Origin: Yoonia sp. R2331
GTDB lineage: Bacteria; Pseudomonadota; Alphaproteobacteria; Rhodobacterales; Rhodobacteraceae
DNA: 64,000 bases
Assembly (NCBI RefSeq): GCF_041103235.1
Contig: NZ_JBGCUN010000001.1
Location: forward strand, 1,922,001 to 1,986,000
Reading direction: 5' to 3'
This document shows positions 1 through 64,000 of this stretch, in pieces. Position numbers and translations under genes: made by a program. How positions within the stretch are numbered: position 1 is the first letter of the stretch; each line of letters opens with the position of its first letter. Under the pieces are notes generated by a model. The model ran no database searches, had not been told where the DNA came from, and was given only the letters and a program-made list of their open reading frames with translations.

Positions 1-113
1 TGCATCCCGCCGCCGCGCGCAACGTCTTTGCCCATCTTGTCGATCTGACCGGCAAAGACCGTGTGCAACCGAACGGGCCATTGTCGCAAAACTCCACATT
101 CGCGCTCTGCTGA
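1..113 (+). CDS. C-terminal fragment, possible MBL-fold metallo-hydrolase
   Basis: An open frame enters from the left edge (first whole codon at base 3) and stops with TGA at 111-113, giving about 36 residues that begin HPAAARNVFAHLVDLTGK. This resembles the winged-helix tail that follows the beta-lactamase domain in LACTB2-like metallo-hydrolases, where an alanine-rich helix and a HL-DL segment are usual. The catalytic domain lies outside the window, so the assignment rests on this tail alone and is tentative. It ends 142 bases before the VOC gene on the same strand. Confidence 0.45.
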   Translation, partial: HPAAARNVFAHLVDLTGKDRVQPNGPLSQNSTFALC

Positions 114-255
114 CCACACTTTCTCAACACGTTGGCCGTCATCGGGGCGAAAGACATGATCCCACCCATCAGGCAATGCCATTGATCAGACCAATTGCGC
201 TTTCGCCTGCCAACAATACAATCGCACCACGCAATAGACCAAAGGACTCCATACA

Positions 256-672
256 ATGATCGCCTATGTCACAGTTGGCGCCGACGATATGGCCAAGGCC
301 AAGCGGTTCTATGCGGCCTTCCTGCCAGCCCTTGGCTACGACCTCACCGAAAGCGCCGAAGGTCTCAGCTGCGCGCTGCCCATTCGGGCAGGTCAAACAT
401 CATTGTTACCTGATTACTACGTCAAACCAACCTTTGATGGCCGCCCTGCTTCGGCTGGGAATGGTGCGATGGTGGCCTTTGAGGCGCAGACCCAAGAACA
501 GGTCCGCGACCTGCACGCAGCCGCACTGGCCGCCGGTGGTTCCGACGAAGGCCAGCCCGGATTTCGTGCCGCATATGGACCACGGTTTTATGTCGGCTAT
601 CTGCGCGACCCTCAGGGGAATAAAATTGCCTTGTTCTCAAGCAACCCAGACGAGCCTGGTCGCGACGACTAA
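256..672 (+). CDS. VOC (glyoxalase/bleomycin-resistance fold) family protein
   Basis: A 138-residue protein of the vicinal-oxygen-chelate superfamily, small metal-binding proteins that include glyoxalases, dioxygenases and resistance proteins. The start MIAYVTVGADDMAKAKRFY is the classic first beta strand and helix of the fold (approx. residues 1-20), and the ending YLRDPQGNKIALFS matches the last strand with its D-P-x-G-N-K turn. One VOC unit is present, so it probably works as a dimer. The ATG at 256 follows AAAGGA a few bases upstream. The substrate cannot be deduced and no neighbour suggests one. The fold is fairly certain; the function is unknown. Confidence 0.85.
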   Translation: MIAYVTVGADDMAKAKRFYAAFLPALGYDLTESAEGLSCALPIRAGQTSLLPDYYVKPTFDGRPASAGNGAMVAFEAQTQEQVRDLHAAALAAGGSDEGQPGFRAAYGPRFYVGYLRDPQGNKIALFSSNPDEPGRDD

Positions 673-764
673 GCACGACAACTTTTGCAGCGTTCTATCG
701 CCAACGCCCGAACCAACAGCATTGCAACCGGCAAAGGCCGATTTGACAAAATAGTAGGGGAAAT

Positions 765-839
765 TGGCTCCGACGGTAGGGATCGAACCTACGACCAATT
801 GATTAACAGTCAACTGCTCTACCGCTGAGCTACGTCGGA
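765..839 (-). tRNA. tRNA-Asn (anticodon GUU)
   Basis: Read on the minus strand from 839 to 765, the sequence folds into a full cloverleaf. The acceptor stem pairs TCCGACG (839-833) with CGTCGGA (775-769), the D arm contains AGCTCAGCGGTAGAGC, the anticodon loop CTGTTAA carries GTT (bases 807-805), and the T arm reads GTAGGTTCGATCCCTAC. The CCA end is encoded (767-765). Length is 75 bases. No gene overlaps it. Confidence 0.97.
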
Positions 840-851
840 ACACTCGCGCGG

Positions 852-881
852 TCTATAGCAACGCGACTCAGGGCCGTCCAG
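852..881 (-). promoter_or_regulatory. Probable sigma-70-type promoter of tRNA-Asn
   Basis: On the minus strand a CTGGAC box (881-876) and a TATAGA box (857-852) are separated by 18 bases. This fits the CTTGAC / TATAAT-like pattern of alphaproteobacterial housekeeping promoters. A start about seven bases below the -10 box would fall just ahead of the tRNA 5' end at 839. Judged by eye only. Confidence 0.45.
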
Positions 882-929
882 ACTGATTTTGTGATTTTTT
901 CGGTCGCGTGATGACCTCCCACAAATGGC

Positions 930-1496
930 TCAGCTGGCCCATTTGATCGAACAGCCCATTGATGGCACCTGCGCCGCAGGTCCGCGCCCTGTGACGGCCA
1001 CCTCCAGCATCGCGTCGCGCAGGTCGCGCGGTGTATCGGCCGGCACGGGCCCTGTGCGACCGGCATCCAACCGGCCTCGATATTGCAAACCCAATTCTGC
1101 ATTGAACCCAAAGAAATCTGGTGTGCACACCGCAGCATAGGCGCGGGCAACCGACTGATCCGCGTCATGCAGGTAGGGAAACGGAAATTGTTGTTCCTTT
1201 GCCATGCGCGTCATGTTCTCGAAATTGTCCTGCGGATAAGCAATCGGATCGTTTGAACATATCGCGGCAACGCCAATCCCGGCCGCTTGCAAGGCCTTGG
1301 CGTCCGCAATCATCCGATCAAGGATCGCCAACACAAACGGGCAAAGGTTGCAGATGAACATGATCAAGGCCCCCTTGGGCCCCGCAATCTGGTCCAGACC
1401 ATAGGTTGTGCCGTCAGTCGCCTGCAGTGCAAACGCAGGCGCGGGCCAGTTGAAATCACAAACGGGTGGTGTGCTGGCTGCCATCGGTCTCTCCAT
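930..1496 (-). CDS. Thioredoxin-family (AhpC/TSA-like redoxin) protein with CNLC motif
   Basis: A 188-residue thioredoxin-fold protein with an N-terminal segment PAPAFALQATDGTTYGL like the AhpC/TSA entry strand, then MFICNLCPFV (residues 46-55). Relatives usually show CNHCPYV here; both cysteines (49 and 52) are kept but histidine is replaced by leucine. The C-terminal PSMGCSIKW is also typical of this family, seen next to peroxiredoxin or cytochrome genes elsewhere. There is no signal peptide, so it is expected in the cytoplasm as a thiol-disulfide or peroxide-handling enzyme. The ATG at 1496 follows GGAAAGGTCAG; a second ATG at 1484 is possible. It stands alone, convergent with nothing closer than the tRNA. 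Confidence 0.8.
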   Translation of the reverse strand: MERPMAASTPPVCDFNWPAPAFALQATDGTTYGLDQIAGPKGALIMFICNLCPFVLAILDRMIADAKALQAAGIGVAAICSNDPIAYPQDNFENMTRMAKEQQFPFPYLHDADQSVARAYAAVCTPDFFGFNAELGLQYRGRLDAGRTGPVPADTPRDLRDAMLEVAVTGRGPAAQVPSMGCSIKWAS

Positions 1497-1616
1497 TCTG
1501 ACCTTTCCAGCTTATACAGAACCAACCTGCCTCACCAGATGACGTTCACGTTTGTGCCCTTGACCTTTCGCGCATTACCTTCAGGCTGCGATCACGCAAC
1601 TTGGGGAGACTGATAC

Positions 1617-3191
1617 ATGAACAGATCACACATTCTGGGGCTCGCAGGCGGGGTGCTCCTTGCCTCCACCAGCGCTGCTACCGCCGAAAGCTTCAAATGG
1701 GCCTCCAATACGGACCCGCAAACGATGGACCCGCACGCCGTCAACTCGGCGCCTGTGCTGTCGTTCCTCAACAACATCTACGAAGGTCTGGTCCGTCGCG
1801 GGCAGGACATGTCCATCGAACCCTCGCTTGCCACCTCGTGGGAGCCGCTGACAGATGAAAACGGCTGGCGCTTTACCCTGCGCGAAGGTGTCACCTTTCA
1901 GGACGGTGCGGCCTTCACGGCGGAAGATGTGCTGTTCTCTTATCAGCGCGCTTCGGATGAAGCGGCCGATGTCCGGTCCTGGTTTGCGCCCGTGTCTGAC
2001 GTGCGCGTGGTCGACGATTTCACGATCGACTTTGTGACCACCTCGCCCAACCCGCTGTTCCCTGACAGCATCGCCAACTTCATGATCCTTGATAAGGATT
2101 GGGCCGAAGGCAACGACGCGGCATTGCCCGCCCGCGACGCTGAAAACTTCGCCACGATGAACGCCAACGGCACCGGACCCTTCATGCTCACCAGCCGCGA
2201 CCCCGGCGTAAAGACCGTTCTGTCGCCCAACGGCGGATGGTGGGATGACACCAGCCACAACGTGACAGAGGCGACCTTCACACCCATCGGCAATGCGGCC
2301 ACCGGTTTGGCAGCACTTTTGTCGGGCGAGATCGACTTCATCCAGCCGATCCCCTTGCAGGACGCCGAACAAGTCGAATCCCGTGACGGCTTCAAAGTGC
2401 TCGAGGGTGAAGAAACCCGCGTCATCATGTTCGGCTTTGGCCATGAACACGACACGCTGCTGTATTCCTCTGACGTCACCGACGCCAACCCCTTTGCCGA
2501 TGTCCGCGTCAGACTTGCTGCGGCCCATGCGCTCGACATTGCTTCGATTGACCGGGTGCTGTTTCGCGGCAAGATCGAACCGGCCTCGCAACTGGTCCCT
2601 GCCGGGATCTCCGGCTATTCCGAAGCCAACAGCGACCGCCCCGCCTATGACCCTGACCGTGCCAAGGAACTTCTGGCCGAGGCAGGCTACCCGGACGGCT
2701 TCAGCTTTGGTCTGAAATGCCCCAACGACCGCTATATCAATGATGAGGCGCTGTGCCGCGCTGCCGCATCAATGTTTGCCGCTGTGGGCCTGCAAGCAGA
2801 GCTTAGCACCGGGCCTGTGCGCGACTACTGGCCGCAACTGCGCGAAGATGACTTTGATATGTACCTCTTGGGCTGGTCGCCCGGCACCTTCGACATGGAA
2901 CACCCGATCCGCTTCCTCAAGCACACGCAGGATGACGAGAAAAAGCTGGGGTCCTGGAACTTTGGCAATTTCTCTAACGCGCGCATTGATGAACTGCTGC
3001 CAATGATCCAGCAGGAAATCGACCCAGCCGCGCGGCAAGCGATGATTGATGAGGTCGTCAAGATCAGCCAGGACGAGGTGGCCTATATTCCGCTCTATAC
3101 CCAGCCGCTGATCTGGGCGGCAAAAGAGAACGTTGACCTGACCCAACGGGCCGACAACTTCTTCATGCTGCGGTGGGTCACCGTCAACTGA
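1617..3191 (+). CDS. ABC transporter peptide-type substrate-binding protein
   Basis: A 524-residue periplasmic binding protein of family 5 (DppA/OppA/NikA type). Residues 1-23 form a signal peptide with a hydrophobic core (GLAGGVLLASTSAATA) before ESFKWASNTDPQTMDPHA, the usual mature start. Later family features include SLATSWEPL, the TAEDVLFSYQRA segment, and EPASQLVPAGISGY. No lipobox is seen, so it should be soluble in the periplasm. It is the first gene of a four-gene operon with two permeases and a double ATPase downstream (20 bases to the next gene). GGGGAG precedes the ATG. The ligand is likely an oligopeptide or similar; the sequence alone does not fix it. Confidence 0.93.
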   Translation: MNRSHILGLAGGVLLASTSAATAESFKWASNTDPQTMDPHAVNSAPVLSFLNNIYEGLVRRGQDMSIEPSLATSWEPLTDENGWRFTLREGVTFQDGAAFTAEDVLFSYQRASDEAADVRSWFAPVSDVRVVDDFTIDFVTTSPNPLFPDSIANFMILDKDWAEGNDAALPARDAENFATMNANGTGPFMLTSRDPGVKTVLSPNGGWWDDTSHNVTEATFTPIGNAATGLAALLSGEIDFIQPIPLQDAEQVESRDGFKVLEGEETRVIMFGFGHEHDTLLYSSDVTDANPFADVRVRLAAAHALDIASIDRVLFRGKIEPASQLVPAGISGYSEANSDRPAYDPDRAKELLAEAGYPDGFSFGLKCPNDRYINDEALCRAAASMFAAVGLQAELSTGPVRDYWPQLREDDFDMYLLGWSPGTFDMEHPIRFLKHTQDDEKKLGSWNFGNFSNARIDELLPMIQQEIDPAARQAMIDEVVKISQDEVAYIPLYTQPLIWAAKENVDLTQRADNFFMLRWVTVN

Positions 3192-3211
3192 TCTGAGCGG
3201 CAAACAAGGCG

Positions 3212-4186
3212 ATGGCATATTTTATCTTCAAACGGCTGGTACAGTCCGTTCTGGTGATGCTTGCCGTCGCCTTCCTCGCCTTTTCGCTATTTCGGTTCGT
3301 GGGTGACCCGATCACCCAGATGACCGGTGTCGAAACCTCCGTTCAGGATCAGGAACGCCTGCGCGAAGAATTGGGCCTCAACGATCCCTTCATCTCACAA
3401 TTCATGCGCTTTACGAGCGACATGCTGCGTGGTGATTTCGGATTCTCGTTCCGCACGCGCCAGCCGGTCGCAGAAATGATTGCGGTGCGCATCCCCGCCA
3501 CGCTCGAACTTGGGGTCGTCGCCCTTTTGATATCGCTTGTGGTTGGCATCCCCACCGGTGTCTATACGGCGCTCAGACCGCGCGGCATCGCCACGCAATC
3601 CATCCTGATCCTGACGCTGATCGGTGTCTCCATCCCGACATTCGTGATCGGGATCATGCTGATCTTCCTTTTTGGTGTGCAACTGGGCTGGCTGCCAACA
3701 TTCGGGCGTGGCGGCACCGTGCAGATCGGCGGCTGGGAAAGCTCGTTCTTCACCATCGACGGCTGGCGCGCGATCCTCTTGCCCGCAATCACTCTTGGTA
3801 TCTACCAGCTCACGCTCACCATGCGGCTTGTGCGCGCCGAGATGATGGAGGTGATGCGCACCGACTACATCCGCTTTGCCTTTGCCCGCGGCGTGCCGAT
3901 GCGCGCCATCTACTACCGCCATGCCCTCTCGAACACGCTGGTGCCCGTGATCACCATCATCGGTCTGCAATTCGGCGGCGTCATCGCCTTTTCCATCGTC
4001 ACCGAAAGCGTCTTTGAATGGCCCGGCATGGGGCTCTTGTTCCTCGAATCTATCCGCTTCGTCGATATTCCGGTGATGAGCGTCTACCTCGTCGTCATCG
4101 CCTTCTTCTTCGTGCTGGTGAACCTGATCGTTGACCTGCTCTACATCGCCATCGACCCGCGATTACGCGTCCGGGACAGCACATGA
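3212..4186 (+). CDS. ABC transporter permease, DppB type
   Basis: A 324-residue inner-membrane permease of the peptide/nickel importer class, first of the two partners. The N-terminal helix (about 9-31, RLVQSVLVMLAVAFLAFSLF) and several later hydrophobic segments give about six membrane spans. The cytoplasmic EAA-type coupling loop reads RTDYIRFAFARGVPMRA, which contacts the ATPase. A periplasmic TGVETSVQDQERLREELGL stretch after the first span matches the family. The ATG follows AAGG. Its stop overlaps the start of the next permease by four bases, implying coupled translation. Confidence 0.94.
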   Translation: MAYFIFKRLVQSVLVMLAVAFLAFSLFRFVGDPITQMTGVETSVQDQERLREELGLNDPFISQFMRFTSDMLRGDFGFSFRTRQPVAEMIAVRIPATLELGVVALLISLVVGIPTGVYTALRPRGIATQSILILTLIGVSIPTFVIGIMLIFLFGVQLGWLPTFGRGGTVQIGGWESSFFTIDGWRAILLPAITLGIYQLTLTMRLVRAEMMEVMRTDYIRFAFARGVPMRAIYYRHALSNTLVPVITIIGLQFGGVIAFSIVTESVFEWPGMGLLFLESIRFVDIPVMSVYLVVIAFFFVLVNLIVDLLYIAIDPRLRVRDST

Positions 4187-5088
4187 TCGACTTTCTCAAA
4201 CGCCGCGAAGGGCTCTGGCTCTTTGTCCACTCGCCCGCCGCCATGCTTGCGGCCCTGGTGGCGGTGCTGATCTTTCTCGGCGCACTCTTTGCGCCCTGGC
4301 TCTCGCTCATAAATCCCTATGATCTGGCCTCCTTCAGCCTTTTTGACGGCCTCTTACCGCCGGTCTGGCAAGAGGGCGGCAATCCCAAGTTCCTGCTTGG
4401 CACGGATGATCAGGGGCGCGACATGATCTCATCCATCCTTTACGGCGCGCGCCTGTCGTTGCTGATCGGACTTGCGGCAATGACCATTGCCACGGTGCTT
4501 GGCGTGGGCCTCGGACTGGCTGCGGGATATTACGGCGGCTGGCTTGATACCATCGTCATGCGGATCGCAGACGTGCAACTCGCCCTTCCGGCAATCCTGA
4601 CCGCCCTGCTGATCGATGGCATCGCGCGTGGCGTTCTCCCACCTGATGCGCAGCAAAACCCGCGCGTGGCCGTGCTGACCCTTGCCATTGCCCTGTCACT
4701 TTGGGTCAACTTCGCCCGCACCGCCCGCGCCTCGACCTTTGTGCAAATGCAAAAAGAATACGTGCAAGCCGCCATCATGATGGGTCAGCGCCCTGCCCGC
4801 GTCATGTTTGTACATATCCTGCCGAATATCCTTGGCCCTCTGCTGGTGATCATGACCGTCGATCTGGCCTCCGCCATCCTGCTCGAGGCGACGCTGTCAT
4901 TTCTTGGCATTGGCCTGCCCGCTGACAGCCCCTCGCTGGGCACCCTGATCCGGATCGGTATGCAGTTCCTACTTTCGGGCGAGTGGTGGATCCTCTGGAT
5001 ACCAACGCTCTTTCTTGTGGCCCTTGTGGTGTCCATCAACATCCTCGGAGACTTCCTGCGGGACGTCTTCAACACAAGGCTGCGCTGA
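4183..5088 (+). CDS. ABC transporter permease, DppC type
   Basis: A 301-residue inner-membrane permease, partner of the DppB-type protein upstream. It has the expected N-terminal span (about 19-45), the segment LLGTDDQGRDMISSILYGAR that opens the transport domain in this family, and the coupling loop MQKEYVQAAIMMGQRPA. It ends with NILGDFLRDVFNTRLR, typical of DppC proteins (usual DLLRDALDPRL). The ATG overlaps the previous stop (ATGA) and the TGA overlaps the ATG of the ATPase by one base (TGATG), so all three are probably translated together. Confidence 0.94.
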   Translation: MIDFLKRREGLWLFVHSPAAMLAALVAVLIFLGALFAPWLSLINPYDLASFSLFDGLLPPVWQEGGNPKFLLGTDDQGRDMISSILYGARLSLLIGLAAMTIATVLGVGLGLAAGYYGGWLDTIVMRIADVQLALPAILTALLIDGIARGVLPPDAQQNPRVAVLTLAIALSLWVNFARTARASTFVQMQKEYVQAAIMMGQRPARVMFVHILPNILGPLLVIMTVDLASAILLEATLSFLGIGLPADSPSLGTLIRIGMQFLLSGEWWILWIPTLFLVALVVSINILGDFLRDVFNTRLR

Positions 5089-6755
5089 TGCTGACGATCC
5101 AGGACCTCGCCGTCAATTTCCCCTCTCGCTTTGGCGACATCACCGCCATTGCGGACGTGGACATGACCATAAAACCCGGCGAAATCCACGGTCTCGTGGG
5201 CGAAAGCGGCGCAGGCAAATCCACCGTTGGTGCCGCCGTCATCGGCCTTCTGCAGTCGCCGGGCTACATCGCAAACGGCAAGCTGACGCTTGACGACATC
5301 GACCTACGCACACTCGACCGCGATGCAGCCCATGCCCTGCGTGGCAGCCGCATCTCGATGATCTTTCAAGACCCGCAAACCAGCCTCAACCCGCTGATGA
5401 CGATCGAGGATCAGCTGGTCGAAACCATCCTCGCGCACGAGGATATCTCGCATCAGGCTGCACACGACCGCGCCGTGGACCTGCTGGAAGAGATCGGGAT
5501 CTCCAACGCCGCACAGCGTATCAAATCATACCCGCACCAATTCTCGGGCGGGATGCGCCAGCGCGTGGTCATCGCTCTTGCACTTTGCACAAACCCCGAC
5601 GTGATCATCGCAGATGAGCCAACCACTGCCCTTGATGTTGCGGTGCAAAGCCAGGTGCTCGACCTCTTGCGCCGCCTTGTCGACACCCGCCAGATCGCCG
5701 TCATCCTGATCACCCATGACATCGGGGTGATCGCCCAGATCACCGATAACGTCACCGTCATGCGCAACGGGCGCGTGGTCGAAACCGGCTCAACCGCGCA
5801 GATTCTACGCGACCCTCAGGAAACCTATACCAAAGGTCTGATCGCCGCCGTACCGCCCCTTGATCGCAAGCTTGAACGCTTCGCCGTCATTGCAAGCGAA
5901 GACACGGCACCCGGTGACCTTGGCAACCGCGCCAAGGACTGGCTGCTTGATGGGCTCCGGCAAGAGGCGACAGGCCTGACCGTGCAAAACCTACGCGTCA
6001 CTTTTCCCGGTGTACGCACCTCGCTCTTTTCGCGCCCCGACCCGTATGTTGCCCTGCATGACATCAGCTTTACCGTGCAACCGGGCCGGATCATGGGGCT
6101 TGTGGGCGAAAGCGGCTCTGGCAAATCGACACTCGCCAAGGCCATCACCGGGCTGATCCCGGTGCAAAGCGGCACCATGCTGTTGGGTGATGCCCCCCTG
6201 CCCGCTGGCAAGGCCCGCCCGCGCGACCACCCGTCCCGGCAGCTAATCCAGATGGTGTTTCAGGATCCCTACTCCAGCCTCAATTCACGTCACCGCATCG
6301 GCAAAATCCTGACAGAGCCGTTGTGGCTTTATGGTCTGGTCGAGGATGCAGACGAACGCCATGCGCTCGCCGCAGCAATGCTTGATCTGGTCGGCATGGC
6401 ACCCGGCGCCATTGACAAATACCCGCATCAGTTTTCAGGCGGCCAGCGCCAACGCATCGCTGTGGCCCGCGCCCTACTTGCCCGCCCGCGGTTCCTGATC
6501 TGTGATGAACCAACTTCGGCACTTGACGTGTCAATTCAGGCCGAAATCCTGAACCTTCTCAAAGACCTGCAATCTACTTTTGATCTTTCAATCCTGTTCA
6601 TCAGCCACAACCTTGCCGTCGTGCGCCAAATGGCCAACGACGCCATCGTCCTGCGCAACGGCGTGATCGAAGAAATCGGCGCATCCGAAACCCTCTTCGC
6701 CGCCCCACAGGCCGCCTACACCAAGGAACTGCTGGCGCTGACACCAACACTTTAG
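5088..6755 (+). CDS. Fused double ABC ATPase (DppD-DppF type)
   Basis: A 555-residue protein with two complete nucleotide-binding domains, energising the importer encoded upstream. Half one has Walker [10 protein letters not shown] (residues 38-46), signature FSGGMRQR and Walker [12 protein letters not shown]. Half two repeats this with [17 protein letters not shown] and [11 protein letters not shown]. DppD and DppF are separate genes in many bacteria; the fused form is common in alphaproteobacteria. I set the start at the ATG at 5088, which overlaps the upstream TGA; longer readings run back into the permease gene. It completes the operon. tRNA-Ser follows 27 bases later on the other strand. 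Confidence 0.94.
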
Positions 6756-6782
6756 TCGTCGCATTCTGCAAGAAAAGGGAAG

Positions 6783-6872
6783 TGGCGGACAGACAGGGAT
6801 TCGAACCCTGGAGACGGTCTCCCGCCTACACACTTTCCAGGCGTGCGCCTTCGACCACTCGGCCACCTGTCC
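6783..6872 (-). tRNA. tRNA-Ser (anticodon GGA)
   Basis: Read on the minus strand from 6872 to 6783, the 90-base sequence has acceptor stem GGACAGG paired with TCTGTCC (one G-T), a D arm with GGCCGAGTGGTCGAAGGC, anticodon loop CTGGAAA (anticodon GGA), a long variable arm TAGGCGGGAGACCGTCTC and T arm CAGGGTTCGAATCCCTG. CCA is encoded. The long variable arm and GGA anticodon identify serine. Confidence 0.97.
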
Positions 6873-6882
6873 GTGAAGGGGC

Positions 6883-6910
6883 ATTTAGCAAGGCCTGAAA
6901 CCCCATGCAA
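6883..6910 (-). promoter_or_regulatory. Possible promoter of tRNA-Ser
   Basis: On the minus strand TTGCAT (6910-6905) and CTAAAT (6888-6883) lie 16 bases apart and about ten bases ahead of the tRNA 5' end. The match to TTGACA/TATAAT is partial and was judged by eye. Confidence 0.35.
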
Positions 6911-6998
6911 GTCCCAACAACCATGTGACTGTAATCGCGTTGTAACCCGGCAGGCTTCGGCACATACTCGTCATGTTGAACGATTGCCCGGGTCCGCG

Positions 6999-8138
6999 AT
7001 GAAGCATGATCCCCCAGCCACACCGCCCAAGGACGCGCGTTTTGAACTGGCGCGCGTGCAAACCGGTGCTTTGATCATCATCGCCTTTGCGGTGGTGCTG
7101 TTTCTGCTGGTGCAGGCCCGTTTTATGCTGATCAGCCTCGCAACGGCGATCATCCTGTTTTCACTGACCAGCGACGTGATCAACTTTATCGCACGCCTTC
7201 GGGTTGGGCCGGTCCGCATCCCCAACTGGATCGCCAGTCTGGCGGCCGTTTTCCTGATCGCGGGCGCTCTGCTGACGCTCACGTCCATTCTGCTGGCACA
7301 GATCAACACAGTGTTGGTGACGACATTGTCTTATGCTGAACGAGTGCCCGCCGCTGTCGCATCGCTCTTTGGGTGGCTGGGTGAGGATACAGAGGCCGCT
7401 GTTTTCAACTCCGTGCGATCCGTCGATTTTTCCAGCTACCTGCGACAAGCGGCAGGGTCTGCCAGCAACCTGACCCAAGGCACAGTCCTCGTCATCCTGT
7501 TCGTGGGCTTTCTCTTTGCCGAACGCATCTGGTTTTCCACCAAACTGCACAATTTCGTGGGCGATGCGGCACAGGCGCAGCGCGTCGGCCAGATCATCGC
7601 CTCGATCATCCACCGGGTGAACTATTACCTGCTGGTCAAAACCTTCATCTCGGCGATCACCGGCTTTGTCGTCTTTGGCATCGCCAGCATTTTCGGGCTA
7701 GAGGTCGCGGTGGCCATTGGCGTGGTCACATTTGTACTGAACTTCATCCCCAACATCGGATCAATTGTCGCGACCGGCCTGATCGCGCTCGCGATGCACG
7801 TGCAGTTTGGCGATGCGGCCCTGACCACGGCGGTCTTTGTCCTTGCAGGCATGGTGCAGTTTGTTGCCGGATCCATCATCGACCCGATGCTGATGGGCCG
7901 CGCGCTACGGTTGTCATCATTTGGGATCATCATCAGCCTTGCGTTCTGGGGGGCCGTCTGGGGCATTCCGGGCATGTTCCTGTCAGTGCCCATCATGGTG
8001 ATGCTGCTGGTCGTCTGCAGCCACGTCCCGGCCCTGCGCCCTTTGGCGATCCTGCTGTCCCGCGAAGGTCTGCCCGAAAGCGAACAAACCCTGCAGCAAA
8101 CCGCCGAACGCGATCTTTTTGATCAGCGCCGCGACTAG
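6999..8138 (+). CDS. AI-2E family transporter-like membrane protein
   Basis: A 379-residue multi-span inner-membrane protein of the AI-2E/PerM superfamily, a group with exporters and Na+/H+ antiporters as well as the E. coli AI-2 exporter TqsA. Paired N-terminal helices start near residue 20 (TGALIIIAFAVVLFLLVQ), followed by the variable extramembrane stretch, then the conserved block EVAVAIGVVTFVLNFIPNIGSIVAT, where F-N-x-I-P-x-I-G is the family hallmark, and LSLAFWGAVWGIPGMFLSVPI. The ATG at 6999 is the first start after tRNA-Ser; longer readings run through the tRNA. It ends convergent with the small membrane protein gene, overlapping by four bases. The substrate is unknown; quorum signal transport should not be assumed. 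Confidence 0.85.
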   Translation: MKHDPPATPPKDARFELARVQTGALIIIAFAVVLFLLVQARFMLISLATAIILFSLTSDVINFIARLRVGPVRIPNWIASLAAVFLIAGALLTLTSILLAQINTVLVTTLSYAERVPAAVASLFGWLGEDTEAAVFNSVRSVDFSSYLRQAAGSASNLTQGTVLVILFVGFLFAERIWFSTKLHNFVGDAAQAQRVGQIIASIIHRVNYYLLVKTFISAITGFVVFGIASIFGLEVAVAIGVVTFVLNFIPNIGSIVATGLIALAMHVQFGDAALTTAVFVLAGMVQFVAGSIIDPMLMGRALRLSSFGIIISLAFWGAVWGIPGMFLSVPIMVMLLVVCSHVPALRPLAILLSREGLPESEQTLQQTAERDLFDQRRD

Positions 8139-8500
8139 GGTCTTGCCGCGCGCAAGAACAGCCCCGCCAGCACCAATTCACCCAAGGCTGCGACCAGAAT
8201 GGATACGCTGGCAAAGCCGCGCGCGTATTCATAACACCCCGTCGCCGCGATCCCCGCAAATATGGCAAACAGCCCATAACATACCGCGCGGCGCAATGGG
8301 CTGTCCGGCGCATTGCGCCCCATCCACAACATGACTGCCAGACCCAGAAACACCCCCGACGAGCGGCGCGTGATGAATTCCGCACTGGCGTTTGTCGGCA
8401 CACTGTAAGTGCCTGCGTAGCTGCCCGGAAACAGCAGGAAAGTCACAAAGAGAACGGCACAGACAATGGCCGTGGCGATGGCAGCAAAGCGAAAGATCAC
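8135..8500 (-). CDS. Small four-helix membrane protein, function unknown
   Basis: A 121-residue hydrophobic protein that I do not recognise. It has four likely membrane helices: about 3-25 (FAAIATAIVCAVLFVTFLLF), 48-60, 72-88 and 98-115. A short polar loop after the first helix contains NASAEFITRRSSG, and such an ITRRSSG stretch occurs in small DUF4345-like membrane proteins, although I would not assign it. The start is a GTG at 8500 overlapping the AlaX stop (GTGA), so it is probably translated as the last gene of the minus-strand run that begins with cfa. Confidence 0.7.
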   Translation of the reverse strand: MIFRFAAIATAIVCAVLFVTFLLFPGSYAGTYSVPTNASAEFITRRSSGVFLGLAVMLWMGRNAPDSPLRRAVCYGLFAIFAGIAATGCYEYARGFASVSILVAALGELVLAGLFLRAARP

Positions 8501-9219
8501 CCTTCCTCCAGATGCAGATAGACCCGCCGGTTCTGGCGCCCTTTCTTCTCGATATTGCCGATCCGAACACGGCCAATCTCATCAGTGTTGGCCACATGCG
8601 TGCCACCACAGGGCTGCAGATCGGCTGTGTTTTCACCAACCCCAATACGCACCAACCGGATCTGCCCTGCCCCGCGCGGCGGCTGCACCGACAGCGTTTT
8701 GACAAGGCTGGGGTTCTCGTCCAGTTCGGCCTCTGTGATCCATTCGTCCGACACCGCGAAATGGCAATCGATCAGCTTGTTGAGTGTGGCGTCCAATGCA
8801 GCCTTGTCGGCTGGCGCATCTTCCATGTCAAAATCCAGCCGCGACTTGTCCGTCCCAATGGACCCGCCCGTCACCGGCAAAGGGATTACAACCGACAGCA
8901 AATGAAGTGCTGTATGCATCCGCATCAACTTGTGCCGCCGGTCCCAGGCCAAGGTCTGCTGAACCTGCGTGCCCGGCTCTGGCAAGGCCGCAGGCTCTGC
9001 GGGAACCAGAACAATCGCATCTCCGGGCCCCTTGACCGTTGTGGCAACCTCAATCGCACCGCCCTGCCATGTCAGCCGCCCGGCATCGCCGGGCTGCCCG
9101 CCCGATGTGGGATAGAAATTCGTCTGATCCAAAACGATTCCACCCTCGGCTGTTATCTCGACCACGCGGCCCACCGCATCACGTGCATAGGCATCATCCC
9201 GAAATAGCGGTTTGGTCAT
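8497..9219 (-). CDS. AlaX-type alanyl-tRNA editing protein
   Basis: A 240-residue free-standing editing domain related to the second half of alanyl-tRNA synthetase, which hydrolyses Ser-tRNA(Ala) or Gly-tRNA(Ala). The zinc ligands are all visible: HTALH (His102, His106) and CGGTH (Cys204, His208). TNFYPTSGGQPGD (33-45) corresponds to the conserved YPTGGGQPxD loop. The length fits an AlaX with a short N-terminal domain. I chose the ATG at 9219 because GGAGGAG lies just upstream. It overlaps the channel stop by four bases (ATGA). Its link with tellurite and cysteine genes is unexplained. Confidence 0.9.
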   Translation of the reverse strand: MTKPLFRDDAYARDAVGRVVEITAEGGIVLDQTNFYPTSGGQPGDAGRLTWQGGAIEVATTVKGPGDAIVLVPAEPAALPEPGTQVQQTLAWDRRHKLMRMHTALHLLSVVIPLPVTGGSIGTDKSRLDFDMEDAPADKAALDATLNKLIDCHFAVSDEWITEAELDENPSLVKTLSVQPPRGAGQIRLVRIGVGENTADLQPCGGTHVANTDEIGRVRIGNIEKKGRQNRRVYLHLEEG

Positions 9220-11558
9220 GTCTCCTCCGGACGGTTCAGGGTCTCTGGATTGCGCAGCCACAAGTCCTGTTGCGGGAACGGAACTTCAATCCCGGCTTCG
9301 GCAAATCGCGCGTTAATCTCATAATTCATCTCGGACAGGGTCACGACCTTCCAGTTCACATCGCGCAAATGCACGCGGATTTCAAAATCCAGCGAGGATG
9401 CACCGAACCCCATGAAAAACACCTGCGGCGGCGGGTCCATCAGCGACATCGGGTGCTTTTCCGCGATCTCGGCCAGTATGCCGCGCACCTTTTCCACATC
9501 CGTCCCATAGGCCACACCAACCGGCACGATCAGACGCCCCACCGGGTTGCCTTGGGTCCAGTTGATCACCTGCCCGCTGACCAGATCCGCATTGGGAATG
9601 ATCACATCGGTCCGGTCAAAGGTCTCGATCCGCGTCGACCTGACCGAAATATCGCGCACAAACCCCATCTGGCCGTTGACCTCGATCATGTCGCCCTCGG
9701 CAATCGGGCGTTCGATCAGCAGGATGATGCCAGAGACAAAGTTCTGCACAATGTTCTGCAAGCCAAAGCCGATACCCAGCGACAGCGCACCCGCCACAAA
9801 GGCAAGCGAAGTCAGATCAATCCCTGCGCTGGTGATCGCAAACAGCCCCGCCAGAAAAATGCCGACGTAGCCAACACCGGATCGCACCGCATTCTGCCCT
9901 CCCAGATCCAGCTTTGTACGTGGTAGAACCGAATTGCGCAGCGTCGCCTGCACAAATCGCGTCAGCACATAGCCGATGGCAAAGACCAGCAGGAAGGTCA
10001 TGAAATCGGACGGCGAAATCCGGGTATCTCCGACCGCAAACCCGGCAGAGATTCGGGCCCAGATTTCAAACAAATCCGTCACCCGCGCGCCCCAGGCCAA
10101 GGCCAGGAACGGCAAGGCAAGAATGCCCACGCCCAGCCCGATCAGCACCGGCATCAACGGCCCTGCGGCATCAGCCTCGTCCGCGTCACCTGAATCGTAG
10201 ATATCCGACACCAACCGTTGCAGCACGACCACGACGCCAAGGATCGCAAGCGTCAGCACCACCGGGCGGAACAGGCCAATAGCTGCGTTGACATAGCCAA
10301 GCGCTGCAAAAACCGGTGCTGCAAGGGCAACCCCCATCGTCAGCCGCCCGATCACGCTCCGCACCCGGCCCCCGGTGCCGCTATAGTTCGGATCATCCAC
10401 CGGCGGGCTGCGCAGCGCATTGCCCAGCTGATACAGCGTGAACGCCAAAAACAGCAGCAACGGAAACAGCATCACCGCGACAGAGATGCGTGCCGCATCA
10501 ACCAGCTCCATCATCGCGGCAACGAACACAATCGCCGCCAAACCATAGCTTAGCGTGATCCCCGCGCGCCGAATGCGGTCATTGCTTTCGGGCGCAAAGC
10601 TTAGCGGGCCAAAGGCGGGGCCCGGTGGGAACAGTTTGTCGTTCAACCAGCGGGCAACGATGATGACGAAGACCGCGGAAAAGAGGGCTCCGAACATCTT
10701 GTCTGCCCGTGATGACAGCACATCTAGGCTTTGCAAAGACTCGGTAAACAGCGTCAGCCCGATCAGCGGCAGCACCATCTGCCCCAGCGACAGGATGAAC
10801 GACCACAGCGCCCGGGCCTGTGGTGATCTGTTGCCCAGCCCGTCGCGCATGCCCCGCACCCAGCCCCGCGCGCGCAGCATCATGACTAGACCCGCAACGA
10901 TCCCTATCAGCGCAAGCGGTGCGACAGACCAGATTGTCCCGTTGCCCACCTTGGTCCTGATCCCGGCCGCCATATCCGACCACATCAGTTGCAAACTCGC
11001 ACCAAAGGCCGCGATCGCCGCCCCCCAATGGGTGGGATTAAGGGGCGAGGCATCGCGCACCAGCAACCGGCTGGCAAATTGCGCCCGCGCCTGCGTATCA
11101 ATTTCGGCCAACAGCCCATTGGCACGCGCGTGCGCCTCTGCCACCAAGCTATCGGGGGTCGCAAGGCTTTGGCGCAGCGCGTCTAACTCTGCACGGCGGG
11201 CGGCGATCTGCGGGTCCTCTTCCCCGCTTTCAGGGGGCGCGCCTAACGCCTCCAACTGGCTGTCCACCGTGGTGATCCGCGCCTGATTATCGGCCAGTTT
11301 GTCTGCAAACGTCTCGCGCCAAAGGAACAACTCATCCCGCAATCGGTTCAGGGCAAATGTCGTCGTCACGCCTGTACCAAGACTTTCCTCGGCCCGCTGC
11401 GCAACATTCTCCCACTCCGCAATGTCCTGAAACATCGCAGCAAGCGGCGTCATTGCGTCCTGATCATCTGCAAGTTCAGGTTCTGCGGTTTGCGCCACAG
11501 CAGCGGTGCCGATCGAAACGACCAGCAGCAAGCAACACAGGCGCAGGATCGCGCCCAA
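9216..11558 (-). CDS. DUF3772/MscS-type mechanosensitive channel
   Basis: A large mechanosensitive channel of about 780 residues, opening under membrane tension to release solutes. A signal peptide (LRLCCLLLVVSIGTAAVAQ) leads into a periplasmic coiled region (about 30-190, DUF3772-like), then roughly ten membrane helices, and the MscS pore and beta domain near residue 595 (GFGLQNIVQNFVSG, then ERPIAEGDMIEVNG and DVIIPNADLVSGQVINW). No ATG fits: the first downstream ATG would remove the signal peptide. I therefore infer a TTG start at 11558, two bases after the cysK stop, with GAGG about ten bases upstream. A longer reading would overlap cysK. The start is less certain than the family. Confidence 0.88.
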   Translation of the reverse strand: MGAILRLCCLLLVVSIGTAAVAQTAEPELADDQDAMTPLAAMFQDIAEWENVAQRAEESLGTGVTTTFALNRLRDELFLWRETFADKLADNQARITTVDSQLEALGAPPESGEEDPQIAARRAELDALRQSLATPDSLVAEAHARANGLLAEIDTQARAQFASRLLVRDASPLNPTHWGAAIAAFGASLQLMWSDMAAGIRTKVGNGTIWSVAPLALIGIVAGLVMMLRARGWVRGMRDGLGNRSPQARALWSFILSLGQMVLPLIGLTLFTESLQSLDVLSSRADKMFGALFSAVFVIIVARWLNDKLFPPGPAFGPLSFAPESNDRIRRAGITLSYGLAAIVFVAAMMELVDAARISVAVMLFPLLLFLAFTLYQLGNALRSPPVDDPNYSGTGGRVRSVIGRLTMGVALAAPVFAALGYVNAAIGLFRPVVLTLAILGVVVVLQRLVSDIYDSGDADEADAAGPLMPVLIGLGVGILALPFLALAWGARVTDLFEIWARISAGFAVGDTRISPSDFMTFLLVFAIGYVLTRFVQATLRNSVLPRTKLDLGGQNAVRSGVGYVGIFLAGLFAITSAGIDLTSLAFVAGALSLGIGFGLQNIVQNFVSGIILLIERPIAEGDMIEVNGQMGFVRDISVRSTRIETFDRTDVIIPNADLVSGQVINWTQGNPVGRLIVPVGVAYGTDVEKVRGILAEIAEKHPMSLMDPPPQVFFMGFGASSLDFEIRVHLRDVNWKVVTLSEMNYEINARFAEAGIEVPFPQQDLWLRNPETLNRPEET

Positions 11559-11560
11559 GG

Positions 11561-12592
11561 TTACACGTCCTCGGCCACAGATGGTATGTCGGCAGGCGCA
11601 CGATCCAACCACGCCGGCACTGGCAGCCCTTTTGATTTCAGAAACGCAGGGTTCCAAACCTTGGACTGATATCGCGTGCCATAGTCACACAGCATCGTTG
11701 CAATCGTGTGCCCTGGCCCAAGGTCGCGTGCTAACCGGATGGCCCCTGCGATATTGATTGCCGTCGACCCACCCATGCACAACCCCTCGTCAGCCAGCAA
11801 ATCATAGATCAACGGAAGCGCTTCGGCATCGGGGATCTTATAGGCAAAGTCTGGCTTGAACCCTTCCAGGTTGGCCGTAATCCGCCCCTGCCCGATCCCT
11901 TCAGAAATACTATCGCCAGACGCGGGCGTCTCTCCGGTGAATAGCTTGTAAAGCCCTGATCCATCGGGGTCCGACAACGCGATCTTCACGCCCTTGGGCT
12001 GCAAGACCTCGGCGACACCGGCCAACGTACCGCCCGACCCGCAGGCGCAGGTAAACCCATCCAGCTTGCCGCCCGTCTGTTCCCACAGCTCTGGCCCGGT
12101 GGTTTCCACGTGGGCCTGCCGGTTGGCAATGTTGTCAAACTGGTTGGCCCAAACTGCGCCATTTGGTTCTGTCTTGGCCAAGGCGGCGGCCAACCTCTGT
12201 GAATACTTCACGTAATTGTTTGGATTGGCATAGGGCACCGCAGGCACCAGCACCAATTCCGCCCCGGTCAAACGGATCATTTCTTTCTTTTCGTCTGATT
12301 GGGTTTCGGGCATCACAATGACGGATCTGAACCCCATCGAGGCCCCCACCAACGACAAACCGATCCCGGTGTTGCCCGCTGTGCCCTCCACGATGGTGCC
12401 ACCGGGTCGCAAATCACCGCGCGCCACCGCGTCGCGGATCATGAAAAGCGCCGCACGGTCCTTGACTGACTGGCCTGGGTTCAGAAATTCTGCCTTGCCC
12501 AAAATGGTGCAGCCCGTCGCCTCTGACGCGGCGCGCAGCTTGATCAATGGGGTGTTGCCAACGGCGGCGGCTAGGTCGGATTTGATGTGCAT
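11561..12592 (-). CDS. cysK: Cysteine synthase A (O-acetylserine sulfhydrylase)
   Basis: A 343-residue PLP enzyme that makes cysteine from O-acetylserine and sulfide. The N-terminus SDLAAAVGNTPLIKL is the family entry; PLP lysine is Lys44 in NPGQSVKDRAAL, the substrate loop is GTAGNTG (about 70-76; TSGNTG in E. coli), and the phosphate loop is GSGGTLAG. The ATG at 12592 (MHIKSDL) aligns with known starts and has AAAGG upstream; another in-frame ATG lies at 12619. It sits 51 bases after trgB. In R. sphaeroides a cysK gene next to trgAB contributes to tellurite resistance, and the same order here supports that role. Confidence 0.92.
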   Translation of the reverse strand: MHIKSDLAAAVGNTPLIKLRAASEATGCTILGKAEFLNPGQSVKDRAALFMIRDAVARGDLRPGGTIVEGTAGNTGIGLSLVGASMGFRSVIVMPETQSDEKKEMIRLTGAELVLVPAVPYANPNNYVKYSQRLAAALAKTEPNGAVWANQFDNIANRQAHVETTGPELWEQTGGKLDGFTCACGSGGTLAGVAEVLQPKGVKIALSDPDGSGLYKLFTGETPASGDSISEGIGQGRITANLEGFKPDFAYKIPDAEALPLIYDLLADEGLCMGGSTAINIAGAIRLARDLGPGHTIATMLCDYGTRYQSKVWNPAFLKSKGLPVPAWLDRAPADIPSVAEDV

Positions 12593-12643
12593 CTTGGGGC
12601 CTTTGTCCTGTTGGTTCATGTCTAGGCGGCGACACCGCCGAAC

Positions 12644-13768
12644 TCAAGCGCGCAAGCGGTCCCGGTTCAATGCCAGCCAATAGAGCATCGCCAGCAAAGG
12701 ACCTGCGCCAATCTCTCCGGTCCGGGCCAAATCCATCGCGCGCGCAAAGGGGATCGTATGCAGCCGCAGGTCTTCGTGCTCGGCCGCCAGCCCGCCGGAA
12801 TAGGCATCCCGATCAGCAAGCGTTGTCAGCCCCAGATAACAATAGAAAAAGTCTGTGGAAGCACCGGGGCTTGGATAAAAGCTGTTGATGGGTTCCAGCA
12901 CCATGTCTTCCAGCCCCGCCTCTTCCGCGGCTTCACGCAGTGCGGCGGCCTCTGGCGTCTCACCTGCATCCACGATGCCCGCCACCGGTTCCAGAACCCA
13001 AGGGTTCGGCTCTCCCAGCCGCAGTGGCCCCATGCGGATTTGTTCCACCAAAAGCACCCTTTCACTGACCGGGTCATAAGGCAGCACAAGTGCGGCATCG
13101 ACACCCAGAAAAACTTCGCGCGGTAAGACCCCGCTGCCCTGTCCGTCAAAGCGCTGATGGCTGACCTCAAACGACTGCAGCGCGAAAAAGCTGCCCTGTG
13201 GTGGCGACATGGCCCGTATCGCCGCAACGCTTCCGTCCTCAAATCGGTTGTGATCACTGCGCAGGGAGGTGGGGGCACGCCGCGTGCGCGCGCGGGTCCG
13301 CGCCCACGCGCGGGACAAGGCCATCGGCCAGCGCGACGCAAACCCCGCCTCATCGGGCAGCGGATCGCGGGCAAACATCTCTTTTGCGGCATCGGTCACG
13401 GCTGCGCAATTTTGCGCCTCCCAATCCTGAAAAGACCACGCCCAGCCGTTCGAACTCTGCCCCTCAGGCGGCAAATAAACCTCTGCCTCTTTCGGTCCGT
13501 CCGCTGTCTGCACTGTGACGGTATGGCGCGTGTAGTCCCAAGCCATCTCAAACAGATCAAACCGCGCCATCGCGGCAGGCGTCACGTTCCGCAACAACAG
13601 CCCCTCTGCCTGACCGTCAATCTCGGCAAAGATCGTCGGCACAACGTCGCCCACAACACCTGTGACCTGGTAATGATCGAGTGTCGCAGGCGCGTGGCGA
13701 AATCTATCTCCGCCGACGGCCTCCATCAGCGGAAAGGCGCGTAACGTGCCGTAAACAAACAGGTTCAA
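12644..13768 (-). CDS. trgB: TrgB-like gamma-glutamylcyclotransferase / NUDIX fusion
   Basis: A 374-residue two-domain protein. Residues 1-150 look like a gamma-glutamylcyclotransferase-like fold (NLFVYGTLR at 2-10 is its first strand and substrate loop). Residues 190-370 are a NUDIX hydrolase of the ADP-ribose pyrophosphatase type with a full Nudix box at 264-286 (GIVDAGET, REAAEEAGL). The first strand sits so close to the 5' end that the start must be the TTG at 13768, which overlaps the trgA stop (TTGA); no ATG precedes the motif in a sensible position. R. sphaeroides TrgB is, to my knowledge, a NUDIX protein of the trgAB tellurite locus. The chemical role in tellurite resistance is not established. 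Confidence 0.82.
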   Translation of the reverse strand: MNLFVYGTLRAFPLMEAVGGDRFRHAPATLDHYQVTGVVGDVVPTIFAEIDGQAEGLLLRNVTPAAMARFDLFEMAWDYTRHTVTVQTADGPKEAEVYLPPEGQSSNGWAWSFQDWEAQNCAAVTDAAKEMFARDPLPDEAGFASRWPMALSRAWARTRARTRRAPTSLRSDHNRFEDGSVAAIRAMSPPQGSFFALQSFEVSHQRFDGQGSGVLPREVFLGVDAALVLPYDPVSERVLLVEQIRMGPLRLGEPNPWVLEPVAGIVDAGETPEAAALREAAEEAGLEDMVLEPINSFYPSPGASTDFFYCYLGLTTLADRDAYSGGLAAEHEDLRLHTIPFARAMDLARTGEIGAGPLLAMLYWLALNRDRLRA

Positions 13769-14205
13769 GGAAAGCGTTTCGCGTAGAATTCCGAAAAGAA
13801 GGCCGCACAAATCGCGCCAACGACCAGGGCCACGCCCACCTCTTGCGTGCCCAGATCCTGCGCGTATTCCCACATCAGTTGGAACACATCAATCACCGCC
13901 TCGATCGGACCGTCATAGCTGCGGCGCATGGATTTCTGCAGCATATCTGCACCCGCCGTCAGAAACAGGATCCAGAACACTTGCGCCGCCACACCGGTAA
14001 ATCCGTTGCCCACCGCCGCCGAATAGCCGCGACCGGCGCGCTTGCCCATCACCACCCAACCGGCCCAGACACCGGCCAGGATACATAAAGGCCACCAGAA
14101 ACCGGGCAAAGACCCCTCTTCGAAAAGTGGCGATGTCAGATAAGCCAGATAGCCCCCCAACAGGGCAAGGGCCAAGGCGGCGGTCAAACGTCCGGCTGTC
14201 GGCAT
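13765..14205 (-). CDS. trgA: TrgA family membrane protein (tellurite resistance locus)
   Basis: A 146-residue inner-membrane protein with the TrgA N-terminus MPTAGRLTAALALALLGGYLAYL (shown in part) and about four helices: 8-24, 36-55, 66-86 and 120-138. It ends in a short cytoplasmic FSEFYAKRFP. TrgA is a Rhodobacterales-specific family named from the R. sphaeroides trgAB genes for high-level tellurite resistance; its mechanism is unknown. GAGGGAG lies nine bases ahead of the ATG. It follows cfa by 38 bases on the same strand and overlaps trgB by four bases. Confidence 0.85.
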   Translation of the reverse strand: MPTAGRLTAALALALLGGYLAYLTSPLFEEGSLPGFWWPLCILAGVWAGWVVMGKRAGRGYSAAVGNGFTGVAAQVFWILFLTAGADMLQKSMRRSYDGPIEAVIDVFQLMWEYAQDLGTQEVGVALVVGAICAAFFSEFYAKRFP

Positions 14206-14243
14206 GGGTCTGCTCCCTCGTGCAATCCGCCCGAGGGCCGCGT

Positions 14244-15452
14244 TCAGTGGGCCCTTGTGACGGTAATCTGCGTTACATCGCAGTTTCCGCTTTTAAAGGT
14301 GCTCGCGCAAGAGGTGAGGTAAAAGTTCCACATTTTGCGGAACCGGTCATCAAATCCCATACCGGCGATTTGGTCCCACTTGGCGTTGAAAACCTCGTGC
14401 CAGCGCCGCAAGGTGATATCGTAGGACGGTCCGAATTCGACCGACTTTGCAACCTTCAACCCTGCCGTCTCAACCGCTTCACGCAGCTTTGTGGGGCTGG
14501 GCAGCATGCCACCGGGAAAGATGTACTTTTGGATGAAATCCGGGCCGCGTTGATAGACATCCCAGCGGTGGTCCGCGACGGTGATAATCTGCAACGTTGC
14601 ATTCTTGCCCGGCTTCAAACGGTCCCGCACGGTGTCAAAATAGACCGGCCAGTACTTTTCACCCACCGCCTCGAACATCTCGATGCTCGCGATCCCATCA
14701 TAGGTGCCGGTCTCATCACGATAGTCCTGTAGCTTGAACGTCACCTGATCGGAAAGACCAGCCTTTTCAATACGCTCCACGGCGTAGTTAAACTGCTCCC
14801 TGCTGATCGTCAGGCAGGTTACCTTTAATCCACGCTCTTTAGCGGCATATTCTGCAAAACCACCCCACCCGCAGCCGATTTCCAGCACGTGATCGCCCGG
14901 TTGTGCGCCCATCTGATCCACCATGCTGGCGTATTTCTGGGTCTGCGCCTTTTCCAGACTTTCCTGCCCTGTCTCGAACTTGGCTGATGAATAGGTCATC
15001 GTATCATCAAGCCACAACCCATAGAAATCATTACCCAAATCGTAATGATAGCTGATGTTCTTTTTGGCTTGCCGCTTGGAATTTGACTGCAGCCAGAACC
15101 GCAACTTTTCCCACAAACGCACCAATCCCTGCCCGGGAAAGCCGTCATACATCTCTTCGGCCTCGTCATGAACGAGATCCATAAAGGCCTGCAAATCCGG
15201 TGTGCTCCACCAGCCGTCCAGGTAGGCATCGGAAAACCCCAGATCGCCTTCGCGGATCGTCCGGGTGAACAGATCCGGGTTATGCACTTCAATTTCGGCA
15301 ACATGGCCCGGTGCGGGCCCTTCCAACCGAAAGATGCGCCCGTCTTGCAGCTTGATGTCCAACCGCCCGCGTTTCAGCCCACCCAGCCTGTTGAATACAG
15401 CTGAAAAGTAACGCGGGAGGCTCTTTTGCCCCTCGGTCGAAGTCAGTATCAT
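14244..15452 (-). CDS. cfa: Cyclopropane-fatty-acyl-phospholipid synthase
   Basis: A 402-residue SAM-dependent methyltransferase that converts unsaturated acyl chains of membrane lipids to cyclopropane forms. Family signatures are SYHYDLGNDFY (about 133-143), the SAM loop VLEIGCGWGGFAEYA (about 187-201) and the FQKYIFPGG-like segment FIQKYIFPGGMLPS late in the protein. Length is near the usual 380-410. The ATG at 15452 lies in a 202-base divergent region shared with a lipoprotein gene. On the minus strand a TAAGA element occurs some 25 bases before the ATG, recalling the RpoE -10 box of Rhodobacter, but no matching -35 box was found. It may lead the transcript that includes trgA, trgB and cysK. 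Confidence 0.9.
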   Translation of the reverse strand: MILTSTEGQKSLPRYFSAVFNRLGGLKRGRLDIKLQDGRIFRLEGPAPGHVAEIEVHNPDLFTRTIREGDLGFSDAYLDGWWSTPDLQAFMDLVHDEAEEMYDGFPGQGLVRLWEKLRFWLQSNSKRQAKKNISYHYDLGNDFYGLWLDDTMTYSSAKFETGQESLEKAQTQKYASMVDQMGAQPGDHVLEIGCGWGGFAEYAAKERGLKVTCLTISREQFNYAVERIEKAGLSDQVTFKLQDYRDETGTYDGIASIEMFEAVGEKYWPVYFDTVRDRLKPGKNATLQIITVADHRWDVYQRGPDFIQKYIFPGGMLPSPTKLREAVETAGLKVAKSVEFGPSYDITLRRWHEVFNAKWDQIAGMGFDDRFRKMWNFYLTSCASTFKSGNCDVTQITVTRAH

Positions 15453-15654
15453 CGTGTTCCCTGTCGTCTTAAGTGGTCAGACGCGGGGGTTATTCCCCCT
15501 GCCCGTTATCATTAACCTTTGTTACGTCAAAGTCACGGTTCCGGATGCGTTTAGTTTCGTAAATGTGGGTCGGGACTGGATTTATGGCGCATCGCGTGGT
15601 GTAGACATCGCAACACCCCGGATGCGCGGGGCTTTGAACTGGGGAATACAAAAG

Positions 15655-16083
15655 ATGGGTATGATGCGGATGATCGGCGCTGGACTGGCGCTGCTGACAG
15701 TGGCGGGATGTGACGGGATCGCGGTGGCCAATGCGCCTGCCGATCAAATCGCCGTTGACACTCCCACGGTGCAGGCGCCCACTTCGATCACCGGTGTGAC
15801 ACCGCAGATGCTGCCACAAGCCATCGCCACCGGCCCTGCCCTTGACCTCAATTGGACCAACCGGTTCCAACCCAACGTCGCTTATGTGAACACCGGCGTT
15901 CTGGCCCTGCCGGTTTATTCCGGCCCCGACGGTCAGGATGTGGTGGCCCGCCTGTCCCCCGGCAACGGCGGCGGCATTGATGCCTGCGCGGTCGAGGTCA
16001 ACATGTGCTCTGTCGCCTTTGGCGAGCCTCTGCGCCGTGGCTGGGTCTTCATGGATAACATGGCCCCCGCACCCGCCAGCTAA
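15655..16083 (+). CDS. Small lipoprotein, function unknown
   Basis: A 142-residue predicted lipoprotein. The N-terminus MGMMRMIGAGLALLTVAGC ends in a lipobox (L-T-V-A-G-C, Cys19). The mature part has a short low-complexity stretch, then NVAYVNTGVLALPVYSGPDG (residues about 80-99), where the pattern V-N-x-x-x-L-x-V-x-x-x-P resembles the opening of a bacterial SH3 domain, and a CAVEVNMCSVAFG segment with two cysteines. I infer an SH3-like periplasmic protein. The ATG at 15655 follows GGGGAA; a longer reading would lack a signal sequence. It is divergent from cfa and its end overlaps the photolyase end by four bases. Confidence 0.75.
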   Translation: MGMMRMIGAGLALLTVAGCDGIAVANAPADQIAVDTPTVQAPTSITGVTPQMLPQAIATGPALDLNWTNRFQPNVAYVNTGVLALPVYSGPDGQDVVARLSPGNGGGIDACAVEVNMCSVAFGEPLRRGWVFMDNMAPAPAS

Positions 16084-17501
16084 GCCTTTTCGCGATTGCT
16101 ATAAGCCTCCAACGCCCGCGCGCGCCCTGCTTCGGGCGTGACAATCGGGCTGGGGTAGCTGTCGCCGGGTGACATGGCCCAGCTTTTGGGGATTGCGTCG
16201 AAATAGGCCAGCGCCTCGTCAGCGGGATTACGATACTCTTCGGCGATCCAGCGGCCGACATAGGTGCGATCCTTGTCGAATTTGTCCAGCTGCGTGACCG
16301 GGTTGAACACCCGGAAATAGGGCGTGGCATCGGGACCAGAGCCTGCCGACCATTGCCAGCCCATCGCGTTGGAACACGGGTCCCAGTCGATCAGGCAATC
16401 TGCAAACCAATCTAGCCCGATCTTCCAATGGCTCATCAGATGCTTGGTCAGATAGGACGCCACAATCATCCGACCCCGGTTGTGCATTGTGCCCGTCACA
16501 TACATCTCGCGCATCGCCGCATCGACAAACCGCACACCCGTGCGCCCGCGTTTCCAGGCCGTCACCTCTGCGGTTTCATCGCGGTTCCAAGGGAAGGCAT
16601 CCCACTCCGGCTTCCAATTGCCGGATGTGATATGCGGCGTGTGGTGGGTCAGGTGATATGCAAATTCGCGCCAAACCAACTCCTTCAGGAACACTTCTGC
16701 ATCCGCCTTTCCCGCGTGCAGCGCAGCCCAGCCTGCATGCCAGCAGGTGCGCGGGCTGATTTCACCATAGGTCAGGTTTTCCGACAGGCGAGAGGTGCCG
16801 TCGACCCCCGGCAAATCACGGTTGGCCTGATAGTGGGCCACCTTGTCGTCGATGAAAGTCGCCAGTCGGGCCTCTGCCGCGACTTCGCCCACCGTGCAAT
16901 GCGGCCGCAGCACATCTGCCCCGCGCTGCATTGCGGCCCCCATATGCCAGCTGTCCAACGCATCGCTCTGGGGCCAACTGCCCGGCGCAGGCAAGGCGGC
17001 TGGCGCGGGCAAGGCGCTGGCAATCTCAGCCCCGCGCACAGCCTTCCACATCGGTGTGAACACCCGGTAGAAGCCACCTGTCTTGGTCTGCACTGTCCAG
17101 GGCTCAAACAAGACATGGCCCGGAAAGCTCTCGGCGATGACACCCGCATCTTTCAACGCTGCTTTCACACTGGTATCGCGCGCCTTGGACGCCGGATCAT
17201 AAAGCCGCGACCAATAGACCGCCCCCGCCCCGGTCTCGGCAATCAAGGCCTGCAAGACCGCCAACGCTGGCCCGCGCCGCAGGATCAGGCGGCTGCCAAT
17301 CTCTGCCAGTCTTGACGCCAAATCGGCCACCGACAAACCCAGACGAAACTTTGGTGCGGCACCGTGCGTCTCAACGACTTCATCATGAATGAAGACCGGG
17401 ATCACCGGCCGTCCCGTCGCCGCGGCGGCACAAAGTGCCGGATGATCCGCCAGCCGCAGATCGCGCCGAAACCACAGAATAATTGGTGTTGTGTCAGACA
17501 T
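16080..17501 (-). CDS. phrB: Deoxyribodipyrimidine photolyase
   Basis: A 473-residue light-driven enzyme that splits cyclobutane pyrimidine dimers. The N-terminal antenna-binding domain starts ILWFRRDLRLADHPAL (about 8-23). The FAD domain carries LSENLTYGEISPR, WREFAYHLTHHTP and the segment MREMYVTGTMHNRGRM, all typical of class I photolyases, and SNAMGWQWSAGSG near the C-terminus. The ATG at 17501 (MSDTTPIILWF) follows GGGGCG; an earlier start at 17516 is possible. It lies 71 bases after an SRPBCC gene on the same strand, which is the order seen in photo-oxidative stress clusters of relatives. Confidence 0.93.
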   Translation of the reverse strand: MSDTTPIILWFRRDLRLADHPALCAAAATGRPVIPVFIHDEVVETHGAAPKFRLGLSVADLASRLAEIGSRLILRRGPALAVLQALIAETGAGAVYWSRLYDPASKARDTSVKAALKDAGVIAESFPGHVLFEPWTVQTKTGGFYRVFTPMWKAVRGAEIASALPAPAALPAPGSWPQSDALDSWHMGAAMQRGADVLRPHCTVGEVAAEARLATFIDDKVAHYQANRDLPGVDGTSRLSENLTYGEISPRTCWHAGWAALHAGKADAEVFLKELVWREFAYHLTHHTPHITSGNWKPEWDAFPWNRDETAEVTAWKRGRTGVRFVDAAMREMYVTGTMHNRGRMIVASYLTKHLMSHWKIGLDWFADCLIDWDPCSNAMGWQWSAGSGPDATPYFRVFNPVTQLDKFDKDRTYVGRWIAEEYRNPADEALAYFDAIPKSWAMSPGDSYPSPIVTPEAGRARALEAYSNREKA

Positions 17502-17572
17502 GAACGCCCCTTGCATGTGAACCCCGCAACCTAGCGCGCGGGCCACCGCGTCAAGGGATGCCTTTGGCGCTC

Positions 17573-18010
17573 TCAGCCCATCTCAGCCTCGGCAAAACGC
17601 TTGAAGTCCTGCATCATCTTCTCGGTCTGTTTGCGGAACATGCCGGGGGCCACAAACGCCATGACCTTCAGAAACCCACTACAGCGAAAATCGCAATCCA
17701 TGTTCCAGCGGGTTGCCTCGCCCAGATCCGTGAATGTGTTCACATTCCGGTTCCACACGCCTTTGGTCTCGTACACCGCCACCATCCGGTCAGGCATGGC
17801 ATGTTCTTCCAGCGTCTCGATCATCTCGATCTCGCGCTTGCCCATCTTGTAGCGGATGCGGGACCTCGACCCGACCGCGCCAAATTCACCCTCAAAGTGC
17901 TCAAAGCTCTGCAAGCCGTCCTGCCACTGCATCAGGTTGTCAGGATCATCAAACAGCGCCGTGACCCGGTCGCGCGGGCCATTGATGTCGATCGTGCATT
18001 GGTATTGCAT
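17573..18010 (-). CDS. SRPBCC family protein
   Basis: A 145-residue START-like (SRPBCC) protein, a fold that binds hydrophobic ligands. The first strand is MQYQCTIDINGPRDRVTALFDDPDNL and the long C-terminal helix is RKQTEKMMQDFKRFAEAEM (quoted in part), both standard. There is no signal peptide. GGGGGAGA precedes the ATG at 18010. It sits between a class-V aminotransferase gene (42 bases upstream) and the photolyase gene, all on the minus strand. An SRPBCC gene beside phr is part of the singlet-oxygen regulon in R. sphaeroides as I recall it; ligand and role are unknown. Confidence 0.8.
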   Translation of the reverse strand: MQYQCTIDINGPRDRVTALFDDPDNLMQWQDGLQSFEHFEGEFGAVGSRSRIRYKMGKREIEMIETLEEHAMPDRMVAVYETKGVWNRNVNTFTDLGEATRWNMDCDFRCSGFLKVMAFVAPGMFRKQTEKMMQDFKRFAEAEMG

Positions 18011-18052
18011 GGCATCTCCCCCGCCTGATCCTACCTGATTAGACGGGGCGGA

Positions 18053-19270
18053 TCAAAGCACCTGATCCAGCGCCGTGATCAACTGATCCACCTCAGCACG
18101 GCTGGTGTAATGCGTAAACGATACCCGCAGCACGCCGTTTTCAGGGTCCACCCCCATCGCGGTCAGCGGGCGTATGGCATAGAAATCCCCGCCTCCCGCC
18201 ATGACCCCATGTGGTGCCAATTCGCGGGCCAGCGCCTCTGCATTGCCCTGCGCGGCCAAGGCCACGGTTGGCGCGCGTCGGGCTGCCTCCACAGGGCCGA
18301 TCACCCGCACCGAGTTCTTGGCGGCAACGTAATCCAGCAAGGGCTGCAGCAAGGCAACCTCGGCATCCCGCATAAGCCTATGCGCATGCCGCGCTGCACC
18401 GGCCCCGCTGGCGGGCCCGCCGTGATGTGCGCTCAGCGCCTCAAAATAATCCGCCATCCCCGCACTTGCCGCGATCTGCGCGTGGTCCGGACCCGCAGGC
18501 GTGAACCGCTGATACAAGGTCCCGCCATTAAAGAAATGCCCCTGATTGGGCAGTGCAGTTCCGAACGCCCGGCGGATCACCATCAGCCCCTGATGTGGAC
18601 CATAGGTCTTGTAAGCGCTGAACAGATACACATCACACCCCAGCGCGCCCACATCTTCAAACCCATGTGGTGCGTATGAAACCCCGTCCACGCAAGTCCG
18701 CACGCCGTGGTCGCGGGCCACGGCGCAAATCGCAGCCACATCATTGATCGCCCCCACCACGTTGGAACAATGCGGAAAACACAACAGCTTGGCCCCATCC
18801 AGCAGCGCAGGCAAATCTGCGAGGTCCAACTCTCCGGTTTCGGGGTCCACCTGCCACTCGCGCACCGTGATCCCTGCGTCCGCCAACCTGCGCCACGGCC
18901 CGGAATTGGCCTCGTGATCCTGATTGGTCACCACGATGGCATCACCTGGCATCAACCAACCTCGCACCGCCTGCGCCAGCACGTAAGTGTTCTGCGTGGT
19001 CGACGGCCCAAACGACAGCTCGTCGGTGTCCACACCCAGCATCGCGGCCAAGCGGCTGCGGGCCTCATCCATCTCGGCCCCCGCCAATTCTGAGGCCGGA
19101 TAGGGCGCATAAGGCTGCACCTTGCGCTGCGTGTAATAGCGCGTCAGCCGGTCAATGACCTGCCCGCAGGTATAGGACCCGCCTGCGTTTTCAAAAAAGG
19201 CCTGCCCTTGCAAGGACGGCTCGGCGAAGGCGGGAAATTGGGCGCGCACCCATGCGGTATCAAGTGTCAT
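18053..19270 (-). CDS. Cysteine desulfurase-like class-V aminotransferase
   Basis: A 405-residue PLP enzyme of the class-V fold (cysteine desulfurase/SufS relatives). The PLP lysine is Lys221 in YLFSAYKTYGPHQG; TNQDHEANSGPW (115-126) and the cofactor aspartate in CVDGVSYAPHGF (193-204) match the family. The C-terminal catalytic-cysteine loop of true desulfurases is not evident, and the set of motifs (ENAGGSY near 27-33, GPHQGLM) points to the 'cysteine desulfurase-like' subfamily of unknown substrate. It probably starts the transcript with the SRPBCC and photolyase genes. The terminator of the BCCT gene lies between it and that gene. Confidence 0.82.
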   Translation of the reverse strand: MTLDTAWVRAQFPAFAEPSLQGQAFFENAGGSYTCGQVIDRLTRYYTQRKVQPYAPYPASELAGAEMDEARSRLAAMLGVDTDELSFGPSTTQNTYVLAQAVRGWLMPGDAIVVTNQDHEANSGPWRRLADAGITVREWQVDPETGELDLADLPALLDGAKLLCFPHCSNVVGAINDVAAICAVARDHGVRTCVDGVSYAPHGFEDVGALGCDVYLFSAYKTYGPHQGLMVIRRAFGTALPNQGHFFNGGTLYQRFTPAGPDHAQIAASAGMADYFEALSAHHGGPASGAGAARHAHRLMRDAEVALLQPLLDYVAAKNSVRVIGPVEAARRAPTVALAAQGNAEALARELAPHGVMAGGGDFYAIRPLTAMGVDPENGVLRVSFTHYTSRAEVDQLITALDQVL

Positions 19271-19289
19271 GCGCCGACCTTACGAAAAA

Positions 19290-19315
19290 GGCCCCGGCGC
19301 GCAAGCACCGGGGCC
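19290..19315 (-). terminator. Intrinsic terminator after the BCCT gene
   Basis: A perfect 8-base inverted repeat, GGCCCCGG (19290-19297) and CCGGGGCC (19308-19315), with a 10-base loop. On the minus strand it is followed by TTTTTCG, the right polarity for ending BCCT transcription, whose stop codon lies at 19338. Confidence 0.85.
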
Positions 19316-19337
19316 TCTTGATTTTCAGGTTTACGCT

Positions 19338-21014
19338 TTATTCAGCGGGTGTTGTCACCGGATCAACGGTCACAGAGTCGACGCCTGCCGCTTCTCTGCG
19401 GCTGTCGTTAAAGATCGCCTTGATCAGCGCCAGACACATCAGCGCCATCACGATCGAGAACGGAAGCGCCCCGATCACCATAGCGGTCTGAATGGCCCCG
19501 GTTCCGCCAGAGATCAGCAATCCGCCAACCACCAGTGCAAGTGCGGCACCCCAGAACAGGATGTGCGGACGTGCTTTTGGACCTTCGTCGCCAGCGGCGT
19601 TGATGGTGTTCACGATCAACACGGCCGAGTCGGCAGATGTCACAAGGAACGTCATCAGCAAGACCACGATCACAACCGCCATGCCCCAGGCCAACGCGTC
19701 GGCAATCGGGGACAACATGAACTCTGTCATCGCAAAGATCTTGTCACCGTTTGCCGCGTCCAGAATGACGCCATTTGCACCACCGTTCAGCTCCAGATCG
19801 ATGGCTGTACCACCGGCCCACGCAAACCAGACAAAGCACATCAGCGACGGCACGATCATCGCACCCAGCACAAACTCGCGGATCGACCGACCGCGCGAAA
19901 TACGCGCCAGGAACAATCCCACGAATGGTGCAAATGCGATCCACCAGGCCCAGTAGAAGACCGGCCACCAGCCCTGCCATTGCGTCAGCAGGAAGGATTC
20001 AGACCCTTCAACACCGTCAGAGGTATAGACGTTGAAGCTCAGCCCAGGCAACGCGACCAGATAGTCGTAGATGCCAATGAAGAAGGCCGATGCACCAAAG
20101 AATGTCGCGCCAAAGATGATGAAGAAGCTCAGCAAGAAGATCGACAACACCATGTTGATGTTTGACAGCCACTTGATGCCCTTGCCGACACCAGACAGCG
20201 CAGACAAGGTCGACGCGCCCATGATGACCAGCAGGGCAACAACGATCCCCGTTGTGGTCGCGGTACCGTCTTCCATCGCCAGTCCGCCGATCCCAATCCG
20301 TGTCAGACCGGCGACAAACTGTTCCACCCCAAAGCCAAGCGTCTGCGCCACACCAAGAATGGTGGCGACCACAGCGACAATATCAATGATATGACCCGGC
20401 ATCCCGGACAGGGATTTGCCAAAAAGTGGTGTCAGCGATGACCGGATGGTCAGCGGCAAGCCGCGGCGATAGCTAAAGAATGCCAGAGACAGACCAGCAA
20501 TCGCATAACAGGCCCAGGCGCCCAAACCCCAGTGCAGGTAGGACCAGACATAAGCCGTGCGGACGTTATCCGCATCCAACGCCGTGGTGATCCCCTGAAT
20601 GACCGATGGGTTGTTCTTGAAATGCGCGACGGGTTCCGCCACCGCCCAAGTCAACATGCCGACACCGATACCGGCACCAAACATCATCGAGAACCAGGAA
20701 AAGTTTGAAAACTCAGGCTTTTCTCCGTCCGCCCCAAGGTTCAATCGTCCCGCGGCGGGCCAGATCGCAAGCCCGATACACACAATCACAAACGCGGCCA
20801 CGACCCAGATGTACCAAGCCGCAAAACTGGCCAGAATGGCCGAGTTCCAGGTGCCCAGCACGTTCCCAGCCTGCACAGGCCAGAAGATACACCAGACGAC
20901 AAGCACACTGATAATGATTTTACTTATCACCGTCACATTGACGCTGAAGCCACGGTAAAACCCGGCCTCCGCCGTCTTGATCGGCAAATCCGATAGAGGT
21001 GGTTTGATTGACAT
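19338..21014 (-). CDS. BCCT family transporter (candidate DMSP/betaine importer)
   Basis: A 558-residue secondary transporter of the betaine-carnitine-choline family, which import quaternary ammonium or tertiary sulfonium compounds with Na+ or H+. Twelve spans are expected. Family marks include GAGIGVGMLTWAVAEP (about 111-126), the core YWAWWIAFAPFVGLFLARIS (about 348-367) and SRGRSIREF just after. BCCT members such as DddT carry DMSP in marine bacteria, and this gene lies directly downstream of acuI and dmdA, so DMSP is a reasonable substrate by context; glycine betaine is an equally common one. It has its own upstream region and terminator and so is probably a separate transcript. Confidence 0.92.
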   Translation of the reverse strand: MSIKPPLSDLPIKTAEAGFYRGFSVNVTVISKIIISVLVVWCIFWPVQAGNVLGTWNSAILASFAAWYIWVVAAFVIVCIGLAIWPAAGRLNLGADGEKPEFSNFSWFSMMFGAGIGVGMLTWAVAEPVAHFKNNPSVIQGITTALDADNVRTAYVWSYLHWGLGAWACYAIAGLSLAFFSYRRGLPLTIRSSLTPLFGKSLSGMPGHIIDIVAVVATILGVAQTLGFGVEQFVAGLTRIGIGGLAMEDGTATTTGIVVALLVIMGASTLSALSGVGKGIKWLSNINMVLSIFLLSFFIIFGATFFGASAFFIGIYDYLVALPGLSFNVYTSDGVEGSESFLLTQWQGWWPVFYWAWWIAFAPFVGLFLARISRGRSIREFVLGAMIVPSLMCFVWFAWAGGTAIDLELNGGANGVILDAANGDKIFAMTEFMLSPIADALAWGMAVVIVVLLMTFLVTSADSAVLIVNTINAAGDEGPKARPHILFWGAALALVVGGLLISGGTGAIQTAMVIGALPFSIVMALMCLALIKAIFNDSRREAAGVDSVTVDPVTTPAE

Positions 21015-21390
21015 TGTGGTGTTCCCTATTGGCTATTTTTTTGTGCAACAAGCCTACGACGACCGCATTTCAAAAAGAAGTGTTAACTCCAATTTTTTAT
21101 CGCTTTTTTGGCAATTTTTGGTGCTTCAGAGACCTTATTTCGTGCTTCTTTCGACACATGGCCGGTCAAGACAGGCAAAAAAGGAAAAATCAACGTTGAA
21201 TGCAAAAATCGACACGAAGCGGTGCCTTGGAAAGCAATCCCAAAATGACATTTGAATATCTAGAAAACGCGAAGGCTTCGCCGGGATTTCACAAGGGCAA
21301 CGGCCAGACCTCGGCGATGGTTTTCAAGAACAACAGGATCGCACGGCTCGACAAAAACCGGCGCGTAGCCGCGCGTCCAAAAAAACAAAA
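21015..21390. other. Intergenic region upstream of the BCCT gene
   Basis: About 375 bases without a convincing gene. The stretch next to the BCCT ATG is unusually A+T-rich for this genome (runs such as TTTTTTGTG, AATTTTTTATCG), as expected for a promoter region or a regulator-binding site. Short open frames here have no ribosome site and no recognisable product. I see no tRNA or riboswitch fold. Confidence 0.5.
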
Positions 21391-21410
21391 GGCGCCCCCT
21401 CAGGGACGCC
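21391..21410 (-). terminator. Intrinsic terminator after acuI
   Basis: On the minus strand GGCGTCCC - TGAG - GGGGCGCC forms an 8-pair stem with one G-T pair, followed by TTTTGTTTTTTT. It lies 25 bases past the acuI stop. The plus-strand side also carries CTTTTT, so it may work both ways. Confidence 0.88.
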
Positions 21411-21435
21411 CTTTTTCACCCGGAATTTGAGTGGA

Positions 21436-22419
21436 TCAGCCGTTCACATCGACCACGACCCGGCCCTTCACCTGACCTTTCAGAATGTCACGCCCAAGGG
21501 CTGGCAGATCAGACAACACAGCCGGTTGCACCATCGCTTCCAGCTTGTCCATCGGCAGGTCCTTGGCGATCCGCGCCCAGGCCCGCACCCGATTGTCATA
21601 GGGCTGCATCACACTGTCGATGCCCAAAAGGTTGACCCCACGCAGCAGGAACGGAATGACCGTCGCAGGCAAACCTGCACCACCGGCAAGCCCAACCGCA
21701 GACACGCTCGCCCCATATTTCATCTGCCCCAGCACACGTGCCAGCATCTCACCACCAACAGCGTCGACGCAGCCGCCCCATGTCTCTGCTTCCAGCGGGC
21801 GCTTTGTGGTTTCATTCAATTCTGTGCGGGGCACGATCTGCGTGGCACCCAGCCCGGTCAGATAATCCGCCGTCTCGGGCCGCCCGGTGACAGCAGCCAC
21901 CTGATGCCCCAGATTGGCAAGGATCGCTGTCGCAACCGACCCGACACCGCCCGCGGCACCGGTGACCAGAACCGGCCCATCCTTGATCCCGTGATCTTCC
22001 AGCGCCATCACCGCGAGCATCGCAGTGAAACCCGCCGTCCCCACGGCCATCGCCTGCCGCGCTGTGATGCCGTCGGGAAGTGGCACCAACCAATCACCTT
22101 TCACCCGCGCTTTCTGGGCATATCCGCCCCAATGCGCCTCGCCCACGCGCCAACCTGTCAGCACAACGGCGTCGCCGGGCTTGTAGCGCGCGTCGTCCGA
22201 CGCCTCGACCGTGCCCGCAAAATCAATGCCCGGCACATGCGGATAATTCCGCACCAAGCCGCCACCCGGCCCAATGCACAGACCGTCCTTGTAGTTCACC
22301 GTCGAAAAATCGACCGCAACCGTCACATCCCCCTCGGGCAGTTGGTCCTCGGTGATCTGCTGCACAGCCGCAGCGGTCTTGCCTTCATCGTTCTTGGTCA
22401 CAACCAATGCGTTGAACAT
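21436..22419 (-). CDS. acuI: Acryloyl-CoA reductase AcuI (YhdH/YhfP-type MDR enzyme)
   Basis: A 327-residue zinc-free medium-chain reductase that uses NADPH to reduce acryloyl-CoA to propionyl-CoA, detoxifying acrylate from DMSP breakdown. Features are the N-terminal fold with DFSTVNYKDGLCIGPGG (about 38-54) and VPGIDFAGTV, and the nucleotide-binding turn VTGAAGGVGSVA (about 148-159). The ATG at 22419 (MFNALVV) has GGGAAAAG upstream and gives the usual family length. It lies 86 bases after dmdA on the same strand, the arrangement known for dmdA-acuI in Ruegeria pomeroyi, which strengthens the AcuI reading over a generic quinone oxidoreductase. Confidence 0.9.
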   Translation of the reverse strand: MFNALVVTKNDEGKTAAAVQQITEDQLPEGDVTVAVDFSTVNYKDGLCIGPGGGLVRNYPHVPGIDFAGTVEASDDARYKPGDAVVLTGWRVGEAHWGGYAQKARVKGDWLVPLPDGITARQAMAVGTAGFTAMLAVMALEDHGIKDGPVLVTGAAGGVGSVATAILANLGHQVAAVTGRPETADYLTGLGATQIVPRTELNETTKRPLEAETWGGCVDAVGGEMLARVLGQMKYGASVSAVGLAGGAGLPATVIPFLLRGVNLLGIDSVMQPYDNRVRAWARIAKDLPMDKLEAMVQPAVLSDLPALGRDILKGQVKGRVVVDVNG

Positions 22420-22436
22420 GTCTTTTCCCTTCATCC

Positions 22437-22490
22437 GGGGGCGCTGCCCCCTGCTTCTTCTGGCCAAAAATATCCCCGCCGGAGGCTCCG
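22437..22490. repeat. Intergenic GC-hairpin plus TTCTTCTGGCC element, copy A
   Basis: Between dmdA and acuI. A 6-base hairpin GGGGGC-GCT-GCCCCC (22437-22451) is followed by TGCTTCTTCTGGCCAAAAAT and ATCCCCGCCGGAGG. The middle part recurs at 54262-54292 next to another GC hairpin. Elements of this kind are scattered between genes in Rhodobacteraceae as far as I recall; the function is unknown. Confidence 0.6.
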
Positions 22491-22505
22491 ACAAGGCCGA
22501 CAGCG

Positions 22506-23606
22506 CTAAATCCAAAACTTCTCTTGCACGACTGCATCCCGCAGCCCGTCCGGTGTCTCCACCTGCAACGTGGTGCCTGCGTCCCAATGGGTCATCCGCA
22601 CCATGCCAATTGCAACACCTGTTTCAAAGTCGGGTGATGCCGCGGCAGAGGTCACCTGACCCACGCGCTTGCCACCTGCCAACAGCGGCCAGACGTCATC
22701 ACACGGTGGAATGTCACCGGCAATGCTGATCGGACGCACCTGTTGAATCGGACCTTCCTTGGCAACCCGCAACAGCGCATCGCGGCCCACACACCCAATC
22801 GCCGTCTGTGTCGAACAGAACCGCCCCAGCCCGGCCTCGTGCGGTGTGTTATGGCGCGTCATATCATTGCCGTAGGACAACAGCCCCCCCTCGATCCGTT
22901 CAATCAGGTTGGGGCATCCGGCATGCACATCCAGATCCTTGCCCGCCTCAAACAGCGCATTCCACAACGGCATCCCATTGGCAGTGCCATCGCAATAAAT
23001 CTCGAACCCGCCCTGTTTGGAGTACCCCGAACGCGCCACCGCCATCGATGTGCCTTGGAAATCAAACCAGCCAAAGCGGAAGAACTTCGTGCTGCGCACC
23101 GCCTCGCCGAAGACCCGCGCCATCAGTTCGTCGGCAAGCGGCCCTTGCACCGCAAGGGGCGAGACATCAGGCTCATCGACCAGCACATCCAACCGAAAGC
23201 CGTATGCCAAACCTTTGACCCAAAGCAGCAAATCGCTGTCTGCAATGGAAATCCACCAGCGGTCCTCTGCCAGTTTCAGCGCCACCGGATCGTTCAGCAT
23301 GCCACCTGTCTCATCGACGATAGGCACATAGAAACATTGCCCCGGCAACATCCCGCGCAGGTCACGCGGCGTCAGCATCTGCATCAACTTTGCGGCATCC
23401 GGGCCACGCAGTTCGATCTGACGCTCAACCGCGACATCCCAGACCTGCACCGCGTTCTTCAAATGGTGGTAATCCTCGACCACCGACCGAAACACTGTCG
23501 CCAACCGCATGCGGTTATAGACCGTAAATGACTTGACCCCTGCCGCCTCGACGCCGGGGGTAAAGGGTGTGGCGCGCACGCGCCGCGAAGTTGATAGCCC
23601 TGCCAT
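22506..23606 (-). CDS. dmdA: Dimethylsulfoniopropionate demethylase
   Basis: A 366-residue tetrahydrofolate-dependent enzyme of the GcvT fold that moves a methyl group from DMSP to folate, the first step of the demethylation pathway. It follows my memory of Ruegeria DmdA closely along its whole length: SRRVRATPFTPGVEAAGVKS near the start, YNRMRLATVF, LKNAVQVWDVAVERQ, VDETGGMLNDPVALKLA, DVSPLAVQGP, SKQGGFEIY, GCPNLIERIEGGLLSYGNDM and ARxS-like late motifs. GGMLNDPV distinguishes DmdA from the glycine-cleavage T protein. The ATG at 23606 gives the usual length. It is three bases after the DinB-like gene, so both are probably co-translated. Confidence 0.93.
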   Translation of the reverse strand: MAGLSTSRRVRATPFTPGVEAAGVKSFTVYNRMRLATVFRSVVEDYHHLKNAVQVWDVAVERQIELRGPDAAKLMQMLTPRDLRGMLPGQCFYVPIVDETGGMLNDPVALKLAEDRWWISIADSDLLLWVKGLAYGFRLDVLVDEPDVSPLAVQGPLADELMARVFGEAVRSTKFFRFGWFDFQGTSMAVARSGYSKQGGFEIYCDGTANGMPLWNALFEAGKDLDVHAGCPNLIERIEGGLLSYGNDMTRHNTPHEAGLGRFCSTQTAIGCVGRDALLRVAKEGPIQQVRPISIAGDIPPCDDVWPLLAGGKRVGQVTSAAASPDFETGVAIGMVRMTHWDAGTTLQVETPDGLRDAVVQEKFWI

Positions 23607-23609
23607 CCG

Positions 23610-24113
23610 TCAGTCCTCTGGCATGAAGACCAGATCCGTGTCATCAGGTTTGGCCCCCGCCGCCGTCAACATGGCGTGGACCTGCCCCCGATGATGGGTC
23701 TGGTGATTGAAAAAATGTGTTACACAATGGCCTACTGGCTTGTGAACTTCGCGGTTCATAGCCCCCGAAAACCAAGACAGCTCACCAACCAGATCAAGCG
23801 CCGAAAGCTCCGCGGCCCACTGCTTGATCCTGCCATCCGTGCGAAAACGCGCCGCCCACCAATCGCCAATTGTGGCGGTGTGATCGACACTTTGCTTAAT
23901 CGACGTTGCGGGGCTTTCGCCACCATCAAACCGGCCGATCCACAGTTGATCGGCCCACAACAGATGGTTCAGCGTGGCCCGGATCGACCCAAAGAAAGCA
24001 CCCCGATCCTGATCTAGATCGGTCGCCTTCATCGCCTCGACAATCTTCCATATCGCATTGTTTTGCCACGCATTATATCGCGCCATCACGCGGCAATACT
24101 CCGGCGTGATCAC
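23610..24113 (-). CDS. DinB-like four-helix metalloprotein
   Basis: A 167-residue DinB/YfiT-type helical bundle. The three metal-binding histidines are visible in RATLNHLLWADQLW (near residue 49) and THFFNHQTHHRGQVHAML (near 132-141). Such proteins often act as thiol-dependent S-transferases with bacillithiol, mycothiol or glutathione. The start is a GTG at 24113 overlapping the DUF1326 stop by four bases (GTGA). Located directly upstream of dmdA, it might handle a sulfur intermediate, which is inference from position only. Confidence 0.85.
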   Translation of the reverse strand: MITPEYCRVMARYNAWQNNAIWKIVEAMKATDLDQDRGAFFGSIRATLNHLLWADQLWIGRFDGGESPATSIKQSVDHTATIGDWWAARFRTDGRIKQWAAELSALDLVGELSWFSGAMNREVHKPVGHCVTHFFNHQTHHRGQVHAMLTAAGAKPDDTDLVFMPED

Positions 24114-24817
24114 GGTTTGGGGCCTTTCCAGTCAATCGGGCAGATCTCTGCCGATTTACCGCCAAAATCCCAAACCCGGCCGTAGTCGCGCACTCTGGAT
24201 TTCGTACCAGCGGCGGCAATGATGTCGGGGCCCATCCAATACTTGGAATTGCTGACCATCACCGGATGATCCGGGTCCGCGCCCTTCATCATCTCGATCT
24301 CGCCTTGGATCTTGCGTCCGATATAGATGCCGCGCTTCGTGCCCTCGCGCACGATTTCGACCTTTTCACGCTCTGCCCCGATGATCTCGGACACCAGCAT
24401 GGTGAACAGCCCCGTGGTGCCGCCCGCCTGCCCGGAAAAGATTTTCAGGATACCGTTATAGGCTTTCTGGCTGGACCGCTCATCGACATAAGCCGCAACC
24501 TTCCAATTGCCTTCGGCCATGCGGCCCGGAATGTCGACCAGCAGACCGACGTTCAGACCCGAAAGATCCTCGCCCTCGAAATGGCCTTCATCAATCGCAA
24601 TCGCCATCCAGGCGTGACAATGCCCCTCGGTCGGAGGATGTGCGCCCAGCGACACCACACAGGGGCAGAACACCGTGCAGGAACAATTCAGGAAAAGCTC
24701 TCCCTTGATTGCCCAATCAGTTGGTTGCAGCTTGCGGCGCTTGGGGTTGTCCATGCGCTGGTCGATGCGTTGCGAAATCGCGATGCGATCACTTGGTGCG
24801 CGTTTCTTATCAGCCAT
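24110..24817 (-). CDS. DUF1326 domain protein
   Basis: A 235-residue cytoplasmic protein of family DUF1326. The diagnostic cysteine cluster is LNCSCTVFCPC (Cys45, 47, 51, 53), preceded by the DWAIKGELF strand, with a later GLFTMLVSEIIGAE segment. The cysteines suggest metal or cluster binding. Function is unknown. It lies 13 bases after a DUF2182 gene; the two families are often adjacent in other genomes. An N-terminal tail of about 30 charged residues (MADKKRAPSDRI) precedes the domain. It overlaps the DinB-like gene by four bases. Confidence 0.85.
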   Translation of the reverse strand: MADKKRAPSDRIAISQRIDQRMDNPKRRKLQPTDWAIKGELFLNCSCTVFCPCVVSLGAHPPTEGHCHAWMAIAIDEGHFEGEDLSGLNVGLLVDIPGRMAEGNWKVAAYVDERSSQKAYNGILKIFSGQAGGTTGLFTMLVSEIIGAEREKVEIVREGTKRGIYIGRKIQGEIEMMKGADPDHPVMVSNSKYWMGPDIIAAAGTKSRVRDYGRVWDFGGKSAEICPIDWKGPKP

Positions 24818-24830
24818 TTATCAGCCTTTC

Positions 24831-25607
24831 CTAAAGTGATGTTGCGGCCAGCGCCACACCAGATGCAATCAAGAGATACCCCATCGGGCGCGTCACGCGG
24901 TGCCCGATCTGCGGCAGTTTTTCGAGAACCATGAACAGTGTCGCCAGCCCCATCCAAGCAAGGTTCATCACCCCGCCTACAAAACCCAGAGCCATGAAGC
25001 CCCAGCAGCACACGACACAAAACGCGCCCAGCCCCAGCCCCATACGCAGGCCACCGGCAAATCCGGTGCGCCAGTGGCCAAGAAAATAGCTCATCGGTGC
25101 ATGGCATACGCCATGGCAAACCTCTTTGGTGCGGGTGAACTGGAACGCACCGACCGCAATCAGCAAACCGGCCTGCAACCAGACCGATTGCGCACGGCCC
25201 AGCATGTCCACCACGCCGCCAAACAACAGCACGATCTGAGCGCCGGAAATCACTGCGGCGGCGACCACCCACATCACGAAATATCCCAGCAACACACCCA
25301 GCCATCCGGCCCGCGTGCCATCGGCACTGACCATCAATCGCTCATAGGTGGTCAGGGTTGGCACCATCGTCGGCAGCATCATCGCTGCCATCATGATCGC
25401 CCACATCAGGAAAACCGGCCCAAACCGCGCCATCGGCATGTCCATCGGCATTCGGGGGTCCATTGCGGCCATCGCCTGCCCTGCGGATCCCGGCCGCCCC
25501 AACAGGTCCAGATCCATATCAATCGCCATCACATACATCATCCACCACGCCACAAGGATTGCGCTGAAAAACGCAAGCCACAACGTGGACCGCATGACAT
25601 GATGCAT
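24831..25607 (-). CDS. DUF2182 integral membrane protein
   Basis: A 258-residue polytopic membrane protein of DUF2182, described as a predicted metal-binding membrane family. Marks are FLMWAIMMAAMMLPTMVP (about 65-82), FQFTRTKEVCHGVCHAPMSY with a C-x3-C pair, and FCVVCCWGFMALGF with adjacent cysteines. About seven helices are predicted. I chose the ATG at 25607 because GGAGG lies upstream; a longer frame would run through the divergent regulator. It is the first gene of the minus-strand run DUF2182 - DUF1326 - DinB - dmdA, with a shared promoter region of 67 bases to the regulator gene. Confidence 0.85.
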   Translation of the reverse strand: MHHVMRSTLWLAFFSAILVAWWMMYVMAIDMDLDLLGRPGSAGQAMAAMDPRMPMDMPMARFGPVFLMWAIMMAAMMLPTMVPTLTTYERLMVSADGTRAGWLGVLLGYFVMWVVAAAVISGAQIVLLFGGVVDMLGRAQSVWLQAGLLIAVGAFQFTRTKEVCHGVCHAPMSYFLGHWRTGFAGGLRMGLGLGAFCVVCCWGFMALGFVGGVMNLAWMGLATLFMVLEKLPQIGHRVTRPMGYLLIASGVALAATSL

Positions 25608-25649
25608 AAGACGCGCCTCCCAAAGCGACTCAGGACTTGCTAAATCAAA

Positions 25650-25673
25650 TGTCAGACTTTTAAATGTCTGACA
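25650..25673. promoter_or_regulatory. Twin FadR-type operator in a perfect inverted repeat
   Basis: TGTCAGAC (25650-25657) and GTCTGACA (25666-25673) form a perfect inverted repeat with an 8-base A+T spacer. Each arm by itself fits the GntR/FadR core GT-N3-AC (GTCAGAC and GTCTGAC). It sits between the divergent DUF2182 and FadR-type regulator genes and ends one base before the regulator ATG, so binding there should block the regulator's own translation start region and could control both directions. Confidence 0.75.
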
Positions 25674-25674
25674 A

Positions 25675-26403
25675 ATGAAAATTGATCCAGACAACCCCGC
25701 TGATCTGTCCGCACAGATCGCCAAATCAATCCGCGACGCGATTGTGTCGGGTGATTTGCGCGTTGATGACCGCCTGCCGTCAGAGGCAGAATTGTCCGAG
25801 CAATTCGCGGTCAGCCGTTCCACCGTGCGCGAGGCGCTCAAACGTTTAGGCGCGCAAAGCCTGATCCGCACGCAACGCGGCGCGACCGGCGGGGCCTTTG
25901 TCAACAAGCTGACCTACCCCGACGCTTACGGCCAGCAAATCACGACCTCGACGTTACTGCTGTCGATGAACGCGGTCAGCTTTGCCACAGCCTGCGAGGC
26001 GCGTTATGCGCTTGAACGCGCCTGCGCGCCCCTTTCAGCCCAGCGCCGCACCGCAGATCATCTTGCCACCATGCGGGCCGAAGCACATCGTCAGGCACAA
26101 CCGGGCCTGACGGACGAGGCGTTTTGCGCTAGCGACGTGGCCTTTCACCGCGCCCTTGTCGATGCCGCGGCAAACCCCGTGCTGTCCTACCAATTGGCTG
26201 GCGCGGTCGAGGCGATTGAACCCCTGATGAACATGATCACCTTCAGCGCCCGGTCCCGCGAAACCATCGTCGCCTTGCACAGCGCCATCGCCGATGCGAT
26301 CGAGGCGCAGGACGCTGCGTTGACCGACGTCAAACTGGCGGAGCTGGCGAGCTATACCAACGATCTGGCGCAAAGCGTTTTTGCCGCCCGTCAAAAGACC
26401 TGA
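25675..26403 (+). CDS. FadR-type (GntR/FCD) transcriptional regulator
   Basis: A 242-residue regulator. Residues about 12-75 are a GntR winged helix (LRVDDRLPSEAELSEQFAVS and RSTVREALKRLGAQSLI carry the signature), and residues 90-225 an all-helical FCD ligand domain with typical His/Asp metal positions in SDVAFHRALVDAA and a late ALHSAIADAIEA. Such proteins usually repress until they bind a small organic acid. The perfect inverted repeat immediately upstream is the likely operator. It is divergent from the DUF2182-to-dmdA run, so it is a candidate regulator of DMSP demethylation. Confidence 0.92.
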   Translation: MKIDPDNPADLSAQIAKSIRDAIVSGDLRVDDRLPSEAELSEQFAVSRSTVREALKRLGAQSLIRTQRGATGGAFVNKLTYPDAYGQQITTSTLLLSMNAVSFATACEARYALERACAPLSAQRRTADHLATMRAEAHRQAQPGLTDEAFCASDVAFHRALVDAAANPVLSYQLAGAVEAIEPLMNMITFSARSRETIVALHSAIADAIEAQDAALTDVKLAELASYTNDLAQSVFAARQKT

Positions 26404-26457
26404 CAGCCACCGTCCCTGTGCCTTGACCCGGTCCCCAAACGCCATAGCTGTCGCGTC

Positions 26458-27567
26458 ATGCCCGACTTCCCGCCGTCCCGTAATGCCGCCCATGCCCGGC
26501 TAACCGCCTTCTTGCCTGCCGCCGGTGTCGCCTATGCCCGCACCCGCAATTTTGACCGCGCAGGTCATGTCTCAGCATTGTCGCCCTACATCCGCCACCG
26601 CGTGATTACCGAAGAGGACGTGCTGCGCGCCACCCGCGCCGCCCACAGCTACAAGGCCGCTGAAAAGTTCATTCAAGAGGTCTACTGGCGCACCTATTGG
26701 AAGGGCTGGCTGGAACTGCGCCCCGCGGTCTGGGACCAGTACAAGGCCGACCGCACCGCAGCCTGGAACGCTGTGCAAACCCAATCGGGCCTGCGGCAGC
26801 GGTGGCAGGATGCCTGCGCAGGCGACACTGGCATCGCCTGTTTCGACCATTGGGCGCGGGAATTGGTGCAAACCGGCTATCTGCACAATCATGCGCGGAT
26901 GTGGTTCGCCTCGATCTGGATTTTCACGTTGCAATTGCCTTGGTCACTGGGGGCCGATTTCTTTCTGCGCCACTTGCTGGATGGTGACCCGGCGGCCAAT
27001 ACCCTGTCGTGGCGCTGGGTCGGCGGGCTGCAAACGGTTGGTAAGACCTACCTTGCCCGGCGCGCCAATATTGCCGAACACACCGATGGCCGGTTTGATC
27101 CGGCCGGCCTTGCCAGCCATGCACCGCCACTGACCGGCCCACCCGCACCGCGACCGGGCCCGCCGCCTGTGTCCGATCCCTTGCCCACCTCGGGCCGGAT
27201 CGGCCTTTTGGTAACAGAAGAGGACATGTCCCCCGACTGGCTGCACATTACACCTGTCGCCACAGCATTTTGTCAGACAACAGACCACCGAAGCCACTTG
27301 CAAGTCGCACCGCAAGTTACTGAATTTGTGTCGAAACTTTCTGATGCTCCCAAAATTATTCCTGCTGGCATCCGCGATTGGATGACAGCACACAAGCTCG
27401 ACCACGTTGTGACCTCCTACATCCCCGTAGGCCCAACCCGCGATGCCCTTGCAGAGGCGCCCCTGATCCAGCGCATCCGCGCCTATGACGCTGCCGCCTG
27501 GCCGCGTGCCACTGCAGGTTTTTTCAAGTTCAAAACCGCCATTCCAAGCTTGCTCGCCGGGCTTTAA
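26458..27567 (+). CDS. Photolyase/cryptochrome-like protein with inverted domain order
   Basis: A 369-residue protein. The N-terminal half is a photolyase FAD domain: AYARTRNFDR, VSALSPYIRHRVIT, FIQEVYWRTYWKGWLELRP, YLHNHARMWFASIWIF and LSWRWVGGLQTVG correspond to the conserved FAD-binding helices. The antenna domain that precedes this in ordinary photolyases is missing from the N-terminus. Instead, after a proline-rich linker (about 220-240), the C-terminal half starts RIGLLVTEEDMSPDWL and ends AWPRATAGFFKFKTAIPSLL, which looks like a degenerate antenna-type Rossmann domain placed second. This suggests circular permutation. The activity (DNA repair or light sensing) cannot be told. The ATG is close to the end of the regulator gene (54 bases). 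Confidence 0.8.
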   Translation: MPDFPPSRNAAHARLTAFLPAAGVAYARTRNFDRAGHVSALSPYIRHRVITEEDVLRATRAAHSYKAAEKFIQEVYWRTYWKGWLELRPAVWDQYKADRTAAWNAVQTQSGLRQRWQDACAGDTGIACFDHWARELVQTGYLHNHARMWFASIWIFTLQLPWSLGADFFLRHLLDGDPAANTLSWRWVGGLQTVGKTYLARRANIAEHTDGRFDPAGLASHAPPLTGPPAPRPGPPPVSDPLPTSGRIGLLVTEEDMSPDWLHITPVATAFCQTTDHRSHLQVAPQVTEFVSKLSDAPKIIPAGIRDWMTAHKLDHVVTSYIPVGPTRDALAEAPLIQRIRAYDAAAWPRATAGFFKFKTAIPSLLAGL

Positions 27568-27600
27568 CCCGGCGTTACGAACTGGGGCAGCCCTGCCCCA
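27555..27600 (+). terminator. Tandem hairpins after the photolyase-like gene
   Basis: Two adjacent inverted repeats: CGCCGGG/CCCGGCG (27555-27561 and 27568-27574), whose loop contains the stop codon, and TGGGGCAG/CTGCCCCA (27583-27600) with a 2-base loop. Neither has a clear U-tract, so termination is likely but not sure. Confidence 0.45.
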
Positions 27601-27734
27601 ATTCGGTCAAGACAAACTCAAATTTTCCATGCCTTGAACCCAATCTCGCCACGCCTTCCGCATAGGTCATGAGGCGGGACAGAAGGTTCGCAGCGTGTTG
27701 GTGCTGCATCAGAACCCACGAGGAGAGAGCAGTA

Positions 27735-30700
27735 ATGGCAACCGGTTATCTGGTAAATCTTGGCGCGGATGGCGTTCTTGGGATCGATGACACGATCTCG
27801 GGCAGCCAGTCGACGTTCACCGAAGACGGCGCTGCAATTGCAACCGGTAGCTGGGTTTGGACAGGCGTCTGGACCGGCAATGGCCAAACATACTCCAACA
27901 TCCCCGACACCGGTCTGTTCTACCTCGGCACAGACGGCAACACCTACTTCATCCCCGATACCTGGACCATTTCCAGTGGCTCTGCCGTGGTGACCTCTGC
28001 CCTTGATGGCACTGTTGATGGCACCTCTGGCGACGATGTGATCAACGCCAACTACACCGGCGACCCCGGCGGCGACCAAACCTCTGGTGCGGATGACACG
28101 ATCAATGCAGGCAGCGGCGATGACACCGTGCAGGCAGGCCTGGGCGATGACATCATCGACGGCGGCACCGGCAACGACAGCATCACCGGCGAAACCGGCG
28201 ACGACAGCATCTTAGGTGGCGCGGGCAATGATATCCTGCGCGGCGACGAAAGCGCAGGCACCGGCCGCGCTGTCTTCCAATGGAGCGCGGCCCCCGACCC
28301 TTCCGGCGATGGCTCTGCTATCGACGACGGCGACTTCATGACCGCAGGCTTCGGCCAGGACACCGGCGGCACAACGATCACCTATGCCTATAACGCCTCG
28401 CCCACAGGTTTCCCCGATGGCTCTGGCGGTTCGGACACAACGCCCGAATACAGCACCCTGACCAACGTTGTCAGCGGCATCAACACCGGCGGCGCGCCGG
28501 TGGACACCAACAGCTCTCTCTGGATCGGTGGTGATCTGGCCAGCTCCGCCGCCGACCTCACCTTTGCGGACCCGGTCACCAACGTCTCTTTCCGCGTCAA
28601 CGACATCGACAGCAACGGCATCTTCACCGACCGCGTGACGATCCGCGCCTATGACGCCAACGGTCTTCCTGTCACCGTGACCCTGACCCCGGGTGCCAAT
28701 CTGATCCTCGATGCGACCAACAACAACGTCACCTCAAACGGAACCGCTCACAGCGCCAACGATCCCGAAGCCTCGGTCCTGGTGAATATCCCCGGCCCGG
28801 TGTCCCGGATCGAGATCATCTATACCGACACCGACCAGACCGGCGATGACGGTCTGGTCAACGTCACCGACATCTACTTTGACGAAGTCGCCGACCCCAC
28901 CGGCGACGACACCATTTCAGGTGGCCTGGGCGACGACACGATCTTCGGTGACGGCGGCAACGACCTGCTGACAGGCGATGACAACAATGACGAAATCTAC
29001 GGCGGCGAAGGTGCCGATTCCGCCTTTGGCGGCACCGGCGATGACACGGTATCTGGTGGCGAAGGTGCCGACTACATTGATGGCGACGCAGGCAACGACA
29101 CGCTTTACGGCGGCGGTGGCGCGGACACCATCGTTCTGGACGCAGGCAATGATGTGGCCTTCGGCGGCTCGGGCGGCGACGACATCTCGGCCACGGGCGG
29201 CGACAACACCGTCTTTGGCGACGGCGGTGCAGATACCATCACCATGGGCGCAGGCAATGACGTCATCGACGGCGGCGACCAAAGCGATGAAATCTACGGC
29301 GGTGCAGGTGACGACATCCTCGACGGTGGCGAAGAGGCCTCAGTCGGTGACGATGACACGCTTTATGGCGGTGCTGGCAACGACACCCTGACCGAAACCG
29401 AAACGGACGCAAATTCCAACGACGAACTGCATGGCGACGCGGGCAACGACACGCTGTCATCCAACACCGGTGTTGATACGCTCTATGGTGGTGCGGATCG
29501 CGACACGCTGATCCTGTCTGACACCAGCGGCGCAGACCAGATCGAAGGCGGCGAAGCGGGCGACGACTACGACGTCCTCGATGGCTCGGGCCTGACCCAG
29601 GACACGACCATCACCTGGACAGGCGCGGAACAAGGCACCGCCAGTCGCAACAGCGAAACCGCGCAGTTTTCCGAAATTGAAGAGGCGCGCACCGGGTCCG
29701 GCAACGATACCATTGATGCATCCGGCTCGCCCTCTGGCGTTGTTGTCGACAGCGGTGCTGGCGATGACAGCATCACCGGCTCTGCGGCTGACGATACCAT
29801 CGACGCGGGCGACGGTGCGGATACCGTCGATGGCGGCGCTGGTGACGACACCATTGATCTGGGTGGCACTGGCCCCGATGGCGATGCGGACCTGCTGGTC
29901 TTCTCTGATGGTGACGGCAATGACACCGTCACCAATTTTGATGCCCCAACGCCCAATGGCGATGGCACCTTCACCGGCATTGATCTGCTGGATGTCTCCA
30001 GCCTGACGGATGCGGGCGGCGACCCGGTCAATACCCATGATGTGACCGTCACGGATGATGGCTCGGGCAATGCGGTGCTGACTTTCCCCGGTGGCGAAAG
30101 CATCACGCTGGTCGGGATTTCACCTGCGGATGCCGATAATCCTTACTACCTGACCGCAATCGGCATCCCCCTGCCGGACGGCACAGTTGAAGGCACGGCA
30201 GGTGCTGACACCATCGACGCAAGCTATACTGGCGACCCCGATGGCGACCGGATTGACGCCGACGATGTGATCATCCCGGGCCACGGTGCAAATGATGATC
30301 TGGTCTATGGCTACGGCGGCGCTGACAGTATCACCTCCGGCGACGGCAATGACACCATCTATGGCGGCACGGGCAACGACACCATCGACGGCGGCGCAGA
30401 CGCGGACACGATCTTTGGTGGCGCGGATGCCGACACCATCATCGGGGGCGGCGGCGATGTCGTCGACGGCGGCGAAGCGGGCAATGACAATGACACGCTG
30501 ACCGTCTCTGCCGTGGACCGCATCGAATATGACGCGGGCAATTTTGAAAACGGCACTGTCTACTTTGCGGACGGCACAACGCTCGACTTCACCAATATCG
30601 AAAACGTTGTGGTCACTGACCGCGACGGCACGGTCAGTGGCACCGCCGGTGGTGATCTGATCGACGCGGGCTATACCGGCGACCCTGATGGTGACGTGGT

Positions 30701-33014
30701 GGACGGCGATGACGCCATCCTGCCCGGTGACACCGACAATGACGACCTGATCGAAGCAGGCGCAGGGAACGACACGATCATCGCTGGCGACGGCAATGAT
30801 GACATCTTTGCAGGCACAGGCGACGACACCGTTTTTGGTGGCGCCGGGAATGATTCAATCAATGGCGAGGGCGGCAACGACACGCTCTCCGGTGGCGCGG
30901 GCAGCGACACAATCCTCGGAGGAGGGACGCTCATGGGCGGTGGTGACGACGATTTTCTCTTTACGGACCCGGGCGCTGGCCCCTCGTCTGTTTATGGTGG
31001 GGTTGGCAACGACTTCATCATCGACCAGGGCGATGATGCCAGCCATGACTTGCTGGATGGCGGCACCGGAAACGACGATATCCTGGGCGGGCGCGGCAAT
31101 GACACGATTGTTGGCGGCGACGGTGATGACACTGTCGGCGGCGGCGACGGCGACGATGTTTTCTTTGTTGGCGACGGTGTCGGCATCGACTTGATCACCG
31201 GTGGCGAAGACACTGAAACCACCGGCGACACCATTGAAATGGGTCAGCACGAATTTGTCGCCGAAGATGGCAGCACCGTCTATGGCGGCGTGACCGAAGA
31301 CATGATCGTCGACTTCACCGGCGATGAAGCGGGCACAATCTCGGCTGACTCCAACACCGATGATGGTGACGACACCAACGACAAGACCGTCACCTTTAGC
31401 CAGATTGAACAGATCAACCTTGGCTCCGGCAATGACACCGTCAATGGTGACAGCAACGCCAATAGCGTCGACATGGGCGACGGCGATGACACTTGGGTCC
31501 AGCAGGACGGCTTTGGTGATGACACCATCGTCGGCGGCGAAGGCGGCGAGACGACAGGCGACCGCATTGACGGCTCTGCCCTGACCACCGCTGTGACGGT
31601 CGATTTCTCTGGCGACGAAGCAGGCACGCTGTCTGACGGCACCGACACCGCGACATTCTCGGAGATCGAACAGATCGAAACCGGCGCGGGCGATGACACC
31701 GTGCTGGGCGATACCGGCAACGACAACGTCAGCACCGGCGCGGGCAATGACACCTTGTCCGGCGGCGCAGGCGACGACAGTTTTGACGCAGGCGCAGGCA
31801 ACGACACGCTGGATGGCGGCACCGGCAATGACACGCTAATTGGCGGCGACGGCGATGATACCTTCTCGCTCACCGGCACCTTTGGCGACGACACCATCAC
31901 AGGCGGCGAAGCAGGCGAAGTCGCTGGCGGCGACGTCATCGACGCCTCCTCCCAGACTGACGACCTGACCGTCAACTTCTCAGGCGCAGAGGCTGGCACA
32001 ATTTCGGGCGGCGGCTCCAACGCCAACTTTGCCGAGATCGAACAGATCATCACCGGATCAGGCGACGATCAGATCAACGGTGGCGCTGGCAATGACAACG
32101 TGTCCACCGGCGCGGGCAATGACACGCTGATCGGCGGCGCGGGCGAAGACACGCTGATTGCAGGCTCCGGCAACGACACCCTGACCGTGGCAGAAGGCGA
32201 CACCGCCTCTGGCGACGAAGGCGATGACACCTTTGTCGTCACGGACCTTGCCGAAACCACCACCGGGGCGATCAACATCGACGGCGGTGCGGGCAGCGAA
32301 AGCACCGGCGACACGCTCGATATCAACGGGCTGGCCACCGAAACCGTGGCCCAAATCCGCGCCAATGCGGTTGACGATGGGACCGGCAGCTATTCCGGCT
32401 CTTACACGATGACCGATGGCACGGTTGTCACATTCTCCGAGATCGAGAATATCATCTGCTTCACGCCCGGTACCAACATCGCCACCCCCCACGGCGCGCG
32501 CGACATCGCGGACCTGCGCGTGGGCGATATGGTCGTCACCCGGGATCACGGGCTGCAACCCATCCGCTGGATCCAGCGCCGCACCGTGCCCGCGCTCGAC
32601 CGCTTTGCGCCCGTGCGCATCCGCCCCGGCGTGGTTACCGGTCTGGAACGCGACCTTGTCGTCTCGCCCCAACACCGGATGCTGTTCCAAGGCTACCGCG
32701 CCGAACTGCTCTTTGGCGAAACAGAGGTGCTGGTGGCCGCCAAACACCTCGTTGACGGCGTGCACGTCACCCAGGACGAAAGCGAAACCGTCACCTATAT
32801 CCACATGATGTTCGACGAACACGAAGTGGTCTATGCCGAAGGTGCGGCCACCGAAAGCTTCCACCCCGGCAGCATCGGCCTCTCGGCCATCCACGATGCC
32901 GCGCGCGAAGAACTGTTCCACCTGTTCCCGGACCTGCGCGCCGACGTCAGCATCTACGGCGACACCGCCCGCAAATGCCTCAAACGGCACGAGGCCGACC
33001 TCCTGCGCGTGTAG
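27735..33014 (+). CDS. Giant RTX calcium-binding protein with C-terminal Hint domain
   Basis: A 1759-residue, very acidic repeat protein. Residues 1-90 form a non-repeat head; from about 95 to 1545 most of the sequence is RTX nonapeptides (GGxGxDxUx, e.g. GGAGNDTLSGGAGDD) that bind Ca2+ and fold into parallel beta rolls outside the cell. A non-RTX domain at about 170-395 interrupts them. The C-terminal part from Cys1575 (CFTPGTNIATPHGARDIADLRVGD, quoted in part) is a Hint-2 domain with the conserved SPQHRMLF histidine. Hint domains can self-cleave; this combination is frequent in Roseobacters. There is no Sec signal, consistent with type I secretion, but no such export genes are nearby. GGAGAG lies ahead of the ATG at 27735. 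Role: probable adhesin or surface/biofilm protein. Confidence 0.9.
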   Translation: MATGYLVNLGADGVLGIDDTISGSQSTFTEDGAAIATGSWVWTGVWTGNGQTYSNIPDTGLFYLGTDGNTYFIPDTWTISSGSAVVTSALDGTVDGTSGDDVINANYTGDPGGDQTSGADDTINAGSGDDTVQAGLGDDIIDGGTGNDSITGETGDDSILGGAGNDILRGDESAGTGRAVFQWSAAPDPSGDGSAIDDGDFMTAGFGQDTGGTTITYAYNASPTGFPDGSGGSDTTPEYSTLTNVVSGINTGGAPVDTNSSLWIGGDLASSAADLTFADPVTNVSFRVNDIDSNGIFTDRVTIRAYDANGLPVTVTLTPGANLILDATNNNVTSNGTAHSANDPEASVLVNIPGPVSRIEIIYTDTDQTGDDGLVNVTDIYFDEVADPTGDDTISGGLGDDTIFGDGGNDLLTGDDNNDEIYGGEGADSAFGGTGDDTVSGGEGADYIDGDAGNDTLYGGGGADTIVLDAGNDVAFGGSGGDDISATGGDNTVFGDGGADTITMGAGNDVIDGGDQSDEIYGGAGDDILDGGEEASVGDDDTLYGGAGNDTLTETETDANSNDELHGDAGNDTLSSNTGVDTLYGGADRDTLILSDTSGADQIEGGEAGDDYDVLDGSGLTQDTTITWTGAEQGTASRNSETAQFSEIEEARTGSGNDTIDASGSPSGVVVDSGAGDDSITGSAADDTIDAGDGADTVDGGAGDDTIDLGGTGPDGDADLLVFSDGDGNDTVTNFDAPTPNGDGTFTGIDLLDVSSLTDAGGDPVNTHDVTVTDDGSGNAVLTFPGGESITLVGISPADADNPYYLTAIGIPLPDGTVEGTAGADTIDASYTGDPDGDRIDADDVIIPGHGANDDLVYGYGGADSITSGDGNDTIYGGTGNDTIDGGADADTIFGGADADTIIGGGGDVVDGGEAGNDNDTLTVSAVDRIEYDAGNFENGTVYFADGTTLDFTNIENVVVTDRDGTVSGTAGGDLIDAGYTGDPDGDVVDGDDAILPGDTDNDDLIEAGAGNDTIIAGDGNDDIFAGTGDDTVFGGAGNDSINGEGGNDTLSGGAGSDTILGGGTLMGGGDDDFLFTDPGAGPSSVYGGVGNDFIIDQGDDASHDLLDGGTGNDDILGGRGNDTIVGGDGDDTVGGGDGDDVFFVGDGVGIDLITGGEDTETTGDTIEMGQHEFVAEDGSTVYGGVTEDMIVDFTGDEAGTISADSNTDDGDDTNDKTVTFSQIEQINLGSGNDTVNGDSNANSVDMGDGDDTWVQQDGFGDDTIVGGEGGETTGDRIDGSALTTAVTVDFSGDEAGTLSDGTDTATFSEIEQIETGAGDDTVLGDTGNDNVSTGAGNDTLSGGAGDDSFDAGAGNDTLDGGTGNDTLIGGDGDDTFSLTGTFGDDTITGGEAGEVAGGDVIDASSQTDDLTVNFSGAEAGTISGGGSNANFAEIEQIITGSGDDQINGGAGNDNVSTGAGNDTLIGGAGEDTLIAGSGNDTLTVAEGDTASGDEGDDTFVVTDLAETTTGAINIDGGAGSESTGDTLDINGLATETVAQIRANAVDDGTGSYSGSYTMTDGTVVTFSEIENIICFTPGTNIATPHGARDIADLRVGDMVVTRDHGLQPIRWIQRRTVPALDRFAPVRIRPGVVTGLERDLVVSPQHRMLFQGYRAELLFGETEVLVAAKHLVDGVHVTQDESETVTYIHMMFDEHEVVYAEGAATESFHPGSIGLSAIHDAAREELFHLFPDLRADVSIYGDTARKCLKRHEADLLRV
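28011..30762 (+). repeat. Three GTxG-D-xYTGDPxGD modules in the RTX protein
   Basis: Within the RTX gene a longer module recurs at residues 93, 817 and 966 (bases 28011, 30183, 30630). Each begins T-V-x-G-T-x-G-x-D, continues with I-D/N-A-x-Y-T-G-D-P and ends G-D with more acidic residues; copies two and three extend through IxPG and NDDL. This is a higher-order duplication above the nonapeptide level. Confidence 0.8.
29601..32075 (+). repeat. Four G-x-E-A-G-T ... FSEIEQI modules in the RTX protein
   Basis: A second higher-order module recurs at about residues 624, 1193, 1290 and 1413 (bases 29601, 31311, 31602, 31971). The pattern is V-x-F-S/T-G-x-E-A-G-T, a short variable stretch, then F-S/A-E/Q-I-E-Q-I and a new RTX block (TGSGDD). 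The three C-terminal copies are close together and more alike than the first, which points to recent tandem duplication. Confidence 0.8.
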
Positions 33015-33319
33015 ACCATCGCCATGCCGCAGCACGGTCGCAGAATAAGGTCAGCCTAGCGACAAGAGAGCACGCGGCGCAGCAGCGTCGTGCAGGTTGG
33101 GTATCGCCCGGCCAAGTCTGAATTCGCTGCCGCACGCATCAAGACGCGTTTCGGGACATTCGAAACGTCCCCATTGCTGCCCTGTTCGACCGCCTTAGTG
33201 TCAGAATCGGCTGTGAAATCCATAATGATCAGGCCGAAGCCCCCGCGCGCATTGGGCCTTTATTCTCAAGGTTTGAGGCAGTACTTCTCGCGCTGCAATT
33301 TCAGCACGGAGGCGCCTCT
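33015..33319. other. Intergenic region before tryptophan dioxygenase gene
   Basis: A 305-base gap. It holds one clear inverted repeat, CGTTTCG (33147-33153) and CGAAACG (33161-33167) with a 7-base spacer, about 150 bases ahead of the dioxygenase gene. No terminator with a U-tract is seen after the RTX gene, and a 77-residue open frame over this region looks like chance. Confidence 0.45.
33147..33167. promoter_or_regulatory. Inverted repeat, possible operator
   Basis: A 7-base perfect dyad CGTTTCG-N7-CGAAACG in the region upstream of the tryptophan 2,3-dioxygenase gene. Its size and spacing fit a dimeric regulator site, but no regulator gene adjoins it. Confidence 0.3.
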
Positions 33320-34150
33320 ATGACGTCATATGACCCCGCGGACGACGGCGCCAAAATGTCTTTTGCACAAGACATGAGCTATGCCGATTATCTGTCACTT
33401 GATCCCATTCTTGGATCACAGAACATGAAATCGACCGCACATGATGAAATGCTCTTCATCATCCAGCACCAGACGTCTGAATTGTGGATGCGACTTGCCT
33501 TGCATGAATTGACCACAGCGCGCACGAAACTGTCCGAAGGGGACTTTCCATCTGCTTTCAAGATGCTCACGCGTGTTGCGCGCATCTTTGAACAGCTCAA
33601 CAACGCGTGGGATGTGCTGCGCACGATGACCCCAAGCGAATACACCGCTTTTCGCGATGATTTGGGCAAGTCTTCGGGTTTCCAGTCGCATCAATACCGA
33701 CTGATCGAATTCATTCTGGGCAACCGCAATCGCGCCATGATGAAAGTGCATGAACACCGCCCCGAATTGCATCACATGTTGGGGCAAGAACTTCGGACGA
33801 AATCGCTTTATCACGTCGCGTTGGACCTTCTTGCGCAAGAGCTTGATCTTAGCTTTCCTTCTGAGGCTTATTCCATGGATCAACCGCATCGTTCCTGCAC
33901 AGAGGTGATGAATGCATGGACCCGTGTTTACCGCGATCCCGGTTCGCATTGGACGTTATACGAACTCGCGGAAAAACTTGTCGATCTGGAAGACTATTTC
34001 CGCCGCTGGCGCTTCAATCATGTGACCACAGTTGAACGTATCATTGGCTTTAAACGCGGCACAGGCGGGACGTCTGGTGTCAAATACCTCCGTAAAATGC
34101 TGGAAGTCGAACTCTTTCCAGAACTCTGGAATATGCGGGGCCAATTGTAA
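33320..34150 (+). CDS. kynA: Tryptophan 2,3-dioxygenase
   Basis: A 276-residue heme enzyme that opens the indole ring of tryptophan to N-formylkynurenine, first step of the kynurenine pathway. Family motifs: SYADYLSLDPIL (about 20-31), HDEMLFIIQHQTSELW (41-56) with the substrate-site residues, FQSHQYRLIEFILGNRN and GTGGTSGVKYLRKML near the C-terminus with the heme and substrate contacts. GGAGG precedes the ATG. Length is normal (about 280). Kynureninase and formamidase are not in the window. Base composition is somewhat lower in G+C than most neighbours, suggesting a different history, though the enzyme is common in relatives. Confidence 0.93.
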   Translation: MTSYDPADDGAKMSFAQDMSYADYLSLDPILGSQNMKSTAHDEMLFIIQHQTSELWMRLALHELTTARTKLSEGDFPSAFKMLTRVARIFEQLNNAWDVLRTMTPSEYTAFRDDLGKSSGFQSHQYRLIEFILGNRNRAMMKVHEHRPELHHMLGQELRTKSLYHVALDLLAQELDLSFPSEAYSMDQPHRSCTEVMNAWTRVYRDPGSHWTLYELAEKLVDLEDYFRRWRFNHVTTVERIIGFKRGTGGTSGVKYLRKMLEVELFPELWNMRGQL

Positions 34151-34292
34151 GGGTTCCTAGGGATCACACCTATTTGCAGCAGCATCTGTCACTCTGTGCT
34201 CCGGTCAGCTCGTCGCGACAGGCCTTGCATCATTCCTATTGACCGCCAGCCAAGCATCACCTCTGATGGCCCCGTCACATCAGGCGCATCTC

Positions 34293-34754
34293 ATGACACA
34301 GGAATTTCAGAAACCCTTCACCTCTCCGCCCACGATCTTCAGCGTGGCTTTGGTGCTTGGGCTTCTCATCGGCTGGCTGATGCCGTGGCGCGTCCTTCCC
34401 TTGCCCTTGCAACTGATCCTTGGGCCACTCTTGATCGCCGCCGGGGTCTTCGTCATCTGGCGTTCCATTCAGGACATTGAAACCGCTGGCACCACTTATG
34501 ACCCCTACAGTGCCTCAACCGCGCTGGTCACTGCGGGGGTCTACCGCCACAGCCGCAATCCAGGCTACCTTGGCTTGGCAATCATCCAGTTTGGCGTGGC
34601 CATCCTGCTCGATAACCTCTGGATCGTGGGCACCGGAATCATTGCCGTCCTTGTCACCAGCCATTTTGTGATCCGTCTAGAGGAGCGCAAACTCACCCGT
34701 GCCTTCGGCGACCCCTACACATCCTACATGCAGCAGGTCCGTCGCTGGCTCTAA
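34293..34754 (+). CDS. Isoprenylcysteine methyltransferase-like membrane protein
   Basis: A 153-residue integral membrane protein of the ICMT/PEMT-like group. It has about four helices (14-32, 36-54, 88-106, 108-125) and the C-terminal SAM-binding pattern: YRHSRNPGYLGL (the H-x-R-N-P-x-Y motif) followed by EERKLTRAFGDPYTSYMQQV (E-E-x2-L-x3-F-G-x2-Y). The ATG at 34293 is preferred to an earlier TTG reading. Such bacterial proteins methylate lipids or small molecules; the substrate is unknown. It follows kynA by 142 bases and may or may not be co-transcribed. Confidence 0.82.
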   Translation: MTQEFQKPFTSPPTIFSVALVLGLLIGWLMPWRVLPLPLQLILGPLLIAAGVFVIWRSIQDIETAGTTYDPYSASTALVTAGVYRHSRNPGYLGLAIIQFGVAILLDNLWIVGTGIIAVLVTSHFVIRLEERKLTRAFGDPYTSYMQQVRRWL

Positions 34755-34851
34755 GCCGATGGTGGTTAACCCCCGTTAAGATCCTGATGCGCACCGGATG
34801 TGTATGCTCTGTGCATCACTTGTGCATCGTCCAAGACAACCGTGCGGTGGG

Positions 34852-35538
34852 TTAGGCCAGCCAGGTCTTGTAGTCACTCACCAGCAAATGTGTCGGGGCC
34901 ACGTCTTCCTCGATATTGGCAAAGCGGCCGATCGGTTCCCTGAAAATATTGTCGGTTTCATCATCGTTGACGGTACTCACCTCACCGATCAGCACGTCAC
35001 CGCCTTCGCCCCAGAACGCGTGCCAGTCACCTGGCATTAAAGTCACGCTTTCTCCGGGGGTTAGCCGCAGTTTCTCACCCGGCTTGTAAGGGCGTTCCAA
35101 CCCGTCGCACCAGACCGTGCCACCCGCCGTTTCGCTGAAATTGCCAGCCTCGTCCGATCCAAACAGCTCAATCACCAGCGTCGCCCCGCCGCGGTTGATA
35201 ATGTCTTCGGCCTTGATCACGTGGGTGTGCATCGGCGACAGTTGGTTTTCCTTTGAAATCAACAACTTCTCGGCATAGCACATACCACCGCCGCGCTGTA
35301 GGTCCGCCAACCGGCCATTGCGCAGCGTGAAAAGAAACAACCCCATCTCATCATAGCGGCCCGCGCCGTAGTCGGTAATATCCCAACCATTTCGGGCACT
35401 TACGACATTCGCCGCCTCATCCTTACGCGCAACAAATTCATCCGGGCTCCAATAGGCCCAAGGCGGCAAGGTAAACCCGTAGGACCGGATCATCTGATCC
35501 GCCTCGGCCATGATCGCATTGATGGTGGACCGCTTCAT
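34852..35538 (-). CDS. D-lyxose/D-mannose isomerase (cupin)
   Basis: A 228-residue cupin sugar isomerase of the D-lyxose isomerase family (E. coli O157 YdaE-type), interconverting D-lyxose and D-xylulose or mannose and fructose. Metal ligands fit MHTHVIKAED (His104, His106, Glu111) and GDWHAFWGEG (His173). SPDEFVARKDEA and the RYDEMGLFLFTLRNG segment also match the family as I know it. No sugar kinase or transporter lies next to it. It is 107 bases downstream of the glutamine-amidotransferase-like gene on the same strand. Confidence 0.85.
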   Translation of the reverse strand: MKRSTINAIMAEADQMIRSYGFTLPPWAYWSPDEFVARKDEAANVVSARNGWDITDYGAGRYDEMGLFLFTLRNGRLADLQRGGGMCYAEKLLISKENQLSPMHTHVIKAEDIINRGGATLVIELFGSDEAGNFSETAGGTVWCDGLERPYKPGEKLRLTPGESVTLMPGDWHAFWGEGGDVLIGEVSTVNDDETDNIFREPIGRFANIEEDVAPTHLLVSDYKTWLA

Positions 35539-35645
35539 ATCAACCTCCGCTCTGCTGACGCCTCAATGACCTTCCGAAACATGTTACGGCAAGTCCCTTT
35601 TTCGCGGCACCACGCGCGGCCTCAACCGCCTGACAACAAAGCGTT

Positions 35646-36422
35646 TTACGCGCTGCGCCGCGCATCTGGCCTGATCCCGGCCCGCCAGTCGCGTGCCGCC
35701 GCCCCGAAACCGGCAAAAAGCGCCCGAGAGACCGGGTCCGCTGCCGCATTCCACTCCGGATGCCACTGCACACCCAGCGCAAATCCTGGCGCATCTTGCA
35801 GATAGATCGCCTCTGCGGTGCCATCCGGGGCATGGCCGTCAACGATAACCCCTTGGCCCGGAACGCGAATTCCCTGTCCGTGCAAGGTGTTCGTCATCAC
35901 CTCGCGCGCGCCCATGAGCCGATGGAACGGGCCGCCTTCGGAAAAGGTGACCGCGTGCCGCAATGCGAATTTTTCTTCCAACGTGCCGTCGGGCGGCATT
36001 CGGTGATTGTCCCGTCCCGGCAAATCCCGGATTTCAAAGTCCAGAGAGCCACCAAAGGCCACGTTCATTTCCTGAAACCCGCGACAGATCGCCAGCATCG
36101 GCTGCCCGGCAGCCACCAACGCCCGGATCAGCGGCAAGGTCAGCTGATCGCGGGCCCGGTCAAAGGTGCCATGCGCGTCCGTCGGTGCTTCGCCATATTC
36201 TTCGGGATGGACATTGGGTCGCGCACCGGTGAACAAAAAACCATCACAAGACGCCATAAGCTCTTGAACGGAAACAACATCCGGATCGGCTGGCACGATC
36301 AGTGGGACCCCGTCCGATACCTGCCGCACGGCCTCGCAATTCATCCGACCCGCGGCCTGCACAGGGTACTGATCATTGATCAGATAGCTGTTTCCGATGA
36401 TCCCGATGACCGGTTTTTGCAT
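35646..36422 (-). CDS. Gamma-glutamyl-gamma-aminobutyrate hydrolase-like protein (peptidase C26)
   Basis: A 258-residue class-I glutamine-amidotransferase-like hydrolase, the PuuD family. The nucleophile is in LAICRGFQEMNVAFGGSL (C of CRG), the catalytic histidine and glutamate in GVQWHPEW, and GFLFTGARPNVHPEEYG is the glycine-rich loop of this family. PuuD removes the gamma-glutamyl group in putrescine breakdown, but other puu genes are not nearby, so the substrate is unsure. AGAGG lies ahead of the ATG. It is divergent from the P450 gene across 111 bases that contain a small dyad (TACC-GAATA-GGTA). Confidence 0.85.
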   Translation of the reverse strand: MQKPVIGIIGNSYLINDQYPVQAAGRMNCEAVRQVSDGVPLIVPADPDVVSVQELMASCDGFLFTGARPNVHPEEYGEAPTDAHGTFDRARDQLTLPLIRALVAAGQPMLAICRGFQEMNVAFGGSLDFEIRDLPGRDNHRMPPDGTLEEKFALRHAVTFSEGGPFHRLMGAREVMTNTLHGQGIRVPGQGVIVDGHAPDGTAEAIYLQDAPGFALGVQWHPEWNAAADPVSRALFAGFGAAARDWRAGIRPDARRSA

Positions 36423-36533
36423 GTCGCAACCTCTTTCCTATACCGAATAGGTAGTTGCCTCGCTCTGCAAGGAAAACCCACCGCAACGCACAGTCCCTTT
36501 GACAACAGCGCACAATGCCCACATCTCATTTAT

Positions 36534-37736
36534 ATGATCCACGACTTTAGCGATCCCGCGTTTCTTGCGGCCCCTGACCAGAAACTCGCCGCTCTGCGGG
36601 CCGAAGGTGCGATGGTGCGCATCAAGATGCCGCTCTTTGGCAGCGTCTGGATGACGACGACTGATGCCGCCGCACGCCGTGTTTTAAAGTCACCTGAGGA
36701 CTTTGTCCGCGACGCTTCGGGCGCGGGCGGCAAATCCATCGCACAACAGCTTTGGTGGCTGCCACCGTTCCTCAAGGCGATGACGCTCAACCTTTTGGGC
36801 ACTGATGGTGCTGCACACGACCGCCTGCGTGGCCCGGTTGAACGCGCCTTTGCCCGTCAGTCCGTCGCCCAGATGCAACCGGCGCTGATCACAATGGCGG
36901 ACGATCTGTTGGACCAAATCATACCGGGTCAACCCGTTGATATCATGTCGCAATATGCCCGGCCTTTGCCGCTGCGGGCGATCTGTGCGCTGCTGGGCAT
37001 TCCCGCGCAGGATCGCGAACGTGTCGTCAAATGGATCGCCCCGGTGTCTACTGCAAACTCTGGCTTTGGCATCCTGCGGTCCCTGCCCGGGCTTTGGAGG
37101 TTGATGCGCCACTTCCGGCGCGACTTTGCACAACTACGCCACACGCCACGTCCCGGCCTGATCAGCGATTTGGTCAACGACCCTGACAGCGACCTGACCG
37201 AACAGGAATTGCTCAGCATGGTCACTGTGCTTTTCATCGCGGGCCATGAGACAACCGTGCACCTGATTACCAACGGCCTGAACGCAGTCCTGCGCGACGC
37301 CAATTTGCGCACACACATGGCCGCGCACCCCGAAAAACAGCCGCTGCTGGTCGAGGAGTTTATGCGCTACACCAGCCCCGTGCTGGTCACCAAACCGCAT
37401 TTTGTGGTGCACGATATGGATTTTGACGGGGTCGCCTTGAAACAGGGGGATCTGGTTATGGCCGGCCTTTTGGCTGCAAACCACGACCCTGACAGGCACC
37501 GTGATGCAGATCAGTTGCTGCCTGCACGCCAACCCAATGCGCACTTGGGCTTTGGCCACGGCCCGCATGTCTGTCTGGGGATGCAATTGGCGCGGGCAGA
37601 GGCGCAGGTGGCCCTGACCCGGTTCTTCAGCCGCTTTCCAGACGCCACTTTGGCCGATCCGAATGCCGCCGCCAAACCGCTGCGCAAGATCGGCATGAAC
37701 GGTTTGGCGCGCCTTGATGTCGTGCCGAGACCTTAG
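36534..37736 (+). CDS. Cytochrome P450
   Basis: A 400-residue bacterial P450. The heme-thiolate loop is FGHGPHVCLGMQLAR with Cys347; the I-helix oxygen motif is IAGHETT; the K-helix ExxR is in EEFMRY. HDRLRGPVERAFARQ matches the C-helix region contacting heme propionates. The start at 36534 gives the usual 400 residues; the same frame is open far upstream, over the divergent gene, but those starts are not credible. No ferredoxin or reductase partner is adjacent, and the substrate is unknown. It ends convergent with a GlcG-like gene, overlapping by four bases. Confidence 0.92.
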   Translation: MIHDFSDPAFLAAPDQKLAALRAEGAMVRIKMPLFGSVWMTTTDAAARRVLKSPEDFVRDASGAGGKSIAQQLWWLPPFLKAMTLNLLGTDGAAHDRLRGPVERAFARQSVAQMQPALITMADDLLDQIIPGQPVDIMSQYARPLPLRAICALLGIPAQDRERVVKWIAPVSTANSGFGILRSLPGLWRLMRHFRRDFAQLRHTPRPGLISDLVNDPDSDLTEQELLSMVTVLFIAGHETTVHLITNGLNAVLRDANLRTHMAAHPEKQPLLVEEFMRYTSPVLVTKPHFVVHDMDFDGVALKQGDLVMAGLLAANHDPDRHRDADQLLPARQPNAHLGFGHGPHVCLGMQLARAEAQVALTRFFSRFPDATLADPNAAAKPLRKIGMNGLARLDVVPRP

Positions 37737-38161
37737 ATTTCAGCGACCAGTCCCGCCGCTTCGATCCCGGCCGCCGCCGCAATCGCATCATTGTCAGAGG
37801 TGTCGCCCGTCAGACCCACCGCGCCGACAATGGCACCCTTTTTGTCGCGGACCAGCACGCCGCCCGGCACCGGCACCACCTGCCCGCCGTATGCACCGTT
37901 CACCGCGTTCATAAAATAGGCCTGGCTTTCCGCCCGCGCCATCTGCGCCGTGCCGGCCATGCCCAGCATCACTGACCCATAGGCCTTGCCGTGGGCAATC
38001 GCAAACCGCCCCGGTGCCGCGCCATCAGAGCGCTCGAACGCCTTCACATGGCCGCCAGTGTCCAGCACGATGACGGACAACGGTTTCAGCCCCATCTCCT
38101 GGCCCTTTGCCAGCGCCTTGCGGATGATCGTCCGCGCCTTTGTCATTGAAATCTCTGCCAT
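37733..38161 (-). CDS. glcG: GlcG/HbpS family heme-binding-like protein
   Basis: A 142-residue protein of the GlcG/HbpS fold. Family marks are LSVIVLDTGGHVKAFERSDGA (about 28-48), FAIAHGKAYGSVMLGM and the ending VGAVGLTGDTSDNDAIAAAAGI. No signal peptide. Its ATG follows the malate synthase stop directly (TAAATG), which means strong coupling. In E. coli glcG also sits in the glycolate operon with glcB, so a role in glyoxylate/glycolate use is plausible although the biochemical function of GlcG is still unclear. Confidence 0.85.
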   Translation of the reverse strand: MAEISMTKARTIIRKALAKGQEMGLKPLSVIVLDTGGHVKAFERSDGAAPGRFAIAHGKAYGSVMLGMAGTAQMARAESQAYFMNAVNGAYGGQVVPVPGGVLVRDKKGAIVGAVGLTGDTSDNDAIAAAAGIEAAGLVAEI

Positions 38162-40306
38162 TTATTGCCCCATCGCTTTGTATTCCAGACGCCGCTTATG
38201 CAGCACCGGTTCTGTGTATCCGCTGGGCTGTTCGCGCCCCCGGAACACCAGATCACAGGCCGCCTGAAAGGCGATCCCGTCAAACCCAGGCGCCATCGGC
38301 ACATAGGCCGGATCGCCAGCGTTCTGGCCATCCACCACTTCTGCCATCTTGCGCATCGCGGCCATCACTGCGTCGCGGCTGACCACATCATGGTGCATCC
38401 AGTTGGCCAATGCCTGCGCCGAGATCCGGCAGGTCGCGCGGTCTTCCATCAGGCCCACGTCATTGATGTCAGGCACCTTCGAACAGCCCACACCCTGATC
38501 AATCCAGCGCACGACATAGCCCAGAATGCCTTGCGCGTTGTTTTCCACCTCGCGCGCGATCTGGGCATCGGTCCAACGCTGAAAGGTTGCCAGCGGAATG
38601 TCCAATATCGACGAGACATAACCCCGCCGTCCGCCGCCGCGCAGCTTGTTCTGCACCGCCATCACGTCGATCTGGTGATAGTGCAGCGCATGCAACGTGG
38701 CCGCTGTCGGGCTGGGCACCCAGGCGCAATTGGCACCCGATTTCGGGTGATCAATCTTTTGCTCGATCATTGCGGCCATCATGTCAGGCATCGCCCACAT
38801 GCCCTTGCCGATCTGCGCGCGGCCTGAAAACCCGCATTCCAGACCGATATCCACATTCTGATCTTCATAAGCGCCAATCCATTGTTTACGCTTGATAAAG
38901 TCCTTGCGACTAAACGGCCCTGCCTCCATCGAGGTGTGGATTTCGTCGCCCGTCCGGTCAAGGAACCCTGTGTTGATAAAGGCCACACGGCTTTTCGCAG
39001 CACGGATACATGCCTTGAGGTTCACGGTCGTGCGGCGTTCTTCATCCATGATGCCGATCTTGACGGTATGGCGTGGCAGGCCCAGCACGTCCTCCACCCG
39101 ATCAAAGATGCGATTGGTGAACGCAACCTCGTCCGGCCCATGCATCTTGGGCTTGACCACATAGACTGACCCCTTTGCCGAATTCCCGCCATCACGCGCC
39201 AGATCATGCATTGCGATCAGCGTGGTCAGCATCGCGTCCATCAGCCCTTCATAGGCCTCTTCCCCGTCGCTGGTCAGAATGGCAGGAGTGGTCATCAGAT
39301 GCCCCACATTGCGTACCCACAACAGCGCCCGACCCTTGATTGTCAGCGCAGACCCATCGGGCGCAGTAAAGGCCAGATCGTCGCTCAGCTGCCGAGTCAT
39401 GGTCTGACCACCCTTCTGGAACGACGCTTCCAGATTGCCCTGCATCAGTCCCAGCCAATTGCTGTAGGCAAGCACCTTGTCCTCGGCATCGACACAAGCA
39501 ACCGAGTCTTCGCAGTCCATGATCGCTGTCACCGCCGATTCCAGCCGCACATCCGCCAAGAGCGCCTGATCGCGGCTGCCAATGGGGTGCGCGCGGTCAA
39601 AAACCAACTCAACATGCAGGCCGTTGTTGCGCAGCAAAACGGCATCGGGGGCCTTCGCCCGCCCGCGGTAGCCCACGAACTTGCCCGGCTCTGCCAGCGG
39701 CATGTCGTCGATCAGAAGTTGCCCTTTGTCCACGTAGTACCGGCTGACATCCGCATGACTGCCACCGGCAATCGGAAAGGCCTGATCCAGAAATACCCGT
39801 GTGCGCGCCACGACCCTACTGCCATGGCCCCGGTCATACCCGCCCTTAGGTGGCAAATTGCCCATCGCATCGGTGCCATAAAACGCATCATATAGGCTGC
39901 CCCAGCGGGCGTTGGCCGCGTTCAGCGCAAACCGCGCATTGGTGATTGGCACTACCAGCTGCGGGCCGGGGATCGTTGCAATTTCTGGGTCCACATTGAC
40001 GGTCTCAATCTCGAAATCATCTCCTTCGGGCTGCAGATAGCCAATTTCGCGCAGGAACCCCTCATAGGCGTCGCGGTCAAACACCTGTCCGCGCTGCGCC
40101 ACGTGCCAGCCGTCGATCTTGCTTTGCAACGCGTCCCGTTCACGCAGCAGGGCTGCGTTCTCTGGCCCCATATCGTGCAGAATGGCGGCAAAACCCGCCC
40201 AAAAACCCGCCACATCTACGCCGGTTCCCGGCAAGGCTTTGGTTTCGATGAAATCGGCCAATTCCTGGGCCACTTGCAGCCCGTTCCGATCCGTCCTTTG
40301 GGTCAT
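38162..40306 (-). CDS. glcB: Malate synthase G
   Basis: A 714-residue enzyme condensing glyoxylate with acetyl-CoA to malate. The length fits the G isoform (about 720), not the shorter A type. Typical segments: [30 protein letters not shown] near 140, [16 protein letters not shown], the active-site [19 protein letters not shown], and [15 protein letters not shown]-like [20 protein letters not shown]. It also carries the late catalytic region [18 protein letters not shown] (each quoted in part). It lets the cell use glyoxylate from glycolate or C2 compounds. The ATG at 40306 has no strong ribosome site visible. GlcG is directly downstream. Confidence 0.95.
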
Positions 40307-40398
40307 CCGTCACTCCATCCCGTCTATTGTTGCGTCGCGCCAACCTTGGCAGAGCTAGCCCACGACGCGTCCCCTGTCCACTAAATTGGTAAACTTTT

Positions 40399-40548
40399 CT
40401 AACCAGTTTTGCGATTTCCCCGGCATCTGTCCGAACAATACCGGACCTCGTCCCAGACTTTGGCCCATTTTTTGCGCCAGGTGAACGGACGTCCGCAGGT
40501 GGCGCAGACTTTTGTCGGCAGATCAGATTTCTTCACGGTTTTGGGCAT
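40399..40548 (-). CDS. DUF2256 small zinc-ribbon-like protein
   Basis: A 49-residue protein. It has the DUF2256 pattern: [19 protein letters not shown] (C-x2-C and W-x3-W) then [13 protein letters not shown] (C-x3-C). The four cysteines probably bind zinc. I placed the start at the ATG at 40548, giving [11 protein letters not shown], the usual family N-terminus. These small proteins occur across proteobacteria, often next to photolyase-related or DASH cryptochrome genes; function unknown. It is divergent from pepN across 66 bases. Confidence 0.85.
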
Positions 40549-40614
40549 GACCTGCGGTTGCGACCCCTCCTGCGGGCTTCTACTCTGCGCCAAACTGCCC
40601 TGAAAGGACGCCAG

Positions 40615-43155
40615 ATGAAAGATGCCGCCCCCCAGCCGATCTATCTGGCCGATTATACCCCGCCCAGCCACCTGATCGACACGGTTGACCTGACCTTTCA
40701 CCTCTCTCCTGACGCCACGCGCGTGATCTCTCGCATCGCGTTCCGCCCAAATCCCGATGCCTCAGACACGACCTTCACGTTGCATGGCGAACACCTCAAC
40801 CTGATCTGGGCCAAGATCGACGGCACCGCCGTTACACCCGTCCTGACCGAAACCGGTCTTACCTGCGACGTCCCTGCCGCCCCCTTCGTGTGGGAGGCAG
40901 AGGTTGAAATCGCCCCTGCGAGCAATACCGCGCTTGAAGGGCTTTATATCTCGAACGGCATGTACTGCACCCAATGCGAGGCCGAAGGTTTCCGCCGCAT
41001 CACCTATTACCCCGACCGCCCCGACGTGATGGCGGTCTTTACCGTCACGATCCACAGCGACCTGCCGGTGCTGTTGTCCAACGGCAATCCGATCACACCC
41101 GGCGTGTGGCATGATCCATGGCCGAAACCGGCCTATCTGTTTGCGCTTGTGGCGGGTGATCTGGTGGCCCGCCCGGATAGCTTTACCACGATGGATGGAC
41201 GCAACGTTGCGTTGAACATCTATGTGCGCCCGGGTGACATCGACAAATGCGCCTTTGCGATGGACGCACTCAAAGCGTCGATGCGCTGGGATGAACAGGT
41301 CTATGGGCGGGCATATGACTTGGACATTTTCAACATTGTGGCTGTCGATGACTTCAATATGGGGGCGATGGAAAACAAGGGCTTGAACATTTTCAACTCA
41401 AGCTGCGTTCTGGCCTCTCCTGAAACGGCAACTGACGCGCGCTTTGCCGGGATCGAGGGCATCATCGCGCACGAGTATTTCCACAACTGGACCGGGAATC
41501 GCATCACCTGCCGCGACTGGTTCCAACTCTGCCTGAAAGAAGGACTCACTGTCTTTCGAGACCAACAGTTCACCGCCGACATGCGCATGGCCGCGCTCAA
41601 GCGAATTGATGATGCCAACGGGCTGCGCAGCTACCAGTTTCAAGAAGACGCAGGACCGCTTGCCCACCCCGTGCGCCCCACCAGCTTTATGACGATCAAC
41701 AATTTTTACACCGACACGGTCTATGAAAAAGGGGCCGAGGTGATCGGGATGCTCAAGACCCTGATCGGAGACGATGCCTATTATGAGGGCTGCAAACTCT
41801 ACTTTGACCGCCACGACGGTCAGGCCTGCACGATCGAAGATTGGCTCGCCTGTTTTGCCGACGTCACCGGCCGTGACCTGAGCCAATTCGCGCTTTGGTA
41901 TAGCCAGTCAGGCACCCCGCGCGTGCAGGTTCAGGACAGCTTTGCCGATGGCACCTACACCCTGACCCTCACACAGGACTTGCCCGCAACCCCCGGCCAA
42001 CCCGACAAACAGCCGCAGGTGATCCCGGTTGCCTACGGGCTGCTTGCGCCTGACGGGACCGAAGTGCTGCCAACCACTCTGCTGGAATTGATGGCCACCA
42101 GCCAAACCGTGTCCCATACCGGGCTTTCGGCCCGTCCGACACTGTCGATCAACCGCAACTTTGCCGCCCCTATCCGCGTGGTCCACGACCAAAGTGATGC
42201 TGACCTTGCCCGACTGCTTGCCCACGATACGGACCCGTTTAACCGCTGGGACGCAGGCCGCACCCTGACCATGCAAACGCTGATCGCAATGGCCACCAAA
42301 GATGCCACCCCACCTGCGGCCTACCTTGATGCCATGCGCGACGTGCTGCGCAATGACGCCCTTGACCCCGCCTTTCGCGCCCGTGTCATCGCCCTGCCAA
42401 GTGAAGAGGATATCGCCAATGCCCTCTTTGACGCAGGCAGCACACCTGATCCCGACGCGATCAACACCGCGCGCGATGCGCTGCCCCTGCACCTTGCCCA
42501 GCATTGCAATGACACCCTGCCCCGCATCTACGCCGCCCATCAGGTTCCCGGTCCCTACTCCCCCGATGCGGCCAGCGCGGGCCACCGCGCCCTTGCCAAC
42601 GCGACCTTACGCCTGCTGAGCGAGCTTGACGGCGGCAAAGCAGCCGCAGCCCAGTTTGAAAGCGCTGATAACATGACGCTGCAACTGGCGGCTTTTGCCG
42701 CGCTCTTGGCGATTGGCAAAGGGTCGGACGCCGTACAAGCCTTTGAAAAGCAATGGGCAAACGACCGACTTGTGATGAACCGCTGGTTCAGCCTGCAAAT
42801 CACCCATGCCGCTCCGCAGGACGCCGCCGCAACAGCCGCCCAGCTGGCCGCACACCCGGATTTTGACATGAAGAACCCCAACCGGTTCAGCGCCGTCTTT
42901 GGCGCGCTGATCGACAATGCGGCGGGTTTTCACCATGCCTCTGGCGACAGCTATGCGCTGCTGGCGAATTGGCTGATCAAGCTGGACCCGATCAACCCGC
43001 AAACCACGGCCCGCCTCGTTGCGAATTTTGAGGTTTGGCCCCGCTATGACCCACCCCGTCAGGCACTGATGCGCGCAGCCCTCCAGCGGATTGGCGACAC
43101 CCCGAACCTGTCGCGCGATACCACCGAAATGGTCACGCGGATGCTTGAAAACTGA
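40615..43155 (+). CDS. pepN: Aminopeptidase N (M1 family)
   Basis: An 846-residue zinc aminopeptidase that trims N-terminal residues from peptides in the cytoplasm. The exopeptidase motif [15 protein letters not shown] and zinc site HEYFH with downstream glutamate (His286, His290, Glu309 in [11 protein letters not shown] ... KEGLT) are intact. The N-terminal saddle domain and C-terminal ARM-like domain follow the PepN (E. coli) architecture. AAAGGAC precedes the ATG at 40615. The gene is followed 51 bases later by a membrane-anchored protein on the same strand. Confidence 0.95.
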
Positions 43156-43206
43156 CACAAATCCAGTGTCTTGTGCACCAAAGACGATTCTTCAAAGGAC
43201 GATTTC

Positions 43207-43731
43207 ATGCCCTTCATTCTTGGCATCCTCGGCATCCTCGCTGCCGCTTATTTCTGGGCCCAACGCGCCCGCAATGCCGCTGATATGGCTGGCGACTTGA
43301 TGGATATGGCCGGTGACGTAAAAGCTGCCGCGCGGCGCTTTGGTTTTACTCGAAAGACCAACATCCACCCGGTTGAAAGCATCGAAGACCCCAACATCGC
43401 CGCCGCTGGCATCGCAGAGGCGTTTCTGGCCCTTGATGACATGCCCACACGCGACCAGCAGGACAAAATGCGCGTTTCATTGCGCCGCGTGCTGCAAGTT
43501 GACGATGCCGCCGCCGAAGAACTGATGGTACTGGGTCACTGGATGGTAAACGCCTGTGGCGGCGCACAACCGGCGCTGTCGCGGCTGTCGCGCAAACTCT
43601 ACCGTCTCGAAGGGCCCTCTGCCCTGACACCGCTGATGGACATCATCAAAGGCGCACTGCCTGATGACCGCCTCAGCACACGGCAGACAGAGGCCATCGC
43701 AGAGCTGAAAACCGCCTTCCGCCTGCGGTGA
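43207..43731 (+). CDS. Membrane-anchored protein of unknown function
   Basis: A 174-residue protein with one N-terminal membrane helix (residues about 2-19, PFILGILGILAAAYFWAQ), a short basic linker, and a helical cytoplasmic domain from about 50 (ESIEDPNIAAAGIAEAFLAL onwards). The helical domain, with RDQQDKMRVSLRRVLQVDDAAAEELM, recalls TerB-like acidic helical bundles, but I do not assign it. AAAGGAC lies seven bases before the ATG at 43207; an earlier start at 43171 is less likely. It follows pepN closely and may be co-transcribed. Confidence 0.75.
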   Translation: MPFILGILGILAAAYFWAQRARNAADMAGDLMDMAGDVKAAARRFGFTRKTNIHPVESIEDPNIAAAGIAEAFLALDDMPTRDQQDKMRVSLRRVLQVDDAAAEELMVLGHWMVNACGGAQPALSRLSRKLYRLEGPSALTPLMDIIKGALPDDRLSTRQTEAIAELKTAFRLR

Positions 43732-43831
43732 TCCGCGCAAGCCACCCTTGAAATTTCGCAAAACGCCGCCGATGTGATAGTCTGAAAAGACTGTCATGGA
43801 ACCGTGACATCGTCATGGTCAATGTGCGCGT

Positions 43832-44692
43832 ATGAAAGACCGTATTGATCCACTGATCGCTGAACGCGCCCCTTGGATGTACCGCCAATTTCCCGGTGTG
43901 CGTCAAATCAGGGGCCTGCTCCACCTGTCCCTGGCCTACGACAAGACGCTTAAAATCGCGCGTGGTTTTGAACACATGGCCTCTGCCCAGATCATGGCGC
44001 AGATGGGCGGTTTGCTGGCCAAGGACGTGGTTGCGACCGGTCTGGGCCATATCCCGCGCCACGGGGCGGCGATTATCGTGGCCAATCACCCCACGGGCAT
44101 TGCTGATGGTGTGATCCTGCACCACCTGCTGGCGGCGATGCGTCCTGATGCCTACTACTTTGCCAATTCCGACATTCTGCGGGTTCTGCCACAGATGTCC
44201 GATATGATCTGCCCCGTCGAATGGCGGCAGGACAAGCGCAGCCATGCCAAGACCCGCGACACCATGGCCTATGTCCGCGCAGCGACCGACGAAGGGCGGC
44301 TTGGCGTGATCTTCCCCTCGGGCCGTCTTGCCAAACGGCGCGGGCTCAAGCTAGAGGAACGGCCCTGGATGGCCTCTGCCGCGATGCTGGCGCGTAAATT
44401 CGACCTGCCGGTGATCCCTGTGCATATCGCTGCACGGAATTCGGCGCTCTTCTATCTTTTTGACCTGCTGCATCCGACATTGCGCGACGTGACGCTGTTT
44501 CACGAAACCCTGAACAAGGCGCAGCAGCCGTTCCGCATCAACGTGGGTGAACCCATCGCCGCCTCTGCCTTGCCCAAAAATTCCGAGGATGGGATCAAGA
44601 TGCTGCGCCGCGCCACACTCGCGCTTGCGGGCGAGGACGCGCCAAACGTCAGCCTGATCCGGGCGACGCGGCGTCCATTGTTGAAACTGTAG
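43832..44692 (+). CDS. PlsC-type lysophospholipid acyltransferase family protein
   Basis: A 286-residue acyltransferase of the glycerolipid (LPLAT) family. The catalytic box is ANHPTGIADG (NH-x4-D, about residues 87-96); the substrate-binding block is IFPSGRLAKRRG (like FPEGTR), and VIPVHI is the usual late motif. Few hydrophobic stretches are present, so it is probably peripheral to the inner membrane. It could make phosphatidic acid or ornithine lipids. The 3' end overlaps the convergent transglycosylase gene by 44 bases, an unusually long tail-to-tail overlap. Confidence 0.85.
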   Translation: MKDRIDPLIAERAPWMYRQFPGVRQIRGLLHLSLAYDKTLKIARGFEHMASAQIMAQMGGLLAKDVVATGLGHIPRHGAAIIVANHPTGIADGVILHHLLAAMRPDAYYFANSDILRVLPQMSDMICPVEWRQDKRSHAKTRDTMAYVRAATDEGRLGVIFPSGRLAKRRGLKLEERPWMASAAMLARKFDLPVIPVHIAARNSALFYLFDLLHPTLRDVTLFHETLNKAQQPFRINVGEPIAASALPKNSEDGIKMLRRATLALAGEDAPNVSLIRATRRPLLKL

Positions 44693-45476
44693 CGCGCAGA
44701 ACCGGCCGCGCTTGCGGGCGCACCACTGTGCGCACCTCGCAATAGGATTGCGCACGGGTCCAATCGGACATCGCCGCGATTTTGTTGCGGCTGGTCATCG
44801 GCCCCCAATCAGCGGCCACACCCCGCCAGCGTCCATCATGCAGCGCCACTGCGCGGTCGCGCGCGACGGTCACTGCCATGATCCGCGCTGCACAGGACAG
44901 GTTCTCTGTCGGGTTCTTGAGCGCCTCCCCGGTCCGCGCGCGGCAGCCATAGCGCCGCGCAGTGTCGGGATAGATCTGCAACAACCCGAACCAGCGATTG
45001 CCGCCACCCACAGCCGTAGGGTTATAGGTGCTTTCGTACTTCGCCAGCGCCGACATCATCCCAACCCAAAATGCCCGCCGCAGTGCGGGCGAATTCTGGG
45101 CATAGGCCGGGCACCACCGATCAATATCCCGCGGCACCACCGAATCAAGCGCATCGGCATGGCCCGCGATCGCCGACATCGCCGCACGGGTCCAGACATC
45201 GCTACCACGCTTGTGGTCCCACCGGGTGTTGGGCAAAAACGCAGCACGCGCGACCGGCCGCAATGTCGGCTCGGTCTGGTTTACGGCGACAGGATACCGG
45301 ATCATGTGGGCCGGGCGTGGCATAACACGAAATGCGGCCAAGGCTGCTGCCGCCGCATCAACCTTTTGCGCAATCGCGTCGTCGCGGGACAGCGGGCGGA
45401 TCACTGGCTCGGCCAAGGTGGCCGTTGCCAGGATCACGCCGGCCATCCCCCCCAGGATGGTCCGCAGCATCTTCAT
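44649..45476 (-). CDS. Lytic transglycosylase (SLT domain)
   Basis: A 275-residue exported murein hydrolase. Residues 1-22 form a signal peptide (MLRTILGGMAGVILATATLA region). The SLT domain starts near 138 with the catalytic glutamate Glu148 in ALAKYESTYNPTAVG, followed by WFGLLQIYPDTAR (G-L-x-Q-I), as in goose-type lysozyme folds. CR-x-R-TGE and the CAARIM segment with cysteines suggest a disulfide. The ATG at 45476 is preferred over an upstream TTG. It is divergent from gatB. Confidence 0.85.
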   Translation of the reverse strand: MKMLRTILGGMAGVILATATLAEPVIRPLSRDDAIAQKVDAAAAALAAFRVMPRPAHMIRYPVAVNQTEPTLRPVARAAFLPNTRWDHKRGSDVWTRAAMSAIAGHADALDSVVPRDIDRWCPAYAQNSPALRRAFWVGMMSALAKYESTYNPTAVGGGNRWFGLLQIYPDTARRYGCRARTGEALKNPTENLSCAARIMAVTVARDRAVALHDGRWRGVAADWGPMTSRNKIAAMSDWTRAQSYCEVRTVVRPQARPVLRATVSTMDAASPGSG

Positions 45477-45623
45477 TCGACGCAACTTGCCCGCCTCTCC
45501 CCCATCCGATCAAGCAAAACTTTTGCGCGGCACAACAACAGGCCGGTCGCCGCCGCCCGCTTCGGTCTTGATAGCCCGCAGAACCCGGAATAGAACCGGC
45601 CTGACACCGCCAAAGGGATTACC

Positions 45624-47135
45624 ATGCTGGATCTGACATACGACGCCCCTGCCCCCAAGGTTATCGCCGGGGCGACCTCTGACTGGGAACTTGTCATCGG
45701 GCTGGAAGTCCACGCGCAGGTCGCCACCGCGGCCAAGCTGTTTTCCGGGGCCTCCACCCTTTTTGGGGCCGAACCAAATTCGAACGTGGCCTTTGTGGAC
45801 GCAGGCATGCCCGGCATGCTGCCCGTCATCAACGAAGGCTGCATCAGCCAGGCCGTCAAAACCGGGCTGGGCCTGAAGGCGCAGATCAACCTCAACTCTG
45901 CCTTTGACCGCAAGAATTACTTCTACCCTGACCTGCCGCAGGGCTACCAGATCAGCCAGCTCTACCATCCCATCGTCGGCGAAGGCGAAGTGCTGGTTGA
46001 ACTGGGCGACGGCACAGCGCGCATGGTGCGGATCGAACGTATCCACCTGGAACAGGACGCAGGCAAATCCGTGCACGACATGGACCCCACCATGTCGTTT
46101 GTTGACCTGAACCGCACCGGTGTGGCGTTGATGGAGATCGTCTCCCGCCCTGACATCCGTGGCCCGGAAGAGGCCGCCGCCTATGTCGCCAAATTGCGCC
46201 AGATCATGCGCTATCTGGGCACCTGCGACGGCAACATGCAAAACGGCAACCTGCGCGCTGACGTGAACGTCTCGGTCTGCAAACCGGGCGACTACGAACG
46301 CTATCAGGAAACCCAGGATTTCAGCCACCTCGGCACCCGCTGCGAGATCAAGAACATGAACTCCATGCGGTTCATCCAGATGGCGATCGAGGTCGAGGCG
46401 CGCCGTCAGATTGCACTGATCGAAGACGGCAAAGACGTCGTGCAGGAAACCCGCCTTTATGACGCCGACAAAAACGAAACCCGGTCCATGCGGTCCAAGG
46501 AAGAAGCGCATGATTACCGCTACTTCCCCGACCCGGACCTATTGCCGCTTGAGATCGAACAGGGCTGGGTTGACGATATCGCGGCCTCATTGCCGGAACT
46601 GCCCGACGCCAAAAAGGCGCGCTTTATCAGCGACTTTGGCCTTTCTGACTACGACGCCTCTGTCCTGACGGCGGATGTATCAAACGCCGCCTACTTCGAA
46701 GAAGTGGCCGAAGGCCGCGATGGCAAACTGGCCGCCAACTGGGTGATCAACGAACTTTTCGGGCGCCTGAAGAAAGACGACAAGGACATCGCGGACAGCC
46801 CGATCTCTGCCGCGCGTCTGGGCCAGATTGTGGGGCTGATCAAGTCGGACAAGATATCCGGCAAGATCGCCAAGGACGTCTTTGAAATCGCCTATACCTC
46901 GGACCGTGATCCCGAAGAGATCGTGAAAACCGAAGGCATGGAACAGGTCACCGACACCGGCGCGATTGAGGCGGCAGTTGACCAGATCATCGCCGACAAC
47001 CCGGCACAGGTCGAAAAGGCCAAGGTGAACCCGAAACTTGCGGGCTGGTTCGTGGGTCAGGTGATGAAGGCGACAGGCGGCAAGGCCAACCCTGCGGCTG
47101 TGAACAAACTGGTCGCCGCAAAGCTCGGCCTCTAG
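45624..47135 (+). CDS. gatB: Asp-tRNA(Asn)/Glu-tRNA(Gln) amidotransferase subunit B
   Basis: A 503-residue subunit of the GatCAB complex, which amidates mischarged Glu-tRNA(Gln) or Asp-tRNA(Asn). The N-terminal half has [35 protein letters not shown] and the kinase-like core; the C-terminal GatB/YqeY domain (from about 350) ends [19 protein letters not shown], the tRNA-binding helical tail. AAAGGG precedes the ATG. gatA and gatC are elsewhere, as usual in Rhodobacteraceae. A strong terminator follows. Confidence 0.96.
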
Positions 47136-47167
47136 GCCCCACCGAAAGCGCCAGTAAACACAAAAAA

Positions 47168-47186
47168 GGCGGGTCACTGACCCGCC
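47168..47186. terminator. Bidirectional terminator between gatB and the VPLPA gene
   Basis: GGCGGGT (47168-47174) and ACCCGCC (47180-47186) with a 5-base loop; TTTT follows on the plus strand and AAAAAA precedes it, giving a U-tract on the minus strand too. It serves gatB and the convergent VPLPA-CTERM gene. Confidence 0.9.
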
Positions 47187-47210
47187 TTTTCGCATTTCAT
47201 GTGCCTTGGT

Positions 47211-47861
47211 TCAGGCTGCTTTGCGACGCCGCGCAAAGCCCAGACCGGCCAGACCTGTCAGCAACAACACCGCACCGGCGGGCAGTGGCACGGCCTGCAG
47301 ATTGCTTTCAAATGTGTTCGCCGCAACTGCGTCGATATCAAAACCATCACGCGTGCCGTTGCGCAGGTCCGATGTATCAATGACCCGCAGACCGCTGTAA
47401 GGGCCGTTGGCGTTTTGTGCCGCCGTAATAACCCAGCGGTTCGGCGCGGACGGATCAGCTGACCCATCAGTCGTGTTGGTCAGAACACCCGCCACATCCG
47501 GCGCACCATTCACACCCAGAAGCGTGAAAGATACGCTTTCCACGTAGTTGGCAGCGCGGTTACCAGTGATTTCCCACAGGGTGATCGGCCCTTGGATCAG
47601 ACCACCAAAGAAAAACTCCAAGCTGCCGAAATTGGCAGTCGAGGTGAAACCACCGTTTTGCCATGGCCCATTCACATCCGGCGCGCCAAGCGCGTTGCAC
47701 AGATCGTCACGGCTGGTGCTGCTGGACGCAACAGAGCATGTGGTCTGCACCCCGTTGGTGGTCGCGGTCACGCCGGTTGCATAAACGGTAGCGGCTTGTG
47801 CAGCAGGTGCCACAAGCGCCATCACGGCGGCAGCGGCCAGTGCTTTGGTCATCTTCAACAT
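47211..47861 (-). CDS. VPLPA-CTERM sorting domain protein
   Basis: A 216-residue exported protein. The N-terminus MLKMTKALAAAAVMALVAPAAQA is a signal peptide (cleavage near residue 23). The C-terminus is the VPLPA-CTERM signal: VPLPAGAVLLLTGLAGLGFA then RRRKAA, i.e. motif, membrane helix, basic tail. In Rhodobacterales such proteins are targets of an exosortase, usually tied to surface polysaccharide. The middle part has two cysteines (CSVASSSTSRDDLC) and beta-rich sequence and no known domain. No exosortase gene is in the window. It converges on gatB. Confidence 0.9.
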   Translation of the reverse strand: MLKMTKALAAAAVMALVAPAAQAATVYATGVTATTNGVQTTCSVASSSTSRDDLCNALGAPDVNGPWQNGGFTSTANFGSLEFFFGGLIQGPITLWEITGNRAANYVESVSFTLLGVNGAPDVAGVLTNTTDGSADPSAPNRWVITAAQNANGPYSGLRVIDTSDLRNGTRDGFDIDAVAANTFESNLQAVPLPAGAVLLLTGLAGLGFARRRKAA

Positions 47862-48119
47862 AAAACTCGTTCCTTCTGGACGCGCAGCGCGCCTGATAAG
47901 CGTTTACGGGTTGGTAACTACCTGCCTCAGGCTTGACAAGTTTCAGCCACATTTTTGGTTAAGAGCTCCGCGATTTGACGCAGATCTGATGTTGATCCGG
48001 GATAATTCCCCGCAAATCAGCGGCATTGTTGCGAAGACGAAACGAAATTAGGGCGGCGAAGCTGGACCGCGCCCGTTTTGCTGGTGTAAGGTCAGGTCTG
48101 ATCAAAAATGGTGTGTGTC

Positions 48120-48506
48120 ATGTCGTCCTACGAATACAAAGTCGTTCCCGCCCCGACAAAGGGCCTCAAGGCCAAGGGTGTGAAATCCGTTCAAGACCGC
48201 TTTGCCAACGCGCTTGAAACCGTGATGAACGACCTTGCCGCCGACGGCTGGGAATACCAGCGCACCGACACCCTGCCCGCGGAAGAACGCGAGGGATTGA
48301 TGGGCAAAACCACCGTGTTTCAAAACATGCTGGTCTTTCGCCGCACCGTCGCAGCACCCGCAGCAGCACCGCAGGCCGCTGAAACGGTCCAGGATCGCGT
48401 GACAGAGACGATCACAGCCGACGAACGGCCCAAGCAAATCGCGCATCAGCCCGCCGCAGTTCCGGCCCCTGTGCCGCGCCCCGACACCTCGGTCGCGGCA
48501 GAGTAA
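48120..48506 (+). CDS. DUF4177 domain protein
   Basis: A 128-residue protein. The DUF4177 part (about 1-75) begins SSYEYKVVPAPTKGLKAKG and includes LAADGWEYQRTDTLP (the D-G-W-E core) and FQNMLVFRR. The C-terminal 50 residues are a low-complexity Ala/Pro-rich tail, probably disordered. I prefer the ATG at 48120; an in-frame ATG at 48108 is also possible and has AAGGTCAGG upstream. Function unknown. Its end abuts the BolA stop on the other strand with no spacer. Confidence 0.78.
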   Translation: MSSYEYKVVPAPTKGLKAKGVKSVQDRFANALETVMNDLAADGWEYQRTDTLPAEEREGLMGKTTVFQNMLVFRRTVAAPAAAPQAAETVQDRVTETITADERPKQIAHQPAAVPAPVPRPDTSVAAE

Positions 48507-48761
48507 CTACTTGATATCAATCGCTAATGCGTGAATACGCCCGATGATGTCGGGGCCCAGCGCGCTGTGCACGGCACGATGGCGCGCCAACCGCGTCATA
48601 TCGTCCAGCCCTGCGGCCGTGATGACCACACGCCAATGGCTTTCGCCTGACCCATCATCGCCTGCATGCCCTGCGTGCATGTGGCTCTCATTGACCACCT
48701 CCAACGCCTCTGGGGCTAATCCAGTTTGTAGCGCCTCATAAATCTCTGCCTCTAGTCCCAT
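48507..48761 (-). CDS. bolA: BolA family protein
   Basis: An 84-residue BolA protein. BolA-type proteins pair with monothiol glutaredoxins (Grx4) in iron-sulfur handling. The fold shows NESHMHAGHAG (metal-ligand loop with histidines, about 24-34), SHWRVVITAAGLDDMTRLARHR (parts of the helix-turn-helix-like class II KH fold) and the terminal IGRIHALAIDI strand. GGAG precedes the ATG. It is divergent from a J-domain gene by 79 bases; this pairing next to cobS is common in Rhodobacteraceae. Confidence 0.92.
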   Translation of the reverse strand: MGLEAEIYEALQTGLAPEALEVVNESHMHAGHAGDDGSGESHWRVVITAAGLDDMTRLARHRAVHSALGPDIIGRIHALAIDIK

Positions 48762-48840
48762 ATTTTTGCTCTCCGCCCCTTCAATCTCGCTCTCAAGCGT
48801 CTAAACTCTGTCGTCCGAGTCGGAAAGGTATGCAGCTCCC

Positions 48841-49473
48841 ATGCAGAAAAAAGACCCCTTTGGTTTTGACATGTCGGTATCGTCGTCAAAAAAGAAGAAC
48901 CCGCGCGGACGGCGTGGGATGTCTGGCGCGTCAGAGACGTCCACCCGCGTTTGCGATCATGAAGGTTGCGAAGAGCCGGGCAAGTACCGCGCGCCCAAGA
49001 CGCCTGACGTGCTGGATGACTTTTATTGGTTCTGCCAGCAACACGTGCGCGAATATAACCTGAAATGGAACTTCTTCGATGGCACGACAGAGGCCGAGAT
49101 GAACGCCCAGCTGACCGAAGATCGGGTCTGGGAACGCCCCACCAAGCCGTTCAAACGCACCGTCGAGGAACGCGCATGGGCGCGTCTTGGGATCGAGGAT
49201 CCGCATCAGGTGCTGGGTGAGAACGCGACCCGCAATCCGGGCCGCAATCAGGGCGCTGGCCGCAAGCTTCCGCCCACCGAGCGCCGCGCGATCGAGATTT
49301 TGGAGGCCAAGGATACCTGGACCAAACAGGAAATCCGCAAAGCATACAAAGGTCTGATTAAGGTGCTGCACCCCGACATGAACGGTGGTGACCGCAGCCA
49401 GGAAGATCAGTTGAATGAAGTGGTCTGGGCTTGGGATCAGATCAAGGTCAGCCGCAGCTTTCCCGACAAGTGA
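48841..49473 (+). CDS. J-domain (DnaJ-like) protein
   Basis: A 210-residue co-chaperone. The J domain is at the C-terminus (about 150-205): KDTWTKQEIRKAYKGLIKVL then HPDMNGGD with the essential HPD tripeptide, which stimulates Hsp70 (DnaK). The N-terminal part has a basic SSKKKNPRGRRG stretch and two Cys/His pairs (RVCDHEGCEEPG, FWFC-x-x-H-like WFCQQHV) that could bind zinc. No G/F region or classical DnaJ zinc domain. Location beside bolA and the cob genes is conserved in the family as I recall. Confidence 0.88.
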   Translation: MQKKDPFGFDMSVSSSKKKNPRGRRGMSGASETSTRVCDHEGCEEPGKYRAPKTPDVLDDFYWFCQQHVREYNLKWNFFDGTTEAEMNAQLTEDRVWERPTKPFKRTVEERAWARLGIEDPHQVLGENATRNPGRNQGAGRKLPPTERRAIEILEAKDTWTKQEIRKAYKGLIKVLHPDMNGGDRSQEDQLNEVVWAWDQIKVSRSFPDK

Positions 49474-49968
49474 TCAGGTCGGAATGCCATCGTCGTGAAT
49501 GGCAAACAGCGTGTCACGCTCGCGCCGCCACGTGGCGAACAGCAGATGGCACGCTGTCAAAATGCTGACCCAGAACACCAAAAGCAGCGGCGATTCCAGG
49601 AATGTCAAAACGGCTGCAAACGGGCCGAACATGGTGCCATAGCCCGGCAGCGCAAAAGTGCCTGCCGCCACACTGGCCGCAAAGGTGGTGACACACAGAC
49701 CAACCGCCCCGTGGCGCAGCCCGGCCCATCCCGCGCGGCCAAACCACTTGCCGCCGAAATACAGCCCCACTGCCGCCCCAAGCGCGCCCGACAAGATAAC
49801 CCAATAATCATAGGGGGTTAGCGTCCGCAGGATCGTATCCTCGCCACCAAGGTTGTTCACGACCGTAAAGGACAATCCGGCACCAAAAAGTGCGACGCCA
49901 ATATAGGCCAGCACAATGCTCCGCTCTCCGTCACTCAGAGAGATCCACCTTTTGATCCGTCGCAACAT
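49474..49968 (-). CDS. Four-helix membrane protein, function unknown
   Basis: A 164-residue membrane protein with about four helices: 19-38 (VLAYIGVALFGAGLSFTVV), 54-72, 85-108 and 115-145. A short soluble start (MLRRIKRWISLSDGERSIV) and a polar end RRERDTLFAIHDDGIPT flank them. I do not recognise the family. The gene stops immediately at the end of the J-domain gene (convergent, no gap). Confidence 0.65.
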   Translation of the reverse strand: MLRRIKRWISLSDGERSIVLAYIGVALFGAGLSFTVVNNLGGEDTILRTLTPYDYWVILSGALGAAVGLYFGGKWFGRAGWAGLRHGAVGLCVTTFAASVAAGTFALPGYGTMFGPFAAVLTFLESPLLLVFWVSILTACHLLFATWRRERDTLFAIHDDGIPT

Positions 49969-50040
49969 ATCGACCCACGCATACTACTCTTGCGCAGGTA
50001 GGCGCGAATTGGGGCAGGATTGTGGCGACGGCAGTGAAAC

Positions 50041-50442
50041 TCACTGTTTCACCAAACTGCTCTTATTTTGTAGGTTGCACGGCCCAAGGGCCACCGCGTG
50101 GGCGGCCCCCATCAACGCCAGCCACCGCGCGCCTGCCAAGGGCTGCTCCCACAAAAGCTCTGCCACGGCGGCCACGGCAAACCCGGCGCGCTCCGGCCCG
50201 ATCATGGCCGCACCCACAAGGGCCGCGCCAAGGACCGTGGCAAACGCGGCGGCAAACCCTGCCAACAGCCAGCCCAGCGCGCCGGCCTCACCAAAAAGCC
50301 GCGCCAATAAGACCCCGCTGACCAGCGCACCGATGCCCGCCATGGCAGCAAACCACAGGTTTTGTTCAATCCCCCAGGCGGTTACGAAACCCGCACAGCC
50401 AATCAACCCGACCGTTTCACCATACCTTTGAAAATACGTCAT
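50041..50442 (-). CDS. Membrane protein, function unknown
   Basis: A 133-residue hydrophobic protein starting MTYFQRYGETVGLIGCAGF. Four helices are likely: about 11-27, 31-49, 56-79 and 86-108, rich in Ala and Gly. GAGGGAAA precedes the ATG at 50442; a longer frame from 50520 lacks this. Function unknown. It follows a terminator of the msrB gene and has the same strand. Confidence 0.65.
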   Translation of the reverse strand: MTYFQRYGETVGLIGCAGFVTAWGIEQNLWFAAMAGIGALVSGVLLARLFGEAGALGWLLAGFAAAFATVLGAALVGAAMIGPERAGFAVAAVAELLWEQPLAGARWLALMGAAHAVALGPCNLQNKSSLVKQ

Positions 50443-50483
50443 TTTCCCTCGCCTTGCTTGTGTTTTGACTGGCCACAGAAAAA

Positions 50484-50511
50484 CCCCCGCACCAGCATCT
50501 GGTCGCGGGGG
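50484..50511 (-). terminator. Intrinsic terminator after msrB
   Basis: A long stem between CCCCCGCACCAG (50484-50495) and CTGGTCGCGGGGG (50499-50511, one bulged base) with a CAT loop. On the minus strand it ends GGGGGTTTTTCTG. It lies 28 bases after the msrB stop codon. Confidence 0.85.
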
Positions 50512-50538
50512 TTTCAGCAAGGTTTGTGCAGGTCGTAA

Positions 50539-50997
50539 TCAGGCGGCGCGGAACACCAGACTGACGCCGTTCAGGCAATGGCGCTTGCCTGTCGGCGCTG
50601 GTCCATCATCAAAGATATGGCCCAAATGGCTGCCACAGCGGCGGCAATGCACCTCTGTACGCACGGTAAAGAGCTTGCGATCAGGCTTTGTACCCACTGC
50701 ACCACGCAGGCTTTGCCACCAGCTAGGCCAGCCGGTGCCGCTGTCATATTTGGTGTCAGACGGATAAAGCGGCAAATCGCACCCGCGGCAGAAATAAGTG
50801 CCTGCGGCGTAATTCTTGTCCAGCGGGCTCGATCCGGCCCGTTCGGTCCCCTCTTCGCGCATCACCTTGTACTGCGCAGGCGTCAGCATGGCGCGCCATT
50901 CGGCCTCGGTCCGGGTGATCTCAAAGCTCTGCGCAAAAAGCGCGCTTGGTGCGGCCGCGCTGGCAAGGGCGGCAAGGGTGAATTGGCGGCGGTTCAT
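50539..50997 (-). CDS. msrB: Peptide-methionine (R)-S-oxide reductase, exported
   Basis: A 152-residue MsrB, repairing methionine R-sulfoxide in proteins. Zinc ligands are Cys70, Cys73, Cys118 and Cys121 (YFCRGC and HCRRC); the catalytic cysteine is Cys141 in RHCLNGVSL (R-Y-C-x-N pattern). The N-terminus MNRRQFTLAALASAAAPSALFA carries a twin-arginine motif and a signal peptide, so it is predicted to be exported folded through Tat and act in the periplasm. AGGA lies before the ATG at 50997. It stands 179 bases downstream of the sigma/anti-sigma pair on the same strand. Confidence 0.93.
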   Translation of the reverse strand: MNRRQFTLAALASAAAPSALFAQSFEITRTEAEWRAMLTPAQYKVMREEGTERAGSSPLDKNYAAGTYFCRGCDLPLYPSDTKYDSGTGWPSWWQSLRGAVGTKPDRKLFTVRTEVHCRRCGSHLGHIFDDGPAPTGKRHCLNGVSLVFRAA

Positions 50998-51176
50998 CGC
51001 ATGTCCTTTCGTGTCTGATCTAGCGTTACGCCATCTGGCGCATTTCAGACGAACGATTTTGCACCAATGCACGAGGATGTGAGAGGCCTGTGATCGCCAA
51101 TCGCCACGCCGTTTCGTCGCAAAACTGCCGGACCACATTGTGATCCGGCTGCCAGTCTATCTTACCTTGAGCCGCG

Positions 51177-51917
51177 TCAGGCCTGCCAGACAATCGGGGC
51201 CACGGCCACAATATCGCCCGTTGGCGCGCCGGTGGGTGAACCGCCGGGCGGCTCAATCGAAATGGCGCATTGTGCGCCGCGCAAAAGCGGCCACAAGGTC
51301 TCTGCCACCACAAGCGTGCCGGTCTCGTCCGTGGGCAGCACACCCAGCGACACCGGCGGCCCATCGCCTTTGATCACCCAAAGCTCCAGCACCTGCCCTT
51401 CGGGCGCGGCCCCTGCGGTGCGCGTGACCTCCAGATTACCGCTGTCCTCGACATAGCCCACTTCGACCACAAGGCTTTCGTCTGCTGATGCCAGCAGAAC
51501 CGTCGCGGTAGCTGGCGGATCAAGCAGCGGCCCGATCAACGGGTTGATCGCCCAAAGCGCCACAGCCGCAGCAATCAAACCACCGCCAATTGCAGGCAAC
51601 AAACCCAGCCGTTCCAACAAGGATTGCCGTTGCGGCGCAGGCGCGGCTTGCTCAGGGGCCTCTGCTGGCGGTTCCATCGCCGCGGTGCCAAAGGCTGCCG
51701 CCTTGATCTGCTGCAACAAAGCCTCGGGTGGGTCGACAGGTGCGATATCGTCGGTCATGCCGACAAAATCTTCGGCCCAGCGGGCATATGATGCACGCGC
51801 ATCCCCGTCCACCTCCATCAACGCTTCAAACGCCGTGGCCTCATCCGGGGTCAGCAGGCCCAGAACGTATTCTGCGGCCAGCATTTGTTCTTCATTCGGC
51901 GCGATGTCATCACTCAT
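51177..51917 (-). CDS. RskA-like anti-sigma factor
   Basis: A 246-residue single-span membrane protein. The N-terminal part (1-100; MLAAEYVLGLLTPDEATAFE is the anti-sigma helical entry) is cytoplasmic and would bind the sigma factor. A membrane helix at about 130-150 (LPAIGGGLIAAAVALWAI) separates it from a periplasmic RskA-like beta domain (QVLELWVIKGDGPPVSLGVL). The ATG at 51917 overlaps the sigma stop by four bases (ATGA), the usual coupling. No zinc motif is seen. The inducing signal is unknown. Confidence 0.88.
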   Translation of the reverse strand: MSDDIAPNEEQMLAAEYVLGLLTPDEATAFEALMEVDGDARASYARWAEDFVGMTDDIAPVDPPEALLQQIKAAAFGTAAMEPPAEAPEQAAPAPQRQSLLERLGLLPAIGGGLIAAAVALWAINPLIGPLLDPPATATVLLASADESLVVEVGYVEDSGNLEVTRTAGAAPEGQVLELWVIKGDGPPVSLGVLPTDETGTLVVAETLWPLLRGAQCAISIEPPGGSPTGAPTGDIVAVAPIVWQA

Positions 51918-52456
51918 TGCGACAGACACTCTCTTAACTTCAACAGGCTGCGGCGCAGCCATGTTCTGATGGTGTTCAGCGGGACCGCCATATCGTCGGC
52001 CAGCTCTTGATACGTCTCCCCCTCCAGATAGGCGCGGCGCACAGCTGCGGCTTTGTCAGGGTCCAGCCCTTCCATGCAGCCGACAATGCGGGCCCGGTCT
52101 GACGCTGCAATGGCAAGCGCCTCTGGCCCTGGCGCACTGTCTTCCAGTGCGGCCACCTCGTCCATGTCGCCTGACGCAACCTTGCGGGCGCGAATCCTGT
52201 CGATACACAAGTTCCGCGTGACCGTGATCAGCCAGGTCATCGGGCTGAGACCATTCACCTTATAGCGTTCCGCATTGCGCCAGATTTTGACAAATGCATC
52301 CTGCAAAGCATCTTCCGCCTCGGCCCGATTGTTCAAGACACGCAGGCACACACCAAAGAGTTTCGCAGAGGTCGCGGCGTAGAGACGTTCAAAGGCAGAT
52401 CGGTCGCCCTGCGCCATACCCGCAATCATCGCCTCAATATCATCGGTTGTCGTCAT
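51914..52456 (-). CDS. ECF RNA polymerase sigma factor
   Basis: A 180-residue extracytoplasmic-function sigma factor. Region 2 includes AEDALQDAFVKIWRN (about 47-61) and TWLITVTRNLCIDRIR (about 74-89); region 4 helix-turn-helix is YQELADDMAVPLNTIRTWLRR (about 150-170). The linker holds DEVAALEDSAPGPEALA. Together with the overlapping RskA-like anti-sigma it resembles SigK/RskA systems of proteobacteria. Its promoter lies in a 160-base divergent region shared with cobS, with a nested inverted repeat at 52492-52523. msrB downstream is a likely member of the regulon. Confidence 0.92.
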   Translation of the reverse strand: MTTTDDIEAMIAGMAQGDRSAFERLYAATSAKLFGVCLRVLNNRAEAEDALQDAFVKIWRNAERYKVNGLSPMTWLITVTRNLCIDRIRARKVASGDMDEVAALEDSAPGPEALAIAASDRARIVGCMEGLDPDKAAAVRRAYLEGETYQELADDMAVPLNTIRTWLRRSLLKLRECLSQ

Positions 52457-52491
52457 CAGCTACACTTTCACCATTTCCCCCACTTTGCCGG

Positions 52492-52523
52492 GGTTTGCGA
52501 AAAACGCAACCTGCGGGCAAACC
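52492..52523. promoter_or_regulatory. Nested inverted repeat between sigma factor and cobS genes
   Basis: GGTTTGC (52492-52498) and GCAAACC (52517-52523) form a dyad around an inner hairpin TTGCG-AAAAA-CGCAA (52495-52509). It is in the 160-base divergent promoter region; it could be an operator or a transcript leader. No regulator is suggested. Confidence 0.4.
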
Positions 52524-52616
52524 GGTGCGCGAAATCGCCCCTTCCCCTTCCCTTTCGCCGCGATATGTTGCATCCGCAGGACAACACAGATGCGATGACA
52601 GGAAAGGCGCCCTAGA

Positions 52617-53603
52617 ATGGCCGACGGCATGATCGACATTGATGCAAACCCCACCGAAGAGATCTCGGTGCGCGAGGTCTTTGGCATCGACAGTGACATG
52701 AAGATCAAAGGGTTCGCCGATAAGACCGACCGCACCCCAGAGATTGACAGCACCTACAAGTTTGATCCCGACACCACGCTCGCGATCCTTGCAGGTTTTG
52801 GCTACAACCGCCGTGTGATGATCCAAGGGTATCACGGCACGGGCAAATCGACGCATATCGAACAGGTCGCCGCCCGCCTGAACTGGCCTGCGGTGCGCGT
52901 GAACCTTGACAGCCACATTTCCCGGATCGACCTGATCGGCAAAGACGCGATCAAACTGCGCGATGGCGTGCAGGTTACCGAGTTCCACGAAGGCATCCTG
53001 CCCTGGGCCCTGCGCAACCCGGTTGCCATCGTGTTTGACGAATATGACGCAGGCCGTGCGGACGTGATGTTTGTAATCCAGCGTGTGCTGGAACATGACG
53101 GCAAGCTGACGCTGATGGACCAAAACCAGATTCTGACGCCGCACAAGCACTTCCGCCTCTTTGCCACGGCCAACACCGTGGGCCTTGGCGATACGACGGG
53201 CCTCTACCACGGCACCCAACAGATCAACCAAGCGCAAATGGACCGCTGGTCGCTTGTCGCTACGCTGAACTACCTCAGCCACGATGCCGAGGCCGCGATC
53301 GTTTTGTCGAAGTCCCCGCACTTCAATACTGAGAAGGGCCGCAAGACGATTTCCCAGATGGTCACCGTCGCCGACTTGACGCGCACCGCCTTCATGAACG
53401 GCGATTTGTCCACCGTGATGTCCCCCCGGACCGTGCTCGCCTGGGCCGAAAACACCCGCATCTTCCAAGACGTCGGCTATGCTTTCCGCCTATCGTTCCT
53501 GAACAAATGCGATGAATTGGAGCGTCAGACCGTCGCCGAATTCTACCAGCGGTGTTTTGATGAGGAACTGCCGGAAAGTGCGGCGAGCCTCAGCTTGGGA
53601 TGA
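52617..53603 (+). CDS. cobS: Cobaltochelatase subunit CobS
   Basis: A 328-residue AAA+ ATPase subunit of the aerobic cobaltochelatase, which drives cobalt insertion into hydrogenobyrinate diamide with CobT and CobN. Walker A is [10 protein letters not shown] (71-80) and Walker [12 protein letters not shown]. The N-terminal arm [19 protein letters not shown] matches CobS. AGGAAAGG lies before the ATG. Its stop overlaps the start of an unrelated small gene (ATGATG), which interrupts the usual cobS-cobT order. Confidence 0.95.
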
Positions 53604-54229
53604 TGTTTCGTCTCGCCATTTGTCTTTGTGTTATTGGCAGCCTGTTGTCGGCACAAACTCTCTCGCCGAGCGAACAAGCAGCTGTTGACCAAGTTGCCCC
53701 GGACCAAATGCAAATCGCGCAGCGAAATGAAGAATGTAGTTTGCAGGGCCTTGCGCAACGCGAGCCCTTAGTTATCGCTTCAGGGGCGGCGCTTCCGGTC
53801 CTTGATTGGCCCGAGACCAGACTTCTTGTTCTCCAATTTGCCCAAACCGACAATCTCGAGGCCGGGACTGTATCAATGTCAGCATTCCCGCCCCTTCCGT
53901 TTGGTGGAATCGCCGGCTTCGACTTCTGCAACGTCATGATTGTGAACGTCGTCTCACCACCTGAACGCGTTGGAGAATTTCGTATATTGATGGGACTCCG
54001 ATTGAGACGGAACCTTGATCTGGCGGTTGACTACCCAAACACCTCCCAAACCATCGCGGATCAAGGGCAGATTTCAGTCATTCCCGAAAGCCCTGTCGTC
54101 GTGGCCAATCTTGCCGATCCGTCTCAAAAGAGCTGGTTAGACGCTGGTGCCGACGGCCTGTTGGCAGCGGCTGGCCAATTCTACAGCTTTAACGATCTCG
54201 CTTTGATCCCACTGGTGCCAGCGCAATAG
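53600..54229 (+). CDS. Exported protein of unknown function inserted between cobS and cobT
   Basis: A 209-residue protein that I do not recognise. The start [20 protein letters not shown] is a signal peptide. The mature part has beta-rich stretches and two cysteine positions (EECSLQGL and FDFCNVMIV). Codon choice is visibly more A+T-rich than in cobS or cobT. The ATG at 53600 overlaps the cobS stop, so it is placed for coupled translation. Composition and odd position suggest it was gained. No domain is evident, and it could equally be a fast-evolving periplasmic protein. Confidence 0.65.
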
Positions 54230-54261
54230 TTTGCGCCGTATCTCGTCGGTCAACATACACT

Positions 54262-54312
54262 TGCTTTTCTTCTGGCCAGAAATATCCCGGGGGTGCGGGG
54301 GCTGGCCCCCGC
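54262..54312. repeat. Intergenic GC-hairpin plus TTCTTCTGGCC element, copy B
   Basis: TGCTTTTCTTCTGGCCAGAA and ATATCCCGGGGG are followed by a perfect hairpin GCGGGGGC-TG-GCCCCCGC (54295-54312). The core TTCTTCTGGCCA-AAATATCCC is shared with 22455-22477, where the hairpin comes first instead. It lies between two unrecognised genes inside the cobS-cobT interval. Confidence 0.6.
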
Positions 54313-54435
54313 CCATCGCGACGCGCGCAGCGCGGCGCAATATCTCGTAGCACCCCGTGCCCAAAACCCCACACCTCGCGGGCGTTCTTACTTTGCCCAC
54401 TAGATAAGCGATAACTTAACCCTCATGCTGCATTT

Positions 54436-54825
54436 ATGAGCAGTATGAAAACTCTCATGACGACCCTCTTCCTCGCGCTTGGCGCCCTCCCCGCCAACGC
54501 GGGGCTTTCTTTGGACAACACACAACTCCAGAAATTTGCCGCCTGTGCGGGTCGCCTTTCTGCGCAGATGGAACATCAATGGATGTTCGACGGCCCCGCC
54601 TCTGACATTACCCGCCAGCAACGCGCGCAGGTGCTCGATCTGATGCGTGCCGTGATGACGCCCGATCAGGGCCGCGATGTGTTGCACTGGCGGATCACGG
54701 CCAAGGCCGCGCACCACGCGCTGCTGACCCGCGCCACCTTCAACGACGATCCCAACGACGCCACATGGGCCGCCAACATGGCCGCGACCCTGACCGCCGA
54801 TTGCACCGCGTTCCTGCTTAGCTAA
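54436..54825 (+). CDS. Small exported protein, function unknown
   Basis: A 129-residue protein with a signal peptide (MKTLMTTLFLALGALPANA, ending near residue 22) and a helical mature part of about 105 residues. Two cysteines (FAACAGRLS and TADCTAFLL) may form a disulfide joining the first and last helices. I know of no family. The ATG could be 54436 or 54445. It precedes cobT by 51 bases on the same strand. Confidence 0.7.
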   Translation: MSSMKTLMTTLFLALGALPANAGLSLDNTQLQKFAACAGRLSAQMEHQWMFDGPASDITRQQRAQVLDLMRAVMTPDQGRDVLHWRITAKAAHHALLTRATFNDDPNDATWAANMAATLTADCTAFLLS

Positions 54826-54876
54826 AGCACACCGGCCCTCTGGTCATTGCGCGCGCGCCGCACTAGTTTGCGGCCT

Positions 54877-56754
54877 ATGAACAAGCCATCTGACAACCCT
54901 GCCGATCCGTTCAAGAAAGCCTTAGCCGAGGCCACGAAGGTCATGGCCGATGATCCGGAACTCTCGGTTACATATTCCGTCGACCCCGCCGGTCAGACCA
55001 GCGACACGATCCGCCTGCCACAGGTGACCCGCCGCATGACCAAACAAGAGGTGTTGCTGGCGCGTGGCCACGCCGACGCGATGGCGCTGCGGCACAAGTT
55101 TCATGACGCTGGCACCGCCGCGCGCTACATGCCGCAGGGCCAGATGGCGCAAGACCTTTACAACGCGATGGAATCCGCCCGGGTTGAGGCCGTCGGCGCG
55201 CAATACATGCCCGGCACCGCAGGCAACATCGACGCCAAAATCGGGAATGAGGCGCTGCGCAAAGGCTATGACCAGATCAAACAGCCCGCCGATGCGCCAC
55301 TGGCCACCGCAGCAGGCTACATGATCCGCGAACTCGCCACCGGCCGCGCCCTGCCCGAAGGCGCTGACAATGTGCTCGACCTCTGGCGCGGCTTTATCGA
55401 GGATCATTGCGGCGAACGGCTCGAGAATCTCTCGGACATGCTGAACGACCAGCAGGCCTTTGCCAAATTCGCGCGCGACCTGATCTCGGACCTCGGCTAT
55501 GCCGACCAGCTGGGCGATGATCCCGACGGGTCGGACGAAGACGACGAAAACGAGGCCGAAGAAGGCAGCGACGAGCAGGAAGAACCCGATAGCACCGGCG
55601 AAGACGATAGCGACGGCGAAGAGGCCGAAGCCTCGCCCGAGCAAACGCAGGAAGACCAGCAAGACGCATCTCAGGCCGAGATTTCGATGGACGATCAGGC
55701 CGACGCCGAGATGGGCGAAGAGACCGAGATGCCCGATGGCGAAGCCCCGATGGAGCCGCCCCAGCCTGCACCGGTCTCAGACGCCGACCCCGATTACCGC
55801 GTCTATGCAACTGATTATGATGAAGAAATCGGCGCAGAAGACCTCGCTGAACCGGCAGAGCTGGAACGCCTGCGCAGCTATCTGGATCAACAGCTTGAAC
55901 CGCTCAAAGGGGCCGTGTCACGCCTCGCCAACAAGTTGCAGCGCCGCTTGCAGGCCCAGCAAAACCGCAGTTGGGAGTTTGACCGCGAGGAAGGCATCCT
56001 TGATGCCGGACGGCTCGCGCGCATCGTCGCCTCCCCCACCACGCCGCTGTCCTTCAAGGTCGAAAAAGACACCGAATTCCGCGACACCGTTGTGACGCTC
56101 CTTCTGGACAACTCCGGCTCCATGCGGGGTCGCCCGATCTCAATCGCCGCGATCTGTGCTGATGTCATGGCCCGCACGCTGGAACGCTGCGCCGTCAAGG
56201 TCGAGATCCTCGGCTTTACCACGAAGGCATGGAAAGGCGGCCAAAGCCGCGAGGATTGGCTGAAAGCCGGACGCGAACCAACGCCCGGCCGCCTGAACGA
56301 CCTCCGGCATATCGTCTATAAATCCGCCGACGCCCCCTGGCGGCGGACACGGCCAAACCTTGGCCTGATGATGAAAGAGGGCCTGCTGAAAGAAAATATC
56401 GACGGTGAGGCGCTGGAATGGGCACACCGCCGGCTGGTCGGGCGGCACGAACAGCGCAAGGTGCTCATGGTGATCTCAGACGGGGCACCGGTGGATGACA
56501 GCACCCTGTCGGTGAACCCGGCCAATTATCTTGAAAAGCACCTGCGCGACGTGATCGCGATGATCGAAAAGCGCAAGGCGGTGGAATTGGCCGCGATCGG
56601 CATCGGCCACGATGTCACGCGCTACTACGATCGCGCGGTGACAATTACGGACGTCGAACAACTGGCCGGTGCGATGACCGAACAGCTCGCCAGCCTCTTT
56701 GACAGCGACCCCCGCAAACGCGCGCGTGTTCTGGGGATGCGCAAAACCGGCTGA
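54877..56754 (+). CDS. cobT: Cobaltochelatase subunit CobT
   Basis: A 625-residue partner of CobS in cobaltochelatase. The C-terminal von Willebrand A domain has a MIDAS DNSGS (Asp411, Ser413, Ser415) that binds Mg2+ to hold the complex. A very acidic linker (about 205-300, runs of D/E such as [18 protein letters not shown]) separates it from the N-terminal domain, typical of CobT. The start at 54877 ([16 protein letters not shown]) matches known CobT. It lies 1.27 kb after cobS owing to the two inserted genes. Confidence 0.94.
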
Positions 56755-56835
56755 ATGGCGCTGCGATTTATCGCCGAAAAATCGGCACCCTCCGGTCGGG
56801 GGCAGACTTAGCCAGAAGAAGACAGGACCAGCACC

Positions 56836-58599
56836 ATGTTTCAAACCTTTGGCGCATCATCAACGCCCGAACAGGGCCCGCCCCGGCTGGCCTCCTTGCG
56901 TGCGCACATGGCCCGTGCCGGTTTGGATGGCTTTCTGGTCCCGCGCGCAGACGTGCATCAGGGCGAATACGTGGCGGATGCAGATGCCCGGCTGGAATGG
57001 CTCACAGGCTTCACCGGTTCTGCTGGCTTTGCCGCCGTATTGGCTGATGTCGCCGGGGTTTTCATTGACGGCCGCTATCGACTTCAGGTCCGCGATCAGG
57101 TGGCTGATGTCTTCACACCCGTCAACTGGCCCGAGATCAAGCTTGCGGACTGGCTAAAGGACCAACTACCCAAGGGCGGTCTCGTCGGCTACGACCCTTG
57201 GCTCCATACGGTCAGTGAGATTAAGACATTGGCCAAGGCGCTGGACGGAAGCGGCATCACAATGCAGGCCAGCGCCAATCTGGTGGACGCGATCTGGGAC
57301 GATCAGCCCGCCCCGCCTGACGCAAAGTTCACCGCCTACCCCCTTGAATACGCAGGCGAAAGCCACGCGGACAAAGGTGCGCGGGTGGCAAGTGGCACCC
57401 ATGTCATCACCCTGCCCGATAGCATCGCGTGGCTCTTGAACATCCGCAGCACCGACATTGAGCGCAACCCTGTGCCCCATGCCTTTGCGGTGTTGCATCC
57501 TGACGGCAAGGTTGATCTTTTCACCCGCCCCGGCAAAGCGGATGACATCACCGACCACCTAGGCACAGACGTCACCTTGCACGACCAATCCACCTTTCTG
57601 GACCACCTTGCGACCCTGCCCGCCCCGGTGCTGATTGACGAAAAGGTCTGCCCGCAGATCGTCAAGACCACACTGGGCGACAAGGCCACTCATGGCACCG
57701 ATCCCTGCCTGCTACCCAAGGCCACCAAGAATGCCACCGAAATTGCAGGCGCGCGCGCGGCCCACCTGCGCGACGGGGCCGCAATGGTCCGCTTTCTGGC
57801 CTGGCTCGACGCGACTGCCCCCGGCGGGCAACTGACCGAAATAGACGTGGTCAAGCAGCTTGAAAGCTTCCGCCGCGACACCAACCAATTGCTGGACGTC
57901 AGCTTTGAAACCATCTGCGGCGCAGGCGCGCATGGGGCCATCGTCCACTACCGCGTGACGGACGACACCAACGCGCCCGTCTCACCGGGTGAATTGCTGC
58001 TGGTCGATTCTGGCGGCCAATACATCGACGGCACCACCGACATCACCCGCACGGTGATCGTGGGTGACCCATCAGATGACCACCGCGCCTGCTATACCCG
58101 CGTCCTGCAAGGCATGATCGCGGTCAGCCGCACGCAGTTTCCGCGCGGCGTTGCGGGCAACCATCTGGACGCGCTTGCGCGTGCGCCGCTCTGGGCGGAT
58201 GGGATGGATTATGACCACGGCACGGGCCACGGTGTCGGGGCCTATCTGTCAGTACACGAAGGCCCCCACGGCCTATCCCGCCGCGCCACCACCCCGTTTG
58301 AGGAAGGCGTGATCATCTCGAACGAGCCGGGATATTACCGCACCGACGCCTTTGGCATCCGCATCGAAAACCTGATTGTCGTGGTCAAAGCGCCCAGTGG
58401 TCCAGACAGCCGCGATATGCTGGCCTTTGACACGCTGACCTATGTCCCGCTTGACCGCCGCCTGATCGACACCGCGCGCTTGTCGCCCGCCGAACGCGCA
58501 TGGGTCGACAGCTATCACGCCGCAACTCTTGACCGGATCGGCCCGCTGATAGATGGTTCTGCGCTCGACTGGCTGAAACAGGCGACCGCCCCGTTATAG
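56836..58599 (+). CDS. Xaa-Pro aminopeptidase family (M24) metallopeptidase
   Basis: A 587-residue aminopeptidase P-type enzyme cutting N-terminal residues before proline. The pita-bread domain carries the two-metal site: LLLVDSGGQYIDGTTDITR (two Asp), GTGHGVGAYLSVHEGP (His), ISNEPGYY (Glu) and FGIRIENL (Glu). Two creatinase-like N-terminal domains precede it, giving the long form usual in Rhodobacteraceae. Cytoplasmic. It follows cobT by 81 bases and precedes a DUF427 gene by 49. Confidence 0.9.
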   Translation: MFQTFGASSTPEQGPPRLASLRAHMARAGLDGFLVPRADVHQGEYVADADARLEWLTGFTGSAGFAAVLADVAGVFIDGRYRLQVRDQVADVFTPVNWPEIKLADWLKDQLPKGGLVGYDPWLHTVSEIKTLAKALDGSGITMQASANLVDAIWDDQPAPPDAKFTAYPLEYAGESHADKGARVASGTHVITLPDSIAWLLNIRSTDIERNPVPHAFAVLHPDGKVDLFTRPGKADDITDHLGTDVTLHDQSTFLDHLATLPAPVLIDEKVCPQIVKTTLGDKATHGTDPCLLPKATKNATEIAGARAAHLRDGAAMVRFLAWLDATAPGGQLTEIDVVKQLESFRRDTNQLLDVSFETICGAGAHGAIVHYRVTDDTNAPVSPGELLLVDSGGQYIDGTTDITRTVIVGDPSDDHRACYTRVLQGMIAVSRTQFPRGVAGNHLDALARAPLWADGMDYDHGTGHGVGAYLSVHEGPHGLSRRATTPFEEGVIISNEPGYYRTDAFGIRIENLIVVVKAPSGPDSRDMLAFDTLTYVPLDRRLIDTARLSPAERAWVDSYHAATLDRIGPLIDGSALDWLKQATAPL

Positions 58600-58648
58600 C
58601 CCTGTCACAAAAAGACGCGACAGCTTGAACACATCATAGGAGGATCGC

Positions 58649-58990
58649 ATGGCCGACCATATCAAGATACGCCCCGCCACAGGCACATGGGTCGTGCGTG
58701 CCGCAGGCGCTGTCATCGGCGAATCGACCCGCGCGCTGGAACTGACCGAAGGCGACTATCCCCCCGTCATCTATTTCCCGCGGGAAGATATCGCCATGGC
58801 CTTTCTGGACCCTTCGGACACCACATCAACCTGCCCGTTCAAAGGTGCCGCCACCTATTTCACGCTGGTCGCCAAAAGCGGCCCGATCGCAGACGCCGCA
58901 TGGTCTTACGAAGCACCAAAAGACGCCGTCGCCCAGATCAAGGACCACTTGGCGTTTTACACCACAAAGGTCGCCGTGGAAGAGGTCTAG
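58649..58990 (+). CDS. DUF427 family protein
   Basis: A 113-residue single-domain protein of DUF427. Marks are RVRAAGAVIGESTRALEL-like VRAAGAVIGESTRALEL (about 18-34), PVIYFPREDIAMAFLDPS (about 43-60) and the CPFKGAATYFTL core (about 65-77), with a final FYTTKVAVEEV. Function is unknown; the fold is a small beta barrel in known structures. AGGAGG lies before the ATG. Confidence 0.88.
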   Translation: MADHIKIRPATGTWVVRAAGAVIGESTRALELTEGDYPPVIYFPREDIAMAFLDPSDTTSTCPFKGAATYFTLVAKSGPIADAAWSYEAPKDAVAQIKDHLAFYTTKVAVEEV

Positions 58991-58993
58991 ACT

Positions 58994-60682
58994 TCAGGAG
59001 TGTTCTTCGCGCGCGGTCTCGGCCAAGGCTTTGTTCATCGCGCGCAAGGCATCCACCTGAAACAGCGCGCCCCACAGCTCTGGCGGGTTATCTTCGCCGC
59101 CCAATGTCACCACCGGGATAAACCGATGGCCGCCCGTCTCGAACAAGGGCATGGCCTGTTCCAGCGTGGCATTGCCGTCGATATAGACCCCCTCGCCCAC
59201 CAGATCCCAGCAGGCCGTCTCTGGTGCTGCGCGGGCATCATCTCGTGGGCGCATGATCGTGGCGACCCGGAAGGTCGCCAGCAAATAGGCCTGCGGTCCG
59301 GCGGCCAGATGCACATTGCGCCGCTCGAGCTGGGTCAAAAAGAATGACCGATCCACCAGCCGCGTTGACAGCGCCGTGGACAACGACACCGCGACCATCA
59401 CCGCCATCGCGGTCTGCCAGTCACCGGTCAGCTCGAACACGATCAACGTGGTCGAGATCGGCGCGCCCAGCACGGCGGCGGCCACCGCACCCATACCCGC
59501 CAATGCGTAGAGCGTGCCCTCGCCCGATACCGTGGGGAATACGCTTGTCGCGATCATGCCAAACGCAAGGCCCGTCAACGCGCCCACCATCAGTGATGGC
59601 GAAAAGACCCCGCCGCCCATGCGCCCGCCCATCGTGATCGCCACGGCCACCACCTTGAGCACCACAAAAACCACCGCTTCGTGCAGGATCAGATTGCCGG
59701 TCAGCGCGGCAGACGTCGTCTCATAGCCGACGCCGATGATATGCGGAAACCAGATCGCCAAACCGCCCAGCATCAGCCCCGCCACCGCCGGTCGCAGAAA
59801 CCTTGGCAGGCGCAATCTGTCCTGCACGAAACTGCCAAAGTCATCGGCCCAGAAAATCGCCCGCATCAGCACCACAGCGACAAAGCCGCAGACAATCCCA
59901 AGGATCAAAAAGGCCGGCAGTTCGACATAAAACGCCAGCGCGTTCTGCGTGGGCAGCACAAATTCCGTCACATCGCCAAAGGCCAGCCGGTTAATCACCG
60001 TGCCCGCCACGCTCGCGATCACGATCGGCGCAAAGGCGTGCACCGCAAAATGGCGCAGCACAACCTCCAGTGCGAAAAGCGCACCGGCCAAGGGCGCATT
60101 GAAGCTGGCCGAAACAGCGGCGGCAACCGCACAGCCCAACAAATCGCGGCCCGTGACACCGTCTGCGCGGATCGTGCGGCTGATTAGGGTCGAGATCACC
60201 GCCGCCATATGCACCACCGGCCCTTCACGGCCCGTGGACCCGCCCGTAGACAGGGTAATCATGCTGGCAATGGCTGACACCGCCCCCTGCCGCACCTCGA
60301 CCCGGCCTTCGTGCAGGGCTGCCCCCTCAATCACATCCGCAACCGACCGGACGCGGGCATCTGGCGTGAACCGGTGAAACAGCAGCCCCACGATCAGCCC
60401 GCCACAGGCCGGGATCAGCAAGATGTGATACCATGCAAGGTCAGCGGCAAAGCTGTGCAACAGCCGCACATCGTCGGTGCCGTAAACCGTGGTCTGGATC
60501 GCGGTGATCCCCAGCCGGAACAGCAAGGCTGCTGTGCCTGCCGCAATTCCGATAATCAGGGCGATGAACCAGAACTGCATCTGGCTTGGCCCACGGGTCA
60601 CCATCACCCGCACGGCCTTGCGCAGATCGGCGGCAATCCTGCCCCGAAGTTCTGCAATCAGCGTTGCGAGCGTACGGCTCAT
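58994..60682 (-). CDS. ClC-type chloride channel/antiporter with CBS region
   Basis: A 562-residue ClC membrane protein. Selectivity motifs are GSTGREGPVVHMAA (the G-R-E-G-P with gating glutamate), ALFALEV, and GGVFSPSLMVGALTGLAFG (GxFxP). About 11 to 12 re-entrant helices cover residues 30-430. The C-terminus (about 440-550) contains a CBS-type regulatory segment (FRVATIMRPRDD, then ATLEQAMPLFETGGHRFIPV). The glutamate implies H+/Cl- exchange is possible. Divergent from the FAD-linked dehydrogenase gene (73 bases apart). Confidence 0.92.
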   Translation of the reverse strand: MSRTLATLIAELRGRIAADLRKAVRVMVTRGPSQMQFWFIALIIGIAAGTAALLFRLGITAIQTTVYGTDDVRLLHSFAADLAWYHILLIPACGGLIVGLLFHRFTPDARVRSVADVIEGAALHEGRVEVRQGAVSAIASMITLSTGGSTGREGPVVHMAAVISTLISRTIRADGVTGRDLLGCAVAAAVSASFNAPLAGALFALEVVLRHFAVHAFAPIVIASVAGTVINRLAFGDVTEFVLPTQNALAFYVELPAFLILGIVCGFVAVVLMRAIFWADDFGSFVQDRLRLPRFLRPAVAGLMLGGLAIWFPHIIGVGYETTSAALTGNLILHEAVVFVVLKVVAVAITMGGRMGGGVFSPSLMVGALTGLAFGMIATSVFPTVSGEGTLYALAGMGAVAAAVLGAPISTTLIVFELTGDWQTAMAVMVAVSLSTALSTRLVDRSFFLTQLERRNVHLAAGPQAYLLATFRVATIMRPRDDARAAPETACWDLVGEGVYIDGNATLEQAMPLFETGGHRFIPVVTLGGEDNPPELWGALFQVDALRAMNKALAETAREEHS

Positions 60683-60755
60683 ACCTGCCCTGCCTCTGGT
60701 CCGTGCGGCGACCCTGCTCTAGACTTCCACGAATTGACAGCCCAAAGGCCCATTC

Positions 60756-62129
60756 ATGACGATCGCAAGTGCAATTGCCGCCCTAAAGCCTCTTCTAGGC
60801 GAAGGGCTTAGCCTGTCCAAGTCCGATCTGGACCTACATGGCCGGTCCGAGACGCACTTTCCGCTGACACCTCCCGATGCGGTGGCATATCCCACTTCAA
60901 CGGCAGAGGTCGTGCGCATCGTCAAAACCTGCGCCGCCCATGATTGTCCGGTGATTCCATGGGGTACCGGCACCTCGCTCGAAGGTCACAGCCTCGCGGT
61001 GCGCGGCGGGGTGACGGTGGATATGTCGCGTATGGATAAAATCCTGCACGTGAACGCCGCCGATATGGACTGCGCTGTGCAACCGGGTCTCACGCGGCAG
61101 GCGCTCAACACCGAATTGCGCGCCACGGGCCTCTTCTTTCCGGTTGATCCCGGTGCCAATGCCGCCCTTGGCGGCATGGCTGCAACCCGCGCATCGGGCA
61201 CCACGGCAGTGCGTTATGGCACCATGCGCGACAACGTCATGGGGCTTCAGGTGGTGCTGGCAGATGGCCAAGTGATCCGCACCGGCAGCCGCGCCCGCAA
61301 ATCATCAGCAGGCTATGACCTGACCGGGCTCTTCGTGGGGTCCGAAGGGACACTGGGCATTATCACCGAACTGACACTCAAGCTGCACGGCCAGCCACAG
61401 GCCGTGGCGGCAGCGACCTGCGCCTTTGCCACGGTCGCTGATGCGGTCGACGCGGTCATCACCACGATCCAGATGGGCGTGCCAATGGCGCGGATCGAAC
61501 TGGTTGATGCCGCCTCTGCGGCGGCCGTCAATGCCTACGCAGACGCGGACTGGCCCGCCTCGCCGCACCTGCTGGTGGAATTTCACGGCTCGGATGCTGC
61601 CGTGGCCGCTGACGTTGCCACCTTTGGAGAAATTGCCGCAGATATGGGCGGCACCGGGTTCGACTGGGCCACCGCCACCGAAGACCGCAATCGCCTTTGG
61701 CAAATCCGCCATGACGCCTATTACGCGATCCTAGCGAGCAAACCGGGCGCCACCGCTGTCGTCACAGATGTCTGCGTACCAATCTCGAAACTGGCACACG
61801 CCATTGCCGAAACCCAGGCCGAGATTGCGGCCAGCCCGATCACCGGCCCGATTCTCGGTCATGTGGGTGACGGGAACTTTCACGCCATCCTTTTGATCGA
61901 TCCAAACGATGTGACCCAACGTCAAGCAGCGCAGAATCTGTCCCACAAGATGACCGAACGCGCCCTTGCTTTGGGTGGCACAGTGACAGGCGAACACGGC
62001 GTGGGAATAGGCAAAATGCCTTATATGCTTGCTGAACATGGCCCCGCATGGGCCGTGATGAGCCAGATCAAAAAGGCACTTGATCCCACCGATATCATGA
62101 ATCCCGGCAAGTTATGTCAACATAACTGA
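60756..62129 (+). CDS. FAD-linked D-2-hydroxyacid dehydrogenase (GlcD/Dld type)
   Basis: A 457-residue oxidoreductase with an FAD-binding type-4 domain (about 40-190; IPWGTGTSLEGHSLAVRGG is the FAD pyrophosphate loop) and a FAD-linked oxidase C domain (about 220-455). Late motifs HVGDGNFHAILL and GEHGVGIGKMPYM hold metal/substrate histidines seen in D-lactate and glycolate dehydrogenases. It oxidises a D-2-hydroxy acid and passes electrons to the respiratory chain; D-lactate or glycolate is likely, and the malate synthase elsewhere in the window would suit glycolate. Cytoplasmic face of the membrane. Confidence 0.9.
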   Translation: MTIASAIAALKPLLGEGLSLSKSDLDLHGRSETHFPLTPPDAVAYPTSTAEVVRIVKTCAAHDCPVIPWGTGTSLEGHSLAVRGGVTVDMSRMDKILHVNAADMDCAVQPGLTRQALNTELRATGLFFPVDPGANAALGGMAATRASGTTAVRYGTMRDNVMGLQVVLADGQVIRTGSRARKSSAGYDLTGLFVGSEGTLGIITELTLKLHGQPQAVAAATCAFATVADAVDAVITTIQMGVPMARIELVDAASAAAVNAYADADWPASPHLLVEFHGSDAAVAADVATFGEIAADMGGTGFDWATATEDRNRLWQIRHDAYYAILASKPGATAVVTDVCVPISKLAHAIAETQAEIAASPITGPILGHVGDGNFHAILLIDPNDVTQRQAAQNLSHKMTERALALGGTVTGEHGVGIGKMPYMLAEHGPAWAVMSQIKKALDPTDIMNPGKLCQHN

Positions 62130-62318
62130 CCTTCTTTTTGACAGGTTGAGATAAATCCTCATGAGATTAAACCTCTGGGTGTCCGGTTGTGCTGCGAACT
62201 GGGTGATCAGGCCTCGGCTTATCCCTCATGAACCACGCGACCAGAAAGCACGATTTGCATAGGTCGTGCGGTGTTGACGTGAGTTGTTTTCGGGTGTGTG
62301 TGTGCCCGTGAGTAACGG

Positions 62319-62358
62319 GGCGCTCTGGGTCTGTAACGGGCTTAGGGCGCCTTTTTTA
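62319..62358 (+). terminator. Intrinsic terminator after the FAD-linked dehydrogenase
   Basis: GGCGCTCT (62319-62326) pairs with AGGGCGCC (62344-62351, one G-T) over a 17-base loop, followed by TTTTTTA. It lies some 190 bases after the dehydrogenase stop and runs into the recN stop codon (62356-62358) of the opposite strand. The 190 bases before it hold no gene that I can see. Confidence 0.65.
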
Positions 62359-64000
62359 TTTGGGCATCAGCGCCCGTGCCGCCTCTTTCGCGGCCTCGGT
62401 GATCCGGTCCCCTGACAGCATCCGCGCGATCTCTTCGATGCGGGCATCTGGGTCCAATGCCGTCACGGTTGACGTGGTTGCATCAGCCCCCTGACGCTTT
62501 TCAACCCGCCAGTGATGTCCACCCAGTGCCGCCACCTGCGGAGAGTGGGTTACAACCAGAACTTGCATTTTGACCGAAAGGTCAACCAACCTGCGGCCTA
62601 CGGCATCTGCGGTGGCCCCGCCCACGCCCCTGTCGATTTCGTCAAAGATCATCGTCAATGTTTCGCCGCCCGCCTGGGTCAGGCAGACCTTCAACGCCAG
62701 CAAAAAGCGGCTCAATTCGCCGCCCGATGCGATCTTGTTGAGCGGCCCCGCGGGTGCTCCGGGATTGGTCGCCACAGTGAACGCCACCGCATCGCGCCCC
62801 TCTGGTCCGGGGTCAGCCTCGGTGATCTTCGTGACAAACACCGCGCGCTCCATCTTCAACGGGGCAAGCTCTGCCGCCATCGCCTGATCCAGCGCCTTTG
62901 CCGCCTTTGTGCGCGCCTTGTGCAGGGTCGTGGCCGCCGCGTCATACTCCGCTTCAGCGTCGCTGACGGCCTGATCCAGCGCCGCCAGATCAGCCGCCCC
63001 CCCGTCCAGCACTGCCAACCGTGCGCGCAGATCATCGGCAAACGCGCCCAGATCGTCGGCCTGCACATTATGCTTGCGCGCCAGCCCCCGGATCGCGAAC
63101 AGCCGCTCTTCGGTGTCTTCCAGCTCTGACGGATTAAACGACAACGCATCCAGGCAATCGCCGACACCGCGCTGTGCTGCGTCCAGTTCCAGCATCGCGC
63201 GCTCAATCGCGGCCAAAGCTGCGTCCAGCGCACCCTCGGCCTTGTCTGCTGCACCAATCAACCAGCGCGAGGCATCGGACATCATGCCCTCGGCCCCTTG
63301 CAACCCCAACGCCTCACCCGCTTTGGCAATATCCGCGCGAATCTTTTCAGCCGATTGCATCATCCGGCGGCGCGTATCCAGCACCGCCTCTTCGCCCTGC
63401 TCAGGTGCCAGCGCATCCAACTCGGCCACCGCGTGGCGCAGGTATTCCTCTTCGGCCTGCACCTCTGCCAAACGCGCTGCAGCCTGCTCGCGCATCTTGC
63501 GGGCCTCTGCCAACCCGCGCCATGCCGCGCGCACCTTTCCCGTATCCAACCCGGCAAAGTCGTCCAGCATTGCCCGGTGCCCGCGCGGATTCAAAAGCCC
63601 CCGGTCATCATGCTGCCCGTGCAATTCGATCAGTGTCTCCGACAGCGCCCGAAGCACCTCACCGCTGACCCTCCGGTCATTGACCCACGCGGTTTTGCGC
63701 CCATCGCGCGTGTTGATCCGCCGCAAGATCAACTCGTCCTCGGCGCTGATCCCAGCATCCGCCAGCACGGCACGTGCAGGATGGTCTGCCGTCAGATCAA
63801 ACCAGGCCGTCACCTCGCCCTGATCCGCCCCGGCACGCACCAATTCGGCCCGACCACGCCATCCCAGCACAAAGCCCAGACTGTCCAGCAAAATGGATTT
63901 GCCTGCCCCGGTCTCTCCTGTCAGCACGTTCAGACCGGGCTGAAACGCCAGTTCCAACCGGTCGATGATCAACATATCGCGTATGTCTAGTCCGCGCAGC
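62356..64000 (-). CDS. recN: DNA repair protein RecN (5' end just outside the window)
   Basis: The SMC-like ATPase RecN that helps process double-strand breaks. From the right edge the frame reads LRGLDIRDMLIIDRLEL, the normal RecN start without its methionine, so the ATG is only two bases beyond position 64000. Walker A is GETGAGKS near residue 30; a long coiled-coil (about 150-370) joins the halves; the C-terminal signature and Walker B are in IASGGELSRFLLALK and MIFDEIDRGVGG, and VVTHSPQVAALG follows. The stop falls within the terminator of the convergent dehydrogenase gene. Confidence 0.95.
   Translation of the reverse strand, partial: LRGLDIRDMLIIDRLELAFQPGLNVLTGETGAGKSILLDSLGFVLGWRGRAELVRAGADQGEVTAWFDLTADHPARAVLADAGISAEDELILRRINTRDGRKTAWVNDRRVSGEVLRALSETLIELHGQHDDRGLLNPRGHRAMLDDFAGLDTGKVRAAWRGLAEARKMREQAAARLAEVQAEEEYLRHAVAELDALAPEQGEEAVLDTRRRMMQSAEKIRADIAKAGEALGLQGAEGMMSDASRWLIGAADKAEGALDAALAAIERAMLELDAAQRGVGDCLDALSFNPSELEDTEERLFAIRGLARKHNVQADDLGAFADDLRARLAVLDGGAADLAALDQAVSDAEAEYDAAATTLHKARTKAAKALDQAMAAELAPLKMERAVFVTKITEADPGPEGRDAVAFTVATNPGAPAGPLNKIASGGELSRFLLALKVCLTQAGGETLTMIFDEIDRGVGGATADAVGRRLVDLSVKMQVLVVTHSPQVAALGGHHWRVEKRQGADATTSTVTALDPDARIEEIARMLSGDRITEAAKEAARALMPK

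Follow-up and report, generated by a model that had tools for sequence, protein, structure and literature searches.

Demethylation of DMSP steers sulfur away from DMS, a climate-active gas. In the part of Todd et al. (2012; PMC3338564) cited here, 24 of the 26 DmdA-bearing Roseobacters have acuI immediately 3' of dmdA, an arrangement represented in Ruegeria pomeroyi by SPO1913-SPO1914, where dmdA lies immediately upstream of acuI. A PpoB2-family protein (COG5486/PF09948) is described from Marinomonas mediterranea, whose ppoB2 shares an operon with its partner ppoB1 and whose product is reported to act as a specific copper donor to the tyrosinase of that operon (PMC2855505). The mtoX-SCO1-mauG genes of Hyphomicrobium and R. 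pomeroyi (SPOA0269-0271) are reported to encode a copper-dependent SBP56 methanethiol oxidase together with its own copper chaperone, mtoX being induced by DMSP, MMPA and methanethiol (PMC5739008).

The window, meaning the whole stretch of 64,000 nucleotides from Yoonia sp. R2331 that was analyzed, contains a locus that shares the dmdA-acuI order with R. pomeroyi and, with Marinomonas, a PpoB2-family gene set beside a partner in a predicted operon. Its features are as follows.

25675..26403, plus strand: GntR/FCD (FadR-subfamily) regulator, PF00392 and PF07729 over cut-off, divergent from the operon
25648..25675, no strand: predicted operator, boxes AATGTCAGACTTT (25648-25660) and AATGTCTGACAAA (25663-25675), 15 bp apart
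24831..25607, minus strand: DUF2182, a PpoB2-family copper chaperone by PF09948 (193.8 bits, cut-off 28.7), 258 aa, first in the predicted operon
24110..24817, minus strand: DUF1326, PF07040 (172 bits, cut-off 25), five invariant cysteines, CxCx3CPCx13C
23610..24113, minus strand: predicted DinB/YfiT-fold protein, PF05163, GTG start, conserved histidines, optional member
22506..23606, minus strand: dmdA, DMSP demethylase, NF009133 (648.6 bits, equivalog cut-off 410)
21436..22419, minus strand: acuI, acrylyl-CoA reductase, TIGR02823 (441 bits, cut-off 297), last gene of the predicted operon
21387..21414, minus strand: terminator-like hairpin 3' of acuI from a hairpin scan, 12 pairs, T-rich tail
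19338..21014, minus strand: BCCT transporter, PF02028 (487 bits), probably a separate transcript

ORF and profile searches recovered all seven genes of the earlier note where it had placed them, with the same spacing: a 13-bp gap between PpoB2 and DUF1326, a 4-bp overlap between DUF1326 and DinB, and a 3-bp gap between DinB and dmdA; dmdA and acuI are 86 bp apart. The PpoB2 start was taken as the ATG at 25607; the ORF listing gives the frame an upstream TTG start (25907), which makes it longer. The NCBIfam search gave 422 bits for AcuI against a cut-off of 440 (equivalog NF051456) and 398 bits for the BCCT protein against 650 (glycine betaine equivalog NF047988), the latter reaching the PF02028 threshold; for the regulator, each of the 25 listed NCBIfam models stayed below its cut-off, and "FadR-type" is a correct description at the level of PF00392 plus PF07729. 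The transporter does lie downstream, as had been claimed, but does not appear to belong to the operon: 421 bp and the hairpin (21414-21387) separate it from acuI, and it is therefore probably on another transcript. This hairpin has the most pairs among the terminator-like sites listed, although a single site is only suggestive, because 19 such sites were found in the region compared with 10.9 from shuffles.

The linkage of these genes is not local. We surveyed 198 Rhodobacteraceae genomes, one per genus, and found DmdA over the curated cut-off in 84; a DUF1326 gene lies within 5 kb upstream of dmdA on the same strand in 64 of these 84 genera, and all 64 linked cases have that orientation, which rules out the absence from all relatives that the earlier note had named as one outcome against it. 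DUF1326 of the close type (type A, a split from type B that rests on a hand-made list) is present in 71 of 84 genomes with DmdA versus 24 of 114 without (p=1e-19, nominal because the genera are related), and the linkage between DUF1326 and dmdA exceeds chance. A same-strand PpoB2 gene accompanies 119 of 123 DUF1326 copies at a distance of up to 2 kb and, in the fetched loci, 93 of 93 close copies. These loci, whose frames include some false ORFs and shifted starts, comprise 80 of the 91 dmdA regions listed plus G066 with other ends, ten being left out (six second copies and four from three genomes: G172 twice, G146 and G120), and 20 regions at further DUF1326 places. Genes farther downstream, including a class-V aminotransferase, are also syntenic in many loci and are probably unrelated to DMSP. 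In the open-access full text that we searched, with subscription papers and supplements outside its scope, we found no description of linkage between PpoB2, DUF1326 or DinB and dmdA.

The view that all three extra genes belong to the dmdA-acuI locus thus stands for PpoB2 and DUF1326, which are conserved with it, but not for DinB, which is present at 32 of 63 dmdA-linked loci and is not a core member. The AlphaFold2 model of DinB is a helix bundle (pLDDT 96.2) for which Foldseek matched YizA (two chains, E<=0.001) and, more weakly, YfiT, the Mtb mycothiol S-transferase and BstA; a sequence search of solved structures returned one DinB-like protein at E=0.92. His-50 is invariant and His-137, His-140 and His-141 are nearly so; these residues and the structural matches place the modeled protein in the DinB/YfiT fold, with thiol-transferase activity as a candidate function. 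A reading of the whole operon as a DinB-centered thiol-transferase system was dropped because of the 32/63 count.

The two core proteins carry conserved potential metal ligands. PpoB2, an integral membrane protein by family, retains Met-68, Met-72, Met-76, Met-77, Cys-164, Cys-168, Cys-197, Cys-200 and Cys-201 at a conservation of at least 0.94 in all three groups compared (142 sequences), these Cys/Met candidates being a feature of our own choosing. In DUF1326, Cys-45, Cys-47, Cys-51, Cys-53 and Cys-67 are identical in 153 of 153 aligned relatives, and His-60, Met-100, Met-195 and Cys-226 are retained in the close type and largely missing from the others. DUF1326 matched nothing in a sequence search of solved structures, and its structure model is poor (mean pLDDT 65.3, with four of five models below 46); the model resembles acetoacetate decarboxylase-like proteins at low confidence (15 matches with E<=0.001, TM 0.32-0.44, r.m.s.d. 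>9 Å), a possible fold that we treat as a lead only. The DMSP-associated DUF1326 proteins form a clade, supported at 0.92, whose stem is long (0.56 substitutions per site) and which holds 101 of the 102 linked sequences. We conclude that a copper-handling module is built into the DMSP operon, with copper the probable metal from the family of PpoB2. The earlier suggestion that the extra genes handle a sulfur or metal by-product survives as a metal role, the best reading for PpoB2 and DUF1326 from family and conserved Cys/Met residues; general by-product handling gives way to copper handling. The recurrence of the pair across the family suggests that DMSP breakdown has an unrecognized metal requirement.

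A divergent relative of the regulator is located at 50 of 63 dmdA-linked DUF1326 loci, and the regulator is accompanied by a conserved palindromic predicted operator whose second box touches its start codon. The GTCNGAC core occurred in 102 of 117 divergent-regulator regions versus 72 of 480 control windows and, in the one-per-genus sample, the operator was found in 49 of 54 regions (27 with the 15-bp spacing) versus 170 of 1080 controls. The exact box is also present ahead of an unlinked SBP56 methanethiol-oxidase homolog in the window genome (G000) and in G489, G485 and G488 of the same genus, with only 2-4 exact sites per genome in these four, of which G000 and G489 are one species. Among 21 SBP56 genes inspected, the exact box precedes 3, all from this genus; it does not precede the second-subtype SBP56 genes of G485 and G488. 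Two of the six genomes of the genus (G486 and G487) have PpoB2-DUF1326 and the operator with no SBP56 match. A family-wide listing of operator boxes covers at least 126 of the 198 genomes, and no target counts were drawn from it.

We propose PpoB2 and DUF1326 as a copper-handling pair that occupies the promoter-proximal half of the operon. PpoB2 would bind copper and move it through Met/Cys sites in the membrane, DUF1326 would take it from PpoB2 with its five cysteines, and the pair would supply a cuproenzyme required during DMSP catabolism. The client would most likely be an SBP56-type methanethiol oxidase (cluster 1) where the genome has one, and another enzyme elsewhere. The FCD regulator is predicted to keep the operon repressed, and with it the oxidase gene in this genus, by way of AATGTCWGACAAA boxes, with repression presumably lifted when a DMSP product appears, for example acrylate or its CoA ester. 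Taken whole, FCD-regulated copper delivery to a cuproenzyme of DMSP catabolism is the explanation that we place first, held tentatively and somewhat short of probable.

SBP56 oxidases are reported to need copper (PMC5739008; PMC10362175), and two members of cluster 1 to degrade methanethiol (PMC10936201). The window-genome homolog (G000:C1:347113), unlinked to the operon, exceeds the PF05694 cut-off at 569 bits and contains the cluster-1 motifs GWNACS, HTIHC and GGDCS, and it scores far under the canonical MtoX equivalog NF052453 (136 bits, cut-off 650). No Pfam family matches the gene immediately 3' of it; at loci of its subtype the next gene encodes a protein of another kind (198-237 aa), not SCO1 or MauG, in 13 of 15, so we know of no dedicated chaperone for this subtype. 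The neighbor analysis comprised 23 of the 30 loci returned by the SBP56 search, seven being fragments or distant relatives (L309-L315): 16 were resolved with orientation checked, 5 on the plus strand come from an earlier reading, and L292 and L293 were left out. SBP56 adjoins the regulator in one genome (L119/L130), follows dmdA directly in G066, where DUF1326 is absent, and in a locus of another family (L321) ends a single-strand row of PpoB2, DUF1326, acyl-CoA ligase and SBP56. Among genomes with the module, 47 of 95 lack an SBP56 match longer than 900 bp (near-full-length) and, given DmdA, SBP56 accompanies the module in 42 of 71 genomes versus 6 of 13 without it (p=0.54), no co-occurrence beyond chance; the oxidase therefore cannot be the only client. 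The co-occurrence test across the 198 genera did not uphold the oxidase as sole client, nor did dividing SBP56 into its two subtypes help.

The genomes without near-full-length SBP56 would also be explained if the pair buffered copper and did not deliver it: methanethiol and the electrophile acrylyl-CoA would deplete or tie up the cellular thiols on which Cu(I) is normally held, and co-induced PpoB2-DUF1326 would keep the metal safe. Such a role would fit the 30 close DUF1326 copies with no intact dmdA nearby, where the module stands ahead of acuI in 20 and of crotonyl-CoA reductase in 2, a setting that favors acrylyl-CoA over methanethiol, and it would fit the reported induction of R. pomeroyi dmdA-acuI by DMSP (~14 fold) and acrylate (~12 fold) (PMC3338564). 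The only characterized PpoB2 that we found, however, is described as giving copper to one enzyme (PMC2855505), and stand-alone type-B pairs (DUF1326 first, PpoB2 second) have inconsistent neighbors, with no recurring stress or copper-efflux gene among 114 of 125 neighbor proteins and the 25 of 124 families listed; we regard buffering as rather unlikely.

The near-obligate pairing, the long stem of the DMSP clade and the residues largely specific to the close type are what would be expected if DUF1326 were itself a metalloenzyme with PpoB2 as its copper donor, as in PpoB1/PpoB2, the DMSP clade acting on an intermediate of the pathway, for example methanethiol or an acrylyl thioester. The low-confidence decarboxylase-like match would agree with this, but it comes from the poor model with its large deviations, and CxCx3CPC clusters are typical of metal carriers as well, so that an enzymatic DUF1326 appears unlikely. 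An unrecognized copper-thiolate step, in which DUF1326 of the DMSP clade, metallated by PpoB2, would serve as enzyme or carrier for methanethiol or acrylyl thioesters and substitute where SBP56 is absent, is decidedly unlikely. Passenger synteny, by which shared descent and a good promoter would hold the genes together with no functional tie to DMSP, could account for the syntenic genes farther downstream but is quite improbable, given that close DUF1326 adjoins dmdA, dmdB-like, acuI or crotonyl-CoA reductase genes in varying combinations, also in other families (outside Rhodobacteraceae, three alphaproteobacterial families have the pair ahead of DMSP-pathway genes), that divergent copies of it at other places in Rhodobacteraceae have no adjoining dmdA or acuI, and that an unlinked SBP56 gene of the genome carries the same operator box.

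If a copper-handling pair does sit in this operon in most of the Rhodobacteraceae genera that have it, the supply of copper is a candidate control on the partitioning of DMSP sulfur by marine bacteria. With this finding, two little-characterized families, PpoB2 and DUF1326, gain a pathway in which they can be tested, and a regulator with its predicted operator is ready to assay. Compared by published description, the locus differs from that of R. pomeroyi, for which the part of the account cited covers dmdA-acuI only and makes no mention of PpoB2, DUF1326 or DinB ahead of dmdA (PMC3338564). Unlike ppoB1-ppoB2 of Marinomonas, the Yoonia locus is without a tyrosinase, has DUF1326 as the partner of PpoB2 and is set in DMSP catabolism. 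The mtoX operon differs in its chaperone, which is SCO1/SenC with MauG, and in its regulator, an IclR protein (PMC5739008), and the SBP56 of the window genome is of another subtype.

The operon that carries dmdA (DMSP demethylase) and acuI (acrylyl-CoA reductase) opens with genes for PpoB2 (DUF2182) and DUF1326, and the locus in the window is arranged as follows.

25675-26403, plus strand, opposite to the operon: GntR/FCD regulator
24831-25607, minus strand: PpoB2/DUF2182
24110-24817, minus strand: DUF1326
23610-24113, minus strand: DinB
22506-23606, minus strand: dmdA
22496-22474: in the dmdA-acuI gap, a weaker terminator-like hairpin that overlaps a dispersed repeat
21436-22419, minus strand: acuI
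21414-21387, minus (operon) strand: hairpin with a T-rich tail, between acuI and the BCCT gene
19338-21014, minus strand: BCCT transporter, 421 bp beyond acuI

Because the hairpin at 21414-21387 separates acuI from the BCCT gene, we took the operon to run from PpoB2 to acuI and treated the transporter as a neighbor; the scan gave 19 terminator-like sites in the region versus 10.9 in shuffles. The hairpin at 22496-22474 was not read as an operon end, as it overlaps the intergenic repeat CTCCGGCGGGGATATTT (22468-22484, in the dmdA/acuI gap), which has 38 copies in this genome at one mismatch or fewer (reversed pattern, 0). No promoter-like site near PpoB2 emerged from a scan with the sigma-70 consensus, which gave one site in the whole region where 2.9 were expected.

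In a Rhodobacteraceae survey of 198 genera, one genome each, DmdA exceeded its curated cut-off in 84 genomes, DUF1326 was present in 106, and PpoB2 was present in 110. The nearest DUF1326 gene lay within 5 kb of dmdA and on the same strand in 64 of the 84 DmdA genomes, upstream in all 64; 13 of the 84 lacked DUF1326, and 7 had it elsewhere or on a different contig. PpoB2 was within 2 kb of 119 of 123 DUF1326 copies. The 137 loci fetched from this one-per-genus sample held 93 close copies (DUF1326 at ≥200 bits to that of the window), with PpoB2 just upstream in 93/93 and DmdA (>200 bits) downstream in 63. These 63 loci also contained acuI (56), the divergent regulator (50), DinB (32, 30 of them between DUF1326 and dmdA), BCCT (15), and a ligase (8), called only dmdB-like because its score against the NCBIfam 3-(methylthio)propionyl-CoA ligase model is far under the cut-off. 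One genome has two divergent DUF1326-PpoB2 pairs face to face (G036:C40:212640-217125, locus L087).

The other 30 close copies had no intact dmdA downstream and were followed by acuI in 20, by crotonyl-CoA carboxylase/reductase (over cut-off) in 2, and by the ligase in 1; among the remaining 7, acuI lies beyond the regulator in two (L086 and L099) and the contig ends in two (L064 and L090). Two dmdA fragments are left between DUF1326 and acuI at locus L110, so the acuI-only pattern reflects, at least partly, loss of dmdA. The occurrence of the pair with acuI and without dmdA is evidence against a role tied solely to methanethiol.

A class-wide sample had DUF1326 in 37 of 289 genomes, and 3 of the 20 regions fetched, from three other families, carried the close type with DMSP-pathway genes, in the orders PpoB2-DUF1326-ligase-SBP56 (L321; SBP56 is the methanethiol-oxidase homolog family), PpoB2-DUF1326-DmdA-ligase (L336; DmdA at 505 bits, over cut-off), and PpoB2-DUF1326-ligase (L337). 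A tree of 154 DUF1326 sequences placed 101 of 102 DMSP-linked sequences in a single clade of 113, whose stem is long (0.56 substitutions per site, support 0.92); the one outside, a divergent copy, sits close to an acyl-CoA ligase. The pair very probably belongs functionally to the DMSP/acrylyl-CoA operon.

Two boxes, AATGTCAGACTTT and AATGTCTGACAAA, lie 15 bp apart in the regulator-PpoB2 gap. Their GTCNGAC core occurs in 102/117 such regions versus 72/480 control windows and, in the one-per-genus sample, in 49/54 versus 170/1080, with the 15-bp spacing in 27. The pattern WWTGTCWGACWWW was found at five distinct places in the 4.03-Mb genome (reversed pattern, 1 and 2 matches), two of which form the operon operator and one of which lies in the pth/SBP56 gap, 113 bp ahead of the SBP56 ATG. 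A stricter palindrome gave 2-4 places per genome in six same-genus genomes, marking the operon operator in 6/6 and the region upstream of SBP56 in four (the window's own, G489 of the same species, G485, and G488); no SBP56 was found in the remaining pair, G486 and G487. G485 and G488 also carry a second SBP56 subtype, with no exact box upstream of it, and the 3 exact boxes among 21 SBP56 upstream regions examined are all within the genus, with none beyond it. A third exact operator box in the window's genome (G000:C1:1364666-1364678, L287) precedes a family-5 ABC solute-binding protein gene, next to an AraC-type regulator, and among the six genomes occurs only in the two of the window's species. 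In R. pomeroyi, DMSP and acrylate are reported to induce dmdA-acuI (PMC3338564), and mtoX is reported to be induced by DMSP, MMPA, and methanethiol (PMC5739008).

SBP56 directly follows dmdA in G066, a genome in which DUF1326 is absent, and adjoins the regulator in one genome of another genus (L119/L130). The SBP56 protein of the window genome, encoded at G000:C1:347113-348486, matches PF05694 (569 bits), falls below the NCBIfam MtoX cut-off (136 versus 650 bits), and has the three cysteine motifs of "cluster 1" oxidases, two members of which are reported to degrade methanethiol (PMC10936201); it thus probably belongs to that oxidase subtype. Immediately 3' of its gene lies another (L121:8393-9064) that had no Pfam match and so encodes neither SCO1 nor MauG. 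In 13 of 15 resolved loci of this subtype (555-595-bit class; the window genome's L121, L299-L308, and L316-L320), the next gene encodes a 198-237-aa protein, without a Pfam match in the two tested, possibly serving the oxidase as a transporter or assembly factor. It looks hydrophobic, with an HGxxPGMGW-like motif where the printed start extends that far.

DUF2182 is now named PpoB2, "copper chaperone," in Pfam. Nine Met/Cys residues of PpoB2 are conserved at ≥0.94 in each of three groups (142 sequences). DUF1326 residues Cys-45, Cys-47, Cys-51, Cys-53, and Cys-67 are identical in 153/153 aligned relatives, and His-60, Met-100, Met-195, and Cys-226 are conserved at ≥0.95 in the close type versus ≤0.38 in others. 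The AlphaFold model of DUF1326 is weak (pLDDT 65.3, pTM 0.67; the four remaining models <46) and bears a loose likeness to acetoacetate decarboxylase-like proteins (TM 0.32-0.44, 15 matches at E ≤ 0.001). The DinB model is confident (pLDDT 96.2) and matched DinB/YfiT structures, and the His residues are retained; mycothiol and bacillithiol S-transferases were among its weaker fold matches.

The most economical reading is copper delivery, in which the pair would pass copper to an enzyme needed while DMSP is being used, its client being the SBP56 oxidase in genomes that have one; the specific delivery mechanism is put forward tentatively. The strongest result against this reading is that a near-full-length SBP56 match is missing in 47 of 95 genomes with the pair and that, among DmdA genomes, the pair and SBP56 occur together no more often than by chance (42/71 versus 6/13). 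This leads to three alternatives: another client may receive the copper, the pair may act as a copper buffer during thiol and electrophile stress, or DUF1326 may itself be the acting metalloprotein.

Downstream of the locus, 14244-19270 holds a class-V aminotransferase gene (cysteine desulfurase-like) and, going by visual inspection or resemblance to relatives, SRPBCC-like, photolyase-like, and cyclopropane-synthase-like genes. Parts of this block, possibly a photo-oxidative stress group, recur beside the DMSP locus in many relatives. Beyond the regulator follow a photolyase-like protein (26458-27567; Pfam match to the FAD-binding domain PF03441 only) and a 1781-aa open frame (27669-33014) whose translation, inspected by eye, contains numerous GGxGxD-type repeats and, at the C terminus, a stretch resembling a Hint domain.

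The PpoB2 name comes from a Marinomonas protein described as passing copper to the tyrosinase encoded in its own operon but not to a different oxidase (PMC2855505). The linkage of dmdA and acuI is already known, and in the open-access literature, the scope of our search, we found no paper tying PpoB2/DUF2182 or DUF1326 to dmdA; the DMSP operon is thus a known operon with a widely conserved and apparently so far unrecognized metal module.
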